Made by a program: the position numbers and the translations under genes
The notes under the pieces: model-generated
What the model was told of the DNA's origin: nothing
The model's input: the letters and a program-made list of their open reading frames with translations, nothing else
Databases searched by the model: none
Part shown: piece by piece, positions 1 to 64,000 of the stretch
Layout: the number at the start of each line of letters is the position of its first letter
How positions within the stretch are numbered: the stretch's first letter is position 1
NCBI GenBank assembly: GCA_950295325.1
Contig: OX485808.1
Location: 12,340,501 to 12,404,500 of the forward strand
Direction: 5' to 3'
DNA: 64,000 nucleotides
Source: Polytrichum commune
Lineage: Eukaryota > Streptophyta > Polytrichopsida > Polytrichales > Polytrichaceae

Positions 1-128
1 GGGGTGAGAGAAGAAGTTTCCAAGAAAACAACACACACTCAAATTGAAAGTGAGATTGAGCACATCCAGCATCTTATGCAGACGTTTGCTACCACAACAC
101 ACATTGAAAGAAGCTTCCAGAAAGCAAC

Positions 129-492
129 ACACACTGAAATTTTGAGCACATCTATCACCTTATGTGAAAATATACGGCATCTGAATGGTAGAATAAACGT
201 CAACTTCATTTCTCTGGCTTATTCTTTTCTGCTCCAGTCTCTCTACATAGATTAACGTCAATTTCAAAGAACAGATTGCGATCACAGACAAATTGAAGAG
301 TAACTCCATCTGTAAGCTACTACGACACACACTGAATTTAAAATTTAAAATTGTGCACATCTACCATCTTATGCAGAAATTTACGGCATCTAAAACATTA
401 CATGAACGTCAACTACACGTCTCCGGCTTATGTTCTGCTCCAGTCCCTCCACATAGATTAGCATCATTTTCTTGAAATGATTGCGATCAAAT
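129..492. repeat. Imperfect direct repeat, about 205-bp unit
   Basis: Two diverged copies lie head to tail. Each holds a CACACACTGAA-like start, a stretch reading TTCTGCTCCAGTC, then ACATAGATTA and finally GATTGCGATCA (about 211-283 and 421-488). A shorter related piece precedes them from about position 30. Short open frames run through the copies but look like chance frames. Confidence 0.6.
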
Positions 493-1684
493 ACAAACTA
501 AAGACACCTCTCCGTGACCACGACGTCGTCCATAAAGAGAATTCTTCGAAAACCAAAGCATACAATTCACCACAACTAAAAGCATTCAAGAAGTCCTGCT
601 CTAGTTCGTAGCAATGCTTATTATTAACACGCCACAAGAGTGTGTAACGTTAACGTCCCAGAGTCCAACATAACTTTCCACGCAACGTTCAAACTTACAA
701 AACCACTCCTATGACTTCAACCGTGAACTCAAATCTCCGTCAACAAACAAACCTATGCAGTCCGAAGTGCAGAAGCTACCTGAACACATATTTTTTCAGC
801 TCGCACTAACCAGTCCCCACCCTCTTAAACCCTAAAGCCTTGTCGATACAGAGCGACACAACGCAAAACCTTCTTACAAATTGCTCCAGCACCGAATTTT
901 ATCTTCAGGTGAAAAACTCTAAGTATTTCAGCTCGGATATCGCACTTACAAGGGGGAGAGAAGGAGGAAGAAGCGAAGAAAAAAAACAGAGCGAAAACAG
1001 AGACAGAGTGAAAACAATTTAGAAAAGAAAAATCAAAAAGAAATTAATCTACAGAATCTTAGACCTTAAAATTCATCGCTGTTCTAGCATACAAGCGCAT
1101 AATCCATTTTTCCGCCTGTTAAATACTTAGGGTTTCAAATGCAGGAGCTACATCGCGCACTGATCCGCCAACATACCTGTGCAACCTGTAGTGTAGTAAC
1201 CACCAGAACTTGAGATGTTACAGCTCGAATTGAAATTTACGACAACACAAGGCGCCTAAGGATGCGATATCAACAGATATGTCGAAGGCGCGTGATAAAT
1301 TGCGATGCAAAGAAGAGAATGTTTAAGTTAAGTGAAGCGTCCGAGGCATCAAGCAAACAGGAGAGAAGAAAAAGACAAAGGGGGAGAAGCCGTGTCACTG
1401 GGGCGCTCCATGGCCCCAGGCGCACATTGAATCTGGGCCATGGAGGCCCCCGGGATCCATGGACGGCTTAGATTGAAGGCGGCAGCTACCCCGGGCAGCT
1501 AACCCCGGGCAGGGCTCCAAGGCAGCGGGATTAGGGGGGGGGGCAGAGGGCCCACGCAGGGCGGAGCTAGCCACCTACAGAAGGAATCACTGAAATTTTG
1601 AATGGAATTCATAGGCCCGTGGCAGTACTTGGTGCTTGCCCACTCGCTTTGTATATATATAACTTAAGCCCTGGCCAGTGATCA
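493..1684. other. No gene seen; GC-rich patch
   Basis: I see no coding exon here. From about 1380 to 1560 the base composition turns GC-rich, with runs of G and an inverted pair around CCATGGCCCC and GGGCCATGG (about 1409-1445). It could be a fragment of another repeat. The stretch near 800-840 resembles the untranslated leader of a minus-strand gene, but no coding exon follows. Confidence 0.4.
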
Positions 1685-1905
1685 GGGAGATTTTTGGGCA
1701 TAATCGGTTTAGATCCTAGAGTTTGCAACTCCAACCGGTTATATATTGACATCCTCCGGTTTTTCTTTATTAAATTGGGGTATATTCTATAGATTCTTCT
1801 AAAATGATCGGTTATTTTCTTGCAGTTTTGAATTTCAACCGTTTATTTTTCAAACTCAACCAGTTCATTTGTAACTAACTGCCGGTTCTCCCCGATCATT
1901 GGCCT
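1685..1905 (+). repeat. Dispersed repeat, copy A
   Basis: This stretch shares its order of short blocks with 55762-55980 in the same orientation: GGGAGATTTTTGGGCATAAT, then GTCCAACC- or CTCCAACC-like boxes, TTGACATC, a TTTTTCTTTA box, and a CAAACTCAACC box followed by GGTTCTCC. It is probably the end of a retroelement, perhaps an LTR. No terminal structure is visible. Confidence 0.6.
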
Positions 1906-2726
1906 TGGTTGATTGGTTTATGGGGAAATAATTAGTAAAACGTCCATTAAAATTTCAAAATATCGTATTATTGGGGTCTTGTCTTCTCATTAATATGATG
2001 GATGTTGTAAACTTATCATATTATTGAGAGAATACAAAAACATAAGTAAGATGAGAGTTAAAGCATATACAACGAATTTAAGCAATATAAATGGTATGGG
2101 ATAATATCTCATAGCTCCAAAAAAATACAATTCCAATAATGCAACGAATTCAATTACATAAGCATATTAAATGATATTGAATAATTGGATTACATTGATG
2201 CCACAAGGTCAAGCAAATCTAATGTATTCATCTAGTAAGGTTATCCCAGATATGAATTCACCATTATGTTCTATAAGAATGGTGTAGGATTGTGCATCTT
2301 TCCCATCTTTTGAAAAGTTGTAGTTGACTACACTTTATATGATATTTAGTGTTTGATTGTATTTAGTGTTGTTACCACCCTATCATGTTCAACACTAAAT
2401 TTCAAATTTTTGATATTTAGTGTTAGACATGAATGCACCGCCACCTTCCCTACTGCCACCTCCTCTCCTACGAAACAATCCTCTTCAATAGCTTCTAGGT
2501 TTCTACCTACTCCACGGGGAGTCATCAAAAAATATCAAGATGAGTCATCATAAAATATTAAGATGATAGGTTGGAATGCTAGAAGATATGTTGGAATTCT
2601 TCTTTTATCATTGTTAATTTTTTCTCATATCTAACACTAAATTCGTGCATGTAACTTCCATATATTACTATAGTTGAAATTCTACAAAATTCTACATTCT
2701 ACAAAATCCACATGGATTACATATCC

Positions 2727-3948
2727 TCACAGGTACTCCAAGTAGTGGCAAAACGTTCTTTGTGAAATATATCGCCTAATACTTTCAAAAGCACAATAAA
2801 AAAAGTCATTCTCTCTGCAACCACAGGAGCAGCTGCGCTCAGGCTTTCCAAGTCTGCATCTACAGTCCACACAGTATTTCATATATCTACACATGGCTAT
2901 TTATCTGTGTTACCTGAACCAAGCCCCGTCTTAACCAAATTAAACAACGCATACGTCATAATCATTGACGAAATGTCGATGATGACTAGCAATATGTTGT
3001 GTGCGGTAGAACAACGCATGAAACAAAACACCCCCATCACGGACACATTTTCATTCCAAAACAAACTTTTGATATTAGTTGGAGACTTTGCCCTACTGCC
3101 TACGATATGTATACACAAACCCAAAGCACTAGACATCATTTGTAAAGCATGCCATATTACCTCCGCTCCATGTTGGGCAACTGCAAAACAACACACGCTT
3201 CACACATCTGTCAGACATTCATCCAACCCATCGTATCTCAATTTCCTAAATATAATACAACATCGGCCACCTACAGAAATAGAGATCGAAGACACACTCA
3301 GTGCGTGCTTCATTGACTACAACATGCTATCACACTATCTAGATGTAACTACGACGAACTTCTGTTCACACCGCAAAGATGTCACCATGTACAACGATAT
3401 CATATTCAAAATCATTTTTGCCCCGCAAATAGAATTCTTGTGACACTTGATACAAATGCAACCGAAGCTCACAACGTATCGACATGGTTGAATGACACCA
3501 AATTTGACCAACTTCATCATGTGGCTATGGGTGCGCTCGTTATGTTCACATCGAATGTCAATGTCGTAAAAAAAAAGTCAACGGTGCACCCGCAACGGTA
3601 ACATCGGTCCATACAGACAACCACGGTGTGGTCACAACCATTAGTGTTCAAGTCATTGGGACCTCGACGCAAATCTCCTTAAAACGACACAATTTCCAAC
3701 ACAAGTACACATATGAACAATATTATTACAAAGCATCATTCCCAATTGTTCTAGCATACGCAATGACCGGCCATAAATCACAAGGTGCAACAATATCAAC
3801 GAAAGTTATTGTTGATATTTGGAACGCATTCGTACCTGGATTAACTTATGTCATGCTCTCTAGAACAACAAATAGACAAAATCTAAAGATCATAAGAAAA
3901 CTGCTACCTTCATATTTCATTCCATGCCCACTTCTTGACACAACATGA
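2727..3948 (+). pseudogene. PIF1-like DNA helicase remnant (Helitron-type)
   Basis: PIF1-family helicases are 5'-to-3' superfamily 1B ATPases that also form the C-terminal part of Helitron transposases. A Walker A motif (GTPSSGKT) is readable at about 2740-2765 and is followed at once by a stop. A shifted frame then gives ATTGAAALRLS (about 2818-2855). The open frame 2907-3443 has the Walker B motif IIDEMSMMTS and the GDF-LLP motif (GDFALLP). After another break, 3628-3948 carries MTGHKSQGATI and YVMLSRTT, the normal last helicase motifs. At least two frameshifts and several stops rule out a working product. The replication-initiator half of a Helitron was not found nearby, so a degenerate stand-alone PIF1 gene is also possible. 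Confidence 0.8.
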
Positions 3949-4687
3949 TTCTCGCCATTACGAACCACTCAAATCAAGGGTGGCCCCGTCACCTCAAATT
4001 TTTTTAGGGTTAGGGTTCGCCATAATGCGTGGTCCGACTGTTTTTGAGCTCGGGGCGCACAGAAAGGCCGACAATCTTCGACCTCTTCCGGCACTCTTGC
4101 GGGCGTGGTTACGATTCCTGCTGGTGGGGGTGATGGAGTGGTGGGGTTTGTTCCTCAAAGAATTTGAATCAAAATTTGTTGGGTTTGCATTGTGTTGCAG
4201 CAGATTGGGAGAGGTTTAATGTAATTTACTTCGGAGGAAAGGGAGGAAGTTGGAAAGAATTCTGAAATTGGAGGGGGAGTTCTGGCCTTCAGGGTACTTC
4301 TTTCGAGCCTAAGAGAGCTGAGAAATTCTTATTTAATTTTTCTCATCAGTGCAAATTTTTTGTGAGTGGCGAAAATGCTCCGAAGTGCGAGAAGTGGCAG
4401 TGTTGAGGATGGTCAGTTCAATGGCATTGCAAGAAGGTGTGCGTAGCTGACATGTATGGTGGCAGCCTATGGTGATCGTCATGTTTGTGAGTGTTCCCTT
4501 CAAAGATGCACAGGAGGGAAGATTTGAGAATTCACATTGCAGTCTGCACATATGAGTGGTGTAAATTTGTTCATAAAGTGAGTATACATACTGTTTCCGA
4601 GAGTTTTTTTATTTGTATTACTGAGTTGTGAGATCATAGCTATATAGAGATATAGCAATATAGCTTAGAGATGTGTCCGCCGTGCAG

Positions 4688-6305
4688 ATGGGGGAGGATA
4701 ATAGAAAGGGCGTGTATGTAGAGAATTTATTTGAGGTCAAGGTTGTAAGTGTTCAAGATGTCGTCCACCTTCTCCTCCTGGTGAGAAATGTTTCACTCCT
4801 TCAGTATCTCTGAGTTTGAATCAGTTTGTCATTTACACTGACTAGTTTTCTAACCTGGAGAATAGCATTATTAAGGGCCTTGATCGAATTCCCTGATCCA
4901 ACAACAATTATATTTTTATTCTCCGTTGCTTTAATGTGTATGCAGGGAGCTGCCAACAGAAAAATGGCAGCTACTAATATGAACAGAGAGAGCAATCGCC
5001 CACATTGTGTGTTATACCTGCATTGTTGAAAGCAAGGTTAGCATCCCCTTCGTGGATTCATTGGTAAACAAGTTCTCAACAAGGTCATGTCAGGTTTAAA
5101 ACTTTAGGTTTTGAACTCGTCTATCTGCAGGCACAGAAACTCAGAGTATTACCCATGTTCATGCTGATGCTATCTGGGCATTTCAGATTTTCCATGACAC
5201 TCCTCTGGACTGTGCAGAGGCAATTTGACTCAGTGACGAATACCCGGTATGGACGATTGAATCTGGTGGATCTTGCAGGTTTGGAATGGTAAAGTCATGT
5301 ACACATCTTCATTGAAACTCAACAGAGGTCAGTTTTCCTTAATATTTGTTCTGATAGATACAATTTTAAATCAAGCAATGATGGGCTACCAACACGTTCT
5401 TTGCAGACAAAAGAACTCGGGTGCTGAAGGTGAATGGTTGAAGGAGGCAGCCAATATCAACAAGTCGCTCTCAACTCTTGGGTATGTGGAACTTTTGGAA
5501 CAGTTCACGCTTGTAAATAAAACTCCTTCTCAGGAAGAAGCAGTTTGTGATAGTGGTAACAGTATTCCATATTTCTAATTAATGAGTAGTTTGTGTCGAC
5601 CCTGCAAACTTGTTATCATGATCCTGGTGGATGTTGCAAATGGCAAGCAACGTCATGTGCCCTACCGTGCCTCAAAGCTTACATATTTGCTCCAGGTATG
5701 ATTAAGCTTGGCACAAGTGCCCGCCTATTTTTGCACTCGCTTTGCCTATCTTTTAGCCTATCCGAGATTTAATGAACGAGGCAGCAGTCAATTGTGGTCC
5801 ACCAAGCCCGAGGATTTAATCGTCACATTTGTTCCCTCTCCTGGGTGCAGGATTCCTTAGGAGGTAACTCCAAGACAACCATGATTGCCAATATCAATCC
5901 TTCCAACTGGTAATTATCCTAATCGTTCATGGTTGTTCAATGCGTTGTTGACCTTGTCTCAAATATCAAAACGAAGTTCGTGCTTCATCTTGCAAACCGT
6001 TTGCTAATTAAGATATGTGTCATGGCTCTGTGTATGACAATTGTGCACTTTAAAATTTGAGTACGCTCAAATTTGCTCAATGGGCCAAATTCATCCGTAA
6101 TAATGTATGATGTCGTACCAAACTTTTTCGACATAATTATTGCTACTTCCGTGTTCTTACTAATCATATGATGTTATGACCAAAACGTAGAGATTGTTTG
6201 ATTCTTAATAGTCTTACTATGATGCAATTCAATTGACAGGCGGTCGTAAATGAAGACGCTTCTGGAGATCTGAACTGCCTCCGTCAAGAGATTCAAGAGC
6301 TAAAG
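4688..6305 (+). pseudogene. Kinesin-12 motor fragment with introns
   Basis: Pieces of a kinesin-12 (phragmoplast-type) motor domain occur in correct order and are separated by intron-like gaps with GT and AG borders. They are about 4688-4780 (GVYVENL), 4946-5020 (NRKMAATNMNRES, the switch I region), 5219-5278 (YGRLNLVDLAG, switch II), 5407-5481 (NSGAEGEWLKEAANINKSL), 5611-5695 (ILVDVANGKQRHVPYR), 5851-5909 (DSLGGNSKTTMIANI) and 6241-6305 (VVNEDASGDL). The P-loop half is missing, the SERQ segment after DLAG is gone, the switch I SSRSH is altered, and no exon for the LKFA segment is recognisable. The copy retains introns, so it is not a processed pseudogene. It is either a truncated duplicate or a captured gene fragment. 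Confidence 0.85.
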
Positions 6306-7628
6306 GTGTGCTAATGAAAGAGGTTCAGGAATGTCAGCATTGGTTTCTTGCTCATAGAGCACAGTGACTACTTTGCAGCAGGTCTCATGGCAAAGAACGT
6401 TCTAACCTAATACTACCATCTCTCAAAATTGACCTATTCATTGACATTAGTTATGGCTAGTACAACTTGTAGATTTTGAAGCTGAAGATATTGAATTCAG
6501 AATGAGACCACGAGGTGGCTAGAAACGTGTTATGATTCAACATGTTGATGACCTTTTTACCAAACTGTCACGTGAGGTGACATCGGGGGCTAAGTTACGT
6601 CAATTTAGGAGTAAATGGACTCCATTAGGAGTCCATGTGTGTTGGGATGAGTAACGGACTCCATTGGGAGTCCTAGTTAGTTGTTCATCCACTCCATGGA
6701 TGAACTCCACATAGGATTGGGGTTGTATGGAGAGGAAGGCCTCTTGACTTGCCATTGTTGTCAAGTCAAGTCTTGTGAGTGTGTTTTGAGAAAGAGAGAG
6801 CTTGTTGTTGCTTTCTCATGGCTATGGTGTAGTAGATTATGAGTAAAGCCTTTGCATTCTTTCTCCACCACTTGCACTCTTGGATTCTCCCTTCGTGGAG
6901 TGAGAGATAGCTTGACTCTTGTGTGTGAATTTCAAAGTTTCTTAAGCTTTGTAAGAAGACATTTTAGTTTCTTAAGCTTGGAGAGAGAAACCCTCATACT
7001 TGACAACAATGGCTCAAATTTTTCATTTTTGGTTGTATTTCTAAGCTAGAATGGCCCAGTAATGAGAGCAAATGAGTGATACAAGTGTTTGAAAGCTTAG
7101 TTTGTCATTTCTTGCAACCCTCAAGAAGATTTTGAGAGAAATCTTCCCATTTTTCTTTTGTTGTTTCTTTGTATTTTCTTCAATTGTTGATGGTTGAATC
7201 TTGAGATTCCATTTAGTCTCAAGATTCTCAAGTCACATTTTCTTGCTTGCAAATTGTGAAAGCAAAGTTTAATTCAAACACAAACACAAACCAAAATTAA
7301 AATCCAATTTGTTTTTAATTTTGGTTGAGCTCCGGACGGATCCGGAGCTCACCGGACCCTCTTGGAGCTCCTGGAGCTCCTGGAGCTCCAATTCTGGGAG
7401 GACCGGGGGCGGGCGGCGCAGGCCGGGCCCACGGGCGGGCGGGCGCCAGCTAGGCCCTGGCAGGCAGGTAAGGTAAGCCCTTACCTTTTTTTCTTTTTTT
7501 TTAAATTTTTTGTTTTTGTTTTTGTTTTTGTTTTGTTTAATTAAAACAATTATTTTTTTTTTTTTTATTTTTTTTTTTTCACATTTTTACTTTCACCTTT
7601 CAAACTTGGCATCCAATTCTCACAAACT
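6306..7628 (+). other. Non-coding; possible leader or LTR of the retroelement
   Basis: I see no gene. From about 6568 the text TGTCACGTGAGGTGACA reads like the start of an LTR or a small palindrome. It is followed by two hairpin-forming copies of GGACTCCATTNGGAGTCC at about 6618-6692. From 7328 to 7450 there is a GC-rich patch with repeated GGAGCTCCT, followed by T-rich simple sequence (7488-7580). I could not match this stretch to anything at the 3' side of the retrotransposon, so LTR status is unproven. Confidence 0.35.
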
Positions 7629-7995
7629 TTGAGGTTCAAATTTGGGGGCATACTAGCTCCGATTGGAGTGAAATTTGAGCCTATCTTGTGTGAAATTTGC
7701 CAAGGAATCCAATGGTGTAATTGGATTGTTGATTGGAATTCAAAATCATTGCTGAAATTATTAATTTCAACGCTGATTTTTGTTTTTGGGAGCAAATTAA
7801 CTCCGAACGGAGTGAAATTTGAGCCTATCTTGTGTGAAATTTGCCAAGGAATCCAATGGTGTAATTGGATTGTTGATTGGAATTCAAAATCATTGCTGAA
7901 ATTATTAATTTCAACGCTGATTTTTGTTTTTGGGAGCAAATTAACTCCGAACGGAGTGAAATTTGAGCCTAATTTGTGTGAAATCTTCCTAGGAG
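7629..7995 (+). repeat. Three tandem copies of a 144-bp unit
   Basis: The block GAGTGAAATTTGAGCCTA recurs at about 7666, 7810 and 7954, a spacing of 144 bp. The first two copies are nearly identical through the following 100 bases and the third is diverged. The unit is divisible by three, so long open frames exist on both strands, but they simply repeat and show no protein character. The array sits directly before the retrotransposon coding region and is probably part of its 5' untranslated leader. Confidence 0.85.
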
Positions 7996-8224
7996 TCCAT
8001 TGGTGCACTTAGTTTGTTGATTGGAGTCCATAATCACCTTGGAAATGAGCCTTTTCAACGCTGATTTTTCATTTTAATTACCAATCTCAAACCTTTGCAC
8101 AATTTTGGAATTCTGGGGGCATAAACACTTGGCATTTGGCAAGGGATTGCCATTTAGATAGCCCGCAACAGGTGCAGGTTGCCATTACCTTGTAGATAGT
8201 TGCAGGTACTCAAGTGATTATTTT

Positions 8225-10828
8225 ATGGTGCAAACTAGGAGCCGATATTATCGATCTCCATCACCAGATTACTTGGAGGACGTGCATACCACAAATCTTG
8301 AGCCAGAGGTAGATACCAACGAGGCTTTTGAGCCTATTTCGGCGTTGGACACTACTAGTAGGCTTCGGATTTGGAGTGTCGGCACGTTCGACGAAATGGA
8401 GGACGATCGCCACAATTCAGTGCGTGATCGGTTTTTAGGTCGAGCTGGGGGCATTTCCTTGCCCGATTGGAAACTCCGGTTTCGTACCTGGATTAAGGAG
8501 AAACGCCAAAGGTCTTCCAATTTCAATGATTGGTATGCCTTTAAACTTCTGCCTCAACATTTGGAGTATGAGGCATTCCAAACTTATGAACGCTGGACAG
8601 AGGGTCATCAGCGACAACTTCGGGAGGTGGAGCAATATTGGGAGGCTCGGGTTGAGCTCATTTTAGCCCTTAAGGATGGGGCGGTTGCTACCTTAGCTCC
8701 ACCCACCTTAAAGGAGGAGGAATCGCCGGCGGAGTCTAAGGACACGGAACTGGCACTTGGGCCAATGGTGGCTAGTAGTAGCACGGCAACCCTTTCACGG
8801 GTGGCACGTGTTACACAGGCAGTATTGACGGCTGTTGGTCCACCACCTCCGTTTAATCCCCTTACTGAATTTGTCGCACATTTGGAAGTGGAGTATGGTG
8901 GGTTTCGGCGAGACCAGATGCAGCGCATCCAGGATTTCCGCCGAGAGAATGATGATACTCCACGGACCATGTATACGCGACTCGCGCGATTTGCTGTGGA
9001 GTCGGGAGGTGTTTTTGCTGAGAGTCAGCTTGTTAAAATCTTTTTGTCTAAGATTGACAAGCGGCTACTTGAGTTGGCATCACCTCGGATTATCCTCGAC
9101 TACGAGGGCCGAGCTACGCTTGCACAAGCGTTTGCCGTGGTTGAGAGATGTGATCGGGCTCTTTGCCAACATGATGCCACGGATATGATATCTTGGATGA
9201 CAGAGAGTCCGAAACCAAGAAGAATTGTCACAGCTACTAGTAGTTTAGCTGAGACTCAACCCGTCAAGAAGCAAAATTTTTTGCATTGTTGGGGTTGTGG
9301 AGAAGTTGGTCATTCGAAGAATGATCCCAATTGTCCTAAGAAGAAGAAAACTCAGCCTTTGGGAAAATTAAAACAAAAGATGGAACCAGTAAAGGCAGGG
9401 GACAATTCTAAGAAGAGACAATTGAAATGTAACCATTGTGGTGGCACTAATCACGATGTGGATCATTGTTTCCAACTTCATCCTGAGATGCGGCCTGCCA
9501 GTTATGTCACTGGGAAGTCTCCAAGGGAGCAGAGTCTGGAGGCTAAGGTAGCAGAACTTGAGCAAAAACTCAAATCTTCTGCGTCTTTTGCTCAGATTTC
9601 TGAGCCGCATGTGGGTGGTGGCACCTCGGGTTCGGACATGTATATGTTTGGAGCAGCTGGAGAGGTGGTGGCGGCGGCTTCTATTCGCTCACAAACATTG
9701 GCAGATGCGGTGGCTTCCACGAGTGGTGGTAGCAACGAGGTGCTACATCCTCGCCATGCCGGACCTGCGGATCAAATTGGTCAAGCACATTTACCTCTCT
9801 CATTTAACCTGGTAGATACCACTGTTGTTGGGGCTAAAAACCCGGTACCTTTGAGAGATGGGGATTCCATCTCGAAGGATGTTACGCAGGCATTGGCATA
9901 TAAAATTCTCCATATGCCAATTTTCTCGGGTTCGGAATTTATGGCTTCGGATTTCAAGCTTGCTGCAGTTTTTCATTTAGTTGGGAGAATGTTAGAAGGT
10001 AAGGCGGATTTGCCATCCCTTCAAGTATCCCAAGCTGTGGTTGACGTACCTGTGGCTGAGGAGGTGGAGAACTTAGCCAATTTGCGAGCGAGTCTTGCGG
10101 ATGCGGCGATCATTGCTTTTGGTAAGCAAACTGATATTCCTCCATCATCAATTTCAACAGTGGATACGTCATTTTCGAATTTTACGGCGGGAGCGGCATA
10201 TCTTGCAGACATTTCTGCAAGGCCTGCTCGCGAACGGCATAATTTGCAACCTGGAGTTGTACGGCTGGTGAACGACAAATCCTTATTTGTCGTTTCACGC
10301 ACGGATATGCCTACTATCCGTGCTACACCACTGAGAGTTATGATGGATTCCGGTGCTCAACCGGTTATGATTGGCAAAGGACTTGCTGACAGTCTTGGAT
10401 TGACGCCAACAAGCTTGGATCCTTGTCCATTCACTATTGTGACTTCAATAGGGGGCACTGAACGTGCAACAGGTTACACCAAGGCACCTCTACGTTTGAT
10501 TTTTCATGTGGGGGCAGGGCCTACTTACACTCATTTGTCAATGAAGTGTGTTGTTACTAATGCTACCAACTATGATATGTTTGTTGGTCAGCAAGCTCTT
10601 TACCCACTTGGCTTTGGTTTGGATAATTGGACGGAAGAGGCATGGATTAGACCGGGATGGTCCACTGGAGATGGCAGGAAGGTATTTATTCCCGTCACAT
10701 TTGCAGCCACTGCTATGACTATGGTTGCGGAGGCAATGTTTGGTTGCAGCGGTTCAGTTGCAGATTTGCCTTGTGCTCCAGTTTTATTGGAGGAAACAAT
10801 GGACTACACTTGTAATGCGGCAGAATAA
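8225..10828 (+). CDS. Gag-protease part of the Ty3/gypsy element
   Basis: An open frame of 867 codons starts at ATG 8225. Residues about 60-330 form the Gag capsid region, which packages the element RNA. Two CCHC zinc knuckles follow at about residues 355-372 (CWGCGEVGH...C) and 403-417 (CNHCGGTNH...C), both expected to bind nucleic acid. A retropepsin-type aspartic protease active site, D-S-G-A, lies at about residues 708-711, downstream of a long low-complexity linker. The frame ends with TAA at 10826, and the sequence continues in the same frame into the methyltransferase domain, so the stop may be a lesion or a read-through point. This is the longest unbroken part of the element. Confidence 0.85.
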   Translation: MVQTRSRYYRSPSPDYLEDVHTTNLEPEVDTNEAFEPISALDTTSRLRIWSVGTFDEMEDDRHNSVRDRFLGRAGGISLPDWKLRFRTWIKEKRQRSSNFNDWYAFKLLPQHLEYEAFQTYERWTEGHQRQLREVEQYWEARVELILALKDGAVATLAPPTLKEEESPAESKDTELALGPMVASSSTATLSRVARVTQAVLTAVGPPPPFNPLTEFVAHLEVEYGGFRRDQMQRIQDFRRENDDTPRTMYTRLARFAVESGGVFAESQLVKIFLSKIDKRLLELASPRIILDYEGRATLAQAFAVVERCDRALCQHDATDMISWMTESPKPRRIVTATSSLAETQPVKKQNFLHCWGCGEVGHSKNDPNCPKKKKTQPLGKLKQKMEPVKAGDNSKKRQLKCNHCGGTNHDVDHCFQLHPEMRPASYVTGKSPREQSLEAKVAELEQKLKSSASFAQISEPHVGGGTSGSDMYMFGAAGEVVAAASIRSQTLADAVASTSGGSNEVLHPRHAGPADQIGQAHLPLSFNLVDTTVVGAKNPVPLRDGDSISKDVTQALAYKILHMPIFSGSEFMASDFKLAAVFHLVGRMLEGKADLPSLQVSQAVVDVPVAEEVENLANLRASLADAAIIAFGKQTDIPPSSISTVDTSFSNFTAGAAYLADISARPARERHNLQPGVVRLVNDKSLFVVSRTDMPTIRATPLRVMMDSGAQPVMIGKGLADSLGLTPTSLDPCPFTIVTSIGGTERATGYTKAPLRLIFHVGAGPTYTHLSMKCVVTNATNYDMFVGQQALYPLGFGLDNWTEEAWIRPGWSTGDGRKVFIPVTFAATAMTMVAEAMFGCSGSVADLPCAPVLLEETMDYTCNAAE

Positions 10829-11990
10829 CAATTTTTACCATCTTTTCAAATTCATGCTCGACATTTCAAGGATCCACCTCCACCATGGCGAACTCCTAAG
10901 GAGTTATCCGACCATTGTCGACATATTGTAGCGGATTTGGAGCTTGGAAAGGCACCTCCAACTTCATCCTCATTTTCTTTTGCTAAACCCATTCGTTGGC
11001 AACCATCACCTGAAGGTATTGTCCTTGTGGAGATCTTTGGAGGCATTGGCACAAGTTTGGCGGCAGTGTTGGAAGCTGGAATTACAGTTTGGCGATATAT
11101 TCATGTGGACAATGGGTATGCAGCCAACAGAGCCGTCCGACACCACATCCAACAATTGTTGTTGAGATACCCCGCACAATTGTCAGCCTCTACCATTCAT
11201 GGATGTTGTGGTCAACTTCCTCAAGATGTCACTATAATTAGTGATGAGGATTTGAGAAGGTTGGACCACGTGGATTTGATTATTGCAGGATGGCCTTGTC
11301 AAGGCCATTCGCGGGCATGAACTGGCCAGGGATTGGATGATCCTAGGTCTAGTTTGTTTGCGGATTTCATGCGATTGACGCAATGGTGGTTTACCCACCA
11401 ATCAACTCCGCCAGGGTACATTTTCGAAAATGTACCATTATTGGGTGATACCCGCACAAAGTGGTGAAGGATGGTGAGTACATTAACCAAATTCTGGGTA
11501 CTCCAACATTTCTGGATGCTGCATCTTTGGGATCCTTTGCTCATCGACCTCGCTGGTTTTGGACCAACTTGGTATCACCTCGGGTGCTTTCAGCAGCGAT
11601 TTTCCGCATTCCCCGCCTTATGGATCGCAAGGTGGATGACATTTTAGATGATCATCGTGTTTCCTTGGCACTTACCAAGGATGACACCTTGCCATTTGCA
11701 TTAATTAACAAGGTGGGCATTCCGAGAGGTGCACTACCTACTTTTCTGACATATCCACAGTCTTTTGCATTTCGATCTCGTGGACCTGACATGGTTTGGG
11801 ATTCAAAATCCCAAACTTATGAGGAGCCTACAGTAGATGAGCGGGAATGCGCCATGGGTTTTCTTACAGGTACCACGGCTGCTCACGGGCTTCAGGAAGG
11901 TCAGAGACGTTTCCTATTGGGGTAAGCTATGGATCTTAATAGCATTGTGTGGATAATTGGAATTTGTCTTGCTGCTCAACAACGTATGGA
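10829..11990 (+). pseudogene. Cytosine-5 DNA methyltransferase domain inside the retrotransposon (broken)
   Basis: This stretch carries the ordered motifs of C5-cytosine DNA methyltransferases, which move a methyl group from S-adenosylmethionine to carbon 5 of cytosine. Motif I (EIFGGIGTSLAA) is at about 11028-11065. Motif IV with the catalytic cysteine in a P-C-Q context (GWPCQGHS) is at about 11288-11311. Motif VI (FENVPLLGD) is at about 11424-11450. An HRPRWFWTNL block is at about 11539-11570, and the C-terminal ERECAMGF and AMDLNS blocks are at about 11839 and 11929. The arrangement is closest to the DNMT3/DRM type. A TGA at 11318, a one-base frameshift near 11455 and a TAA at 11923 break it. 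It lies exactly between protease and reverse transcriptase in the polyprotein. Confidence 0.85.
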
Positions 11991-12333
11991 TGACCAATTG
12001 CTTACTCTGAGGGCAGAGAACAATGGTCAGGGGGCAATGGAGCCGCAATCCAAGGATCACATTGAGGTCAATGATACCGAGGGATTATTTCCTTTGAAAC
12101 TTCATGTTGCGGAAGAGCTTCGAGCCCAACGTGTTTTTTCGGCTTTGGCCCAAGAGTTTGGGAAGTTGGAGGCCCATAAAATGTTTCCACTTCTATTTCT
12201 TGGTGATACTTCATATGTGGGTAGCTATTTAGCTACACAAACTGATTGTAGTGGAGAGGATACGCATTTGGATTCAAATGCAAATGATGGGGGCAAAGGT
12301 GTTGCCCTCTCCACGGACTAGCAATCACAGGCT
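11991..12333 (+). pseudogene. Linker between methyltransferase and reverse transcriptase
   Basis: The frame stays open to a TAG at 12319 and encodes an acidic, motif-free stretch that joins the end of the methyltransferase domain to the start of the reverse transcriptase. It has no recognisable fold. Because it continues the same reading frame on both sides, it supports a single ancestral polyprotein rather than a separate methyltransferase gene. Confidence 0.5.
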
Positions 12334-13900
12334 GTGCTAGCACCAAGTGGCAATCCTTCTATGAAGAAGGAAACCACGGAGTTTGATGATTGGCCAATTG
12401 AAGTGGGGCCAAAGCTTACTGGTGCCGAAGCACGAAAGGTACGGGCATTTATTCGCTCTTACCGTAATTGTTTTGCCTTTAGTCTTCATGATCTTGAAGG
12501 ATATAAAGGTAAACCTGTTCGTATTCAACTCGAGGACGACCACCCTATTTTCAGACGGCCGTACAGACTTAGTACCTCTGAAAGGTTGGGTGTTCAAACT
12601 CGATGTCAAGAGTTATTGGCAGCGGAATTGATTGAACTCTCCAATGGAGAGTATGTTTGTACCACGGTTATGCCGTCAAAGAAGGATATCTTTAGCAACT
12701 GGACGGAAAAACGGATGTGTGGTGATTATCGTCCAGTCAACCGTAAGACCAAGTCGGATCGATATCCAATGCCGATGCCGGAGGAGTTGTTTGATGCACT
12801 GGGATTTTCTAGAATCTTCAACACTCTGGATTTGAGGTCTGGTTATCACCAATTACCTTTGTTGTTGGATGATCGGGTGAAGACCGCATTTTGGAGAATT
12901 GATAAAGATGGCAAGGATCAACTTTATCATTGGAAATTTCTGCCATTTGGTCTCAAGAATGCACCAGCTGAATTTCAGCGGGTGATGGACCAATTATTGG
13001 CTGGTTTGCCGTTTGCTAGATGTTACATTGATGATGTTATCATCTTTAGTAATAGTCCACAAGATCATGTGAGACATTTGCAAGCGGTATTTGAACGACT
13101 TCAACGGTGGGGACTCCGTTTACATCATGAAAAATATAAGTTTTTCCATGATCAATTGCCCTATGTAGGCCACATGATTGTTCCTGGCGGTCTTGGTGTG
13201 CAACAGGCGAAGGTGGATGTTTTGCACAAAATTCCCGCACCTAGTGATGTACCACGGCTTCGTGCATTTCTAGGATTGGCAAATTATTATAGGAGGTTTA
13301 TCAAAAACTTTAGTTTGATTGCCAAACCTCTTACCATTTTCACGGGGAAAGACCAACCATGGATTTGGAGTCGAGAACAACAACATGCATTTGATACATT
13401 GAAGCAGAGGCTCGGTTCAGCGCCAGTGCTTCGACGCCCGGATGTGTCTAGAGCTTTTCAATTGCACACAAATTGGAGTGCAGTGGGATTGGGAGCGGTA
13501 TTGACACAGAAAGATGAAGAGGGAAAGGAATATGTGGTGGCTTATGCATCTAGAAGCAATAATAGTGCTGAATCTAATTATTCTTCTTATGAAGGCGAGG
13601 CCTTGGCGGCCGTTTGGGCCATTGCACATTTTTGACCTTATTTGTATGGGCAAAAGTTTACTTTGGTGACTGATCATCAGCCTTTAAAATGGCTTATGAA
13701 ATCAGATAAGCTCACCGGGAAACTTGCTAGGTGGGCATTGTTACTTCAGGAATATGATTTTGAAGTTGTTCACCGAGCAGGAATTGCCAACTTAGATGCA
13801 GACGGATTGTCTCGCAATCCAAGTCCTTCAGATGAGGATTTAACTGGAGCCAGGTGGCATGGAGATTGTGATCGTAAGGCAGTGCCGGGTTGGCATGCCG
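12334..13900 (+). pseudogene. Reverse transcriptase and RNase H of the Ty3/gypsy element
   Basis: The frame 12334-13635 encodes a full reverse transcriptase with the usual blocks: RMCGDYRPVN (about 12712), DLRSGYHQ (about 12829), LPFGLKNAP (about 12940) and the catalytic Y-I-D-D at 13024-13035. RNase H follows, with the tether block LRAFLGLANYYRRFIKNF near 13260. A TGA at 13633 interrupts RNase H, which continues in frame from 13642 with VTDHQPLKWL and DADGLSR. The domain copies element RNA into DNA and removes the RNA strand. Apart from this one stop the domain looks well preserved. Confidence 0.88.
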
Positions 13901-15285
13901 CCACATATCTCACAATGATGTCGGGATTGGCTGCTGAGATCCTTGTAGAAGAACAAGATGAGGAGGTTGATAAATCTCTCGTTGTTAGTGATGTGTGGGA
14001 AGACCAGGCGGTCTTGCACAAACTTCAACAAGGGATATTTCCTCTTGGACTATCTGCTATGGAGCGAGATAGAGTTAATCACCGGATAACAAGGTTTCGT
14101 TGGGCAAACATCTTGTTATTTCGTGTGTGGCCGAACGGAACGAGGCGTATCGTTCTAAGGCCAGATCAAAGAGCTTCTTTAGTGCAACAAGTGCACAAGG
14201 AGCTTGGACATTTTGGTGTGCGAAGGACACACTCTACGTTGCGCAACCAATATTGGTGGACTGGTATGTATCAATAGGTTGCCACTTATGTTTCTCGATG
14301 TGAAGTATGTGACCGGGTTAGGTCAAGTTTTAATACTTTATCACCTCAACTTCAACCTTTACCTATTATGGGCTTGGGATATCGTTGGTCTTTGGATTTT
14401 GCCGGACCGCTTACTATCACTCCACGTGGCTTCAAGTATGTGCTTGTGATGGTGGAGCATTTTAGTAAGTGGATTGAACTCATGGCTCTTCCCCAAAATT
14501 CCTCAGAATTGGCGGCTATGGCATTTCTTGATCGAGTTTTGGCACGGTTTGGAGTACCTGCAGAGGTGTTGACGGATCAAGGGAGAGAATTTCTTGGATC
14601 TTTCGAAGCTTTGTGTATCAAGGCTTTGATTGATCATCGGACAACTTCCAGAGATCACCCTGAGGCAGATGGCTTAGCTGAACGAGTTGTTCAGACGGTT
14701 AAGCGCGGTTTGCGGAAGTATGGATTGTTTCATAGCAACCATCGCGATTGGGACTTGATATTACCATGGATAGCAATGAGTTATCGTTTCAGCAGGCAAG
14801 CATCTTTGGCATCCTATAGTCCTTACCAACTCTTGTATGGACGGGAACCAATTTTACCTAGCTCGGTGCGAGAGAAATTGGCTCCCGTGGTAAACTTGGA
14901 TGATCCAGATGTTTGGGCTCAATGTCTTCATGACCGAGCAACGTTCTTCCAAAAGGCCATGCCTATGGCTATGGAGAACTTAAATATTGCTCAACATCGT
15001 GATACATTACGGTATGCCCGGATCCGCAGTGGAGCTTATCGACCTCAGGTTCGTAGATTTTCCAAGGGGGATTATGTTTACTTGCAACGGGAGGCGCCTA
15101 CGACATTGGATGTCAAGGCTGGGCGCACGATTTTGCGGGTAAAAGATGTCTTGCCAAGTGGTATATTATTGCTTGAAGGCAAGGATGGACGGGAATGTCG
15201 TGAGCATTCAAAGAATTGTGCTCCATGTCACCTTCCCATCGACGGCTCTGTGCATCCCGAGTTGGCGGTTGTACCACAGGGTCTG
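13901..15285 (+). pseudogene. Integrase of the Ty3/gypsy element
   Basis: The HHCC zinc-binding domain spans about 14200-14320 (HFGVRRTHSTLRNQYWW, then CEVC) and is cut by a TAG at 14275. The DDE core follows in the frame 14368-15453: first Asp in WSLDFAGP (about 14389), second Asp in LTDQGREF (about 14568), Glu in the HPEADGLAE segment (about 14661). The block SPYQLLYGREP is at about 14818. The integrase joins element cDNA to host DNA. Its C-terminal region leads without a break into a PHD finger instead of a chromodomain. Confidence 0.88.
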
Positions 15286-15450
15286 CCTTGTTATGTTTGT
15301 GGAGAAAAGAAAGGAGCCGCAACAATGTTATTGTGCGACCAATATCAACGTGGATGGCACATGGCATGTTTGACACCTCCCCTTTTTTATTCTTCCTTCT
15401 GGCAATTGGGTTTGTCCTCGTTGTCAGAAAGCCTCTCATTCCGTGGCCGT
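15286..15450 (+). pseudogene. C-terminal PHD finger of the integrase (frameshifted)
   Basis: After the integrase comes CYVCGEKKGA, then LLCDQY, then RGWHMACLTPP, which is the first two thirds of a C4HC3 PHD zinc finger. The last third (NWVCPRC) appears in another frame at about 15402-15425, so a frameshift lies in the T-run near 15385. The fourth zinc ligand, normally Cys, is Tyr in this copy. PHD fingers usually read histone H3 tails, so the domain could steer integration. This function is inferred from the family, not shown here. Confidence 0.75.
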
Positions 15451-15460
15451 TAATGGTCAT

Positions 15461-16237
15461 GATTGAGAATTTTGTGGATGTTTACCACATGTTTTAGTGG
15501 TGAAGTTGTTATTTAGTTGATTGGAAATTTTATGGGATTAAGACCACATTGAAAGAGTTATCCAAGAATTCAACATTAATTGTTGAAGGCGATTAAGGAT
15601 GGGACTCACATTGCACCCAGCCTACAGTTCTTGAATTACTTTGTCAATCACGAGTTTAATTCCTTCGATTACTACTACCCAATTAAATATGTATAGATGT
15701 AGCAACAACTTCATCATGTTCAACAACTCTACCGATGAGTGTGTTTGTTCCTAGCCGATTGGAGGGGTTCCTTATCTGCTAGTGGGGGCACTTGAAGAGG
15801 TGGTTGTTTAGCATTTTATTTTGCTATTTTATTTTGCTAATTGATGTTGACAACGACACTCGATCTGTTGTGTTTAACGATCTTAGTTTACACGACAAAA
15901 CGATATGCCTTCAAAGTCATGTCTGAGTTGTCAGGAAGGAAGCGTCAGTCTTGTTAAATCTGGTAGTAGTGTGTATATATTGTCCCTTTACAAGGGAAAT
16001 CATTCAATAGGAATACAAACTTGTAGGGACAACTTTATTGGGAGCTGAATCAAGGCTCTGTTGGTCATTAAAGAATCATGAACATAAACTTCAACACACA
16101 TCCTCAAAGGGTTATTTAGGAAAAAAAATCGACACATCAAAGTTTTCTTGAGACAAGTATTAGCTAAATTATGGAATTGGAGTATACTATGTGCCATCTC
16201 AGAGATTCTCTTACCCCAGGCAATCGGACATCAGCAC
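15461..16237 (+). other. 3' flank of the retrotransposon, possible 3' LTR
   Basis: There is no coding sequence. A purine tract, AGTGGGGGCA, lies at 15781-15790, where a polypurine tract could stand. A TATA-like GTGTATATAT occurs at about 15970, followed by sequence typical of plant LTRs. I could not find the matching copy at the 5' side, so this is only a candidate for a 3' LTR. Confidence 0.35.
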
Positions 16238-16463
16238 TAGCACTAGAAGGAATGGGGGTCCTTTCTAACATACCCCTATGACATGGAGAGCCCCCCGTGT
16301 GGGATGTTTCCACACTAGAAGGAAAGGGGGTCTCTTTGACACAATTGTGTGGGAGTTTTAAGCTTTCGCTCGATTTTTGAGCTCCGCAACACAATTCTTA
16401 CATGTGTAAGAGTTGTGACACTTTAATGTCATGCAAGAAGTCCATGCAAAGAATGTTCTATCT

Positions 16464-16593
16464 TTAATTAGATAGGTGACTTCCTTCTAGGTCTAGATCT
16501 AGCTAGAAGATCTACAAAAGTAAACAAATTTGTTTACTTTTGTAGATCTTCAAGCTAGATCTAGACCTAGAAAGAAGTCACCTACCTAATTAA
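16464..16593. repeat. Near-perfect foldback with no loop
   Basis: Two 65-base arms meet at 16528/16529 around GTAAACAAATTTGTTTAC and match with only about four differences (shared blocks GGTGACTTC, CTAGGTCTAGATCTAG, AGATCTACAAAAG). The foldback sits within the CACTA element. A transcript would form a long hairpin that could feed small-RNA production, which is an inference only. Confidence 0.9.
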
Positions 16594-16929
16594 CTACTAA
16601 GGTAGAAAAGAGAGATTACATCCATCCAACATAAATAAAAACAATTAATACAAACCGTAAGTAAAAATAATATATAAAAATAATATATAAAAATAGTTAA
16701 TACAAACCGTAAGTAAAAAATAAAAATAAAAATAGTAAGTAAAAATAGTAAATAATACCAGTAAGTGAAAATAGTAGATAGTATGTCATAGATAGAAGAC
16801 AGTAAACGATACATAGTAAATATTATACCGTATATAATAGATATTATATTGTATACAGTAAATAGAAAATAAAGAGTAACTCGGGGCGTCTATATACAAA
16901 TCTTTTAAATACTCTCCATGTATCATGCG

Positions 16930-17150
16930 AGGAGTGGTGGCTCAGTGGCGAAGGCCTCTACACGGGAACCAAGAGGTTCAAGGATCAAACCCCTTTGCCC
17001 CCACCCTTAGCTTAGCCTACCTTGGTAGGTAGGTGACTAGGTAGTTGGAACTAGGTGCTTTATAGATGGCTAGGCTCGGGAGGTGAGGAGTGGACTTACT
17101 AATTGGATATCCCTTTTAAAGAGATGTATTAAATGAGATTAAATTATTGT
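16930..17150 (+). mobile_element. tRNA-derived SINE-like sequence
   Basis: The stretch starts GGAGTGGTGGCTCAGTGGCG, which holds an RNA polymerase III A box (TGGCTCAGTGG). GGTTCAAGGATC at about 16975 fits a B box at the right distance. A clover-leaf with proper stems is not apparent, so it is tRNA-derived rather than a tRNA gene. The 3' end is uncertain. It lies nested in the CACTA element. Confidence 0.65.
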
Positions 17151-17405
17151 ACCTCTGCAATTCCCCCATAATCATTCATGTACGCGGCGATCAAGATCAT
17201 TAATTAACACAGCCGTCAAAATCATTAATTACCGTCACGGTCAAAGGCCATAAACCAAGACATTTGTTAAAAAAATAGGACTGGTCCAGGATGACACTAC
17301 TTCCACAGTGGCTGCAAACCTTCATGACACATGTGGTCGTCCCAAAACAATGTCATTTATGTGTCATTTTGATGTTAGAAAGGACCCCCATTCCTTCTAG
17401 TGTAG

Positions 17406-19050
17406 GTTGTCCTCCCAACATAAACTGTACTTTTAGTATTATTATATAAAGCGAAATGGACTTGGTCGACAATTTATCCTGCACTTGCGATGTTGTGTGT
17501 TGTTTGTGAAACATTTCAGTTCATTATGCTTACTCAATTGTCCCTGCATGAAACCTACATGTTTATGAATAAGCCAGGTAATCTACTTGCATACACAAGT
17601 CCAAAATATTTGGAGAGGGGGAATTATTGCATACAAGCGCATATCTCATCCATCCAACATCAAAACTTGACCCCCTATAGGTTTGTTGTTGATTCACCTC
17701 ATATCACTTGAACTAGACTAATTTGAGAAAGAAACTTAGATAATAAGGAGAAATTGATGTTGGTATGAATAGCATGAATGTTGTGAGTATATTATTTATA
17801 GTAAATAATGTTGGTACTTTCAATGAATAGTGCCGGGATGAACAATGCTTCCTAGATCTTATGGTGGCACTAATTTCATAGCATGAAGAAATTTAGTATC
17901 ACCTTCACTAATTTCCCACACGCACTATTATCCCACCCTCACTAAATGAGATAAATAGTGTAGTCAAGTGTTTGAGTTTTTTTAGCAAGCCTATGTTTAT
18001 TTTACAAATAAAAATTGCAGAAACACCCTACCACGGGAATTAATCTTCTTTTTACATGCTAGAAGGTTTCAAATTTCGGGTTTGGCGTGCATGACATTCA
18101 AATGGAGTTATCTTTGTGATCCTCAAATACGTAATTTGTATTGTGTTCTTGATTTGAGCATTTCATCTTGCTCAAAGTCTTGGTAGATTCTCTTTTGTTT
18201 GTTGATGCTATCGATTACCTCCTTCATGTAGTTCCAATTACCATCATCATTTTGCTATATATGATTGTGCTTTTAATGCATGCTAGGGCCACCTCAAAAT
18301 GTCAGTGGAATACCCCAAAGGAGTTACATTAACTTACACTAATCATAAATTAGCTCAAAATGGAACCCTATTGTGAACAATCTACGTAGCGTTTTTTGGA
18401 TGAAGAAATGTGAAGATCACAAAGCCAACATATAATTATACCTCAAAGATATCAATCTAAGTTTTTTTTTGGTTATTTTTTCCCCCCGCCCTCCCCCCCC
18501 CCCCCCATTATTGAACAGATCACGATTGAGTTTGGTCTTAACTTCACACCCGCATACCCTCGTTGCGTTTCAAATGAACCGCCTCTCCTATGAGGGGCCT
18601 CCTCCTCCCACCAACGGAGGGGTGTGAGGCCAAACCACCCACCCTTAAGCGTCCTAGTCCGGGTGAGGGAATGGATATCACATTTGTGTTCGCATAACTC
18701 CATCTTGCCAAATGTGTGAGAATCCAGTACATTTCCCATCAATTCGTGTACACCAATTTATTCCATAACAAGATTACAAGTGTTAAAAAACACTCTTCTC
18801 TATAATGGCACTATTAGTGTAGTACTCTATTACACCCCCACACAACTCAACCACAAGTCCACCCCCCTAACACTACCTCCTAACATCTCGTGGCCTTCAC
18901 ACCCCAATAAACTAACCCCCTAGCTAAATGCTTCATACTAAGCCTACTTAGCTACACTATAGCATGATGTATTCTCAAAACCACTAGCCCCTACCCCTAA
19001 ACAACCCAACATTAACCTCCACCCAGCCTGCATTGGAACTTATAGCAGCA
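17406..19050. other. No gene seen; includes a C-run
   Basis: I see no exon or element ends in this stretch. At 18480-18507 there is a run of C broken only by a G and a T, which may be a sequencing or assembly weak point. The sequence from about 18780 on is C- and A-rich low-complexity text. Confidence 0.4.
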
Positions 19051-19435
19051 CCGCTTTCGAACTCTACTAATTCCAGCAGCCACTTCAACTCTACTAACCC
19101 AACACCACCTTCGAACTCTGCTAATCCAGCAGCCACTTCAACTCTGCAATTCTAGCAGCCACTTCGAACTCCTCGCTCTAGAGTCAAGAGGAAGCTCCTA
19201 GCTCAAAGAGCTCAACCCCTTAATTTCCAAGTCTCCTAACTAATCCCCTTACTTAATTCTAATAATTCCACTAAATCCCCTACTAATTTCCCTACCTAAT
19301 TCCACTAATTCCACTAAATCCCCTACTTAATTCCCACACATCTTTCTAGTTCTAAAAGCTCAAAAATCATAGAGAGGAGAGGAGGAGGAGAGAATGAAGA
19401 GAGGAGGAGGAGGAGGAGGGGAGGGCACCCAAGAC
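19050..19435. repeat. Low-complexity tandem repeats
   Basis: Short units built on CAGCAGCCACTTC and TTCGAACTC repeat at about 19055-19170. Units built on AATTCCACTAAATCCCCTAC repeat at about 19255-19335. A GGA-rich run follows at about 19376-19425. They explain the open frames nearby. Confidence 0.7.
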
Positions 19436-20731
19436 CACAAACCCCTTAACCTTCTCCTACTTAGTAGGACCTTATCCTATCCACTAAATCCTCACCCTTT
19501 AAACCAACAAGAGCATATTCTAATTCAAACATTTAAATCAAAGGCCCTTCCCCTTGCTTCCTCAAACACTACTCACTTAACCAAAACACTCCCTAATGTT
19601 GCTAAGCTTCTAATTAACCACACAAATAGGCTTAAGGCCTAAACATAAATCCACACCAAGCCTCACTCTTTTTATACTTTTAATTGTTTCAATAACACTC
19701 CAAATGCAATTCTAAATAAATTCTAAACATAAAACCAATATGAGCACTCATTTTGGGCTCATAAGGGGACTCGGCCCCGAGTGGCTCGTTATCTTCTCAT
19801 AATTTGGTTGCATGTACCCCTGACCTGAAATCATTGCAAGAGAGGTCTCAATATCTCAATATCTCAATATCTCATTTCGCACTATAGTCAATGCTCATCA
19901 AAATGTAGAGGTCTTCCTACTTCCCATATAAGCTAGATGTGAAAAATCCAAGGTGCCTTTTTGCAAGTTTTGTACATGGACTAAGTGATCCAAACTCTCT
20001 GCTCTTTCAAGAAATGAGTTACGGCTCCTTCCATCGCCCAATAAAATTTCTTAAACAAGTGGACATATTCGTCAAAAGATATTGCAAACTAAGTCTAATA
20101 CCTCATTTTCTGGCTTTCTTCGTTGAAGCCCATTACATACACTAGAATATGTCACTAAACCTCAAATTAATCATTCTTTCAATGTTTCTGGGCAGATGAA
20201 AGATGAGTAAGTAACACATGTTTCCAAACGACACAAAGTGCCGCATGAACCCCCAAAGGCAATCCTTTGGAGCTGCATAGTAGGGCTGCAAATACATGTC
20301 ACAATCCGATGTTCATCGGCAGCAACATCTAGAAATTAACAAGGCACAGAGCCCTCCTCCATCTCAAGCTATAACATTAATTGCACCTGAAGTCAATTGC
20401 AAATTCTTGTCTTTTCTTCTCAATTCATCAATTCTCGTGCTTCGTAAATGGGAAAAGTACTTCCACTTGCATGACGGTTAACCCAGTAGCATAGATCTTT
20501 AAGCAATCTGATAACATCAACTCTGAATCCTGGTACCCATCACATAATTTCACAAACCCATAACTACTCCCAGTTTCTGCTAAAACCCTAGGTGCACCCA
20601 AAAGCAGTGTAAAACTTGCATCCCTCCCTGAATCAAGCCAGTTTCCAGCCTCCCGAAAAACCTCCTACACACAAACCTCCACACATCGCAAGCTCCACTC
20701 ACAGGGATATAAGCTTAGAAGTAATGATTTG

Positions 20732-20733
<2 letters not shown>

Positions 20734-20789
<56 letters not shown>
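20734..20789. repeat. (CT)n microsatellite
   Basis: A nearly pure CT dinucleotide run of about 55 bases. It produces repetitive Ser-Leu and Arg-Glu frames on the two strands that are not genes. The surrounding 19.4-21.0 kb holds no recognisable gene. Confidence 0.95.
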
Positions 20790-20790
<1 letters not shown>

Positions 20791-21034
20791 CTTTGAGCCT
20801 AAGCTTTCTGCTTGATTTTGTGTTTTGGTGGCAATCTGTAGGATCCGCATCATAGCTCTCATCTTCTACGTCATGAGTGAGTGACCCGAATCACGTGAAA
20901 TGCGATGCTGTTGGAAAATTCAGAATCCAGGTCGATGACATGATCCTTTGATCTCTACTCCGTGTCGACAGTGTGGGTCCCATCATTGCCACCTAGGTTG
21001 CCATGGTGGCAGAGGGTCCCATCAAGATTGCCAC

Positions 21035-21043
21035 GTCACTCGC
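21035..21043. repeat. Left 9-bp target-site duplication of the MULE
   Basis: GTCACTCGC directly precedes the left terminal inverted repeat and is identical to 39677-39685 directly after the right one. Nine bases is the canonical Mutator-superfamily duplication. One more matching C would allow a 10-bp reading. Confidence 0.8.
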
Positions 21044-21095
21044 GGGAAACTCAAGTATGTGAGCGTAGAGCGGAGAGCGGAGAATGGAGAGCGGA
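21044..21095 (+). repeat. Left terminal inverted repeat of the MULE
   Basis: It starts GGGAAACTCAAG, continues GTATGTGAGCGTAGAGCGG, and contains three GAGCGG boxes. It pairs with 39626-39676 in reverse orientation at about three quarters identity by eye. Confidence 0.78.
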
Positions 21096-21369
21096 AATTT
21101 TAAAATTTGTTGGGTTATTTTAGGAGAAACAATGCCTAATTCCGTGGATTTTATAGATAGTATGTCTTCAATTTGGAGGAAAGGCACCCCATTCCCGTGG
21201 AGATAATAATCGAACATTGTGAGAGGAACAAACGAAACCTATAGGCGTGGAAGATTGTAGATGTTATCAAACATCTTATAGTCTAGGTTTCAAATAGTTT
21301 CATATCAAATTAGGGTTGACGTCATCAATTGAAAACAAATCAACATATGATGAACATATGAGGTAAACC

Positions 21370-21505
21370 TTACCACAAACATTCAAACAATTCAAACCTT
21401 AACACAAAGCATTCAAACCTTAACACAAAGCATTCAAACCTTAATACAAAGCATTCAAACCTCAACACAAAGAATTCAACCTTAATACAAACCATTCAAA
21501 AACAC
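21370..21505 (+). repeat. About six tandem copies of a 22-bp unit
   Basis: The unit reads approximately CATTCAAACCTTAACACAAAG. It lies between the left inverted repeat and the end of the methyltransferase-like gene, where the 3' untranslated region is expected. Confidence 0.85.
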
Positions 21506-21735
21506 TCACAACCTTAGGTTATCTCAAGTACAACTAAACTAGGCAACCTCCAAAGAATATTCAACCCGCACACCCGAACATATCAAGAGAATTGAAACCA
21601 AATACAAACCTAAACTGAATAAGGGATTACACGAGGTTTGGAAAAGGAACATGGAAATCCAACAAACAAACTTATAAATATTTATAGTAAAAAACAAAAC
21701 ATATGGTAGGGAGGTCCGATACACACGAGGAGTAG

Positions 21736-24700
21736 TCAACAACTAGGACTACCATGTCTATCACTATCCTCGCCCTCCTCGGCCTCTATGTCTAGATAAT
21801 CTAATATTAGGTTATTGAAAGGGCGGATGCAAAGAGGAGGTGGGGACGGTGCTTCCGCCAAGAGATTGGCAAGCCCAGCCGCATAGGAAGGGAGCTCGAA
21901 CGTTGTCGAAGGCGAAGAAAACATGTCGGCGGTAAGGACACGAATCGGGCTAGGAAATGAAGCTCTGAACAAACATGACAAGAAAAAAATTACATTAGAC
22001 AATGGCAACAACTTCAAAGCGAGAAGGAAAAAAATGAAAAGAAGAAGTTCGAAGCCAACAACGAACTTACGCACACAGCAAATCAAAGTTGCGCTTCGCC
22101 ATCTTGCGGGGGGGAGGAGCAAAAACCGATCCCCGTTGTGGGGCCACGTGCTGTGAGGTGTGTTCTTGCTCTGCCTCACGCATGGGGAGGAGGAGTGACT
22201 TGAAGATGTCGATGTCCGACTTTAAAGCCACAATATGGCGTTGAATGGAGCGACATGCAAGGACGGAACCTCCTAATACAACCAATTGCGGAAATGTAAG
22301 GAGACGGGAATGAAAGGAAAATGAAACAAGTAGAAAAAAAACAAAAAAAATCTAAAATGAAAAATGAAAAATAAGGAGATTAAGGACATACCAACGCCAC
22401 ATTGCCAATCTAATATAATGTCGTCCTTGTCCGTGAGTGCGGAGAAAAGAATAGAAAAAAAGTCGGCTCGTTTTTCACGAGCACCTCTCCATGGCACTCC
22501 GTCTTCCCTCATAGATTGGTTATTAGCATCAACGAAGCTGTTGAGCCATCCATCTCTCTTAAGATTGTACCCCTTGTCATCAACCTCCGAAGTGCGGACT
22601 CTCAAAACTGACTCATTACGAACGAGGACCTTGATGAAAAACTTGCGAGTCTGGAAGAAATCCGAACCTTAGAATTAGGAATTCTGAAAAACAAGGAAAA
22701 AACAAAATAAAAAACCCAAATGTGAGGAAAGAAAGAAATTACCAATTCGGATGGAGAAGTGGACGACTGAAGGTCGAGGTCATTCATTCCGAACCAGTCT
22801 TCGGCGACGTAGAACTCCTCCGTGTGTGCCCAATTATGAATCGACCTAGATACTTCAGGATCTGCGGCGTGTGCGAAGACTAGGACGCCGTCGTCATGCA
22901 GATTAGCACTAGCAAAGGCAAACAAAACCTCGAAGTAAGAAGGAGATCGAGTGTTCCACTTAGGAACCTCTAAAGGGGAGGCAGATATGTTAGGGACACG
23001 GAGGTTCTCGGGGACATCTGCAAAGAGAAGATCAATCCCTGTGTGAACCTTAGGCTTCGTATTAGGACGAATACGGCCCCTTCCAACATGCGAGGCAAAA
23101 ATTGAAAGAAATTAAAAAAAAAAACATAGATCAAGAATGTGGATTAAACGAAAAAAACATTGAATGTTACACTGACCTTTGTAATAAATTCCTGGATGCG
23201 ACGGTAGGCCGGAGGTTGAACCTTAGTTCGCATGAGGTCCTCTATCAGCTCCCCCATGTCGACATTCTCAATCAAAACGAGAGAAGATGACTTCTCTGAA
23301 GAAGTTGCGGAGGTATCAGGCGCGACGGCCTTCCTCTTGCGAGGAACGGAGGGGAGGGTCACACCGCTATGGGAAGGCGCAGGAACAAGGTCTGGAGCTA
23401 TGGCAGAAGGAGTTGCAGATGGACTACCGACAACAATTGTGGTTGGAGCAGCCGTACGCTGAACGGAGGCCTTAGTGTGAGAACGAGTGGACACCTGACT
23501 GGAGGCCACCCTCTTACCTTTCCCTTTACCCTTTGCAGACCCAACCTCTTTCACAATGGAGGGAGGAGGAGGAATGGGGTCTTCTTCCGGCTCCTCCTCC
23601 AGTGCAATTACCTCCGGGGCAGAGGACACCAAGCTGCTGTAAAGGGATTCCTCTGGTTCGGGAACGAAACCACGTGAACAATCCAAGTACCAGCCACCTG
23701 CGACCAAGTGCGGGTGGGGGAATTTGGTAATCTGCATGAGACTGTATACACACTGACTGTACCTCGTATCGAGCCATTCTTGGAGGAATGACGGCAAAGA
23801 AGAAGAAGGAAAAGCATTCTTGACGACAAGCTCACGATGAATGTACCTGCATAGTATAGGGTATGAGAATACGAAAAATGAAGCAAAAAAAAGAATGGAA
23901 TGAAATAAGGTAAAACAAATCAATATCAAAAAAAGGATTACCGATAAGCAACGCGCTTGATAGCAATGGGGCCTTCTTCAAATTCCAAGAGATCAAGGCC
24001 TTTGACAAATTTTAAATCTCCCTTGTCGTCAAAATGAACAAAAAATGCCTTGTCCCACAAAATCAGCCTCCAATGCTCAACGTAATTGGCAGGTTGGAGA
24101 ATATCCTCCGAGGAACCCCAGTCAATGTCAACATCCGCCTCATTCTCAAATGAAGCAATCTCAGCCTCAACCCCCTTCTCCAACTATGAAAAGAATGAAA
24201 AATAGTTTAGAAACCAGATTCCAAAAGTCATTAAAGAAATCTAAAACTAGGCATTGAAAATACACATATACCAAGCACATTGAGGTTACTGATTTCCACA
24301 TATCAGTTCTAGTAAGCTTGAAAACAGATTCTAGGATTGACTTCATAATTCATTAACCAGCCCCCTGAGGTTCCTGATTTGCACATAGTAGTTCTAGGAA
24401 ACCCGAACCTAGACTCTAGGATTGACTTCATAATTAATGAAACAGCCATTGAGGTTCCCGATTTCCACATATTAGTTGTAGTAAGCCTGAAACTAGACTC
24501 TAGGATTGACTACATAATCAAATATCAAGCCCCTTGAGGTCCCTGATTTCCACATATTAGTTCTAGTAAGCCTGAAAACAGACTATAGGATTGACTTCAT
24601 AATTCATTAACCAGCCCCTTGAGGTTCCTGATTTCCACATATTTGTTCTAGTAAGCCCGAAACTAGAGTCTAGGATTGACTTAATTATTCATTAACCAAC

Positions 24701-27700
24701 CACTTGAGTAGCATGATTTCCACATATTAGTTCTAATAAGCATGAAACATGACACAAGGCATGACTTCAAAATTCATTAACCAACCCCTAGGGGTTCCTG
24801 ATTTCCCCACCATAGTCCAATATTGGGCCTAGACACCACACATTCTAACACCCTCTCGGAACCAAGAGGGTGGCCAACTATGTATAAACCAGAATCCATA
24901 TTCTAAAACTCATTCTAAAAATCTAAGACTAGTCCTTCAAAGTCCACATTAACAAGCACATGGAGGTTCCTGATTTACACATATTAGTTCTAGTAAGCAT
25001 GAAACTAGACTCTAGGAGTGACTTTATAATCAAATATCAAGCCCCTTGAGGTCCCTGATTTCCACATTATTAGCTCGTATAGGCCAGAAACTTTACTCAA
25101 GGCTTGAATTCAAAACTCCTAGACCAGCCCCTTGGGGTTCCTCATTTCCACATATTAGTTCTAATTGGCCAGAAACTTGACTCAATGCTTGACTTCATAA
25201 TCAAATATCAAGCCCCTTAAGGTCCCTCATTTCCATATATTAGCTCTTATAGGCCAGAAACTTTACTCAAGGCTTGAATTAAAAACTCCTAGACCAGCCC
25301 CTTGGGTTCCTGATTTCCCCACAATTTTCCTATATTGGGCCTAGGCACTCCACTTTCTGTCACCCTCTCGGAACCGAGAGGGTACCGAGCTATGTCTAAA
25401 CCTGATACCATTCACTAATCTCATTCCAGAATTCTTAGACTAGTCCTACAAAGTCCACATTTTGACACTCTCTCGGAACAGAGAGGGTGCCCAATTATGG
25501 ATAATCCTTATACCATATTCTAAATCTCAATCCACAAATTCAATACTAGTCTTTCAAAGTCCACATTTTGACAAGCTCTCGGAACCGAGAGGGTGCCCAA
25601 CTATGTGTAAACCTGAAACCATATTCTAAAATTCCTTACAGAAATCTAAAATTTGAAATAAAAAACGAAGAACAAACATCATTTCGGAAACCTCGAAAAG
25701 AGAAAGGATCAAAGAGAGGAAAAAAAATTGTAGATGCACCTGAGCCCAGAATGAAGCTTTGTTGAGCCAGTTTTCAAGGACTTTCTCCCTAAGAGGGAGA
25801 GACGATGGAAATCTATTCTTATCTTTGACATCGGCAGGGGAGTTCCACCAACGAAGCCACTTGGCCTTGAAGTGGGCATCGACATGTGCAGTGGCCACCT
25901 TTTGAAGTTTTTCGATTGTCATATCAGTGACGAGGAAGGTGGAGAAATGACGGTCAATCTGCCACATACAACAGTGAAAAGGAAGAAAGAGATATGAAGC
26001 ACGACAAGATTAATAGGAGAATGAAAGACTAAATAAAAAAAACAAAGATAGGAGAGGCACCTCGTTGAAGAAATCATCACCGTTGTCCTTGTGGGCAACG
26101 GAAATGAACTTCTCAAAGTTCCGAGAACGAATGTTTTTGATCAACCTATCCTGGGCTTTTGTCATAGCCTCCCAAATTTCAGTCGAAGATCTCTGAGCCT
26201 CGGGAGTGGCCTCATGGTATAACCTTGCGGCCGTATCAGCCGCGTTTGATATCTCCCTCTGAAACAAAAAGAAAAGCATAAGGAACGCACATAAACATGG
26301 GAGAAGCAAAGTCAAGGAAAAATCACCCAACATTTACCTTGTATAAAAATTTGACGAAGACGTCTAATGTCAAGGGATACCAAGTAGGATTCTTCTCCAT
26401 CTTGGACTCACACATCTTGTAGTCCGCAACGGAAAGGAGGTCTTTAAACTCCTCTAGCCTCATCTTCCCAAACGTCCGAATACGAAGTAACTTGGCGGGT
26501 AGGTTGTTCTTAACATGGTCATGTTCCGTGGACCTAAACAAATAAAATGTTAGAGGATAAAATACAAAAAAAAAAAGATAAGCTCAAGAACATCAAATAT
26601 CGAACTCACCAGTTGATGTCATTCATAACATTAAGGAAGATGGCTGTGCAATTTCTTGGATCCACCAGAATACAATCAGTAGAGATATGCCAATCTTTGT
26701 CCAACGGGTGATGATTGTTAATGTGCCTCCACCAAGCTGTCAACCGATGGTTCCCCTCCCACACGTAGAATATTTTGCCAACAAAGCTAGCAAGGTCGGA
26801 GTCTCCTTGGAGAATGGCATCAAACTCTACATTGGCCTCCTGCCATAATGGACTCCAAGAGGCCTTGATGTCATCGGATACATCAAGGCCCTCATCGAGG
26901 TTGTTGTATGGAGAGACGTACATAGCTCGGTCACCATCACGATAACCCATCACGAACTCATTCTCCAAACGAGCAACATCAACGCCGTTGATAGGACGAA
27001 CAAGAGGAAGACAACGCAAGCGACACAATGGAATAGGGAAACGAGATTTCCCAAGAGGTTTGAATCGAACCCGCTGAATCACGGTGTTGGAATCTTGTTT
27101 ATGCGATCTCCGTACCAAAAGCTCTGTCTCAACCGGGTTCGACTCATCTAGAGGTTTTAGGTAGTCGGATACAACCGGAGCATCAATCTAAAAGGAAAGA
27201 GAAGCACAACATAAGAAGACAACACAAAAACCAAACATACAAGAAGCCGAATAAAACATTGACACACAAAAGAAAACCTCCAAAAGTTCAACGAATCAAA
27301 CACCTCTCCCTGTGAGACGTTATCAAGAGCCGCAACGAGAGCCTCAGGAGGCGAAAAATGAACATTGACATCCTCCATTAAATGCACCCGTGATACAGTA
27401 AGAGCCAAAGCCTGCGATGCCTGCATGCACAATATACATACCATGAAAATGTGACTAGATCCTAACCTGGAGTACATATATTAATCAACAGCCCATTGGA
27501 AGTTGTGATTATCCCACATTAACTCCAAAAACGAGAGGGTGCCAATGTCCCATGGAACTGAATCTAGGACTAGTACTTGAAAGTCCACATTCTGTCACCC
27601 TCTCGGAACCGAGAGGGTGCCCAACTATGTATAAACCAAAATCCATATAATAGAACTCAATCCAGAAATTCAAGACTAGTCCTCCATAGTGGGTGCCCAA

Positions 27701-30700
27701 CTATGTATAAACCTGATACCAGATTCTTAATGTCTTTCAAGAAATTCAAGACTAGTCCTTCAAAGTCACATTAGCAAGCACATGGAGGTTCCTGATTTCC
27801 ACATATTAGTTCTAATAGGCCAGAAACTTGACTCAAGGCTTGACTTCATAATCAAATATCATGCCCCTTGAGGTCCCTGATTTCCACATATTACCTCTTA
27901 TAGGCCAGAAACTTGACTCAAGGCTTGACTTCAAAACTCATAGACCAGCCCCTTGGGGTTCGTGATTTCCCCACCATATTCCTATATTGTGACTACACAC
28001 TCCACTTTCTGTCACCCTCTCGGAACCGAGAGGGTGCGGAATATATCTACACCTGATACCATATTCTAATTCTCATTCCAGAATTCTTATACTAGTCCTT
28101 CAAAGTCCACATTTTGACACCCTCTCGGAACCGAGAGGGTGCCAAACTATGTATAAACCAGAATCCATATTATAGAACTCAATCCAGAAATTCAAGACTA
28201 GTCCTCCATAGTCCACATTTTGACACCCTCTCGGAACTGAGAGGGTGCCCAACTATGTATAACTCTGATACCATATTCTAAATTTCAATCCAGAAATTCA
28301 AGACTAGTATTTCAAAGTCCACATTTGGACACCCTCTCGGAACCGAGAGGGTGCACAACTATGTGTAAACCCGAAACCATATTCTAAATTTCAATCAAGA
28401 AATTCAAGACTAGTCCTCCAAAGTTCACATTTGGACACCCTCTCGGAACCGAGAGGGTGCCCAACTATGGATAATCCTGATACCAGATTCTAAATGTCAT
28501 TCCAGAAATTCAAGACTAGTCCTTCAAAGTCCACATTAAAAAGCACATGGAGGTTCCTGATTTCCACATATTAGTTCTAGTAAGCCTGAAACTATACTCT
28601 AGGCTTGACTTCATAATCAAATATCATGCCCCTTGAGGTCCCTGGTTTCCACATATTACCTCTTATAGGCCAGAAACTTGTCTCAATGCATGACTTCAAA
28701 ATTCATAGACCAGCCCCTTGGGGTTCGTGATTTCCCCACCATATTCCTACATTGTGCCTAGACACTCCACTTTATGTCACCCTCTCGGAACCGAGAGGGT
28801 GCCCAACTATGTATAACCCTGATACCATATTCTAAATTTCAATCCAGAAATTCAAGACTAGTCTTTCAAAGTCCACATTTGGACACCCTCTCGGATCCGA
28901 GAGGGTGCACAACTATGTATAAACCCGAAATCATATTCTAAAATTCAATCAAGAAATTCAAGACTAGTCCTCCAAAGTTCACATTTGGACACCCTCTCGG
29001 AACCGAGAGGGTGCCCAACTATGGATAATCCTGATACCAGATTCTAAATGTCATTCCAAAAATTCAAGACTAGTCCTTCAAAGTCCACATTAGCAAGCAC
29101 ATGGAGGTTCCCAATATGATGTGGGGATCCCACCCCTCCACCACCCTCTCGGATCCGAGAGGGTCCCTACCAAGACGCCCCTAGAAACTTTAGACCATCA
29201 TAACTTTCTCATACGTTCTTTGATTTTGACAAATGACCCCTTCATCTTCATCTACGTTTCTTGTACATGCCAATGGACTACTCATTTGCCACATTCCGGC
29301 AAGTATTGAGGAAGTTATCCCTATTGAAAGCTAGGTCCAAAGCAAAATCTGATGTGGGGATCCTACACCTCCACCACCCTCTCGGATCCAAGAGGGTGTC
29401 TATGTGACATAGCATGCATACAAACACATACTCTCACATATCATATATCCAAAGAAATACCTCACACCTCCTTCAAAGCTAGGTCCCAAAGCAAAATATG
29501 ATGTGGGATCCTACACCTCCACCACCCTCTCGGATCCGAGAGGGTTTCTATGTGACATATCATGTACACAAACATATACTCTCACATATCATATATCCAA
29601 AGAAATACCTCACACATCCTTCAAAACTAGATCCGAAAGCAAAATATGATGTGGGGATCCCACTCCTCCACCACCCTCTCGGATCCGAGAGGGTGTCTAT
29701 GTGATATATCATGTACACAAACATATACTCTCACATATCATATACCCAAAGAAATACCTCACACATCCTTCAAACCTAGATCCGAAAGCAAAATATGATG
29801 TGGGGATTCCACTCCTCCACCACCCTCTCGGATCCGAGAGGGTGTCTATGTGATATATCATGTACACAAACATATACTCTCACATATCATATACCCAAAG
29901 AAATACCTCACACATCCTTCAAACCTAGATCCGAAAGCAAAATATGATGTGGGGATTCCACTCCTCCACCACCCTCTCGGATCCGAGAGGGTGTCTATGT
30001 GACATATCATGTACACAAACACATACTCTCACATATCATATACCCAAAGAAATACCTCACACCTCCTTCAAAGCTAGGTCTCAAAGCAAAATATGATGTG
30101 AGGATCCCACCCCTCCACCACCCTCTCGGATCCGAGAGGGTTTCTATGCGACATATCATGTATACAAACATATACTCTCACATATCATATACCCAAAGAA
30201 ATACCTCACACATCCTTCAAACCTAGATCCGAAAGCAAAATATGATGTGGGGATCCCACTCCTCCACCACCCTCTCGGATCCGAGAGGGTGTCTATGTGA
30301 CATATCATGTATACAAACACATACTCTCACATATCATATACCCAAAGAAATACCTCACACCTCCTTCAAAGCTAGGTCCCAAAGCAAAATATGATGTGGG
30401 GATCCTACACCTCCACCACCCTCTCGGATCCAAGAGGGTGTCTATGTGACATATCAAGTACACAAACATATATTCTCACATTTCATATAGCCAAAGAAAT
30501 ACCTCACACATCCTTCAAACCTAGATCCGAAAGCAAAATATGATGTGGGGATCCCACCCCTCCACTACCCTCTCGGATCTGAGAGGGTCCCTACCAAGAA
30601 GCCCCTAGAAACTTCAGACCATCATAACTTTGTCATACATTCTTCGATTTTGACAAATGACCCCTTCATCTTCATCTACGTTTCTTGTACATGCCAATGG

Positions 30701-33700
30701 ACTACTCATTTGCCACATTCAGGCAAGTATTGAGGAAGTTATGCCTATTGAAAGCTAGGTCCCAAAGCAAAATCTGATGTGGGGATCCTACACCTCCACC
30801 ACCCTCTCGGATCCGAGAGGGTGTCTATGTGACATATCATGAACACAAACATATATTCTCACATTTCATATACCCAAAGAAATACCTCACACATCCTTCA
30901 AACCTAGATCCGAAAGCAAAATATGATGTGAGGATCCCACTCCTCCACCACCCTCTCGGATCTGAGAGGGTGTCTATGTGACATATCATGTACACAAACA
31001 CATACTCTCACATATCATATACCCAAAGAAATACCTGACACCTCCTTCAAAGCTAGGTCCCAAAGCAAAATATGATGTGGGGATCCCACCCCTCCACCAC
31101 CCTCTCGGATCCGAGAGGGTTTCTATGCGACATATCATGTACACAAACATATACTCTCACATATCATATACCCAAAGAAATACCTCACACATCCTTCAAA
31201 ACTAGATCCCAAAGCAAAATATGATGTGGGGATCCCACCCCTCCACCACCCTCTCGGATCTGAGAGGGTCCCTACCAAGAAGCACCTAGAAACTTCAGAC
31301 CATCATAACTTTGTCATACATTCTCCGATTTTGACAAATGACCCCTCCATCTTCATTTACATAACCAACACTTGCAAGATTGACCTTAGAATCTAGTCCA
31401 CATGGGCCTTCCCCATGACCCTCGCGGATCCGAGAGGGTCCTTTCTTTGCGTCGGACGTATGCACCTCAAGCTTGCCAAACATGGAAGGTTTTGTAAGAT
31501 ACTCCCTACCAAAGTCATTTGAATTAAAGGATAACTGTATTACCCTAGTAAAAATTTCCGCCCTATCCCTAATCCCTTCGGCTACTTGCCTTAAATTTAA
31601 AAATTGGCTTGGTAAATATCCTAAAATATGATGCCTCAACCGGCTATATTGCCGATATTTTCTCATTTCAACCGGTCAATTAGTTGTAATTGGCCAGAAA
31701 CTTGACTCAATGCTTGACTTCATAATCAAATATCAAGCCCCTTAAGGTCCCTCATTTCCATATATTAGGTCTTATAGGCCAGAAACTTTACTCAAGGCTT
31801 GAATTCAAAACTCCTAGACCAGCTCCTTTGGTTCCTGATATCCCCACCATTTTCCTATATTGGGCCTAGGCACTCCACTTTCTATCACCCTCTCGGAACC
31901 GAGAGGGTGCAGAGCTATGTCTAAACCTGATACCATTTCCTAAATCTCATTCCAGCATTCTTATACTAGTCCTACAAAGTCCACATTTTGACACCCTCTC
32001 GGAACCGAGAGGGTGCCCAACTATGGAAAATCCTTATACCATATTCTAAATGTCATTCGAGAAATTCAAGACTAGTCCTTCAAAGTCCACATTTTCAATC
32101 ACATGGAGGTCCCCGATTTCCACATATTAGTTCTAGTAAGCATGAAACTAGACTCTAGGAGTGACTTTATAATCAAATATCAAGCCCCTTGAGGTCCTTG
32201 ATTTCCACATTAGTAGCTCTTATAGGCCAGAAGTTTTACTCAAGGCTTGACTTCAAAACTCCTAGACCAGCCCCTTGGGGTTCCTCATTTCCACATATTA
32301 GTTCTAATTGGCCAGAAACTTGACTCAAGACTTGACTTCATAATCAAGTATCAAGCCCCTTGAGGTCCCTGATTGCCACATATTAGTTCTAATAGGCCAT
32401 AAACTTGACTCAAGGCTTTACTTAAAAACTCATAGACCAGCCCCTCTGGGTTCCTGATTTCCCCACTATTTTCCTATATTGGGCCTAGGCACTCCACTTT
32501 CTGTCACCCTCTCGGAACCGAGAGGGTGCAGAGCTATGTCTAAACCTGATACCATTTCCTAAATCTCATTCCAACATTCTTATACTAGTCCTACAAAGTC
32601 CACATTTTGACACCCTCTCGGTTCCGAGAGGGTGCCCAACTATGGATAATCCTTATACCATATTCTAAACTTCAATCCAGAAATTGTATACTAGTCTTTC
32701 AAAGTCCACATTAGCAAGCACATGTAGGTTCTTGATTTCCACATATTAGCCTTAGTAAGCCTCTTACTAGACTATAGAATTTACTTAATAATCAAATATG
32801 AAGCCCCTTGAAAACCATATTTTCCACATATTATGTCTAGTAAGCATTAAACTAGACTCTAGGAGTGACTTCATAATCAAAAATCAAGCCCCTGAAGGTC
32901 CCTGATTTCCCCATATTAGCTCTTATAGGCCAGAAATTTTACTCAAGGCTTGACTTCAAAACTCCTAGACCAGCCCCTTGGGGTTCCTCATTTCCACATA
33001 TTAGTTCTAATTGGCCAGAAACTTGACTCAAGACTTGACTTCATAATCAAGTATCAAGCCCCTTGAGGTCCCTAATTGCCACATATTAGTTCTAATAGGC
33101 CAGAAGCTTGACTCAAGGCTTGACTTCAAAACTCCTAGACCAGCCCCTTGGGGTTCCTCATTTCCACATATTAGTTCTAATTGGCCAGAGACTTGACTCA
33201 AGACTTGACTTCATAATCAAGTATCAAGCCTCTTGAGGTCCCTGATTGCCACATATTAGTTCTAATAGGCCAGAAACGTGACTCAAGCCTTGACTTCAAA
33301 ACTCCTAGACCAGCCCCTTGTGGTTCTTGATTTCCCCACCATATTCCTAAATTGTTCCTAGACACTCCACTTTCTGTCACCCTCTCGGGTGCCGAACTAT
33401 GTCTACACCTGATACCATCTTCTAAATCTCATTCCAGAAATCTCAAACTCACTTGTTCTTGAGAAGCCTTGGCCTTCGCCTTGGCCTTCGCCTTGGCCTT
33501 CGAACATGGGGATGCCTTCCTCCTTGCCTCAGCTGACCCTTCCTCCGAACTGCCGAATTCTCTCCTCCCTCCGACCTACCCTAACTCCCTCCGAACTATC
33601 TCCTCCCTCCTACCCTAACTCCCTCCGAACTCTACTAGGTCTGCGGCTAGGGTTTCCTCTCCCACTTGGTCCCCGCCTAGTCGAATGCCGAGAGCCTACT

Positions 33701-34351
33701 TGCGGAGGACACTATGACATTAACCTACATTTTCTTTGACTCTCTCGGTTCCGAGAGGGTCCGTTCCTATACTACCCTCTTTCATGATGAACTCATTTAA
33801 ACAAAATGAGAACTTCCTACAACTACCTATCTGGTTAACATTCATTTTATGGGTCATTTTCCACATCCAGTCAACATGCACTTTATGAAGATTCACATTA
33901 CATACCTCAATTTCAAAATGTCATTTTCCATATAACCAAAATGTATATCTGACCCTCGTGCATCAAACCCTAAACCCATACTTACATTGCTTATTGTGTC
34001 TTCTTTTGTCTCCTCCTCCGATCCGCTCATGTCGGAATTGCTTCGTTGCTCGCTCTCTCCCATCGATGGTTCGCGTGATTCACTGTGCTCCCGTTCTTCC
34101 TCTATCTGTTCCAGCTCCTCGTTCCTGCTATATGTCCCTATCTCGTCCTCTCCGCCCGTTTTGCTCAAATCTGTTGGTGGCTCACTTCCCTGAGTACAAG
34201 TTTGCTCCTTCTTCCTAAGTTCTCTCCGTCGCCTCTGTTTAGAATTGCTAAAACTCGTGCCTCCCTTTCTTTTCTTCCTCTTTCTTCCAGGATCGGCAGT
34301 GGAGACTTGACTATTTCCTAGTTCCTTCATGTGTGCGTCCCGGTTTGCCAA
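21736..34351 (-). CDS. ParB-like / N-4/N-6 DNA methyltransferase-like protein, 12 exons
   Basis: Exons on the minus strand: 34351-33986, 27420-27304, 27187-26610, 26533-26338, 26258-26061, 25958-25740, 24183-23942, 23846-23177, 23048-22743, 22650-22392, 22272-22071, 21964-21736. All junctions use GT and AG and keep phase, giving about 1,193 residues. The acceptor at 23048 is the least certain, and exon 1 is assigned by its GTAAGT donor, phase and position. Residues 1-122 are charged with a basic nuclear-localisation-like cluster. Residues about 220-350 resemble ParB/sulfiredoxin domains (E-G-N-H-R at 305-309). Residues about 720-800 are low-complexity with a KGKGKGK run. Residues about 865-1115 fit the permuted order of N-4/N-6 methyltransferases: LLFADVPEN where D-P-P-Y is expected (about 869-877), WRGAREKRADFF, then the SAM-binding LDWQCGVGGSV (about 1044-1054). 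The degenerate catalytic motif makes activity uncertain. Some phage proteins join the same two domains. Confidence 0.72.
24250..25640. repeat. Repeat-packed intron 6 of the methyltransferase-like gene
   Basis: Six or more units of roughly 117 bp lie head to tail, built on CCTTGAGGTTCCTGATTTCC, ACATATTAGTTCTAGTAAGC and GATTGACTTCATAATCAA. Four palindromes with the core CTCGGAACCGAGAG or a variant follow at about 24851, 25362, 25465 and 25573. The same unit families fill intron 1, so two introns of one gene share one repeat family. Confidence 0.88.
27421..33985. repeat. Palindrome-bearing tandem array in intron 1
   Basis: About 30 copies of an almost perfect 22-bp palindrome with core CCTCTCGGATCCGAGAGG, or the same with AA or TT in the centre, are spread over 6.5 kb. 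One class has the AA centre and recurs every 105-106 bp (28014, 28119, 28224, 28330, 28436). A second class has the fully symmetric AT centre and recurs every 148-150 bp (29671, 29820, 29969, 30119, 30269, 30417). Between them lie palindrome-free units of about 117 bp shared with intron 6. The palindrome is more constant than the spacers around it. A last copy with a TT centre lies at about 33740, some 600 bp before the first exon. I see no exon inside the array. Confidence 0.9.
31375..31690. repeat. Unrelated insert interrupting the palindrome array
   Basis: The tandem pattern stops at about 31375 and resumes at about 31690. The insert carries one altered palindrome (CCTCGCGGATCCGAGAGG at about 31418) and ends with CAACCGGCTAT and TTTCAACCGGTCAATT. 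These resemble the CCGGTT-rich dispersed repeat at 1685 and 55762. A minus-strand open frame crosses it (31666-31295) but shows no splice signals that fit the gene. Confidence 0.5.
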
Positions 34352-34654
34352 TACTCGTCTCTCTCCTATCCTCTTCTATTAGGGCATCGCACTCACATAA
34401 TAACTCGTTCCTTTGCTTGTATTGTTCTTTATATTGCCAGTGCTTGAGGGTTAGGGTTTCCCTATTTCAGGAAGCCGTCCCATTTTTTCCCTTTTTGGCA
34501 TCCTTTCCCTATTCTTTTTATATAAACATTACTTCTACGTCTTCTGTTCCTTCGGTGATGGACATGGTGTCATCACAACGTTTGTCTTCACCATTCTTCT
34601 CCTATATAAATCTTTGCATCTTTGTTCATTTACGTTTGTATTTTCTCTGCCTTC
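34352..34654. promoter_or_regulatory. Shared bidirectional promoter of the two MULE genes
   Basis: Only about 300 bp separate the minus-strand start at 34351 from the transposase start. On the plus strand TATATAAA lies at 34603-34610, about 45 bp before the preferred ATG at 34655. Another TATATAAA lies at about 34517. Because transcription would begin about 30 bp after the proximal TATA box, the upstream ATG at 34622 is unlikely to be used. Confidence 0.55.
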
Positions 34655-37600
34655 ATGTCTTCTACCTCAATGGCCGAAATTCGTTCTCATGGCATCGGCG
34701 TCCCTATTCTCTTCCCCATTGATGCACAGGGTATTGTTGTTGTCTCGGAGCGTCATCTTTGCATTAGGTTCTCTCTTCAAGCTGATACAGTATGGGTAGA
34801 GCGTGAGATCTTCGATCCTGATACTGGATTGCTCGTTCATACCTTCCATGAGTCCTCCAAGCTAACTGACAATGGCAATGTGTGGGAGCTTGGCGCTGGA
34901 CAGTATAGGGTTGTTGGCTGGCCAAATTCTGAGATGAGAGTGGCAACAAAACTCCTTGCTCCTCTTCGATCTTCCACTGCTGACTTTAGCACACCTCTGG
35001 TAATAAGTGTCAAGACCGAGCCTGACATAGAGAATGTTGTAGACTTGTCTGATTCTTCGACTGAAGATGTATCTGTGAAGAAGGTTGCTGTTCATGATTC
35101 CCCTTCTTTGTTTCCCTCTGATTCCTTTGTAACGCCTTCTCCTTCTCGCTCTGTGCCTTTATCTCCTTCGGTCCCGTCTACGTCTAAACCTCCACCAGTG
35201 CATAAGGTTGCTGTTCATGATTCCCCTTCTTTGTTTCCCTCTGATTCCTTTGTAACGCCTTCTCCTTCTCGCTATGCGCCTTTATCTCCTTCGGTACCGT
35301 CTACGTCCAAACCTCCACCACCTATTGTTCAATGTCTTCGTCGTCTTGGTTCTATACCCGGTAGTAAAAGTGTCCTCAAGAAAATAGATTACGATAAAAT
35401 CAAAATCCAAGAGGTTAATCACCTTCCCCCTCGTTTCGATGGTACCCAGTTATTTGTCCTCCCTGCACCAGAAGTCTCTTCATCTCAATCCAGGGCCAAG
35501 TCCATGGACGGCATGGACAAGCAATATGATGGCCATGTTTGGACGAGAACGCAAACCACCAACATCACAAACGACGTTGGCCTTGTATTTCGTTCCTCTA
35601 CCTGTGTTGGCCATCTCCAATGCCAAAACCCTACTTGTGATTACCTTCAACGCGCCCATCGTATCTCTCAGGTCAACGACATGGAATTTGATGGTTTCAC
35701 TACTCAGCCTTTCCCTCTCTCTGGCATTGTGCCATCCGGATCTACTCTTGTGTGCAGGATCTGCAAACAACCTCCCAAATGCATTGCACTCTGCGAGGCG
35801 AAAATTTTCTACGTCCATGGGAAGAATTTCTCCCAAAGAGCCTGCATTCATATCGGAACTCATCAACATCCCGTGAAGGTTGGAGACTGCAGACACAGTC
35901 GGAAGCGCATCAATGCTCTTCTCGAGGAGCACGTTGAGCGTACGCCTCAAGCCATGCACAGCAAGATCGTCCTTGAAGCCAGCAAGGACATTGTTGGTGA
36001 GTTCCTCCTTTCCGAGGATAGTGACAAACATCGTCTCCTCTCCCTAAAGGAGCTCGAACCTGTGTTTGAGAGTTGTAGAGAGTTGAATTCCCCAAACCTT
36101 CGTTCTAAGGTTACCTCTTTCAAATTTTTGCGGAGGTTCGGTGTTATGGATGGCATCGCTAAGCTCCGAGGCGTTAGCAATTGGGCCTACATCCAACGGA
36201 ACCAATTCCCAGGACAAGGTGACGATGCTGACAAGGTGTTCGTCTTCAAGATGTCGGAGGTTGGTCCTGGAAGCGGTGTGGATTTGGTTCGTCGGATGCA
36301 ACCGGGTGGGGACCTTGAGAACGCCTGGATTATGTCCGATCACGTCAAGCGGGTCAAAGGGTGGACCACCATGGCCGCTCATGTGTATGATGGGACTTAT
36401 CAACGGGTCATGACCATTTCATGTTGTGATTTCCAATCGGAGGATAAGGATGCCCAAGTGCTCTTCTGGCAGAACCTCAACCACGTCATGGCCCGCCACG
36501 GTATCCCGCATCCAACGTTCATTGGCTTCATGGCGGACAGTGCGCAAGCAAATTGGAACGCTGTGCGCATTGTGTATGGTTCAGGAGATCCCAAAATTCC
36601 AATGGAGGGCCGTGAGCGTACTTGTTTTTTTCATTGGAAACAGTCGCTCGAGAAACATACAAAATCATACATAAAGCATGAGTTGCAAGACCAACATAGA
36701 CACCTTTGCCTTCAATATCGCAATGCGTCCTCTATGGCAGAGGCGGAGACTAGGTATCTAGCTATCAAGGCTTGGTGGGCATCATCGAATTGTACAAGTA
36801 AGGACGGTCTCAAACACCTCCAGCTCTGGCTTGCTTTCTGGCACTTCCGCTACCTTCAATGGGGTGGTTTCATGGAACTGGTACATCCCCTTCATGCTTC
36901 ATTATTCTTTTTTCCTGGATTTAGTTTCCTCTCTTTGTGCTCCCTCTAATACTCCCTCTGCACTCTCCAATCAGGAAAAAGTTCTGACTCAAGACCAGTT
37001 GGCCGAGATGCCGTCGTGCAATCTTGCGGAGTCCGTCCACAACAAGTGGCTTCAGGCATCGGGCAACAAGGGTGGAGATTTATACGTGGCTACGATGGAC
37101 GATTACATTCGCGCCTTCCTACAAGTTGTTGCATACTACACATTCCTTAAAGGTGGTATTGGCGGAGATGGTCCAAGCAAAGAAGAACTCAAGCTCAGGG
37201 GTGCTCAACGTCGAGCTCAGCGTACTGGCGACCCCACAGTGTTGCAGAAGGTCTTGCTCGACATGCCCGGTGGGGAAGAGTTTTGCACTCGCGATCTCCA
37301 CCTTGAGGGCGCCGAGGTGTTTAGATCGCAGAAGCGAAGACCAGACACTCCAATTGGTGATGATGGCGAGACCCACCGTCCCGATACCGTGAACTTCTCT
37401 CGCCCTCCCCCCGGTAAGCGAATCACTCGCTCTCAACCTGCATCACTGCCTACTATCATTGAGGAGTCTTCCCCCTCTATACAAGAGGTTCAAGTGCCTT
37501 CACCTGCAGGACTTGGTTTCCAGCGTGTCACCGCCGTGCAAGAAACCAAAGTAGATGTCTCTCTTTGGCATATTGCCCGCATATCCTATACCTCTGGGAA

Positions 37601-38201
37601 GTCTTGTTGGGCTAATCATGCGGGCACGAAAAAACAATGCACCGCAAGAATCGTCACCAATAACAAGAGCGTCCCTGCGCCCACCTACACCGGTATGTGG
37701 CATCATTACAAACTCCAATCTATGAAGCGCACGGATTTCGTCTTCTGCCCGGATGACATAGAGCGTTGCGTAAAGGGCCCTCGTCGGAAATGGTTCATGC
37801 CGTTCTCTGATGGTCAAGAGAAACCTCCCATTCCCCCAATTTGGCCCGTCAAGATTGGTACCAACCTCACCCGTTCGGAGATCTTCGCCCTTGAGAACGC
37901 ATGTTTTCAACTCCCACCAAAGGAGCGCATCTCACCGACTCAACTTTTCACCAACTCCGCTCCCCCCCTGGATATGTCTGGAATCCGTATTCCGGAATTC
38001 CCAGACTTCATCCCTCCGACAAGATTGTCCAAGGTTGTTCGGCGATGCACCAGCGCACCTTCGGCAAAGCAGAGGCAGATGGTTGCCTCTACTGAAGCTA
38101 TGCATGGTACTGTTCTGAAGTTAACTATGATCCCTCAACCGGGATTTGGCTGCATTATCTCACTGCAGTCCAAGTCAGAACCCCAACCCCCCATATACTA
38201 G
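34655..38201 (+). CDS. MULE-type DDE transposase with GCM-like zinc-binding region
   Basis: Two exons, 34655-36880 and 36975-38201, encode about 1,150 residues; the 94-bp intron has GTACAT and AATCAG borders and keeps the frame. Residues about 315-405 hold cysteines and histidines spaced as in GCM/WRKY-like zinc domains (TCVGHLQC, C-x4-C, CRICKQ, then ACIHIGTHQHP), suited to binding the element ends. The catalytic core follows: D579 in Y-D-G-T-Y, D628 in MADSAQAN, and a C-x2-H pair at C657 and H660 (CFFHW), characteristic of Mutator transposases. The third acidic residue may be the Glu in NLAESVHNKW at the start of exon 2. Residues about 143-224 hold a 41-residue direct duplication. A translation start at 34622 would add 11 residues. 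It should cut and paste the 18.6-kb element. Confidence 0.82.
35081..35326 (+). repeat. In-frame 123-bp tandem duplication in the transposase gene
   Basis: The segment beginning AAGGTTGCTGTTCATGATTC at 35081 recurs at 35204 with very few differences. At 123 bp (41 codons) it preserves the frame and duplicates a Ser/Pro-rich linker. The near identity of the copies indicates a recent event. Confidence 0.95.
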
Positions 38202-38710
38202 GTGACAGTGAGTTCTTATCCAGAGTGCAATTGCGCGAACTTTGTGGATATGATTTCCAAGTTCAGCCGCAAACGCAATTCTTATCTCAATTGTAAGCAT
38301 TTGTATTACATCTTCATCAAGGTTTCTAATTTAGATCCAGAAGTGAATTTGTTCATTCACGCCCCAACATTTAGCTTCAATGAAGTCAAACTCATCCTCG
38401 AAGGGGGTCTCTTGACACAACCTACTTCTTAGAATTCATATCTGTCTACCTATACATTGTGCCCTAATAGATGTACCGATTGTGGACATCATGTATATTC
38501 ATAAGTGTTTGCTATAATAAAGATGATCTGATGGATTCTTATTTATTCCATTTAAAATGTTTTATTACAGTACAAAATTGTCAAGTGACCTCTAGTTCAA
38601 ATTGGAGGTGCTACCTTTGTCTATCATATCTACTTCCGTTTTGCAATTCTTCTATATGTATCATCGTCCCTTCTTGATGGAGGTGGGCCCGGCCGAAACA
38701 AATCCATGTA

Positions 38711-39148
38711 TTAGACCGTTTTATCCTTCAGTCGATCCTTCAATGGAAGATGATGCGGCTCACTTCCTCTCATCCTTTGCCGAAACGACATAGACTTTGA
38801 AGATTCCCCTACTTCAGTCACCTCATCATCCATGTTCGTCGTATTCTCTTCATTCACAACAGCGACTTCATTCACACCAGCGTCCTTCTCCAGCACATCA
38901 AAATGCCACCTAACTTTTTTTGTGTTTTGTTTCTGCTCCTCCTGCATCCTCCACCTCCGGGCTTGTGTAGACTGCAAAAATGGAGTGAGGTCGTAATCAT
39001 CACTACATTGATTTCCAGCACGTATGTCACGTTCCGGCGATGGAATAAAAGGAACATCGGGATCTCCTAGACTTCTAATTTCATTTTCCCATCCTAGGCC
39101 AACAAACGTTTTTCTCTCCTCTCCCATTGTGTGCATGCGTCTATACAA
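38711..39148 (-). CDS. Small hypothetical protein of the MULE
   Basis: An open frame of 145 residues converges on the transposase gene and ends about 500 bp before the right inverted repeat. The product is hydrophilic, with alternating acidic and basic stretches (RRWRMQEEQKQ, SFRQRMRG). It has no membrane segment and no motif I recognise. It may be an accessory product, as the second gene is in maize MuDR elements, or a chance frame. No TATA box stands out. Confidence 0.35.
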   Translation of the reverse strand: MYRRMHTMGEERKTFVGLGWENEIRSLGDPDVPFIPSPERDIRAGNQCSDDYDLTPFLQSTQARRWRMQEEQKQNTKKVRWHFDVLEKDAGVNEVAVVNEENTTNMDDEVTEVGESSKSMSFRQRMRGSEPHHLPLKDRLKDKTV

Positions 39149-39625
39149 GACTCTAACTTATGTCCTAATATATATTGAGTTCGAAGATAATGTCTTCGAC
39201 CACAAACAATAATTGTTTGACTCACACATAGGACAAAGACAAAAGTAATAGAATCAAATCGGAGCAAGTTGGCCGACCTTTATATTTTTATTGACTCATT
39301 CTTCAATTATACAAACTTCGATATGCTTATTTTTGTTTGTTCTTTCCATGGATCATCATTGATGTTAATCATATACTTATACGTTTTATTTTAATGCTAT
39401 TTCATTTTAGCACTTCCCGGTTCCGAAATGTAATGAGACCATTTCAAATATAGGGCCTTGTGAGTTAGATTTGAACCTATACATTCCACGGAAATAGGTC
39501 AATATTTTTTTAATTAGTAAATTCTAGAATATTCGAAGCATATTCCAGTCTATTTTTAAAATCTAAATTTGGTCTAAGAAGTTTGCTAAATTTAATCACT
39601 CTCTGCTATCCGCTCTCCACATCAC

Positions 39626-39676
39626 CGCTCTAAGCTCTTCGCTCCCCGCTCTACGCACACATACAAGTGTCGTCCC
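39626..39676 (-). repeat. Right terminal inverted repeat of the MULE
   Basis: Read inward it begins GGGACGACACTTGTATGTGT and continues GCGTAGAGCGGGGAGCG, matching the left end with one indel and scattered changes. Confidence 0.78.
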
Positions 39677-39685
39677 GTCACTCGC
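39677..39685. repeat. Right 9-bp target-site duplication of the MULE
   Basis: GTCACTCGC, identical to 21035-21043. Confidence 0.8.
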
Positions 39686-39708
39686 ATAAGGTGTCTTCTT
39701 AAAACTTA

Positions 39709-40282
39709 GGGCCTCTTCACACTATTATGGCCGTCCAAGTCGAGAGGCCGTGGGATCGATTGGCCAAACTTTGTTGAGAGTCCAAAGAAATGGGCTTAAT
39801 ATAGCCAATAAAATATAAGAGTTGGAGCCTTTGATTGGGTATAGTGTGAATCTTCCAGAGGCCAAGCCCAAAATCCAAACCTTTGGTCATGCACTCCCAT
39901 GGCCTTTTGACTTGAATGGTCATAGTATGAAGCCTCCAAAGGCCAAGTCCAAAGAAAGAACAAGCATCCCACTTTATTCCCTGCCCAAAACAACTCCTCC
40001 AATCTAACGGCCAAGATCTTGTTAGTTTTTTATTTTTTTATGGGAAAAAATCGACGGCCTCTCGACCATAGTTTGGGTTTTCATTCCTGTCCGACCTAAA
40101 CTTCCTTTGAGAAACTATCGCCTTGGTCAAAAAGTAATGCCATGTAGGCAATTTGAAGAGCGACGGCCTTTGGACTTTGGCCTCTAGTGTGAAGGGTTGA
40201 GAGGCCAAATCCTTGGTTTCTTGCAATCTGATTGGTGGAAATCGACAGCCTCTTGACCTTCAGCCATAGTGTGAAGTGGCCC
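39709..40282. mobile_element. Tourist-like MITE (PIF/Harbinger type)
   Basis: The ends read GGGCCTCTTCACACTA on the left and, inverted, GGGCCACTTCACACTA on the right, over 574 bp. TTA stands on both sides (39706-39708 and 40283-40285), the 3-bp duplication expected for PIF/Harbinger elements. Subterminal boxes such as GAGAGGCCG repeat inside. There is no coding capacity. It inserted 23 bp outside the right duplication of the MULE. Confidence 0.85.
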
Positions 40283-40285
40283 TTA

Positions 40286-43200
40286 GAAGAGTTTTGAAAC
40301 CCTTTAAAGGCCTCTATATCCTTCGTTTCTTTCTTGTGTTATTTATTTTAGAAGCAATGAACACAACATTCCTCAGCAAACATTGTTAGTTCATTTGCCA
40401 ATCTCAACCATGCTTTGACAAATTATTGTTCGTTGACCCAACATTGATTGATATTGAAAATAATATGGTTACATGTCCCAAAGGCCATCCTCATAATTGC
40501 TCATAATGGAAACAATAAAATTATTTGCCATCTTCATCTCATGTTCAAGTTGAGATGAGTGAAATGTTCATATATTGTGTTGGTGAGATGGGGGGTTTGG
40601 GTGTCGACTCTGCAACCAAACTCCTTAGCTAACAAATGAATATGATTTTCATTGCATTGAGAATAAGGTGACACTTGGTGACGGTAATTTAAAGTCAAGC
40701 TAGTGCGTAATTACCTCATTGGGTGTCATTGTGATGTCTTATTTATAATAAAAACTTTGTAACTCCTATAAGATATAAAACTCTTGTAGTTTTTTTAATA
40801 AGGAATTCAAAAATGTAATTGTATATAGGAAATAGATAATCCTTGAGGCATATAATTGTATTAAAAACCTAATTATATGAGTTTTTAATACATGTATCAT
40901 AGGCCAAACTACCATTTTTGGGGGGGTTTTTTTTTAATATTTTTTTATTATAAATAAGACGTCACCAACAACTTTTGATTTTAATTGGAGGCAACTACTC
41001 GTGTGGATCTTTTAATATTAGATGCTCTACAAGGTTAAAAAAATAAGTATTTCAAATTTTTATATACATTGTGGATTTTTTTAAATAAATTTGCAATCCA
41101 ACTTTTTTTATATCTCATTTTATTTAGTATGGTCTTCACCCAATTTTTTTAGTTTTTTTTATTTTTGTATAATTTGATATATTTTTTACAAAAGTCTGCT
41201 AAATCATTTTAATGCCAATGCCCCGTGCATATAATATAGGATTTGCATATCTGGGCTCCGTAACAACCTGCAACTTCGTTACCTCCACCATCACCCCCAG
41301 TAACACAAGCGGGTTCACTGACTCAAGAAGAAGAAGGATACACTTTGAAGAATCTATTGTATCTTTGTATGCATGATGAAGGAGTAAATTTGGACTTGAA
41401 CAAGTGATATTCTATGAGTTTCTCTTCATAAAAATAGATTTATTATAAAATCTATTGTGATTAGGATTTATTTATTTACTTTATCTACCATACATGGGGT
41501 TTGTAACTTTTGAATATATATAAATGTTTGGAAATTAAACTTGATAACAAGTTTTCTAGTCCACATTATAATGAAAATATCCTTGAAGTTCGTTTACAAT
41601 CGCTATGAAGTCTCAAACAAATTTTGCTCAAGATGGAACACTTTTACACCAGGTACGCAAATTTTATATTATACACAGGGGGCATCGGCATTAAAATGGC
41701 TCAGAGAACGGCTTTTTGTAAAAGTTATATCAAAACATACAAAAATAAAAGGGCCAAAAAGTTGGGTGAAGACCAAATTAAATAAAATGAGATGTAGAGG
41801 GAAAATGTAAAGGAGAATGTACATAAGATTTAGCAGGGAGCCCACATGGAGATTTGCTCTACTCTCCTCTTCTAGTTTCTAGTGTCAGCTACCATTCCTC
41901 CTCACACGGAGACGGATGAGAGATTAAATTGTGTTTGTTGGTCCTTGCTTCCTTGTTTGGGTTAAGATTAGAGTGGTTCTCTCTTCCTTACTTTTGATGT
42001 GTGCAAGTGGGGGTTATCATTTAAGTTGCTCATGGGAGATTGTGGTTTGAGTAGCTTTGCAAGAAGATTGTGGTGGTGATCTCTTGTGCATGTAGGTTAG
42101 GTTGCATTCTCTCTCCAACTTGCTTCAATCTCGGTATGTTAAGAAGAAAGCTAAACCACTCATTGAGTCTCAACAGAGACATCTTGGAAATCAGAATGGA
42201 AAGCACTGAGAAGTATAATTAGCCTTACACAAAGCATCCAAGTTTGGGTTTCGAAGCAAATTTTTGGTTGAATGGGTTGTTGCATTGCAGACGTTTGGTG
42301 AAAGCTATTTGAATGGTTGAATAGCTCTTCATATAAGATTTTTCTAGACTTTGTTGAATGTGAGTACGGTATCATGGGTCTCATCATGTAAAGTGAATGG
42401 TTTACACTTTGCACCTTCGACTGGAACTTCACCAACACTTCAAATTAGGTCCACTTTAAAAGATATCCCTCTATTCTCTTTCACTAACTTACAACCTTTT
42501 ACATCATCATTCATGTATTGCAATGTTGCAGAAGGCAATTTCAAGAGCCAATCTTGCAAAGTTAGAATCAATACCACGGTGGAGTTGCTGTAAATGTTTT
42601 TACTAGGAAGTAAGTCCAAAAGTATTGGAGGGGTATAATGAGCCTTGTCTTATTCAATGTGCATTTCAATTCAAGTCATCTCTTCGCTGAAAACAATGGT
42701 TGTTTTGCAGGACAATCACTACCCTGAGGCTTCCCTCAATTTTGAGTTCATCCAATTTTCAAGGGGAAGGGGCAGTCTCATGTCCCGATCACACCAAACT
42801 TTCCATCTGGTGCCAGCTGTGAAAAAACTAGGGATTATGTTGAGAAATAGATGTCAGCCCACCACTTTTCACACTATTACAACCGAAGATGCTGACAGAT
42901 GGTGTCTAAACTGGCCATTGTGATCAACCCTTCATCCTGAACTGGACGTGTCTGCATCCATTTTACGGTTCAGTGGTATCACTAGTGGCAATGCTCTAAA
43001 TGTTAGGCTCCAATGAACTCATAATTTGCTCTTTCATATTCTCCACATATGTTTAAAATTTCAAACATGAATATAAATCATATCTATTATAACCTTTTCA
43101 TATTTAACTAATATTAACAATTAGTAAGATGACTCATTATTAACCTTTCATATCTTCCGTACCATGTTGACTTTTTAATCATGTCCTCTTGCATCCATTG

Positions 43201-43500
43201 CAAGAATTAAATTCTGCATGGAATTGCTCTGTACCATGCATGGATGGCACGAGATTTTTCTTTGACAACACTCTAGATAAATCTAGAGCACAAGAGTACC
43301 AACGTGAACAGAGGTAATTTACAATCACCTTATTAACACTGATACCCTACCAACACTGATCAACACCTTTAGAGAACATACAATGCAGCACCATAAACAG
43401 TAGGGAAAAACTTTCATAAACATGTTGAATCACTCCAAGTCAAGATAAACCAACAACTCAGGGACTCACAAGTGCAATTTTCCACGCCCAACGAAAATCA
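40286..43500. other. AT-rich region without a supported gene
   Basis: From 40.7 to 41.6 kb the sequence is AT-rich with poly-T and poly-A runs. Open frames at 42351-42593 and 42645-42923 have no recognisable motif. The stretch toward 44 kb probably includes the 3' untranslated region of the following minus-strand gene. Confidence 0.4.
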
Positions 43501-44057
43501 TAACTGCTTGGAGTTGGGCACTTGCCATCCACTTGCCTTGAACAACCTAGCAACACCAGACTCCAGCATGCATCTCTTCTCAGCAACACTGTTAAAGTTT
43601 GCAATAAGGTCGACACAGAGGCATAACCTGATCACTTCCTTTTTGAAACAAGACCTCCACATGCTTCCAATTCTTGAGCAAGCTTTGGCTTTGCAGGATA
43701 TTTGTGCAAAATCATTTGAAAGTGAATGGCACCAGGACTGCATGTACAACCGCCTATGCAGACCGATATCTACACTGCACATGCATTATCAGCAATGAGG
43801 TAAACCTCATACTTGAGCTAACTCATCAGAAATGCTAGTCTATTTCTAAACGAACCTGCAGATTCCATGATTGCAGTACTGTTACAGAGCACTAAGAAAC
43901 TGACAATATGTAGGATAGCTTGTGATCTATGGGCCCTAATACATGTTCAGAAAAAAATTCTCTCAGGGTATTCATGAAAACAATGGGGGAAAAAGTAAGG
44001 ACATATGGCCACAACTAACTAAATCTGGACAACTACAAATTGAGGCAGACAATGCTC

Positions 44058-47000
44058 TCAACACCGAATTTCGTAAGATCCTGCTCTTGTGATATAGCGC
44101 ACCCATTCAACAGTGCTGTATCCACTTTTCTCCCATACCTGACCGATGTGCACACAATCAATAATATAGTGAGCGTTACCAATTAACTTCAGAATATCAA
44201 ACAAGCAGACACATGCAAACAGGTTTCTAAAATGGACATTGTCACAGAATTGGGTTTTTAAGTATACCTTTAAGAAACGGACTCTCAAGCCAGAAGCAGT
44301 AAACATAGGCACCTGCCACAAACAAGCAGCAAAGTATGAATTCAGCTACACACCTGTACTAGTTTAGTTACCCAATTCTCATTAGACAGCATAATTCAGG
44401 AAAACTCTAAGAAACAGATTCAATAAAAGTCCTCTTCATATTCTCATATTTCCTTGGCCCTGATTCAAAACCATGAGACACAAACCTGAAATTCCATCTG
44501 TATTGGCGGTCTGGTCCATGACTTCTTTTCAACCATTGTAGATATAAGCTCCACCTCAGCACTCATTGTTAACTCTGTTTGTCCAGGGAATTTCCGGACC
44601 CTGCAGAGAGCATATGATTATTGACAGGCACACAAAGCATATAATAAGCTGAAGCTACATAGTGCAACTCATTTATTTCCACATCAAGAAATTGTCCTAA
44701 AAGCAAAGCTTCCTAACAGCAACATAAGCAAGAGGATTCTTACTTCCATACTAAGCAGTTGATTGCAGCATTGTATTTGGCTCTTCCAGATGTCACTTGG
44801 AAATTGGCCTTTGCAGTGTGCTTAGGTACAGGCACCTTCACTACAACTCCTAGTGCAAACATCTTGGCACCAAAAACACTTTTAACCTGTACATGTAGAG
44901 AAGTATCACGTGTTCAAATACAAAAATATGGACTGAGTTTCAGTTGGTAGCAGATCACTTTCAGCTGGACCACTTATTTCCATGAGCAATACGGATCTCT
45001 GACATTGCATGTGCTATTTTTGAGCTACTTGTTCACATGCAATTAAGTCCATGAGCAATATACTGCAAACTTAACATCTCTTGACTCATAAAATGATAAA
45101 GATTTCCCATTCAAAATGAGCAAAACTGATTTTTACAAGTACTACGTTGACAATGTTAAACAGTACAAACTAAATCCTTAACCTAAATTAGTTCCAAGTG
45201 CTATTGAATGGCAATAGATGGCACTCAGAAAATATATAGTGCAAAAGGAACAAACTGGTCTCTGAAAAGAGACATTTGGTTGGGAGGTTAAGAAGATATA
45301 TTTCATAAGTTTCCTGAAATGGAGAAGCCCATGATTGATGCAATATGAATAACTAGCTTACCTTGACATTGACCTCCATTCGTGTCCTACCCAACTCCTT
45401 GATGCTTGGTAGTACACGGAAGGGTAGATTAATACCCTCTGTGATTCGGTACCTGCGTCACCATAGATTTCTGTGGTTTTAATACTTCAAGTTGACAGAT
45501 TGTATGTTAATTAAAAGATAACACCACACCAGGTAACATTAATTTTTGGTGAAAAAAGGCACTCTTTATGATGTTCAAGTGTTAATCAAGGGCAGCTCAC
45601 TTGTGGCATGCTTCATCAACAGAGGATGCGCAGAAGAATTGCAACTCAAAGAAAGGCCACTCACTTCATGAGCTCAAATTCTCCATCAGGTGGAACAAAG
45701 CTCACTGTCTTCTCTGCATTGAATCTTGTAAGGTTCACGCACTGGTGAAATGTGACATCATCGAGCTCTATGGTCTTCCCACTGTCAAAAAGATACAAGA
45801 GCTCCAGTGAGTGACATCTCTTTCCAATTCCCGGAGAAGGTGTCTGATATCAACACTTATCAGACATTGGAAGAGCTTTGGCCTGTGAGGCTGGTAGGCT
45901 AAAGCAGGAACATGCAATGGAAATTGTTTTCCACAATATGATATAAATAGACTTCATGAGATTCTGATTCAACAAGGTTGCAAATCAAATGCTTGACAAA
46001 AGAGCACTTCCAGCACAAGCTCCCACTACTGGAGCCTTATGAAAATAGCAAACCTGCACCACATATATCCATATAAATATCCAATTCAATTTTGGCATTA
46101 ACTCCATGTGATATTCATTAATTCCTAGAGGAATCAGAAAGTTCAATAAACCTTCTTGATGGCCGAGCCTTGGCCTGAGATTCTTTTTCTAAGCCAATCT
46201 TGTCGTTTAGCCCAAGCTTCAAGTCCGGCATCCCCGAAAGAAAACACTTCATCAAAATTTTGCCAGTCACATCACAGCGCAAGGTTGTGCCTAGAGCAAT
46301 GCACAGAAGAGCCACACAACACCTCAACTAAGTCAACATGGGTAACTCATTTGTGTCAATAAAAACACAAGAATTTCAATCAAACTACATTTAGCAGCTC
46401 CCCAGGGACTTCACCAGACCAAACCCATCAAGTTTACTACATACAATGGGTTCTTTTTAAGCCCAAGATCTTCAGACAATGGTGAAACATCAAAAAGAAG
46501 ACCTTGTTAGGGTGCCCACAGACATTCCCCTAGAAGTGAACACTTATTGTACTTACCCTTTTGGGACATCAGAAGGTTCACACTTTCCACAATATCAAGA
46601 AAAACCTGCACAAAAAGCAATAGTTATCACATACTGGACACATTACAGCAGAGAATCAACCTGGAAGCTGATCCTATTTACCAGCTATTAATCCTTGTAG
46701 CATGGGCCTGCTATCCCAGGATTCATCACACTGCAAGTGTCTGCTTAAAATTTTGCAACACGCTCACACAACTCCAGTGCACTGTCAAACTGATTTTGAG
46801 GCACACTGGTTTAGATATAATTCTGGAACCTAAAACACTGTTGGACAAGTTTCAACCATCTATGTCATATCCTCAATCAAACCGTCACCCTATTATAAGA
46901 GTAGGCCCCCATGAATGGTAAGCCACATTTATACACAAAAACACTTAGTATAACATGTACTAATCAGGAATCGCTGTAATTATAGAAGATCCTCAGAAAA

Positions 47001-50000
47001 AACAAAAACCTTGGTAGAGCTTTAACCTCATTCTTCTTGTAGACAAGACCTTCCCGCCGCCAACCAACAGCTCCAGTCACTTGCAATGTGGCATTCACTG
47101 GAGGTCTTGTATCTATTGCCTGTACCCAATGCAAGTATGATATAAAAGATTAAGACATCCTGAGGCCATTACAAGTAGACTTGAAAAGCATATAATTTGG
47201 AAAAAGACATGATTTGTGAAATACACAACTATCAAGGCACATGCATGGAAGGACAATAAGTATGTGTCTTTTAACAGACAATTGCACTTTTGGACTTGTT
47301 TGCTGAAATTAAAATGAAATGAGCAGGCTGAGACCTTTGATGAAAATGGGGAGCGAACGCCTTCTTGAGTGATGTAGAGTTTCAAGATCTCCGGAGATAG
47401 GTTTTGTGGGTAACCAAAGTCCATGATTTCTACACATAAATATACATTCTTCATTGTTATTCCACCCACAAGGAATACTCATCATGCATTGTACAAGTTT
47501 AATGTACGTCCTGGAACTGTCCATAGTTCCATTGACAATAATACAGGAAACATATGTACATAAACACTAAAAGAACTGAAAGGTTTGGAATATAATCTAT
47601 TGAGACCTGTGAACAAATATCCCTGCATAGTTCTAATCACACCCCACAGTTTCCAAGTGACCACTAAGGACAAAGAATTAGGTTTCAGGTATTCCTTGAT
47701 TTCACAATGGATAGTCTACAACACAGGAAATCATCCCAAAATATCAAACTCTATCACTTAATAAAACTTAATGACTTCCCTGCAATTCTGGAAAGGATTT
47801 TGCACTGAAATTATATTCAATCTCTGTATGTATATATCACATCTCATAGCAAAATGGAAGATGCATGAGAGAAGTCCTTGAGGTTCCAACCTGATAGAAC
47901 CCAGAAAACTGAAGATGAGGCTTGGGTTCGGTTGTATTAAGAAGGTTCAGGGGGAAGGGAATGTGCAGTTCCCGAGAGGATAATTCTTCAGGTTGAAAGT
48001 TTCTTTCAGGTCTCAGGATAGAAGACCCCAGGTTCCCACTCCTAAAATCCAGCTATAAGGGCAACAGGAACGCTCATGCATGTAGACTCTAATACATCCA
48101 AAATAAGTATAGTATTTAACACATCACTAGTGACAATGACCCAAACTTAAAACCCAGAAGTAATATTGTACCATCAAGAAGCTCGTAAATGAGAACGAAG
48201 TTGTTCCGTATTGCATCTTCATCAAAGGCCCCCCCAAAGTAAGACTTGAAAAGAGCCACAGCCTGGTACAATCCATAAGCCCCTCCTCCACATCACTTTA
48301 CACTCTCTACAAGCCAATTACCAATAACTGACTATAGGAGGGTGACTTGCAAACGAAGTTTATACGAAACACTAAGCTACTGAATTATATCACTTTGGAG
48401 ACCTTCATAATCAAATCATCCTATATTACACATTTCAAAATGTTCACTAATTCCCTGCTCTAGACAAATAAAAATACATGCTGAGAAGTCAAGCTCTTCA
48501 ATCCATCCACTCCGCACACCCTAACCTCTAAGATTCTTTCCAAAATATATCCTGTGGCAGACCTCTCATTCCTTGCATTTGTCTGCATGCATTTCCATAC
48601 CCGACTCTGCACGACCTTGACTAAAGATTATTTTTACATGCTATCATGGTTAAATATCACCTTAATCGGAAGCACGGTGATAACCAAAACTTGCTGCTGA
48701 CCTGAATTGCAAGAGGAACTAAATTTTCCTTATATCTCAGATTCTCTTAATCCAATAGCACGTTAACCTAGGGTGGCCCAGCTAAATTCATCCTCTTACT
48801 GCTTATTGAACTAAGTTCTGCCGTTTTTTTATAGCGATTTTCGTCAGGAAATGAGTAAAAACTGAACTGAGGTCCGCCACTTTTTAATAAGAGTGACTTT
48901 CGCCTAGATCTCGCGACAAACGACTTGGACCTGGAAGAGGTTGGCATAATTTGCTGAGCAAGGGGCATACCTCGACAACAAACTTGAAGGCGCATGCTGC
49001 ATTTGCATTGCTACTGACAACAGTGACTATATAGACATTGCTGATGCGCATATAAAGGAAAGAGCAACCTCCTATTTGCCTCACTGGACATGTACCCAGA
49101 TCTTTCGTCTGCATTATGTGAGTCCGGAAGGCATCCACCATATTGCCTCTGCATCCATGATGAGCACAAACCCCTCGTGAGACAGGCTTCTCAAACTTCG
49201 CCTACGTACTCCAGCCAAAAACTACCAGAAAACAGCACCCCTAGGGAAAATGCTCTCCTGAAAATTTCAACTAAGCTCTATTGCACTCTCTCAACCAAGG
49301 TGAAGCTCCAGCGTTTTTACGAATGTAAACGCGCAACTTCTTAGTAAGCACAACATTCGACTGATCACTAAATCATCACAAAACCACGCTCCCATCGCAA
49401 ATCTTCCTCCACGAACCTCCGGACCTCAACCCTAGCCATGCCCTTTGCAATCGGGCCCACATACCCCACCTCATCGCCATGGAGCCTATTAATAAGCACA
49501 TCGCTCTCTGAGATTGAGAACGTGCTCTATATTGTAGAATTCCAATACGCTCCATTACTAAATCTCAACCAAGGTAAAGCTCCAGTGTTTTCACGAACAT
49601 AAACCCCCGAGACTTCTTAGTTATTACTTAAGACCTAAACCATAATCCCTTCTGCCTCCACTCTGCCACTCAAGCTCACTAGCTCTCTCTCCCCCTCACA
49701 CCCCCGATCACCAAAATACACACGATTCCCATCGCAAATCATACTCCACGAACCTCCTGACATTCTCCCTAGCCATGTCATTTCCAATCGGGTGCACATA
49801 CCCAACGTCATCGCAATACAACCCGTTAAAGAGCACATGGCCTCTAAGATTGAGAATATGCTCTATATTCTAAATTTCCAATAAGCTCCATTACACATTT
49901 CTCAAGTGAAACTCCAGCGTTCTCACCAGAGACTTCTTCGTTATTACTAAAGTCCTAATACACAATCCCCTTCTACCTCCACTCTGCCACTGAAGCTCAC

Positions 50001-50217
50001 ATGCTCTCTCTTCATCTCACCCCCAAAAAACTCCTCTCACACCCGATCAGCACAGAAACCATTGCAAATCATCCTCCATAACCCTTGCGACCTCTTAACC
50101 CTAGCCATGCCATTTGCAATCGGGTTCCGCATACCCGACGTCATCGCGATACAGCCTGTTGATGAGCACGTCGCCTCGCAGATTGAGGAAGTAGATGGCC
50201 GACGCCGCCACCGGCAT
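44058..50217 (-). CDS. AP2M: AP-2 complex subunit mu, 13 exons
   Basis: The medium subunit of the AP-2 adaptor binds tyrosine-based (Y-x-x-hydrophobic) sorting signals of cargo during clathrin-mediated endocytosis at the plasma membrane. Exons: 50217-50135, 49148-48971, 48262-48172, 47429-47335, 47119-47027, 46605-46557, 46290-46152, 45781-45665, 45452-45362, 44886-44744, 44600-44486, 44312-44268, 44138-44058. All introns are GT-AG and all phases agree, giving 439 residues, the usual family length. Residues 1 to about 140 form the longin-like core ([34 protein letters not shown]). Residues about 175-439 form the mu-homology domain ([33 protein letters not shown] at the C terminus). The start is fixed by the conserved N terminus. 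I see no lesion, so this is a functional host gene. Confidence 0.97.
49225..50217 (-). repeat. Three tandem copies (about 335 bp) covering AP2M exon 1 and flank
   Basis: Blocks such as CGCAAATC followed by CTCCACGAACCTCC, CTAGCCATG, GCAATCGGG and CATACCC recur at a spacing of 338 and 330 bp (CGCAAATC-like at 49395, 49733 and 50063). The outermost copy contains the real first exon, 50135-50217. The two inner copies keep a decayed version of its 3' half (about 49455-49530 and 49790-49855) with frameshifts, and they diverge before the start codon. They now lie inside intron 1. Confidence 0.85.
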
Positions 50218-50996
50218 TTTGGCGACCTTATTAGCCTATCAAACCACGATGATTTTGTGCGCTCCCGATCCCTGGCTCCTTGCGATCCGTGCTCGCTTCA
50301 GTGTCGTCTCCGAGCAAGGAAGGAAGCTTGTTTCACGAAATTGCTCTTCTTCTGAGAGTCTTCTGAGTCTTCTGAGTCTGCCTCCCAAGAGCGAGGCTTC
50401 GCCAAGGGCTTACGGGGACCTGGTGATCCGGCGGGTGGGAAAACCCCCTCACCCGGTGGTTTGTCGGGTGGGCTAAGGACAAGGCAATACCGTTGGAGTC
50501 GTCTGACCGTGGAGCAAGGCTCGTTTGTTTTTGCGTGGGAAAGTGACACTTGTGTTGGAGTGTTCCCTTTACAACTCCATTGGAATTAGAGTAGAGTCGT
50601 CCATAACCAATCACTTGAGAGATTCAACACCAAATCTGAAGAAGTGTAAGGTGGTGTAATTTTTTCTCGTGTGAAAAGATAGATTTCAAGAAGATTGCAA
50701 ATATTTTTTGGTAATTTTATTCCTTACTTTGAAGTTATTATGAATTTTTGAAGCCAAAAGTTGGCCCGAACATATTACATATTACTAATGTTTAAATTTT
50801 GCAATAACCACTCATTTGAACTACTCATTCATCCTTGTTTAGCATTCAAAACAAGGACATATGTCATGGCACTATTGGTTCCGGCTTGATCAAAACTATG
50901 GCACCTTATAGATTCTCGATGGGATCCTAATCAGGAATAGGTGGTTTGACTATAGGTTTCCTTTCCTATTTCGTAATGTAGCATTGGGTACACTAA

Positions 50997-51360
50997 GGGT
51001 CAGTTCACATGGGGTCCCAAGTTCTAGGATGGATGCAAAATTCCAAGTTTTGAGCCTCAAGGAACCATTAAAATATGGTTAATTATCCAAAAAAAAATGT
51101 AGGACTTGTGTTAAGAGTTGGGTTTAGCTTTGTGCTCAACTCAACTCTCAACAAAAGCCCCAAACCTCACCTCCCAAAAGTGTTGTTGTGTAGGCATCCA
51201 AGTCATAATTGGGACTTGGGACTTGGGACTTGGGACTTGGGACTTGGGACCCCATGTGAAGTCATCAATCCCAACTTCCATGCCAACAGCAGTTGAGATT
51301 GCAAGGATCAACCTCAAGTGACTTGGGACTTAGGACTTAGGACCCTATGTGAAATGGCCC
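50997..51360. mobile_element. Tourist-like MITE, second family member
   Basis: The left end reads GGGTCAGTTCACATGGGGTC and the right end, inverted, GGGCCATTTCACATAGGGTC, over 364 bp. TAA is duplicated at 50994-50996 and 51361-51363. The inside carries five head-to-tail copies of GACTTGG at about 51210-51247. The GGGCC-TTCACA ends resemble those of the MITE at 39709. Confidence 0.85.
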
Positions 51361-51895
51361 TAAATAATCTTATTAGTGTGGGTGAAGAAATAGTGTGGAC
51401 ATATTTAACATGGGACCACTCTAATCGTTAACAAAGTAGTAGGTGTGGGTTGAAAGCTAACATGGGTAGAAAATATAGTGGCTTGAGGTATTTTATGTGT
51501 GGGTTAAAGATTAGGGTAGTTTATAATTTTATAATTTTAATACTTAAATATAACACTATAAAATGTTGACTAGGGCCAAATTGTGGTAAAGTGAACAAAA
51601 AAAGAAGTATGCCCTTCCATTGTGATCTAATTTTCATATATATTAAGGGGAGTAGGCTCAATTCTATACAAAATATCATTTCAAAATCATGAAGCCCTCC
51701 AATGGGTTTGAACCAAAAAAAGTACAAAATTTGTACCTCATTAGTATTATGGAGATTCATTTTAAAACAAATGCTTCCAAATTTTTTGTTTAAAAAAAAT
51801 ATTGCATCTATCATTATTAGGGAGTTTCATGCAACAATTGATAAACATTTAAAATTCTGATATTGAAAAAAATGATAAAATGTTAGTTATTACCT

Positions 51896-52165
51896 TACAA
51901 GCTTATAGGTGATGTGGTTTATCCAATGAGACCATGATTATATTCTCCTTTCAAAAGTGGGAAAAATGGATTACCTAGAGCAAAGGTACATTAGAATTTT
52001 ATCCAATCATCAACAATAATGGCGGTAGAAAGAACTTTTGGTGTATTGAAAGGGAGGTGGAAGATTCTATTGAAGAGAATTGACATGTCTCTCCGACATG
52101 CACCTAATGTGGTTACCCCTTGCATTTGTCTTCATAACTTGTGCATAATACACCGAGACAAATGA
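51896..52165 (+). pseudogene. PIF/Harbinger transposase, C-terminal remnant
   Basis: After an early frameshifted part (LIGDVVYPMRP, then a stop at about 51932), a readable stretch at about 52020-52165 gives AVERTFGVLKGRWKILLKRI, then VVTPCICLHNLC, then a stop. These are the conserved last blocks of DDE_Tnp_4 (HARBI1-like) transposases. The catalytic N-terminal part is not recognisable. The remnant lies 0.5 kb from a Tourist-like MITE of matching superfamily. Confidence 0.8.
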
Positions 52166-52859
52166 ATGGACAAAAGAAAGAGAAACAATTATACAGATAG
52201 AGAGTACAAATTAATTGGGATAGCTAGAGAATACTGATATATTCACGGCAACCATACAAGTTGTAAAGCACAAGAGAAGATACTTGAAAATTGATGAGAT
52301 TAAAACAAAAACTATACAAATTGAAGACCTTGAAGAAATTGTTGTAAATGAATTTGAAGATATAGAAGAAGATGAAGATAAAAGTGCGGAAGTTGTAGAA
52401 ACCAAAAAAACAAAGATGCTAAAATAAAAAAGATTGTTTGTACAAGCTACACAAATACATAAATTACTAGCTCAATTTTTTTGGGAAGCACATTTGAGAA
52501 TGGAGGGAATATTTTTCTTTTTCCTCATGATTACAATGCATCTGATTCAAAAGAGGATTGACTTTAAAGTTTGTCTATAAGTCTATCAATTTTTCAGTCT
52601 ATCCATTCTAGTAAAGCATTGGTTTTTTCAAAAAAATTAACTATGATTGAACTATTTTCAATCATTTATAAAAAAAATTCATAGCAAAGCTCTTGAAAAT
52701 TCTTCTTGTCGACTTTGATTGTTGAATTTGAAGTTGTAGTCGTAGTTGGAATTGCCTTTTAATGTTGATCATTCTCAATGTTTGTGGTGCTATCTTCGAC
52801 ACTAACATAATCATTAGCGGACGTTGTTACATACTTCATCACAATTATAGTTTGATGCT

Positions 52860-53613
52860 ATCATTGATCAAAATAATGATGAAACTTACATGCGTGACGA
52901 TCTGATTATGAAATTTCAAATTTTTTTTCTTTATAAAACTTGTATAAGGTATTGAATTTCTTTTTGCAACCCTCAGTAGTTTGATTTAGTCATGACTTTA
53001 CCGCAATAAAACGAACATCTAATTTCAACCAAATATCTACACCTGCACATCACATGCATTGGTTGAATACATAATAGAAAAGTAAATCACAGTAATTTTT
53101 TGGGTATAATTACTACATATTCGATGCATTGGATATTGTGAATATGATGGAAAACTTGGAGTACCTCTGAAAGTGACTTTCATTCATGCCCACGAGATGG
53201 GGGCATCAAATCCTAGCTAAGGACAAAGAATCCCCTTCCGGTCCCTCTCAAGGTTGGGGGGGAAAGGGGGGAATGGGGACGAGAGGCCAAGGCTAAATTG
53301 GCCACATCTGAAATCGATTTAAAATAAAAATAAAAATTATAGATGCAAAAAATTCACCTTGTTTCTTTACATTCTCCACAAATTCTGGTTCCATCTCACC
53401 GCGCAACGCAATCATCGTCTCCACATCACATTCCTTCCAATTCTTTGAGTCAAATTCTTCATCTTCTTCCACGTCCTTCACGTCTTTTTTTCGAGATTTT
53501 TTTGAAGTTGTGACTCATTTTTTCTTCAGCGCTGGTGGAACTACAATCTGCACATCCTCATCACCAAATTCTTCCATAATTTTTCTCTTCAAATTACTTG
53601 CATACATGTCCAT
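52860..53613 (-). pseudogene. Myb/SANT-like protein remnant (Harbinger companion gene)
   Basis: On the minus strand, exon 1 runs from ATG 53613 to about 53357 and contains VPPALKKK followed by a TGA at about 53512, then VEEDEEFDSKNW. An exon at 53042 to about 52860 reads DIWLKLDVRFIAVKS, a stop, then EGCKKKFNTLYKFYKEKK. This Trp-spaced, Lys-rich pattern resembles the Myb/trihelix DNA-binding protein that PIF/Harbinger elements encode beside their transposase, often in opposite orientation as here. At least two in-frame stops make it non-functional. Confidence 0.55.
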
Positions 53614-55358
53614 AATCAAGAGAGGTAGAAGAAGAATATGACTTTCACGAGGTGGTTGAAAAAATTCGGGGACCCCTACATTACCTACATCTTCTTGTAA
53701 AGGAGCTTGAAAGGGCTAAAAAGTATGAGTTTGAGCACTTTGGTACCTTTGTATCGCCTCATACACTTCAATAGAATTCCATCCACTTCTTTTGAAAAAT
53801 CCTTTCATGCTATCCCTACAAATGGTAGCAATAATTGGACAAGCGCAAAAAAGATCAACAAGAGAAGCCCTAAGGAAAAGAAAGAGAGACAAGGAGAAGA
53901 GAGGAGAGGATGAAGTCACGATGAACCATAAGAGCCGTTCAAATTTCCACATAATTTGACGAATCTGGTTTGTTGAAAAAATCATATTTTAATGGAGGAA
54001 AATATATTTTTTTATTGAAATCTGGCATTGGCTCCCATGCCAAGAATTGGCCTTTCATTTTCGGTGCATCCAATTCAACAAGCTCGGGCCATGTCATATC
54101 ATGTCTTTTTTTATTAAAAAAATCATACCACCAAATCGGCCCGGCCTCTAGGTGTAAAGGGGTTGGGGCCAATTTCAGCCTTTTGACCAATCACAAGTGA
54201 GGATTTCAAGCCTCTTACACAACGAATTGGCTTGGCCTCTAGGTGTAAAGCAACCTTTAGTTGTAACAACCTTCCACCCCTCATTATCACATTCAATATT
54301 TGCAATTATGTACATGACCTCAAATCCATTCACCATCTACTTGACCTTGACATCCCAAATTTTAAAGAACAAGGCCTAATGGGAATTATCTCACCAAATG
54401 CCATCAAATACCGCACCCACATTATTTTAAGAAATGTTAACTTGAGAAGTAAAACCCATGTTACATTAGACTAGTTCACCACATTCATGATTGATTCCTT
54501 ATAAAATTACATTACACCATCCCCCTCTACCATTTCCTAAAATGGAAAGATGGTGAACGGACCATCACCACGTCGGTTGATAAATAATTAACATTTCTTG
54601 TTTTCTTATGATTGTTAGGCTTGCAATTTGATGTGAGTCTAATGGGAGCCCAAGTCACTTATGATACAAAATTGGTGCCATGAAAGAAATGACCCTTGGA
54701 ATTATGGAGATTTTTTCTTTTTTCTTTTTTTTTGGGGGAAGGGGAGATAAACTAGAAAGAGAATCTTGCCAAGTCTAGAACAAGGAGGACAAAGAAAGAA
54801 AGAAAGAATCCCAAGGACTTGCATACACGTGCATATTTGTCCTCACGTTGAACCCTAGCCAAATCTACGAGGATGAATGACGTAAGATGATTATAATGGG
54901 ATCAAGAATTGCATGTCCAAATAGGTAACTATCCACTTGAGGACTAATGGGGAAGGAGGTGCGATGTTGAAGAAAACAAAGAATAAGAGATCCAACTCAA
55001 AATGTACTAAGGGAATTGATATTTTAAAAAGGTTGCGGGAAAGTTGAGTTGAATGGGACATTTCTTTGTCAAGTTGTGAAGAATAAATATCCACCCCTTC
55101 CCCCACCCCCCTTCTTTGTTTTGATAAGCCACTCCTCCTTGGTGACTATCATCTTAGGTGGATCCAATTATATGTGGAAGCATGCAGTGGAGACACATGA
55201 CAACACTCATCAACTTGAATTAATAATCAATTCAAAAGGAGAACAAGATAACAACTTACCACGAATAGAGGGGATTCCGTTATATGCAATTGGCATGGGT
55301 ACAACCCCACAAAGGCTTAACAATGTCATGCACAAAAAATTTAGTGATGTACATCATA
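53614..55358. other. No gene seen
   Basis: Several short open frames occur but none has a recognisable motif. A GGCCTCTAGGTGTAAAG block occurs twice, at about 54145 and 54234, as a short direct repeat. Overlapping fragments of older elements are likely. Confidence 0.35.
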
Positions 55359-55523
55359 ATTTAGTAAACAAACGGGACGTTTAGAGTCTCTTTAGAGATT
55401 GAATAGAAGACCAGTTTACATTATACAAAACAACAAAAATCATAACTTAGTAAAACAAACAAGATGTTTAGAGTCTCTATAGAGATTGAGTAGAAGACTG
55501 GTTTACATTATACAAAACAACAA
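55359..55523. repeat. Two tandem copies of an 84-bp unit
   Basis: TTTAGAGTCTCTNTAGAGATTGANTAGAAGAC and the following TTTACATTATACAAAACAAC occur at about 55380 and again at about 55467. The copies are nearly identical. Confidence 0.85.
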
Positions 55524-55761
55524 AACCATTTCTTTCTATAAAATAAAATGAAAAAAGGGAAAATAGAAAGATCTTGTTGGAAGTTGGAATCGACCTCCAT
55601 GATAGGACAACTGACCACTAAAATTGAGGACTTTGCGATGTTCGAGGCACCATGCATCGTCATGACCCACCGACCATCCCCCACCCCCCTTGGGTTTATC
55701 AAGCTCAATGGCGGGCATTGTTGCCATGAGGGCAGGCGCATCAAAAGCCGGATGTACAGTG

Positions 55762-55980
55762 TTTGGGGAGATTTTTGGGCATAATCGATCAGTCGAGATC
55801 CTCGTGTTTCCAAGTCCAACCAGTTACAAGTTGACATCTTTCAGATTTTTCTTTAGTATTTTGAGGCATATTCTCTAAATTCCTCTCAAACAATTGTTGA
55901 TTCTCCTGAAGTCTTGTTTCTCAAACTCAACCGGTTCATCTGTTGTAACTAGCAGTTGGTTCTCCTCGTTCATTGTGGAT
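55762..55980 (+). repeat. Dispersed repeat, copy B
   Basis: This matches 1685-1905 block by block (GGGAGATTTTTGGGCATAAT at the start and CAAACTCAACCGGTTCAT near the end). It is in the same orientation. Confidence 0.6.
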
Positions 55981-56098
55981 ATATATATCTCTGAAATAAG
56001 AGCACCAGCCAGGTGTTATGAGCAAAAAAGCGAGCACTGTGGGCTTCTTCAATTTCCTCTATTAGTTTGAGTCCAGCTTTGAATCCATGGTCCTGTAA

Positions 56099-56755
56099 GT
56101 TTAGCTGCTGATCAAGGTGGCCGTGATCCTCAATTACTTTTGGCAGTTCATATTTTTCCTCCTGCTTCGCAAGCTATAATTTGGGTCAACCTGTGTCAAC
56201 ATTTCAAGCAAATAAACAGGTGAGTTGGATGCATGTGAGTTTTGAGCTGTGATTTCAGATCAAGAATTGCCGATTTCTTTAGAACTAGATCCCAGCTGTA
56301 TTCTTCTTCTTGTGTTCAAGTTTAGCTGCTGATCGAGGTGGCCGTGATCCTCAATTCGTTTGGCAGTTCATATTTCTCCTCCTGCTTCGCAAGCTGTAAT
56401 TTGGGTCAACCTGTGTCAACATTTCAAGCACATAAACAGGTGAGTTGGATGTGAGTTTTGAGCTGTGATTTCAGATCAAGAAATTCCGATTTCTTGAGAA
56501 CTAGATCCCAGCTGTATTCTTCTTCTTGTGTTCACGTTTAGCTGCTGATCGAGGTGGCCGTGATCCTCAATTCGTTTGGCAGTTCACATTTCTCCTCCTG
56601 CTTAACAAGCTATAATTCGGGTCAACCTGTGTCAACATTTCAAACACATAAACAGTTGAGTTGGATGTGAGTTTTGAGCTGTGATTGCGGATCAAGAATT
56701 GCCAATTTCTGTAGAACGAGATCCTGGCTGTATTCTTCTTCTTCTTGTGTTCATA
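56099..56755 (+). repeat. Three tandem copies of a 216-221-bp unit
   Basis: TTTAGCTGCTGATC recurs at 56101, 56322 and 56538. Each unit continues through GGTGGCCGTGATCCTCAATT, GGGTCAACCTGTGTCAACAT and ATCCCAGCTGTATTC with few changes. No open frame of note runs through it. It may be an element leader or subterminal region. Confidence 0.92.
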
Positions 56756-57898
56756 ATTGAGGTCGTGTGGTGGGAAGTGGACTGCTTATTTCTGACCAAG
56801 GGATCTTAAGGTTACCAATAATTCCTCGTTACGCTTAGATTTTTGTTGATGTCATCAAGACATAACCGTTCACTCATTCAGGTGGACAGGCAATTTTAAC
56901 AGCTCCTGAATGTGCTTTTCTATCGGCCACGCACGAGCATATCATCCATAGCCTTTTGGTCAGGTTTTGTCTATGAGCACATTGGCTATGTCCCATAAAC
57001 AACTCCTGTTGGCGGATGTCTTGGTGCCAGCATGCACAACTTGATGTCATGGTGGATGTCCCATGTGTTTTTTTGTCCATGTAAAGAGCAATGTTTTCCA
57101 TACTTCTAGTTTTTGTTTATGAGGGATTCGTGATGCTCCATATACTGCTTGAGTAGATGGATGTCTCATGACTACAACAACACATCATCCACTCTCCTCT
57201 CATTGGTTATGGGTTCCATAACCAATCTCTCATTCAAGAGCAGAAGAGTTATCAAAACATGTCATAATTTTTCATTTATGGAGGCACGATATTGTCCATA
57301 ATTCTCAAATTATGTCCATGAGTTGATTGGATTGAGTAACAATCGTATCAAGTAGGTAGATGACCTGCCACTCCCACAACTCGTCATCCACCCTCATCTC
57401 GATTGTTGTCCAGTGTGTTTAAACTACCCAATGTGGTACTTGTGAGGGGACCTACTAAAGAAGATGATTGCCTAATTTAATTTGCATACATGCTAACCAT
57501 CTTGGATTGGTATCTTCTTTTTTGATACCATTCAAGTGTCTACATTGAGGATTCCACATATTTTGATATCAATAAGCTAGAATTGATATTTGGCAATAGT
57601 TGTGCTTTTGATATTATTCGGGTCTATATATCATTAAAGAACCTTCACACTGAGGTAAAATCACTGTACAATATCAATATGGTTAAGAATGGTAAGAATG
57701 ATTAAGAATAATAATATTGACCCAAATAATATACATGTAAACAAAGATTCTCTCCCTTTGACTTACCCACAACCAAATTCATTGATACCAAAATTTACTA
57801 ATTAATGTTGAGTATGAATACCATGCATTTGCCTATACACTAGTCCAGAGTTGGTGCTAACCTATTGATCTCTTCTTCTTCTTCTTCTTCTTTTATCA

Positions 57899-58357
57899 AT
57901 GTCCATAGGCATAAAATTTGAACAAGTTGTTTTAACGCCACAAACCCAAATGTCGTACTCGGTGGGTGGTGCGTCTGGCGGGGACGCAACCTTGAACGAG
58001 GGTTTGAAGAAAGCATGTGATGAGTTTTGCCGACAATTTCAGGAGTCGAACCTCCGGGGCTCCGAGCTCCCGAGCAATGCGGACCGGGAGAAAGCCAACC
58101 AAGCGCTGGTGGAGCACCTCCGAGCCGCATACCCCAAGTATAACGTCATGGTGGTGCACCCACGGCACTCGCAAAGCTTCGAGGATTGCTCGCACCTCGA
58201 GCTCTCATTCTCCGAGTTTGGAATGAGCCATAAATTCCAAGTGTACGTCTTCAAGCGCGGGAGCTTCACTTTGCACGGCGACGGTGGCTTGATAAATTGG
58301 TGCTTTGCGGGGAACTTCACCCGGAATGACAAGCATTTAACGTTTCATGATGTGTGA
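57899..58357 (+). CDS. Single-exon protein of unknown function, 152 residues
   Basis: An intact frame starts at ATG 57899 just after a TTC microsatellite; an in-frame ATG at 57953 is an alternative. Codon use is more GC-rich than the surroundings, which supports a real gene. The product has a helical N-terminal half and a C-terminal half with alternating hydrophobic residues (HKFQVYVFKRGSFTL) followed by GDGGLINWCFAGNF and a closing HDV. The G-D-G-G-x-I-N-W pattern looks like a conserved motif of a small stress- or defence-type family, but I cannot name it. There is no signal peptide and no membrane segment. A TATATATATA stretch after the stop, at about 58437, is in the downstream region. Confidence 0.65.
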   Translation: MSIGIKFEQVVLTPQTQMSYSVGGASGGDATLNEGLKKACDEFCRQFQESNLRGSELPSNADREKANQALVEHLRAAYPKYNVMVVHPRHSQSFEDCSHLELSFSEFGMSHKFQVYVFKRGSFTLHGDGGLINWCFAGNFTRNDKHLTFHDV

Positions 58358-60100
58358 TGGATGTGCATACTAGCATCCTAAAGTGGTGTAAGTTAGTGGG
58401 TGGTGTCTATGCATAATACTTAAGCATCTCGGAGAGTATATATATACACTTGGTGAGAATCTTTTTGGCAAGTTCTTTAAGTTGAATTGTGGTAGATGGA
58501 AGAAGGATTTCACTAAAGAGAGGTAACAATCATGAGGTGTCAATTAATAAGAGCTTGCCACTTGACAATGTTTGGCATTCATGCACATTGTTTAAATCTT
58601 GAAGGATCTTGAATTTTGGATTCATTCTTGAAGCTAGAATAGAAAGGAATGTCCTTACTATACACATGCTCATAAAAAACTGCTTCGTGTGATCTGCTCA
58701 AGGGGCTAGTAATTAAATACTCTTAGAACTATATGTGTGAATTAGTGTGTAAGGTGTGTGGGGCTTGTTGTAAACAAGGGACACCGAACGTACATGTGTT
58801 ACATTGAGATTAAATTATGTGCTCATAATATAGACATTTTCCTAGGATTAATAAATGACTCAATTGGGAGGGCCTAGGTAATCATTTGAAATAGAGAAAA
58901 TTGAAAATTCACTTTGATCTCTTATAACTTGTGCAAATTTCAACTTTAATGATGACACTTGAGATGATAGTCTTCATGATTCACATTTGCTAACCACATG
59001 AGGCCATTCCCAATCCAAATACAGTGTTGGCCTTGTGCATGGTGATCGATGCATTATGGGGAACACCAAGAAGTTGAACACCTCGGAATGTTATGTGAGC
59101 TAACAATGTTTCTTTGACATACACATGTCATGTCATTTTGTGGCTGCATTAAATTGGCATTTAGAGATCGCTATCATCACCTTCCTATTCCACTGCTCTT
59201 GACGGGGAGCGAATGATGCAAGGTTTTTATTTTTTTAATATTTAATATTTAAAATAAATATTGGCGGTATGGTTGGATTAGAATGGGCAATGTATGACTT
59301 TCATGAGCTGATAAGGACTACACATACACTAGTCACGTAGCTGGGGGTGGAGTATGACGGAAATGGACTTCAATTTGGTTGAATCCACGACAAAATGGAG
59401 AACATTTGGGCATCCTTATACCCAATACAAGATGATGAAATGGCTTGCAACCTTGTAGACTATAGGTTGGTCATGACCGAGGAAATTAGAGATTGATGTC
59501 TTGAAAGAGAGACTCAAACCACGGGGGGATCACACCCCCTTACATTTCATAACCACGTGCGATAAAAGTTTGCTACCCTATATTACATGCCATAGATAAA
59601 TTTTAAAATTATGATATTTTTTCTACATACACATAACCATTGATAATATCTTTTGTATATTTTTTTGAAATTTTTAGTCATCTTCATTTTTTGTAGTAAT
59701 TTGTTTAGTTCAATGTTGCGTCATTCTAGTTAGAAACGGTATGTTTTATAAAAAAAAACAAATCATCAAATTTGGTTACCAATTTTTACTATGTAATAGA
59801 TACTATGTATATCTACTCATGAAAAAAAATCATAAACTTTTGAACCATTTTGGTGATCCTTTATGTCAAAAGTAGATTTTGTTTTATCGCACGTGGTGTT
59901 CAACTTGACAATGAAGTGCACCCCCCGTGACTCAAACAAGTGCATGATTTGTTGAAGATTCATAATATCACCCCTTCCATTATGGTGAAGCACAAACAAT
60001 GTTTTTTGACGCCGTGGGTGGTGGAGCATGCCAATGTGAAGAATCACCTTTAACCCAAGTGCAAGTCTGACCTTCGTCCAAGGAAGATGGGGATTCTAAA
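58358..60100. other. No gene seen
   Basis: I see no exon or transposon end here. A very AT-rich stretch lies at about 59220-59270 and again at about 59590-59780. Confidence 0.4.
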
Positions 60101-60589
60101 GTGTTGAAGACCACGATGGATGAGGTAGTTGTAGTTGCGGGGGTTGTTGGTGATATAAATGTGCAACGTGAGATCTCGTTGGTAAAAAATGGTGGTGGTT
60201 TAGATGATCTAGTTGTATTTGATGATACAACAAAAGATGCCATTCGAGACATGTTAAATGATCTTAAAGGGTCAGTTGTGACCAACCAAGTTTCAACAAC
60301 TGTCCATTACGAAGGTCACCGCATCTACAAGTCTACATTGGTATCCCATTTATATGTTGACCTTTCTTATCCAAAGATAGATTGTTGCGTGCAATTTTTT
60401 AAAATGTATTGTAATAACAATGATGATTATTTCTTTGTTGCCTCCTCAAAATCTATTTGCTTGTTGCATTTGAGATTGGATTGTGTTTGTGGTTTTTTGT
60501 GTGTTGAGAACAATTGTTACAATGTTGTCCATTGTGAAAGTGGCATGAAACAAACCAAGGATAATCAAGCACTTAAGGATACTAGGTAA
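60101..60589 (+). CDS. Hypothetical open frame, 162 residues, possibly a gene fragment
   Basis: The frame reads from ATG 60101. Residues about 25-80 look protein-like (DAIRDMLNDLKGSVVTNQ, then VHYEGHRIYKSTLVS), whereas the second half becomes Cys- and Phe-rich and irregular, as if the true exon ended near 60350. The surrounding sequence is AT-rich and has no promoter I can point to. It may be one exon of a decayed gene. I do not recognise the family. Confidence 0.3.
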   Translation: MLKTTMDEVVVVAGVVGDINVQREISLVKNGGGLDDLVVFDDTTKDAIRDMLNDLKGSVVTNQVSTTVHYEGHRIYKSTLVSHLYVDLSYPKIDCCVQFFKMYCNNNDDYFFVASSKSICLLHLRLDCVCGFLCVENNCYNVVHCESGMKQTKDNQALKDTR

Positions 60590-63300
60590 TTTTTTGGCCA
60601 TGTCTGATAAAAACACGTAGTTTCTAGGTAGAGTTCAAAAGATGCATTGCAAAATGAGAAACCGATGGATAATATTGCAAATTTGACATGTTCAGTAGAA
60701 ACAACAACACATGGAAGAACTCAATTTCAACCCCCACTATATAAGTAATGCTAAACCATTTTTTAAAAGACAAACTCTAATTTAATTCAAATACAATGTT
60801 TGTGATTCACAATGGGTGAATGTTGATTCTATTGTTACCATTGTGGCATTGTCCTACCATTCAACGACTAAATTGTACACTCTCTTAGCTTTTGATGTGG
60901 CACCACTAAGTGGGTTTGTGAACAAGAAGAAATAATGAGGAACTAGGCTAAGAGTTAGAGGCTACTTGAAGTGAGTGCCGGATCTCATGTTGGACCTCCA
61001 CTCCTCTGAAGTGGCCATCCCCTAAACCCTTCGGATGTGCAAGCCCACTTCACCGCATTATAGTTTCCCGCATCCCACTTTGCCCACTTCCTCACATTGG
61101 CTTATGTCACCACCCTTACCCTATGTATTGCCTTCTTAATAGGTATGCTCTACTCCCGACCCCTCTTTAATTATTTGGATTATCTACACTCGCCTCCTCA
61201 CTAGTTTTTTCTTGTGGCTTGGTGACGTGGCAATCTCTGGGCAAAATGAATAGTGACTTGGTATTTCCAATGACATTGGCTCATATTGCATAGCTAACAC
61301 CAAATTGGGAGCATACAAAGAACGTTGCAACAATGACACATGATGGCGTGTACTCAATGATAGAATTCTGTAGGTGTGAGAATAGATTATGAAAGAGATA
61401 GCACACGATTTCACGAAGGTGGCTACCCTTTGACTCATATTTGGGCATATGGAACACATCCTTGATCCAAGGGTGGGTAGAACAATGTAAGCTTCTATTG
61501 GAGCGAACTAGGCAAATTGCAAAGTGTGTAGGGAACATTGATTGATAGGGTGGGAGTCACCTAAGAGGATACTTTGGGCGCCATTGGGAGAGTTGACTTG
61601 CCTGAAGTTGCAATAATTGAGGCAAACTTTGCATAACCAATATTCGGCAGTCTTCCGTGTGCACCCATGTGTGAGTTGAGTGGAGGTGGCACAACTTATG
61701 CATGGTGTGTGGCTCACCCTTGGCATCATAGGTAGGTAAATCCAAACCATGAATCTTGAGCTTGTAGCAATGTTGGGTTTCAATTGGCTAAGTTGCCACA
61801 CTTTTGTTGCCATGCTTTTGTTGCCATGAGGTGCATAAGGGGCATTCAATGATTGGGCTTTTGAGTGATTGGGCATCTAAGTAAAGGATCCATGTGGACA
61901 AATTGTTTTTGGAACACTTAAGGTTGTCTTCGCAAAATTCGAACATTGTTCTAAATGCTACTCTGAAGCTCTAAAACGACGTATTTGAGTAAATATGGAC
62001 TTCTTGGTTGCTTCAATTCTATGGGCGGATTCATTGATATACTTTTGAAATACCTAAAATTTATGGGAGATATGTAAATCCTTAGTGATTACTTGAATGC
62101 TAAGCTACTATATTATGATGAAAAAAATCAACATTTTTAATGTTAAATATATAAAAATAAATGTTGAACAGTGAAAACATAATCAAAACATTTGCTATAA
62201 TAATATCATGATCAACTTTGCACATTCTATTGGTGTATCTTACTATACAATCCTATTGTAGGATCCTGTGATAGATTCTAGCATGCTATAATTATGGACT
62301 TGGAGTTAATCTAATTTTACTTAAATATCATATTGAAGCTATTATGTGCCATTTTGGTAATATGTTTTAGCATTTGAATGTTTGTGCTTACCTTAAGCTT
62401 CACATGTGTCAGTAATCTACCATTGCAAAGTCAAATTTTGTGTACATATGAGCACGATCAACAAAATACCCATGATTGTATTTAATCTATAATGCCAATT
62501 GTCTCAATCCTTCCAGGATTCAATCATGTATGAACGAGTTCCATGGAATTCATTGGGTTTGATTTTTCTTGGCATCATGTTAGTTGTTGTATTAATGCAA
62601 TTTTGAAAGCTTATTGAATGATTGTGACTTGCCTTTGTACATGTAGTTTCAAGCAAAATTGATGTTACCACAAGAAAAAACCTAAAATCTAAATGCTATC
62701 ACCATAATACGGTCTCGTGAAAGTTTACAGCTTGTAGGTAATAAGTATTGGTAGGGTAGGCACAATTTCAACCAACAGGAAATTGCACATGGGTAAGGTG
62801 CTCAATAAACCTCAACAAAAGCTTCAAAGCCCAAAAAAAACCCCGGTCAAAAATACATGTGTCTCACATGTAGTTGTTCGTAATCCACACTAAGTGATTC
62901 CCCAAGACAAATGCAAAGGATGTGAGTTGCATTAATGCCACTTCATTTCTTCATACCTTGGACCCGGACCTCTAAGGTAAACTCCTTGGGTCCAAATTTT
63001 TGGCTCCCGGCCAATGGAAGTGCTTGATTTTGGAGTTTGGTTGGTCTTGGACCTTGTGTAAAGCCATCCTTCTGTTGGTGGGTGTTCGCAACGGATGGAT
63101 GAAGATGAAGGAGATGGGTAAAAATGACATGCAAGAACGAATGAAAGGATGAAGACACGGATGAAAATGGCATGCAAGAATGAAATAGATGATGAATGAG
63201 ACGGATGAAAAATGGGATGCAAGAACAAAAGAGAGGATGAAGGGAGGATGAAGAAGAAGCGCGAAAAAAAGAGTGGTCACCAAAACGAGAGGAGGAAGAA
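60590..63300. other. No gene seen
   Basis: Open frames on the minus strand at 61184-61876 and 62932-63467 show no recognisable protein. The latter are overlapping frames over an A- and G-rich leader. No element ends are evident. Confidence 0.4.
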
Positions 63301-63325
63301 AGCGGAGCGAGTCGCAGTTGCAGAG

Positions 63326-63366
63326 AGAGGAAGCGAGCAAGCGAGCAAGCGAGCAAGCGAGCGAGG
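63326..63366 (+). repeat. (AGCGAGCA)n microsatellite in a 5' leader
   Basis: Five head-to-tail copies of AAGCGAGC with small changes lie about 60 bp before the start codon of the next gene, probably in its untranslated leader. Confidence 0.85.
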
Positions 63367-63427
63367 GTTTGCTCACAACAGTCACAACGCACAAGAGCTC
63401 TCGGGCGCAACACCAAAGTAGGCAGCC

Positions 63428-63533
63428 ATGACCATGATATCGTTCCCCAAGGTGGTGGTGCCCTCACTGCTGGGCTCCTTCGTTATTTCCTACGCCTTCT
63501 GGGACCTTGCCCGAAACCGCAAGATCTTTGGAG
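63428..63533 (+). CDS. First exon of a small membrane protein gene (continues beyond window)
   Basis: The exon starts at ATG 63428 (a second ATG at 63434 has an equally good context) and ends at a GAG/GTCAGA donor at 63533/63534. It encodes about 35 residues: a short start, one membrane-spanning segment (VVVPSLLGSFVISYAFW), then DLARNRKIFGG. A single N-terminal membrane anchor followed by a basic loop is common in small mitochondrial inner-membrane proteins, but I cannot name it. The GC-rich leader with a microsatellite fits a genuine promoter-proximal exon. Later exons lie outside the window. Confidence 0.55.
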
Positions 63534-63584
63534 GTCAGACAACACACTTTCTCCCCCCTCCACCCCACCCGCCTCGATGTGATT

Positions 63585-64000
63585 TACATGCTGGTTTTCC
63601 ACTTCTTTTCTTGCATTCTATGTTCCAAACACTGATTTGCACGAATTAGTTGTGGCTGCCGATGCTTCACTTTAAGCCACAAGGCTGCCCCGAATTTCGG
63701 GGTTGCAAAATTACGAAGACCCGAGCTGTGATCGAGTTAGGGTTAGCGCTCTCTTGGTAATCGGTGGACGTTGTTGTGAATGTCCAGTTTTTGTGTCGAC
63801 AAACGGGAAGCTCTCTTTTCCTCTGATTCACTCTCCCTGTCTTGATGTGATTTGCATGCTGGTTTTAAATCTCTTTCTTGCATTCTCTGTTCCAAAAATT
63901 GATTCGTTTAGTTTAGTTGTGGGTGCGGATGCCTTACTCGAGGCTGTAATCTGCCATTAAATTCGATCGACTTTAGGGTTGCAAAATTACAAAGACCTGA
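63585..64000 (+). repeat. Two tandem copies of a 263-bp unit in the first intron
   Basis: GCATGCTGGTTTT or ACATGCTGGTTTT at about 63587 and 63855 begins two related copies. Each passes through TTTCTTGCATTCT, GTTCCAAA and GTTGTGG, and ends with GGGTTGCAAAATTAC at about 63700 and 63977. They lie in the intron of the gene that starts at 63428. Confidence 0.8.

Follow-up and report, generated by a model that had tools for sequence, protein, structure and literature searches.

The stretch of Polytrichum commune DNA analysed here (the window, 64,000 nucleotides) holds one insertion that moves as a single piece (table 1) and carries two divergent genes: a transposase of 1,150 residues in two exons, starting at 34655 on the forward strand, and an accessory protein of 1,199 residues in 12 exons, starting at 34330 on the reverse strand. 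The original prediction had placed this gene pair at the centre of the element; the pair is indeed divergent, but its genes span nearly the whole element. The inverted repeats and the 9-bp duplication that it had claimed can be read directly at both ends: the left end is GGGAAACTCAAGTATGTGAGCGTAGAGCGG, the right end, reverse-complemented, is GGGACGACACTTGTATGTGTGCGTAGAGCGG, and GTCACTCGC flanks each, the terminal repeats of this copy being imperfect and about 50 bp long. With 400 bp of joined flanks as query, an empty site was found at G000:C6:4115562-4115953 (96% identity); the fetched sequence contains one GTCACTCGC, is identical in 433 of 450 bases, and has neither of two tested terminal-repeat strings. 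This empty site and three lines of evidence described below (sibling copies, splice-site conservation, purifying selection) bear out the view of one mobile unit with a transposase and a methyltransferase-like gene. The siblings and the empty site also led us to set aside an assembly artefact. Neither tRNA genes nor Rfam families were found in the window.

Table 1. Features of the element and of its two genes, in window coordinates
Feature	Position	Strand	Remarks
Whole element	21044..39676	.	18,633 bp; terminal inverted repeats, 9-bp duplication, empty site
Target-site duplication, left copy GTCACTCGC	21035..21043	+	Single copy in empty site
Target-site duplication, right copy GTCACTCGC	39677..39685	+	
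Left terminal inverted repeat (GGGAAACTCAAGTATG...)	21044..21093	+	Inner border approximate
Right terminal inverted repeat (GGGACGACACTTGTATG... on - strand)	39627..39676	-	Inner border approximate
Transposase exon 1	34655..36880	+	D..D..CxxH of presumed catalytic core; Cys/His-rich N-terminal part
Transposase exon 2	36975..38201	+	NLAESVHNKW motif; stop included
Accessory exon u	33986..34330	-	Start codon, basic N-terminus
Accessory exon e1	27304..27420	-	Of six relatives, found in B7 and J3 only
Accessory exon e2	26610..27187	-	ParB-like part (VWEGNHRLTAWW)
Accessory exon e3	26338..26533	-	
Accessory exon e4	26061..26258	-	
Accessory exon e5	25740..25958	-	
Accessory exon e6	23942..24183	-	
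Accessory exon e7	23177..23846	-	
Accessory exon e8	22743..23087	-	Methyltransferase-like motif IV region (FADVPEN)
Accessory exon e9	22392..22650	-	
Accessory exon e10	22071..22272	-	SAM motif I (DWQCGVGGSVLAC across e9/e10 junction)
Accessory exon e11 and stop	21736..21964	-	
Intron 1 array	27596..33760	.	22 of 24 CTCTCGGNNCCGAGAG palindromes (21 in 27600-32630, one at 33742)
Second array, e5/e6 intron	25361..25595	.	2 of 24 CTCTCGGNNCCGAGAG palindromes

The genome search for other copies that had been proposed together with that for an empty site uncovered a family which is large and recently active. In the 408-Mb genome, the terminal-repeat pattern (up to three mismatches) matches 351 places, 181 on the forward and 170 on the reverse strand, and the reversed pattern used as control matches none. 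Exact 9-bp direct duplications, read by hand from the termini, border eight of ten fetched pairs of forward and reverse ends; they are missing from L007/L008 and L015/L016. L1, an eleventh element, is flanked on either side by CTCACTCCC, again read by hand. Copies range from 12.6 to 19.4 kb, two of them being 99% identical outside the arrays described below. At least 64 transposase loci and at least 150 copies of accessory exon e2 were scored, counts that are lower bounds because the genome searches score best candidates only. Among the 150 e2 matches listed, at least one lies within 30 kb of 48 of the 64 transposase loci, and the two genes are divergent in every one of these 48; pairs within 15 kb number 39 among the matches listed, versus 0.7 expected by chance. 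The other 16 transposase loci lack an e2 partner among the matches listed, and their partners may lie outside those listed.

What had been called a MULE outright is better termed MULE-like, a designation suggested by the 9-bp duplication and the D..D..CxxH..E pattern. The duplication has the length usual for Mutator-like elements (9 bp, range 8-11) in the window copy, in L1 and in the eight end pairs, while D139, D188, C217 and H220 are invariant in seven of seven transposase copies, the E being placed by eye in exon 2 (model pLDDT 43). On the other hand, Pfam, including its MULE model, gave no match to the transposase at E 10, and none of the 142 genome places listed for PF10551 (E up to 0.001) falls on it. 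Aligned by HHalign to two of the genome's canonical MULEs, the transposase scores 17.5, no better than four shuffled controls (17.9 to 20.2), a PDB search with the profile of its core returned nothing credible, and the AlphaFold model of that core (seven rows) was, at the pLDDT just given, too poor for use. By eye, the canonical MULEs of this genome have in common with it the D..D..CxxH..E order and an E-[GS]-x-H motif; they differ in that profile similarity to the transposase is not detectable, and the present element is distinguished from them by its giant size and second gene.

The accessory gene and its two halves

The gene frames and splice phases of the original prediction hold for 11 introns, all in phase and all with GT donors, but only ten of the 11 acceptors are AG. 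The exception precedes e8 and is AG in the sister copies B7, F3 and L1; because of this missing acceptor, the accessory gene of the window copy may not itself work. F3 and L1 conserve most splice sites, with 46-72% protein identity in exons e2-e10. The gene is under purifying selection: dN/dS in the ParB-like half is 0.20 between the window copy and J3, 0.09 between the window copy and A7, 0.10 for F3-L1 and 0.08 for J3-A7, and in the methyltransferase exons it is 0.21 for F3-L1. The window copy and its sister B7 give 1.06 in e2-e5.

The likeness of the N-terminal half to ParB is one of motif only, being suggested by the GNHR sequence and by the order of boxes as judged by eye, whereas profile searches did not support this part of the earlier reading. 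GNHR, corresponding to the GxxR of the P box, has its G and N invariant and its H and R at 90% or more across 40 copies; the best local match that HHalign gives between the ParB-like exon and phage ParB-like proteins likewise falls on this motif, nine of these proteins together scoring 16.6 with the exon versus a maximum of 15.2 in eight shuffles. Pfam matched none of 40 members, PHROGs returned for the exon just six families without description (best E 0.057), and no PDB profile matched it. Its AlphaFold model (40 rows, pLDDT 36) was too poor, and neither an HTH nor any other DNA-binding domain was recognised in the accessory protein.

At the opposite end of the protein, the C-terminus is distantly related to amino-DNA-methyltransferases. 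The best matches in each library are methyltransferases, with weak E values from 5e-4 to 0.04: phrog_18293 of PHROGs was matched by nine of nine members (best E 5e-4), and DpnA at E 0.039. Methylase is the annotation of all nine phage records matched (six phages, E 0.01 to 0.4), and lesser matches included a phosphatase (0.68) and a tail protein (0.34). Across the accessory protein, searches of Pfam, PHROGs and NCBIfam gave only such weak methyltransferase-type matches and scattered chance matches, no Pfam domain being matched. SAM motif I is present, as is the permuted order of the beta class, in which motif IV precedes motif I. The aromatic residue of motif IV normally holds the flipped base. 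Of 23 copies in this family, 19 have D[VI]PE as motif IV and none has DPP(Y/F/W), a departure from the catalytic (D/N/S)PP(Y/F/W) of beta-class amino DNA methyltransferases. The idea that the protein alters DNA modification becomes doubtful because the motif is D[VI]PE and not DPPY.

Palindrome class changes with the ParB-like exon

Absent from the original list of features were arrays of 22-24-bp palindromes that lie inside introns of the accessory gene, belong to several classes and covary with the ParB-like exon. The window palindromes sit within tandem-repeat units of differing sequence, for example with periods of 106 and 149, and conservation is limited to about +-11 bp, the surrounding repeat units being different. 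An ungapped 60% cut-off yields 34 and 14 'distinct backbones', but it also splits indel variants, so that truly unrelated units are fewer. The genome has 752 perfect copies of CACCCTCTCGGNNCCGAGAGGGTG and 1,903 of GAGGCCTCGGATCCGAGGCCTC, with none for the reversed controls, and arrays recur in most sampled elements. Direct half-sites take the place of palindromes in the class of A7, L066 and L070, and a clear site class is absent in four of 40 fetched loci (L051, L059, L067 and L068) over the 1.5 kb inspected. The CpG observed/expected ratio around the sites is 0.22 in the window, a strong depletion, versus 0.59 in F3, and hence gives no consistent sign of methylation. Could the accessory protein be an active N6-adenine/N4-cytosine DNA methyltransferase, targeted to the palindromes by its ParB-like half and marking its own element? 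The beta-class order, the presence of SAM motif I and a weak homology with enzymes like DpnA and CcrM would fit, as would the many palindromes centred on GATC or GAAC and the similar proposal made for the Ectocarpus Sola1 element in the relevant part of its description (PMC12477816). Yet Glu replaces the aromatic residue of motif IV in the proportions given above, and the palindrome centre varies (AA, TT, AT and others), leaving no evident fixed target base; we consider such an enzyme unlikely.

It is with the ParB-like exon that palindrome class varies, and neither the methyltransferase exon nor the transposase shows such agreement. On the e2 tree (five classes, 40 rows) class changes four times, the least possible, against a shuffled mean of 20.3; when three doubtful rows are added, seven classes require six changes, again the least possible. 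Classes were assigned by hand, seven of 47 rows (L051, L059, L060, L062, L063, L067 and L068) being unclassed in the five-class test. Of these, L060 carries near-dyads, L063 has a variant dyad, and the seven W-type (window-type) dyads of L062 differ in their outer arms; in the seven-class test L060 was put in the GACCC class and L062 and L063 each in their own, while L073 was put in the GAGGCC class by its core alone. On the e8 tree (8 labelled of 23 rows), the CACCC class is divided between two clades with support 100/100. A single GAGGCC clade is rejected on the transposase tree of seven rows (p-AU 5.7e-75), a discordance that comes from the clade test alone, the three classes jointly requiring there the minimum of two changes. 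Eight of 40 sampled loci are mosaics in which e2 is W-like and the dyads are W-type, yet e8, lying 4-7 kb downstream, is F3-like (87-96%), the assignment of both exons to one element being judged from this distance and the strand. Between the window copy and F3, dS is 0.24 in the transposase and above 2 or saturated in the accessory gene. Counts of 6-base half-sites are as expected for the two large classes in 33 of 36 and 9 of 11 cases, L051 and I1 being contrary and L059, L068 and L078 giving ties or none; dyads were used for classing because these counts separate the two classes less cleanly. As to the shape of the e2 tree, its two largest classes form one deep split, and near-copies alone make labels cluster relative to shuffles.

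Since the arrays adjoin exon e2, this covariation could be due, wholly or in part, to plain linkage, and the palindromes could then be selfish or neutral satellite DNA expanded in introns. Tandem repeats do expand and contract, as seen in the 28 versus 23 sites of the two copies that are 99% identical, and e1 and e2 are the coding exons nearest to the arrays. However, the same palindrome recurs in units as clearly different in sequence as those of periods 106 and 149, and its narrow conservation is unlike the outcome of plain tandem duplication, so that we regard this explanation as improbable. Quite improbable, too, is a role of the palindromes in transposition and not in silencing, in which the transposase would use them as enhancer or synapsis sites and the accessory protein would help it in the manner of MuB. 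Arrays are indeed present in most sampled elements, and giant elements may need help in joining distant ends; against this, class tracks e2 while the transposase tree is discordant, the window copy and F3 are close in the transposase and far apart in the accessory gene, and all 24 window palindromes are internal to the element. Hardly credible is the chance capture of a piece of a host gene, as in Pack-MULEs: gene capture is common among MULEs, according to the part of PMC6446971 that deals with it, but the accessory gene has up to 12 exons with conserved splice sites, at least 150 e2 copies, purifying selection and a fixed divergent order with a transposase that captured fragments would lack, and siblings and an empty site exist, so that chance capture is set aside.

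Known systems and a proposed function

The statement that no described MULE has this content needs correction in view of two accounts, as far as the relevant portions of each go: that of an Ectocarpus ParB-methyltransferase protein (PMC12477816) and that mentioning a SET histone methyltransferase gene in MuDR-type elements of oomycetes (PMC12730594). The giant Ectocarpus transposon Sola1-1_Ec32 (21.5 kb) encodes, on the strand opposite its transposase, a protein of 1,104 residues with a ParB-like part and an N4/N6 amino-methyltransferase part, and similar proteins are cited there for giant transposons of green and red algae (PMC12477816). Compared by description, our element agrees in arrangement and in the methyltransferase part, and in the ParB part by motif only. 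Sola1-1_Ec32 belongs to another transposase superfamily, and neither target arrays nor site classes nor the loss of a catalytic motif are mentioned in the portion of the source devoted to it (PMC12477816). ParB-methyltransferase proteins in giant transposons are therefore already known from algae, and what is new here is the palindrome arrays whose class tracks the ParB-like exon. The order of a ParB-like N-terminus and a methyltransferase C-terminus is also that of phage and prophage fusions, as partly described in PMC12704722 and seen in the Javan638 protein; the latter has 418 residues and no introns, versus the 1,199 residues of the accessory protein, whose ParB part lacks a significant profile match. 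Other transposons likewise carry a gene for DNA or histone modification, namely fungal DNA transposons with TET/JBP, oomycete MuDR with SET (PMC12730594) and retrotransposons with DNMT (PMC5890265), but their enzymes are unrelated to the accessory protein and no arrayed cognate sites are mentioned in the relevant parts of these sources.

VANDAL elements, which are MULE-type, offer a different comparison: in the sections concerned, their own VANC protein is reported to recognise a short motif arrayed in tandem repeats, in introns and upstream, and protein and motif diverge together between families (PMC5735166, PMC10398659). An arrayed motif in non-coding element DNA that diverges with the protein was found here also. 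By the same partial accounts, the present element differs in its 22-24-bp palindromic sites, versus the 8-9-bp motifs of VANDALs, in the methyltransferase-like C-terminus, in having terminal inverted repeats, and in copies of 12.6-19.4 kb.

The explanation that we propose, and to which we would give an even chance of being correct, is that this giant and autonomous MULE-like transposon combines a mobility unit with a VANC-like unit of self-recognition akin to anti-silencing. The former would be conventional, consisting of terminal repeats and transposase; the latter would comprise the accessory protein and the arrayed palindromes as its candidate sites. Acting probably as a dimer, the protein would use its N-terminal half to bind the palindromes of the element that encodes it, as well as those of same-class siblings, near the start region common to both genes. 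Less certainly, such binding may protect this region from silencing, as VANC does in the VANDALs of Arabidopsis. The methyltransferase-like domain, with D[VI]PE for DPPY, would mainly bind SAM or contact DNA and would not be an ordinary base methylase. A more specific and doubtful version likens the palindromes to parS: the ParB-like protein might load at those of its own element and spread across it, with the methyltransferase fold as a non-catalytic reader, so that only own copies stay active, and elements might swap the specificity half independently of the methyltransferase half and of the transposase, so that several recognition classes coexist in one genome.

In functional terms, the role of the algal ParB-methyltransferase proteins had only been guessed before, as binding and modifying their own element. 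The present family offers candidate binding sites in several classes, natural exon mosaics indicating which half of the protein is paired with the site, and a conserved deviation from the usual catalytic motif; with these on hand, the question of self-recognition becomes directly testable. If true, our proposal would add to VANC another, seemingly independent, example of a transposon escaping silencing by recognition of its own DNA.

An element inserted as one unit

The genome (408 Mb, 64 contigs), in which the window occupies G000:C6:12340501-12404500, bears out the original prediction of a single long unit with inverted repeats and an identical 9-bp duplication. A terminal pattern of 30 bases, with up to three mismatches allowed, matched it 181 times on the forward and 170 times on the reverse strand, its reversed control giving none, and pairing of opposite strands was common among the matches listed. 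Ten end pairs, spaced 16.1 to 19.4 kb apart, were fetched and inspected by hand from both termini: eight carry an exact 9-bp direct duplication, while none was found in L007/L008 and L015/L016. A further copy, L1, measures about 12.6 kb and has CTCACTCCC bordering both ends. It had also been proposed to look for sibling copies and for an empty site with one copy of the duplication, and both were found. When the two flanks of the window element are joined, they match one other place, G000:C6:4115562-4115953, almost over their full length, with 96% identity across the junction; the sequence fetched has a single uninterrupted GTCACTCGC and 433 of 450 bases identical to the joined flanks, and neither of two terminal-repeat strings tested is present there. 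Hence, the 18,633-bp piece went in as one unit. Its right flank is part of a repeat, the insertion lying beside or within another element.

Features of the window, with positions in window numbering
Feature	Position	Strand	Length or product	Particulars
PIF1-like helicase ORF	2766-3945	+		PF05970, 4.8e-12, in 2766-3440; may be the relic of a Helitron
Gypsy-type retrotransposon	8162-15450	+		RT, RNase H and integrase above cut-off; protease and PHD below
C5-cytosine-methyltransferase-like ORF	10829-11922			PF00145, E 0.0042, below cut-off; GWPCQ by eye
Whole element	21044-39676		18,633 bp	left end GGGAAACTC; other-strand right end GGGACGACAC; GTCACTCGC flanking both sides
Accessory gene	34330 to 21736	-	1,199 aa	12 exons, 11 introns, all in phase
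Transposase	exons 34655-36880, 36975-38201	+	1,150 aa	two exons
Direct duplication in transposase exon 1	35081-35320		123 bp	
Repeat in right flank	39685-39885			at many places, 86-88% identity among those listed

The transposase has D139, D188, C217 and H220 (alignment numbering) invariant in all seven copies, and the stretch opening its second exon contains NLAESVHNKW, by eye similar to the E-containing motif of canonical MULEs in the same genome. Pfam returned no family for it at E 10, the Pfam MULE model has 142 other genome places listed without this transposase among them, and HHalign gave no link to two canonical MULEs of the same genome. We call it MULE-like because duplication length and motif order agree but the profile test fails. 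A transposase query with one copy of the direct duplication was matched in two pieces at the window locus and at three more members of its subfamily.

The predicted divergent gene pair recurs across the genome. The two genes start about 325 bp apart in the window, and a match to accessory exon e2 lies within 30 kb of 48 of the 64 transposase loci (among 150 e2 matches listed), divergent in all 48; at distances up to 15 kb there are 39 such loci vs 0.7 expected by chance. Transposase and accessory gene therefore belong together. Accessory proteins of this kind are already known from giant algal transposons (PMC12477816). In the text available, an overview of MULEs names second ORFs of other kinds (PMC6446971), oomycete MuDR elements are described with a SET histone methyltransferase (PMC12730594), and the Pack-MULEs that Jiang et al. 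(2004) described are stated to stay within 7 kb (PMC6431247). The accessible portions of the open-access literature searched do not mention a ParB-methyltransferase-type protein carried by a MULE, target sites for such a protein or covariation. For the methyltransferase-like ORF inside the neighbouring Gypsy-type element, DNMT-carrying Gypsy elements reported from a charophyte (PMC5890265) offer a comparison.

The accessory gene and its product

The predicted product begins with a basic N-terminus, has a ParB-like GNHR motif in the part encoded by exon e2 and a central part of no recognised kind, and finishes with a methyltransferase-like end. In the copies F3 and L1, exons e2-e10 have 46-72% protein identity and most exon borders at the same GT/AG sites. 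Exceptions are the starts of e2 and e11, shifted in both copies, and that of e6, shifted in L1; exon u aligns poorly and e1 is missing in these two copies, and the decayed copy I1 has more border exceptions. Values of dN/dS in e2-e5 are 0.20 (window vs copy J3), 0.09 (window vs copy A7), 0.08 (J3 vs A7) and 0.10 (F3 vs L1), with 0.17 to 0.53 against I1, and 0.21 in e8-e10 (F3 vs L1).

Profile searches with nine members agree on the methyltransferase-like end that had been proposed: phrog_18293 (methyltransferase) was matched by all nine (best E 5e-4), phrog_3008 (DNA methyltransferase) by five (best 0.013) and Pfam N6_N4_Mtase by two (best 0.15). The solved structure of DpnA was matched at 0.039, the next being an unrelated phosphatase at 0.68, and phage records gave nine matches, spread over six phages at E 0.01 to 0.4, every one of which fell on methylase annotation. 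Motif I reads DWQCGVGGS..AC; motif IV is D[VI]PE in 19 of 23 copies and NVPE, DVPG, DILE or YIPE in the other four, with DPP(Y/F/W) in none of the 23. It is possible that the accessory protein is an active 6mA/4mC methylase, although the change in motif IV counts against this. As to the ParB part, Pfam and PDB gave no match, PHROGs just six families, all without description, and a comparison by HHalign with nine ParB-like proteins of phages placed the best match at GNHR, hardly above shuffles. The proposed likeness to ParB is therefore one of motif only. Proteins that join an N-terminal ParB to a C-terminal methyltransferase are on record in phages (Javan638; PMC12704722, in the text available).

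Palindrome arrays and the exon that accompanies them

Tandem repeats fill the long first intron of the accessory gene. There are 24 copies of CTCTCGGNNCCGAGAG in the window element, mostly within the 24-bp palindrome CACCCTCTCGGNNCCGAGAGGGTG, 19 in its near sister B7 and 26 in J3; F3, I1 and L1 lack these window-class sites and carry GAGGCCTCGGATCCGAGGCCTC in their place. Perfect forms number 752 (window class) and 1,903 (F3/I1/L1 class) genome-wide, reversed controls giving none, and among the first 50 places listed per class (all on contig C1, hand count) 49 lie near listed parts of family elements and one stands alone. The palindromes occur inside repeat units that differ in sequence: 207 and 98 site windows of the two classes fell into 34 and 14 backbones at an ungapped cut-off of 60%, which also separates indel variants of one unit. 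Information is limited to about 11 bases each side of the centre, of which the inner 12 bases were set by the search itself and the outer were not. Copies A7, L066 and L070 carry a further class, a direct half-site, which in A7 occurs 51 times in one orientation and never in the other; its 27-base unit has 826 genome occurrences and none in the control.

Which part of the protein goes with which site? Exon e2 with 1.5 kb upstream was fetched at 40 loci and compared with the two large palindrome classes, W-type and F-type dyads, named after the window and F3 copies. W-type dyads accompany 19 of the 32 loci whose e2 is at least 75% identical to the window and none of the eight at 61-65%, whereas F-type dyads accompany seven of these eight and none of the 32; with seven long copies added, the counts become 22/36 vs 0/11 and 0/36 vs 10/11. 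On the e2 tree, five site classes assigned to 40 of 47 rows need four changes, the minimum, vs a shuffled mean of 20.3, although the shuffles ask solely whether labels cluster, which near-copies alone would bring about; with three doubtful rows added, seven classes need six changes, again the minimum. The e8 tree is discordant, elements of the CACCC site class being split over two clades with 100/100 support. Eight of the 40 loci (L043, L045, L047, L048, L052, L055, L056 and L057) combine a window-like e2 and W-type dyads, a single one in L047, with an e8 that shares 87-96% identity with F3 and is found on the same strand, 4-7 kb farther downstream.

Age of the copies and a possible role for the accessory protein

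The element family is a young one. At C2:54223000 lies another copy of the F3 subfamily, with identities to F3 of 99.0% and 99.3% over 7,965 and 7,354 alignment columns and a duplication of its own, GTGTAAATC; a 112-aa query from F3 e8 is protein-identical in eight of the best 150 e8 loci listed, F3 itself included. F3 has an in-frame stop within exon e5, and the C2 copy shows no stop in the 460 residues printed (e2 to e6) except at the first codon, ahead of the shifted acceptor. The window copy is without the AG acceptor before e8 that B7, F3 and L1 possess, and its dN/dS against B7 is 1.06 in e2-e5 and 0.69 in e6-e7; it may therefore no longer make the full accessory protein itself. Copy I1 (L031/L032, C1:68373200-68392700) has an insertion of about 5 kb within transposase exon 2, several stops in the accessory gene and no matching duplication at its ends, and is probably dead. 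The arm G000:C4:41.5-59.1 Mb holds 44 of the 150 listed e2 copies vs about 6.5 expected by length, 20 of the 44 with an internal stop (hand count); old copies may escape purging there.

The candidate sites resemble the operators of dimeric DNA-binding proteins; they lie within introns of the accessory gene itself, and the site class tracks the N-terminal half of the product. In both intron sites and site/protein pairing this is like VANC, the anti-silencing protein of Arabidopsis VANDAL elements, and its arrayed motifs, which are described in tandem repeats of introns and upstream regions as co-evolving with VANC and losing methylation (PMC5735166, in the text available). The accessory protein would thus bind palindromes of its own class and, from the likeness to VANC and its motifs, would mark its own kind of element and keep it expressible. 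We consider the binding probable; for the whole explanation, anti-silencing outcome included, we hold the balance to be even, its main weakness being the linkage between e2 and the arrays.

In evolutionary terms, the transposase tells a different story from e2: on its tree of seven rows, a single clade of F3, I1 and L1 is rejected (p-AU 5.7e-75), L1 joining the group of the window, B7 and J3; the three site classes taken together can still be explained on this tree by the minimum number of changes. In the comparison of the window with F3, synonymous divergence of the accessory gene reaches saturation in e2-e5 and exceeds 2 in e6-e10, vs 0.24 in the transposase. Deeply diverged accessory modules, together with their sites, are thus carried by closely related transposase units.

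Follow-up and report, generated by a model that had tools for sequence, protein, structure and literature searches.

An element-specific array of conserved palindromes in predicted introns of a Mutator-like transposon of Polytrichum commune

A large Mutator-like transposon of Polytrichum commune carries a dense array of CpG-containing palindromes in two predicted introns of its second gene. The array is specific to its element family, the site is conserved beyond its spacers, related elements carry a changed word that is still symmetric, and one group of elements is a mosaic. We see an even chance that the array consists of protein-binding sites by which the transposon family recognises itself through the product of the second gene, with an anti-silencing role of the VANC type. 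A preliminary description of this DNA stands as regards the array and the constrained site, but not in its suggestion that the array could be a methylation target. No earlier print report of the array appeared among the papers listed by searches of the open-licence PubMed Central literature.

Results

The palindrome array

The window, the whole 64-kb stretch that was analysed, contains 33 matches to the 18-bp core CCTCTCGGATCCGAGAGG at up to three mismatches. All lie between 24852 and 33758, with no further palindrome outside that span at the same threshold, bearing out the count of about 34 copies and the coordinates given in the preliminary description. Extension of the core to 24 bp gives the word CACCCTCTCGGNNCCGAGAGGGTG, to which 17 of the 33 sites are exact at the 22 defined positions; the centre is AA/TT in 17 sites and AT in 16. 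A chance origin was rejected, since 100 dinucleotide shuffles gave an expectation of 0.00 for CCTCTCGGATCCGAGAGG and control patterns returned 0 in the genome counts. Four sites fall in an intron at 24.2-25.6 kb and 29 at 27.6-33.8 kb, and tandem units hold most of them:

28001-29091, + strand: 106-bp tandem units with a mostly AA-centred palindrome (28001-28537 and 28778-29091; more units at 25349, 31886 and 32493)
29327-31269, + strand: 149-bp tandem units with an AT-centred palindrome (29327-30588 and 30751-31269)
33741-33758, + strand: lone palindrome close to the splice donor of exon 1 and some 0.9 kb upstream of the transposase frame

Across all 33 rows, column identity is at least 0.91 in 21 of the 24 palindrome columns. 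It drops to 0.85 at one C, to 0.73 at the final base and to 0.55 at the A/T centre, and 41 of the 44 flanking columns lie at 0.36-0.79. In the window alone this contrast is modest because flanks within a single repeat class are far more similar than across classes, as expected from tandem duplication. The strong contrast between site and spacer rests on the other elements.

The transposon and its transposase

The array lies within a complete element:

21034-21043, no strand: left target-site duplication, CGTCACTCGC
21044-39675, no strand: complete Mutator-like transposon of 18,632 bp, ends GGGAAAC...GTCGTCC; terminal repeats imperfect, 10-bp target duplication perfect
34610-38201, + strand: transposase gene in two open frames that overlap, with an ATG near 34655 and probably a short intron near 36.9 kb
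39676-39685, no strand: right target-site duplication, CGTCACTCGC

Two other copies have the same ends and also 10-bp duplications, and the duplication length was set by comparing these three elements. Mutator-like elements (MULEs) are described in excerpts of PMC6446971 as having target-site duplications of 8-11 bp, and all three complete elements have 10 bp. The transposase frames of the window gave no Pfam match above cut-off, and neither they nor three homologues matched a MULE profile. The signature of a MULE-type transposase is a DDE catalytic domain with D...D...C..H-like spacing, and spacing of this kind was recognised, by eye only, in the transposase. The genomic survey scored 58 transposase copies among 3,319 candidates. 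A palindrome (up to five mismatches) lies roughly 0.65-0.9 kb upstream of the transposase in 11 of 30 kept loci, comprising three of four in group A, the window included, and eight of ten in group C; it is absent from the remaining one and two loci, respectively. None of the 16 loci of other groups has such a site, the flanks there being mostly too short to judge.

The divergent second gene

On the opposite strand we predict a second gene with the following parts:

33906-34330, - strand: exon 1, Lys/Arg-rich N-terminus; tblastn matches in X1, X2 and groups B, C, D and E
27421-33905, - strand: predicted intron 1 with 29 palindromes (27599-33758), ends inferred from sequence signals
26606-27187, - strand: ParB-like exon, predicted model, 143 database homologues
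25626-26333, - strand: exons E4 and E5, 52-85% tblastn conservation among elements
24199-25630, - strand: predicted second intron with four palindromes (24852, 25364, 25469 and 25575)
22273-23977, - strand: 3' exons MT1-MT3, earlier labelled methyltransferase-like, homologues found for one exon

The placement of the array in two introns, as first proposed, is predicted from the open reading frames together with splice-like signals, among them GAG|GTATGT at 33906/33905. The model of the ParB-like exon (pLDDT 79) has sulfiredoxin and the N-domain of ParB/Noc/KorB as its nearest folds; the ParB match is moderate and to the N-domain alone, where the aligned range ends. Its survey scored 150 genomic copies among 1,242 candidates. 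A search for relatives of the ParB alignment gave 29 pattern matches in viral and 54 in prokaryotic contigs, none of them confirmed, and the exact palindrome pattern gave 0 matches in viral contigs.

The methyltransferase-like label gained no support from Pfam. The MT exons gave no match when tested singly, a setting in which split exons lower sensitivity. Three homologues, including one with a continuous frame across both exons, gave none either, and the model is of low confidence (pLDDT 52). The N4/N6 DNA methyltransferases carry the catalytic motifs [DNS]PP[YFW] and DPFxGSGT, and at the expected places the window has the non-canonical ADVPEN and DWQCGVG. With profiles, model and motifs all failing to support a methylating activity, we rejected the proposal that the array is a methylation target of an element-encoded enzyme.

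Genome-wide distribution

The preliminary description had called for a genome-wide count of the motif. This gave 2,612 strand-hits across the 408-Mb genome against 0 for the control, and the first 100 matches listed all fall in elements (28 in X1 and 72 in X2). In 144 kb, comprising the window and two 40-kb regions, 195 of 195 palindromes lie within element boundaries. Control patterns for the GGCC-class and half-site searches described below likewise gave 0 matches. Among the matches listed, 46 of 50 GGCC-class sites (the 50 form five clusters when sites less than 10 kb apart are merged) and 85 of 100 half-sites lie in or within 15 kb of an element copy. The other 19 of these 150 listed sites (4/50 and 15/100) are away from any listed transposase or ParB copy, the copies compared being the 58 scored among 3,319 transposase candidates and the 150 scored among 1,242 ParB candidates. 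In the DNA examined, specificity of the motif to its element family is well supported.

Conservation between elements

The complete elements X1 and X2 retain the palindrome in intron 1 with different spacers. Between elements, identity is 0.92-0.95 in the palindrome, a figure inflated by picking sites for similarity, compared with 0.27-0.44 in the 25-bp flanks and 0.25-0.26 at random. The proposed near-invariance of the palindrome beside varied spacers is clear between elements. Retention of CpG within sites is at least 75% in 10 of 10 pieces, and CpG observed/expected outside sites is 0.11-0.57; in groups D and E retention says little because outside depletion is mild (0.57 and 0.52). Taken together, these comparisons give good support to the view that the site itself is under constraint.

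Variants of the word in related elements

Sister groups have changed sites at the same place. Some carry GGCCTCGGATCCGAGGCC, with 2,171 copies, others an off-centre form, and others a single half-site, of which there are 890 copies. A group D copy carries, in the same intron, GAGGCCTCGGATCCGAGGCCTC in 26 exact and six one-mismatch occurrences; relative to the 18-bp core of the window, each arm is changed at its three outermost bases and symmetry is retained. Groups B and F have the half-site rather than the palindrome, and no palindrome of hairpin type was found in them. The core CTCGGAWYC, derived from these same data, was counted in 14 upstream pieces from nine groups and is present in 12 of them, at 3-96 occurrences each, compared with averages of 0.02-0.43 in 2-base-block shuffles. 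Sites are absent from pieces L047 and L049. Array size is highly variable among elements, and X2 has the largest array seen, yet its ParB exon is undetectable. The outgroup X2 also has the palindrome of the window, which may therefore be no more than the ancestral form.

The word and the second gene

Among copies with the motif read or listed, ParB-exon identity to the window falls into classes: 94-100% and 88% for copies with the same palindrome, 81-83% for the off-centre form, 74-76% for the half-site and 61-65% for the GGCC form. The GGCC word is common to groups D and E, as is a ParB-identity class (64-65% to the window), and their first exons are 84% identical over 44 residues, with at most 48% to other elements. 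The transposase tree rejects a D+E clade (AU p 0.0004). A clade of A+C+X1 is rejected as well (p 0.001), but only owing to the position of E within it, which points to one mosaic event rather than two. By these sequence comparisons, group E is a mosaic that combines one lineage's transposase with another lineage's motif and second gene. Given that exon 1 and the ParB exon lie on either side of the array, linkage alone may keep the motif and these exons together.

Discussion

These data allow us to propose a mechanism in which an element-made protein, most likely the second-gene product with its basic N-terminal exon and ParB-like domain, would recognise the half-site CTCGGA(A/T)(C/T)C, the full palindrome usually being bound by a symmetric dimer. 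Dense intronic sites in the element's own gene would mark the element, so that its genes stay expressed or its chromatin stays open, in the manner of VANC proteins in Arabidopsis VANDAL elements. Arrays would grow by tandem duplication, which would also replace spacers, and drift in specificity would lead to the whole array being swapped for a new version of the word. We infer the binding, the identity of the binding protein and the effect on chromatin or silencing from the analysis as a whole.

A rather unlikely alternative is a VANC-independent system, in which an element-encoded ParB-type clamp would load on the intronic arrays, spread along the element and prevent silencing, subfamilies escaping one another by changing the entire array to a new symmetric word. 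That the element instead exploits sites of a host protein (a transcription factor, insulator or replication factor) as an intronic enhancer is unlikely; CTCGGAWYC is common to nine of nine groups sampled, as a fixed host factor requires, but the outer arms vary from group to group (in D they remain symmetric), and no site lies outside elements in the 144 kb examined. Other DNA transposons have subterminal repeats as transposase-binding sites, and the palindromes could be internal sites of this kind that aid element finding or excision. The sites do belong to the element, and 11 of 30 loci have one close to the divergent promoter. Identity of the transposase between groups is lower in the N-terminal part (50-84%) than in the C-terminal part (81-93%). 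However, the element ends are without sites and the group E word does not follow the transposase, and we consider this reading distinctly improbable.

Functionless tandem repeats, preserved merely through recent spread, would account for the tandem units, for the variable array sizes and for flanks that are alike within one element (0.47-0.77 over 25 bp). Between elements, however, spacers are near random where the site is retained, and all nine groups sampled keep the core, making passive persistence very unlikely. Intronic RNA hairpins acting in pre-mRNA (in splicing or as a small-RNA precursor) are hardly credible as the main function, for although the full site could by inspection fold into a stem of 10 bp capped by a 4-base loop, and symmetry is kept in D, only a half-site is retained in groups B and F and the X2 array runs in the opposite direction, relative to its gene, from the arrays of the window and X1.

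If self-recognition through the second gene is correct, it would offer a candidate function for the ParB-like accessory proteins reported from algal transposons, and the co-evolution of motif and binding protein would be directly testable. Dense intronic site arrays would be suggested as a general survival strategy of large DNA transposons against silencing. Sequence-specific anti-silencing by transposons has been described for the VANDAL elements of Arabidopsis (excerpts of PMC5735166 and PMC10398659); ours would add a second case, distinguished by a ParB-like protein, by sites numbering in the thousands and by the coexistence of at least four versions of the word in a single genome.

Comparison with known systems

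The ParB-like exon invites comparison with two systems beside VANDAL. Bacterial parS sites are palindromes to which a ParB N-domain protein binds as a dimer; the present sites differ in sequence, in forming dense arrays instead of a few sites and in their location in a eukaryotic transposon, and no helix-turn-helix was seen in the aligned range of the protein, which ends with the N-domain. The 21.5-kb Sola1-1_Ec32 of Ectocarpus is reported to have an accessory gene with ParB-like and DNA-methyltransferase parts (PMC12477816, in excerpts). Both are large transposons with a ParB-like domain encoded opposite the transposase strand. Sola1-1_Ec32, in contrast, belongs to the Sola superfamily and the excerpts mention no binding-site array, and the methyltransferase-like part of the window element has no Pfam support.

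The closest parallel is with VANDAL21 and VANDAL6 of Arabidopsis, whose VANC anti-silencing proteins bind motif arrays and demethylate, the VANC21 motif being the 9-base YAGTATTAY (excerpts of PMC5735166 and PMC10398659). The window site, unlike that of VANC21, is a CpG-containing palindrome of 22-24 bp, and the accessory protein is ParB-like; binding and demethylation, established for VANC, are proposed here by analogy. As in the VANDAL/VANC system so far as these excerpts describe it, an accessory gene is combined with a dense short motif in non-coding tandem repeats, including accessory-gene introns (predicted here), the motif is mainly confined to its own family and differs between families, and repeat units are quickly gained, lost and replaced.

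The palindrome array and its element

The preliminary description placed about 34 palindromes inside two introns of a methyltransferase-like gene. This count was closely borne out: allowing up to three mismatches to the 18-bp core, we found 33 sites in two predicted introns of the second gene of a Mutator-like transposon. The sites recur mostly in units of 106 bp and 149 bp, the spacers of which are unlike one another. The window spans C6:12340501-12404500 and has these features:

21044-39675: complete transposon, with a perfect 10-bp duplication (CGTCACTCGC) at both sides
+ strand, in the transposon: transposase gene
minus strand, divergent from the transposase: second gene, made up of a first exon of basic character, then one that is ParB-like, then the 3' exons that the preliminary description took for methyltransferase-like
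24.2-25.6 kb, intron: smaller site array, 4 sites
27.4-33.9 kb, intron 1: larger site array, 29 sites

Outside the element, tandem repeats of 144 bp (7641-8036, 2.8 copies) and 216 bp (56097-56743, 3 copies) were observed. A PIF1-like helicase fragment (2766-3948, + strand, E 5e-12) is possibly part of a Helitron. At 8162-15453 (+ strand) a Ty3-type retrotransposon reads in pieces that stops interrupt. A C-5 cytosine methylase is weakly matched in the stretch that separates its protease from its reverse transcriptase (PF00145, E 0.004), and a PHD finger downstream of the integrase (E 0.0003); both matches are below the cut-off.

Sites are specific to one transposon family in the DNA examined

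A genome-wide count of the motif had also been proposed. In 408 Mb (64 contigs), the exact core with an AA or AT centre gave 1,226 forward and 1,386 reverse matches, AT-centred sites scoring on both strands so that sites are fewer than matches; the reversed control pattern gave 0. The first 100 matches listed form two clusters on C1, of 28 and 72, and reading 40 kb at each identified two related elements:

C1:16451290-16472227: X1, duplication ATGAGGCAGT
C1:24585047-24610396: X2, duplication GATTTTGTAT

With up to five mismatches allowed, all palindromes fell within element bounds (window 33/33, X1 40/40, X2 122/122), and none lay outside the three elements in the 144 kb examined. X1 sites occupy the two introns used in the window element. 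Nearly all X2 sites lie between exon 1 and exon E5, a stretch in which no ParB exon was found, and three exact sites lie between 3' exons MT2 and MT1. Together these data support well an array that is real and, in the DNA examined, specific to one transposon family.

Sister groups carry altered words

We scored 58 of 3,319 candidates from a transposase search and examined 14 pieces from nine groups for the sequence that lies upstream of the transposase, covering it whole or in part. Group D, a 766-aa open frame, accounts for 32 of the 58 scored copies; intron 1 of the one copy read holds the word GAGGCCTCGGATCCGAGGCCTC (26 exact, 6 with one mismatch), and its 18-bp core occurs 2,171 times genome-wide against 0 for the control. 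The group D element at C1:28012000-28030908 has a second palindrome, CCCACGGGTGTTCACCCGTGGG, which with its close variants appears four times and shares the intron of the main word. The word of group E is GAGGCCTCGGATCCGAGGGCTC, with 17 copies of similar sequence across 4 kb; groups C and G carry an off-centre form, CACCCTCTCGGAATCGAGAGGGTC. In groups B and F the units are 74-75 bp long and contain a single half-site each, CCTCTCGGAATCTAAG, whose 22-base version occurs 890 times genome-wide (control 0). In three copies, half-site arrays of opposite orientation stand on either side of the ParB exon, as though each half of the palindrome had come to form an array of its own:

C1:65539147-65546482: B element
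C5:2395449-2403296: F element
C1:46112105-46117771: copy at C1:46.11 Mb

Among the matches listed, 46 of 50 GGCC-class core sites and 85 of 100 22-base half-sites have a listed transposase or ParB match no more than 15 kb away, which is true of at most 1.5% of the genome. Merged at under 10 kb, 3 of 5 GGCC-class and 4 of 7 half-site clusters among the matches listed are near a listed copy. The copy lists are partial, so the remaining places (GGCC class, C1:2.490-2.497 and 13.84 Mb; half-sites, C1:69.91, C4:9.006 and C4:31.54 Mb) could belong to elements or not.

A core common to the groups, CTCGGA(A/T)(C/T)C, picked after inspecting the same data, occurs 3-96 times in 12 of the 14 pieces; 2-base-block shuffles gave means of 0.02-0.43. 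It is absent from the other two, neither of which matches the element. These come from spread-out copies close to the window element (C6:9503075-9531045 and C2:21056478-21082801), in which ParB exon and transposase are 25 and 23 kb apart rather than 7 kb. The pieces therefore probably fell into inserted DNA, the gaps probably being nested insertions in intron 1.

The site is nearly constant while its surroundings diverge

As the preliminary description had it, the palindrome is nearly constant and the spacers divergent. Between elements, palindrome identity is 92-95%, a figure inflated because sites were chosen by similarity, and 25-bp flanks, free of that inflation, reach 27-44%, near the 25-26% of random stretches. 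Flank identity inside one element is 47-77%, as expected from tandem duplication. All 10 pieces retain at least 75% of the possible CpGs in their sites (in an F piece an extra CpG brings the count to 26 against 25 possible); outside sites, CpG stands at 0.11-0.57 of expectation in 10 pieces, with depletion mildest in D and E. G-to-A at both CpGs is a frequent change inside X2 sites, the kind expected if a copy in decay had been methylated. Constraint on the site is well supported.

The word may travel with the second gene

A transposase tree of 20 copies places E between X1 and A+C, with D in another part of the tree. It rejects D+E as one clade (p 0.0004); A+C+X1 is also rejected (p 0.001), from the same cause, E, and so offers no second case. 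Yet D and E have the GGCC word in common, as well as a ParB class 64-65% identical to the window. They also share exon 1, at 84% across 44 residues, compared with a maximum of 48% to the window element, the further element A7, X1, C, B and X2. This gives group E the appearance of a mosaic whose word arrived together with the second gene. The outgroup X2 has the window's palindrome, which may therefore be ancestral.

Among copies of known motif, ParB-exon identity to the window declines as the motif grows less alike: the same palindrome goes with 100% (window), 94% (C7 copy) and 88% (X1), the off-centre form with 81-83% (C, G), the half-site with 74-76% (B, F, C1:46.11 copy) and the GGCC word with 61-65% (D, E, C1:13.97 copy). 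The 3' exon MT3 runs otherwise, X1 being 71-81% like D and X2 and 51% like the window. The main caution on this association is linkage, since the array is flanked by exon 1 on one side and the ParB exon on the other. X2 has 122 sites though it lacks a detectable ParB exon; X2 may rely on copies elsewhere, or the sites may be read by something other than the ParB exon.

Comparison with known systems

We consider the chances about even that the array is a binding platform for an element-encoded protein; a ParB clamp that spreads is possible but less likely. The reading of the array as a methylation target of the element's own enzyme is disfavoured, a methylating function for the present gene not being supported.

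In outline, the anatomy is that of the VANC/VANDAL system of Arabidopsis. According to PMC5735166, the anti-silencing protein VANC21 binds YAGTATTAY, tandem-repeat packed in the VANC21 and VANB21 introns and upstream of VANA21; motif type and repeat number vary among related VANDAL elements, and the targets of VANC6 have motifs other than those of VANC21. By this likeness, the array would most likely tag the element for the element's own protein, which would counter silencing. Sola1-1_Ec32 of Ectocarpus is reported to carry, on the strand that does not encode its transposase, a gene with ParB-like and methyltransferase parts; proteins of this type are suggested there to bind to, and modify, the transposon that encodes them (PMC12477816). 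Arrays like the present one may, by the same kind of comparison, be the sites for Ectocarpus-type ParB-like proteins.
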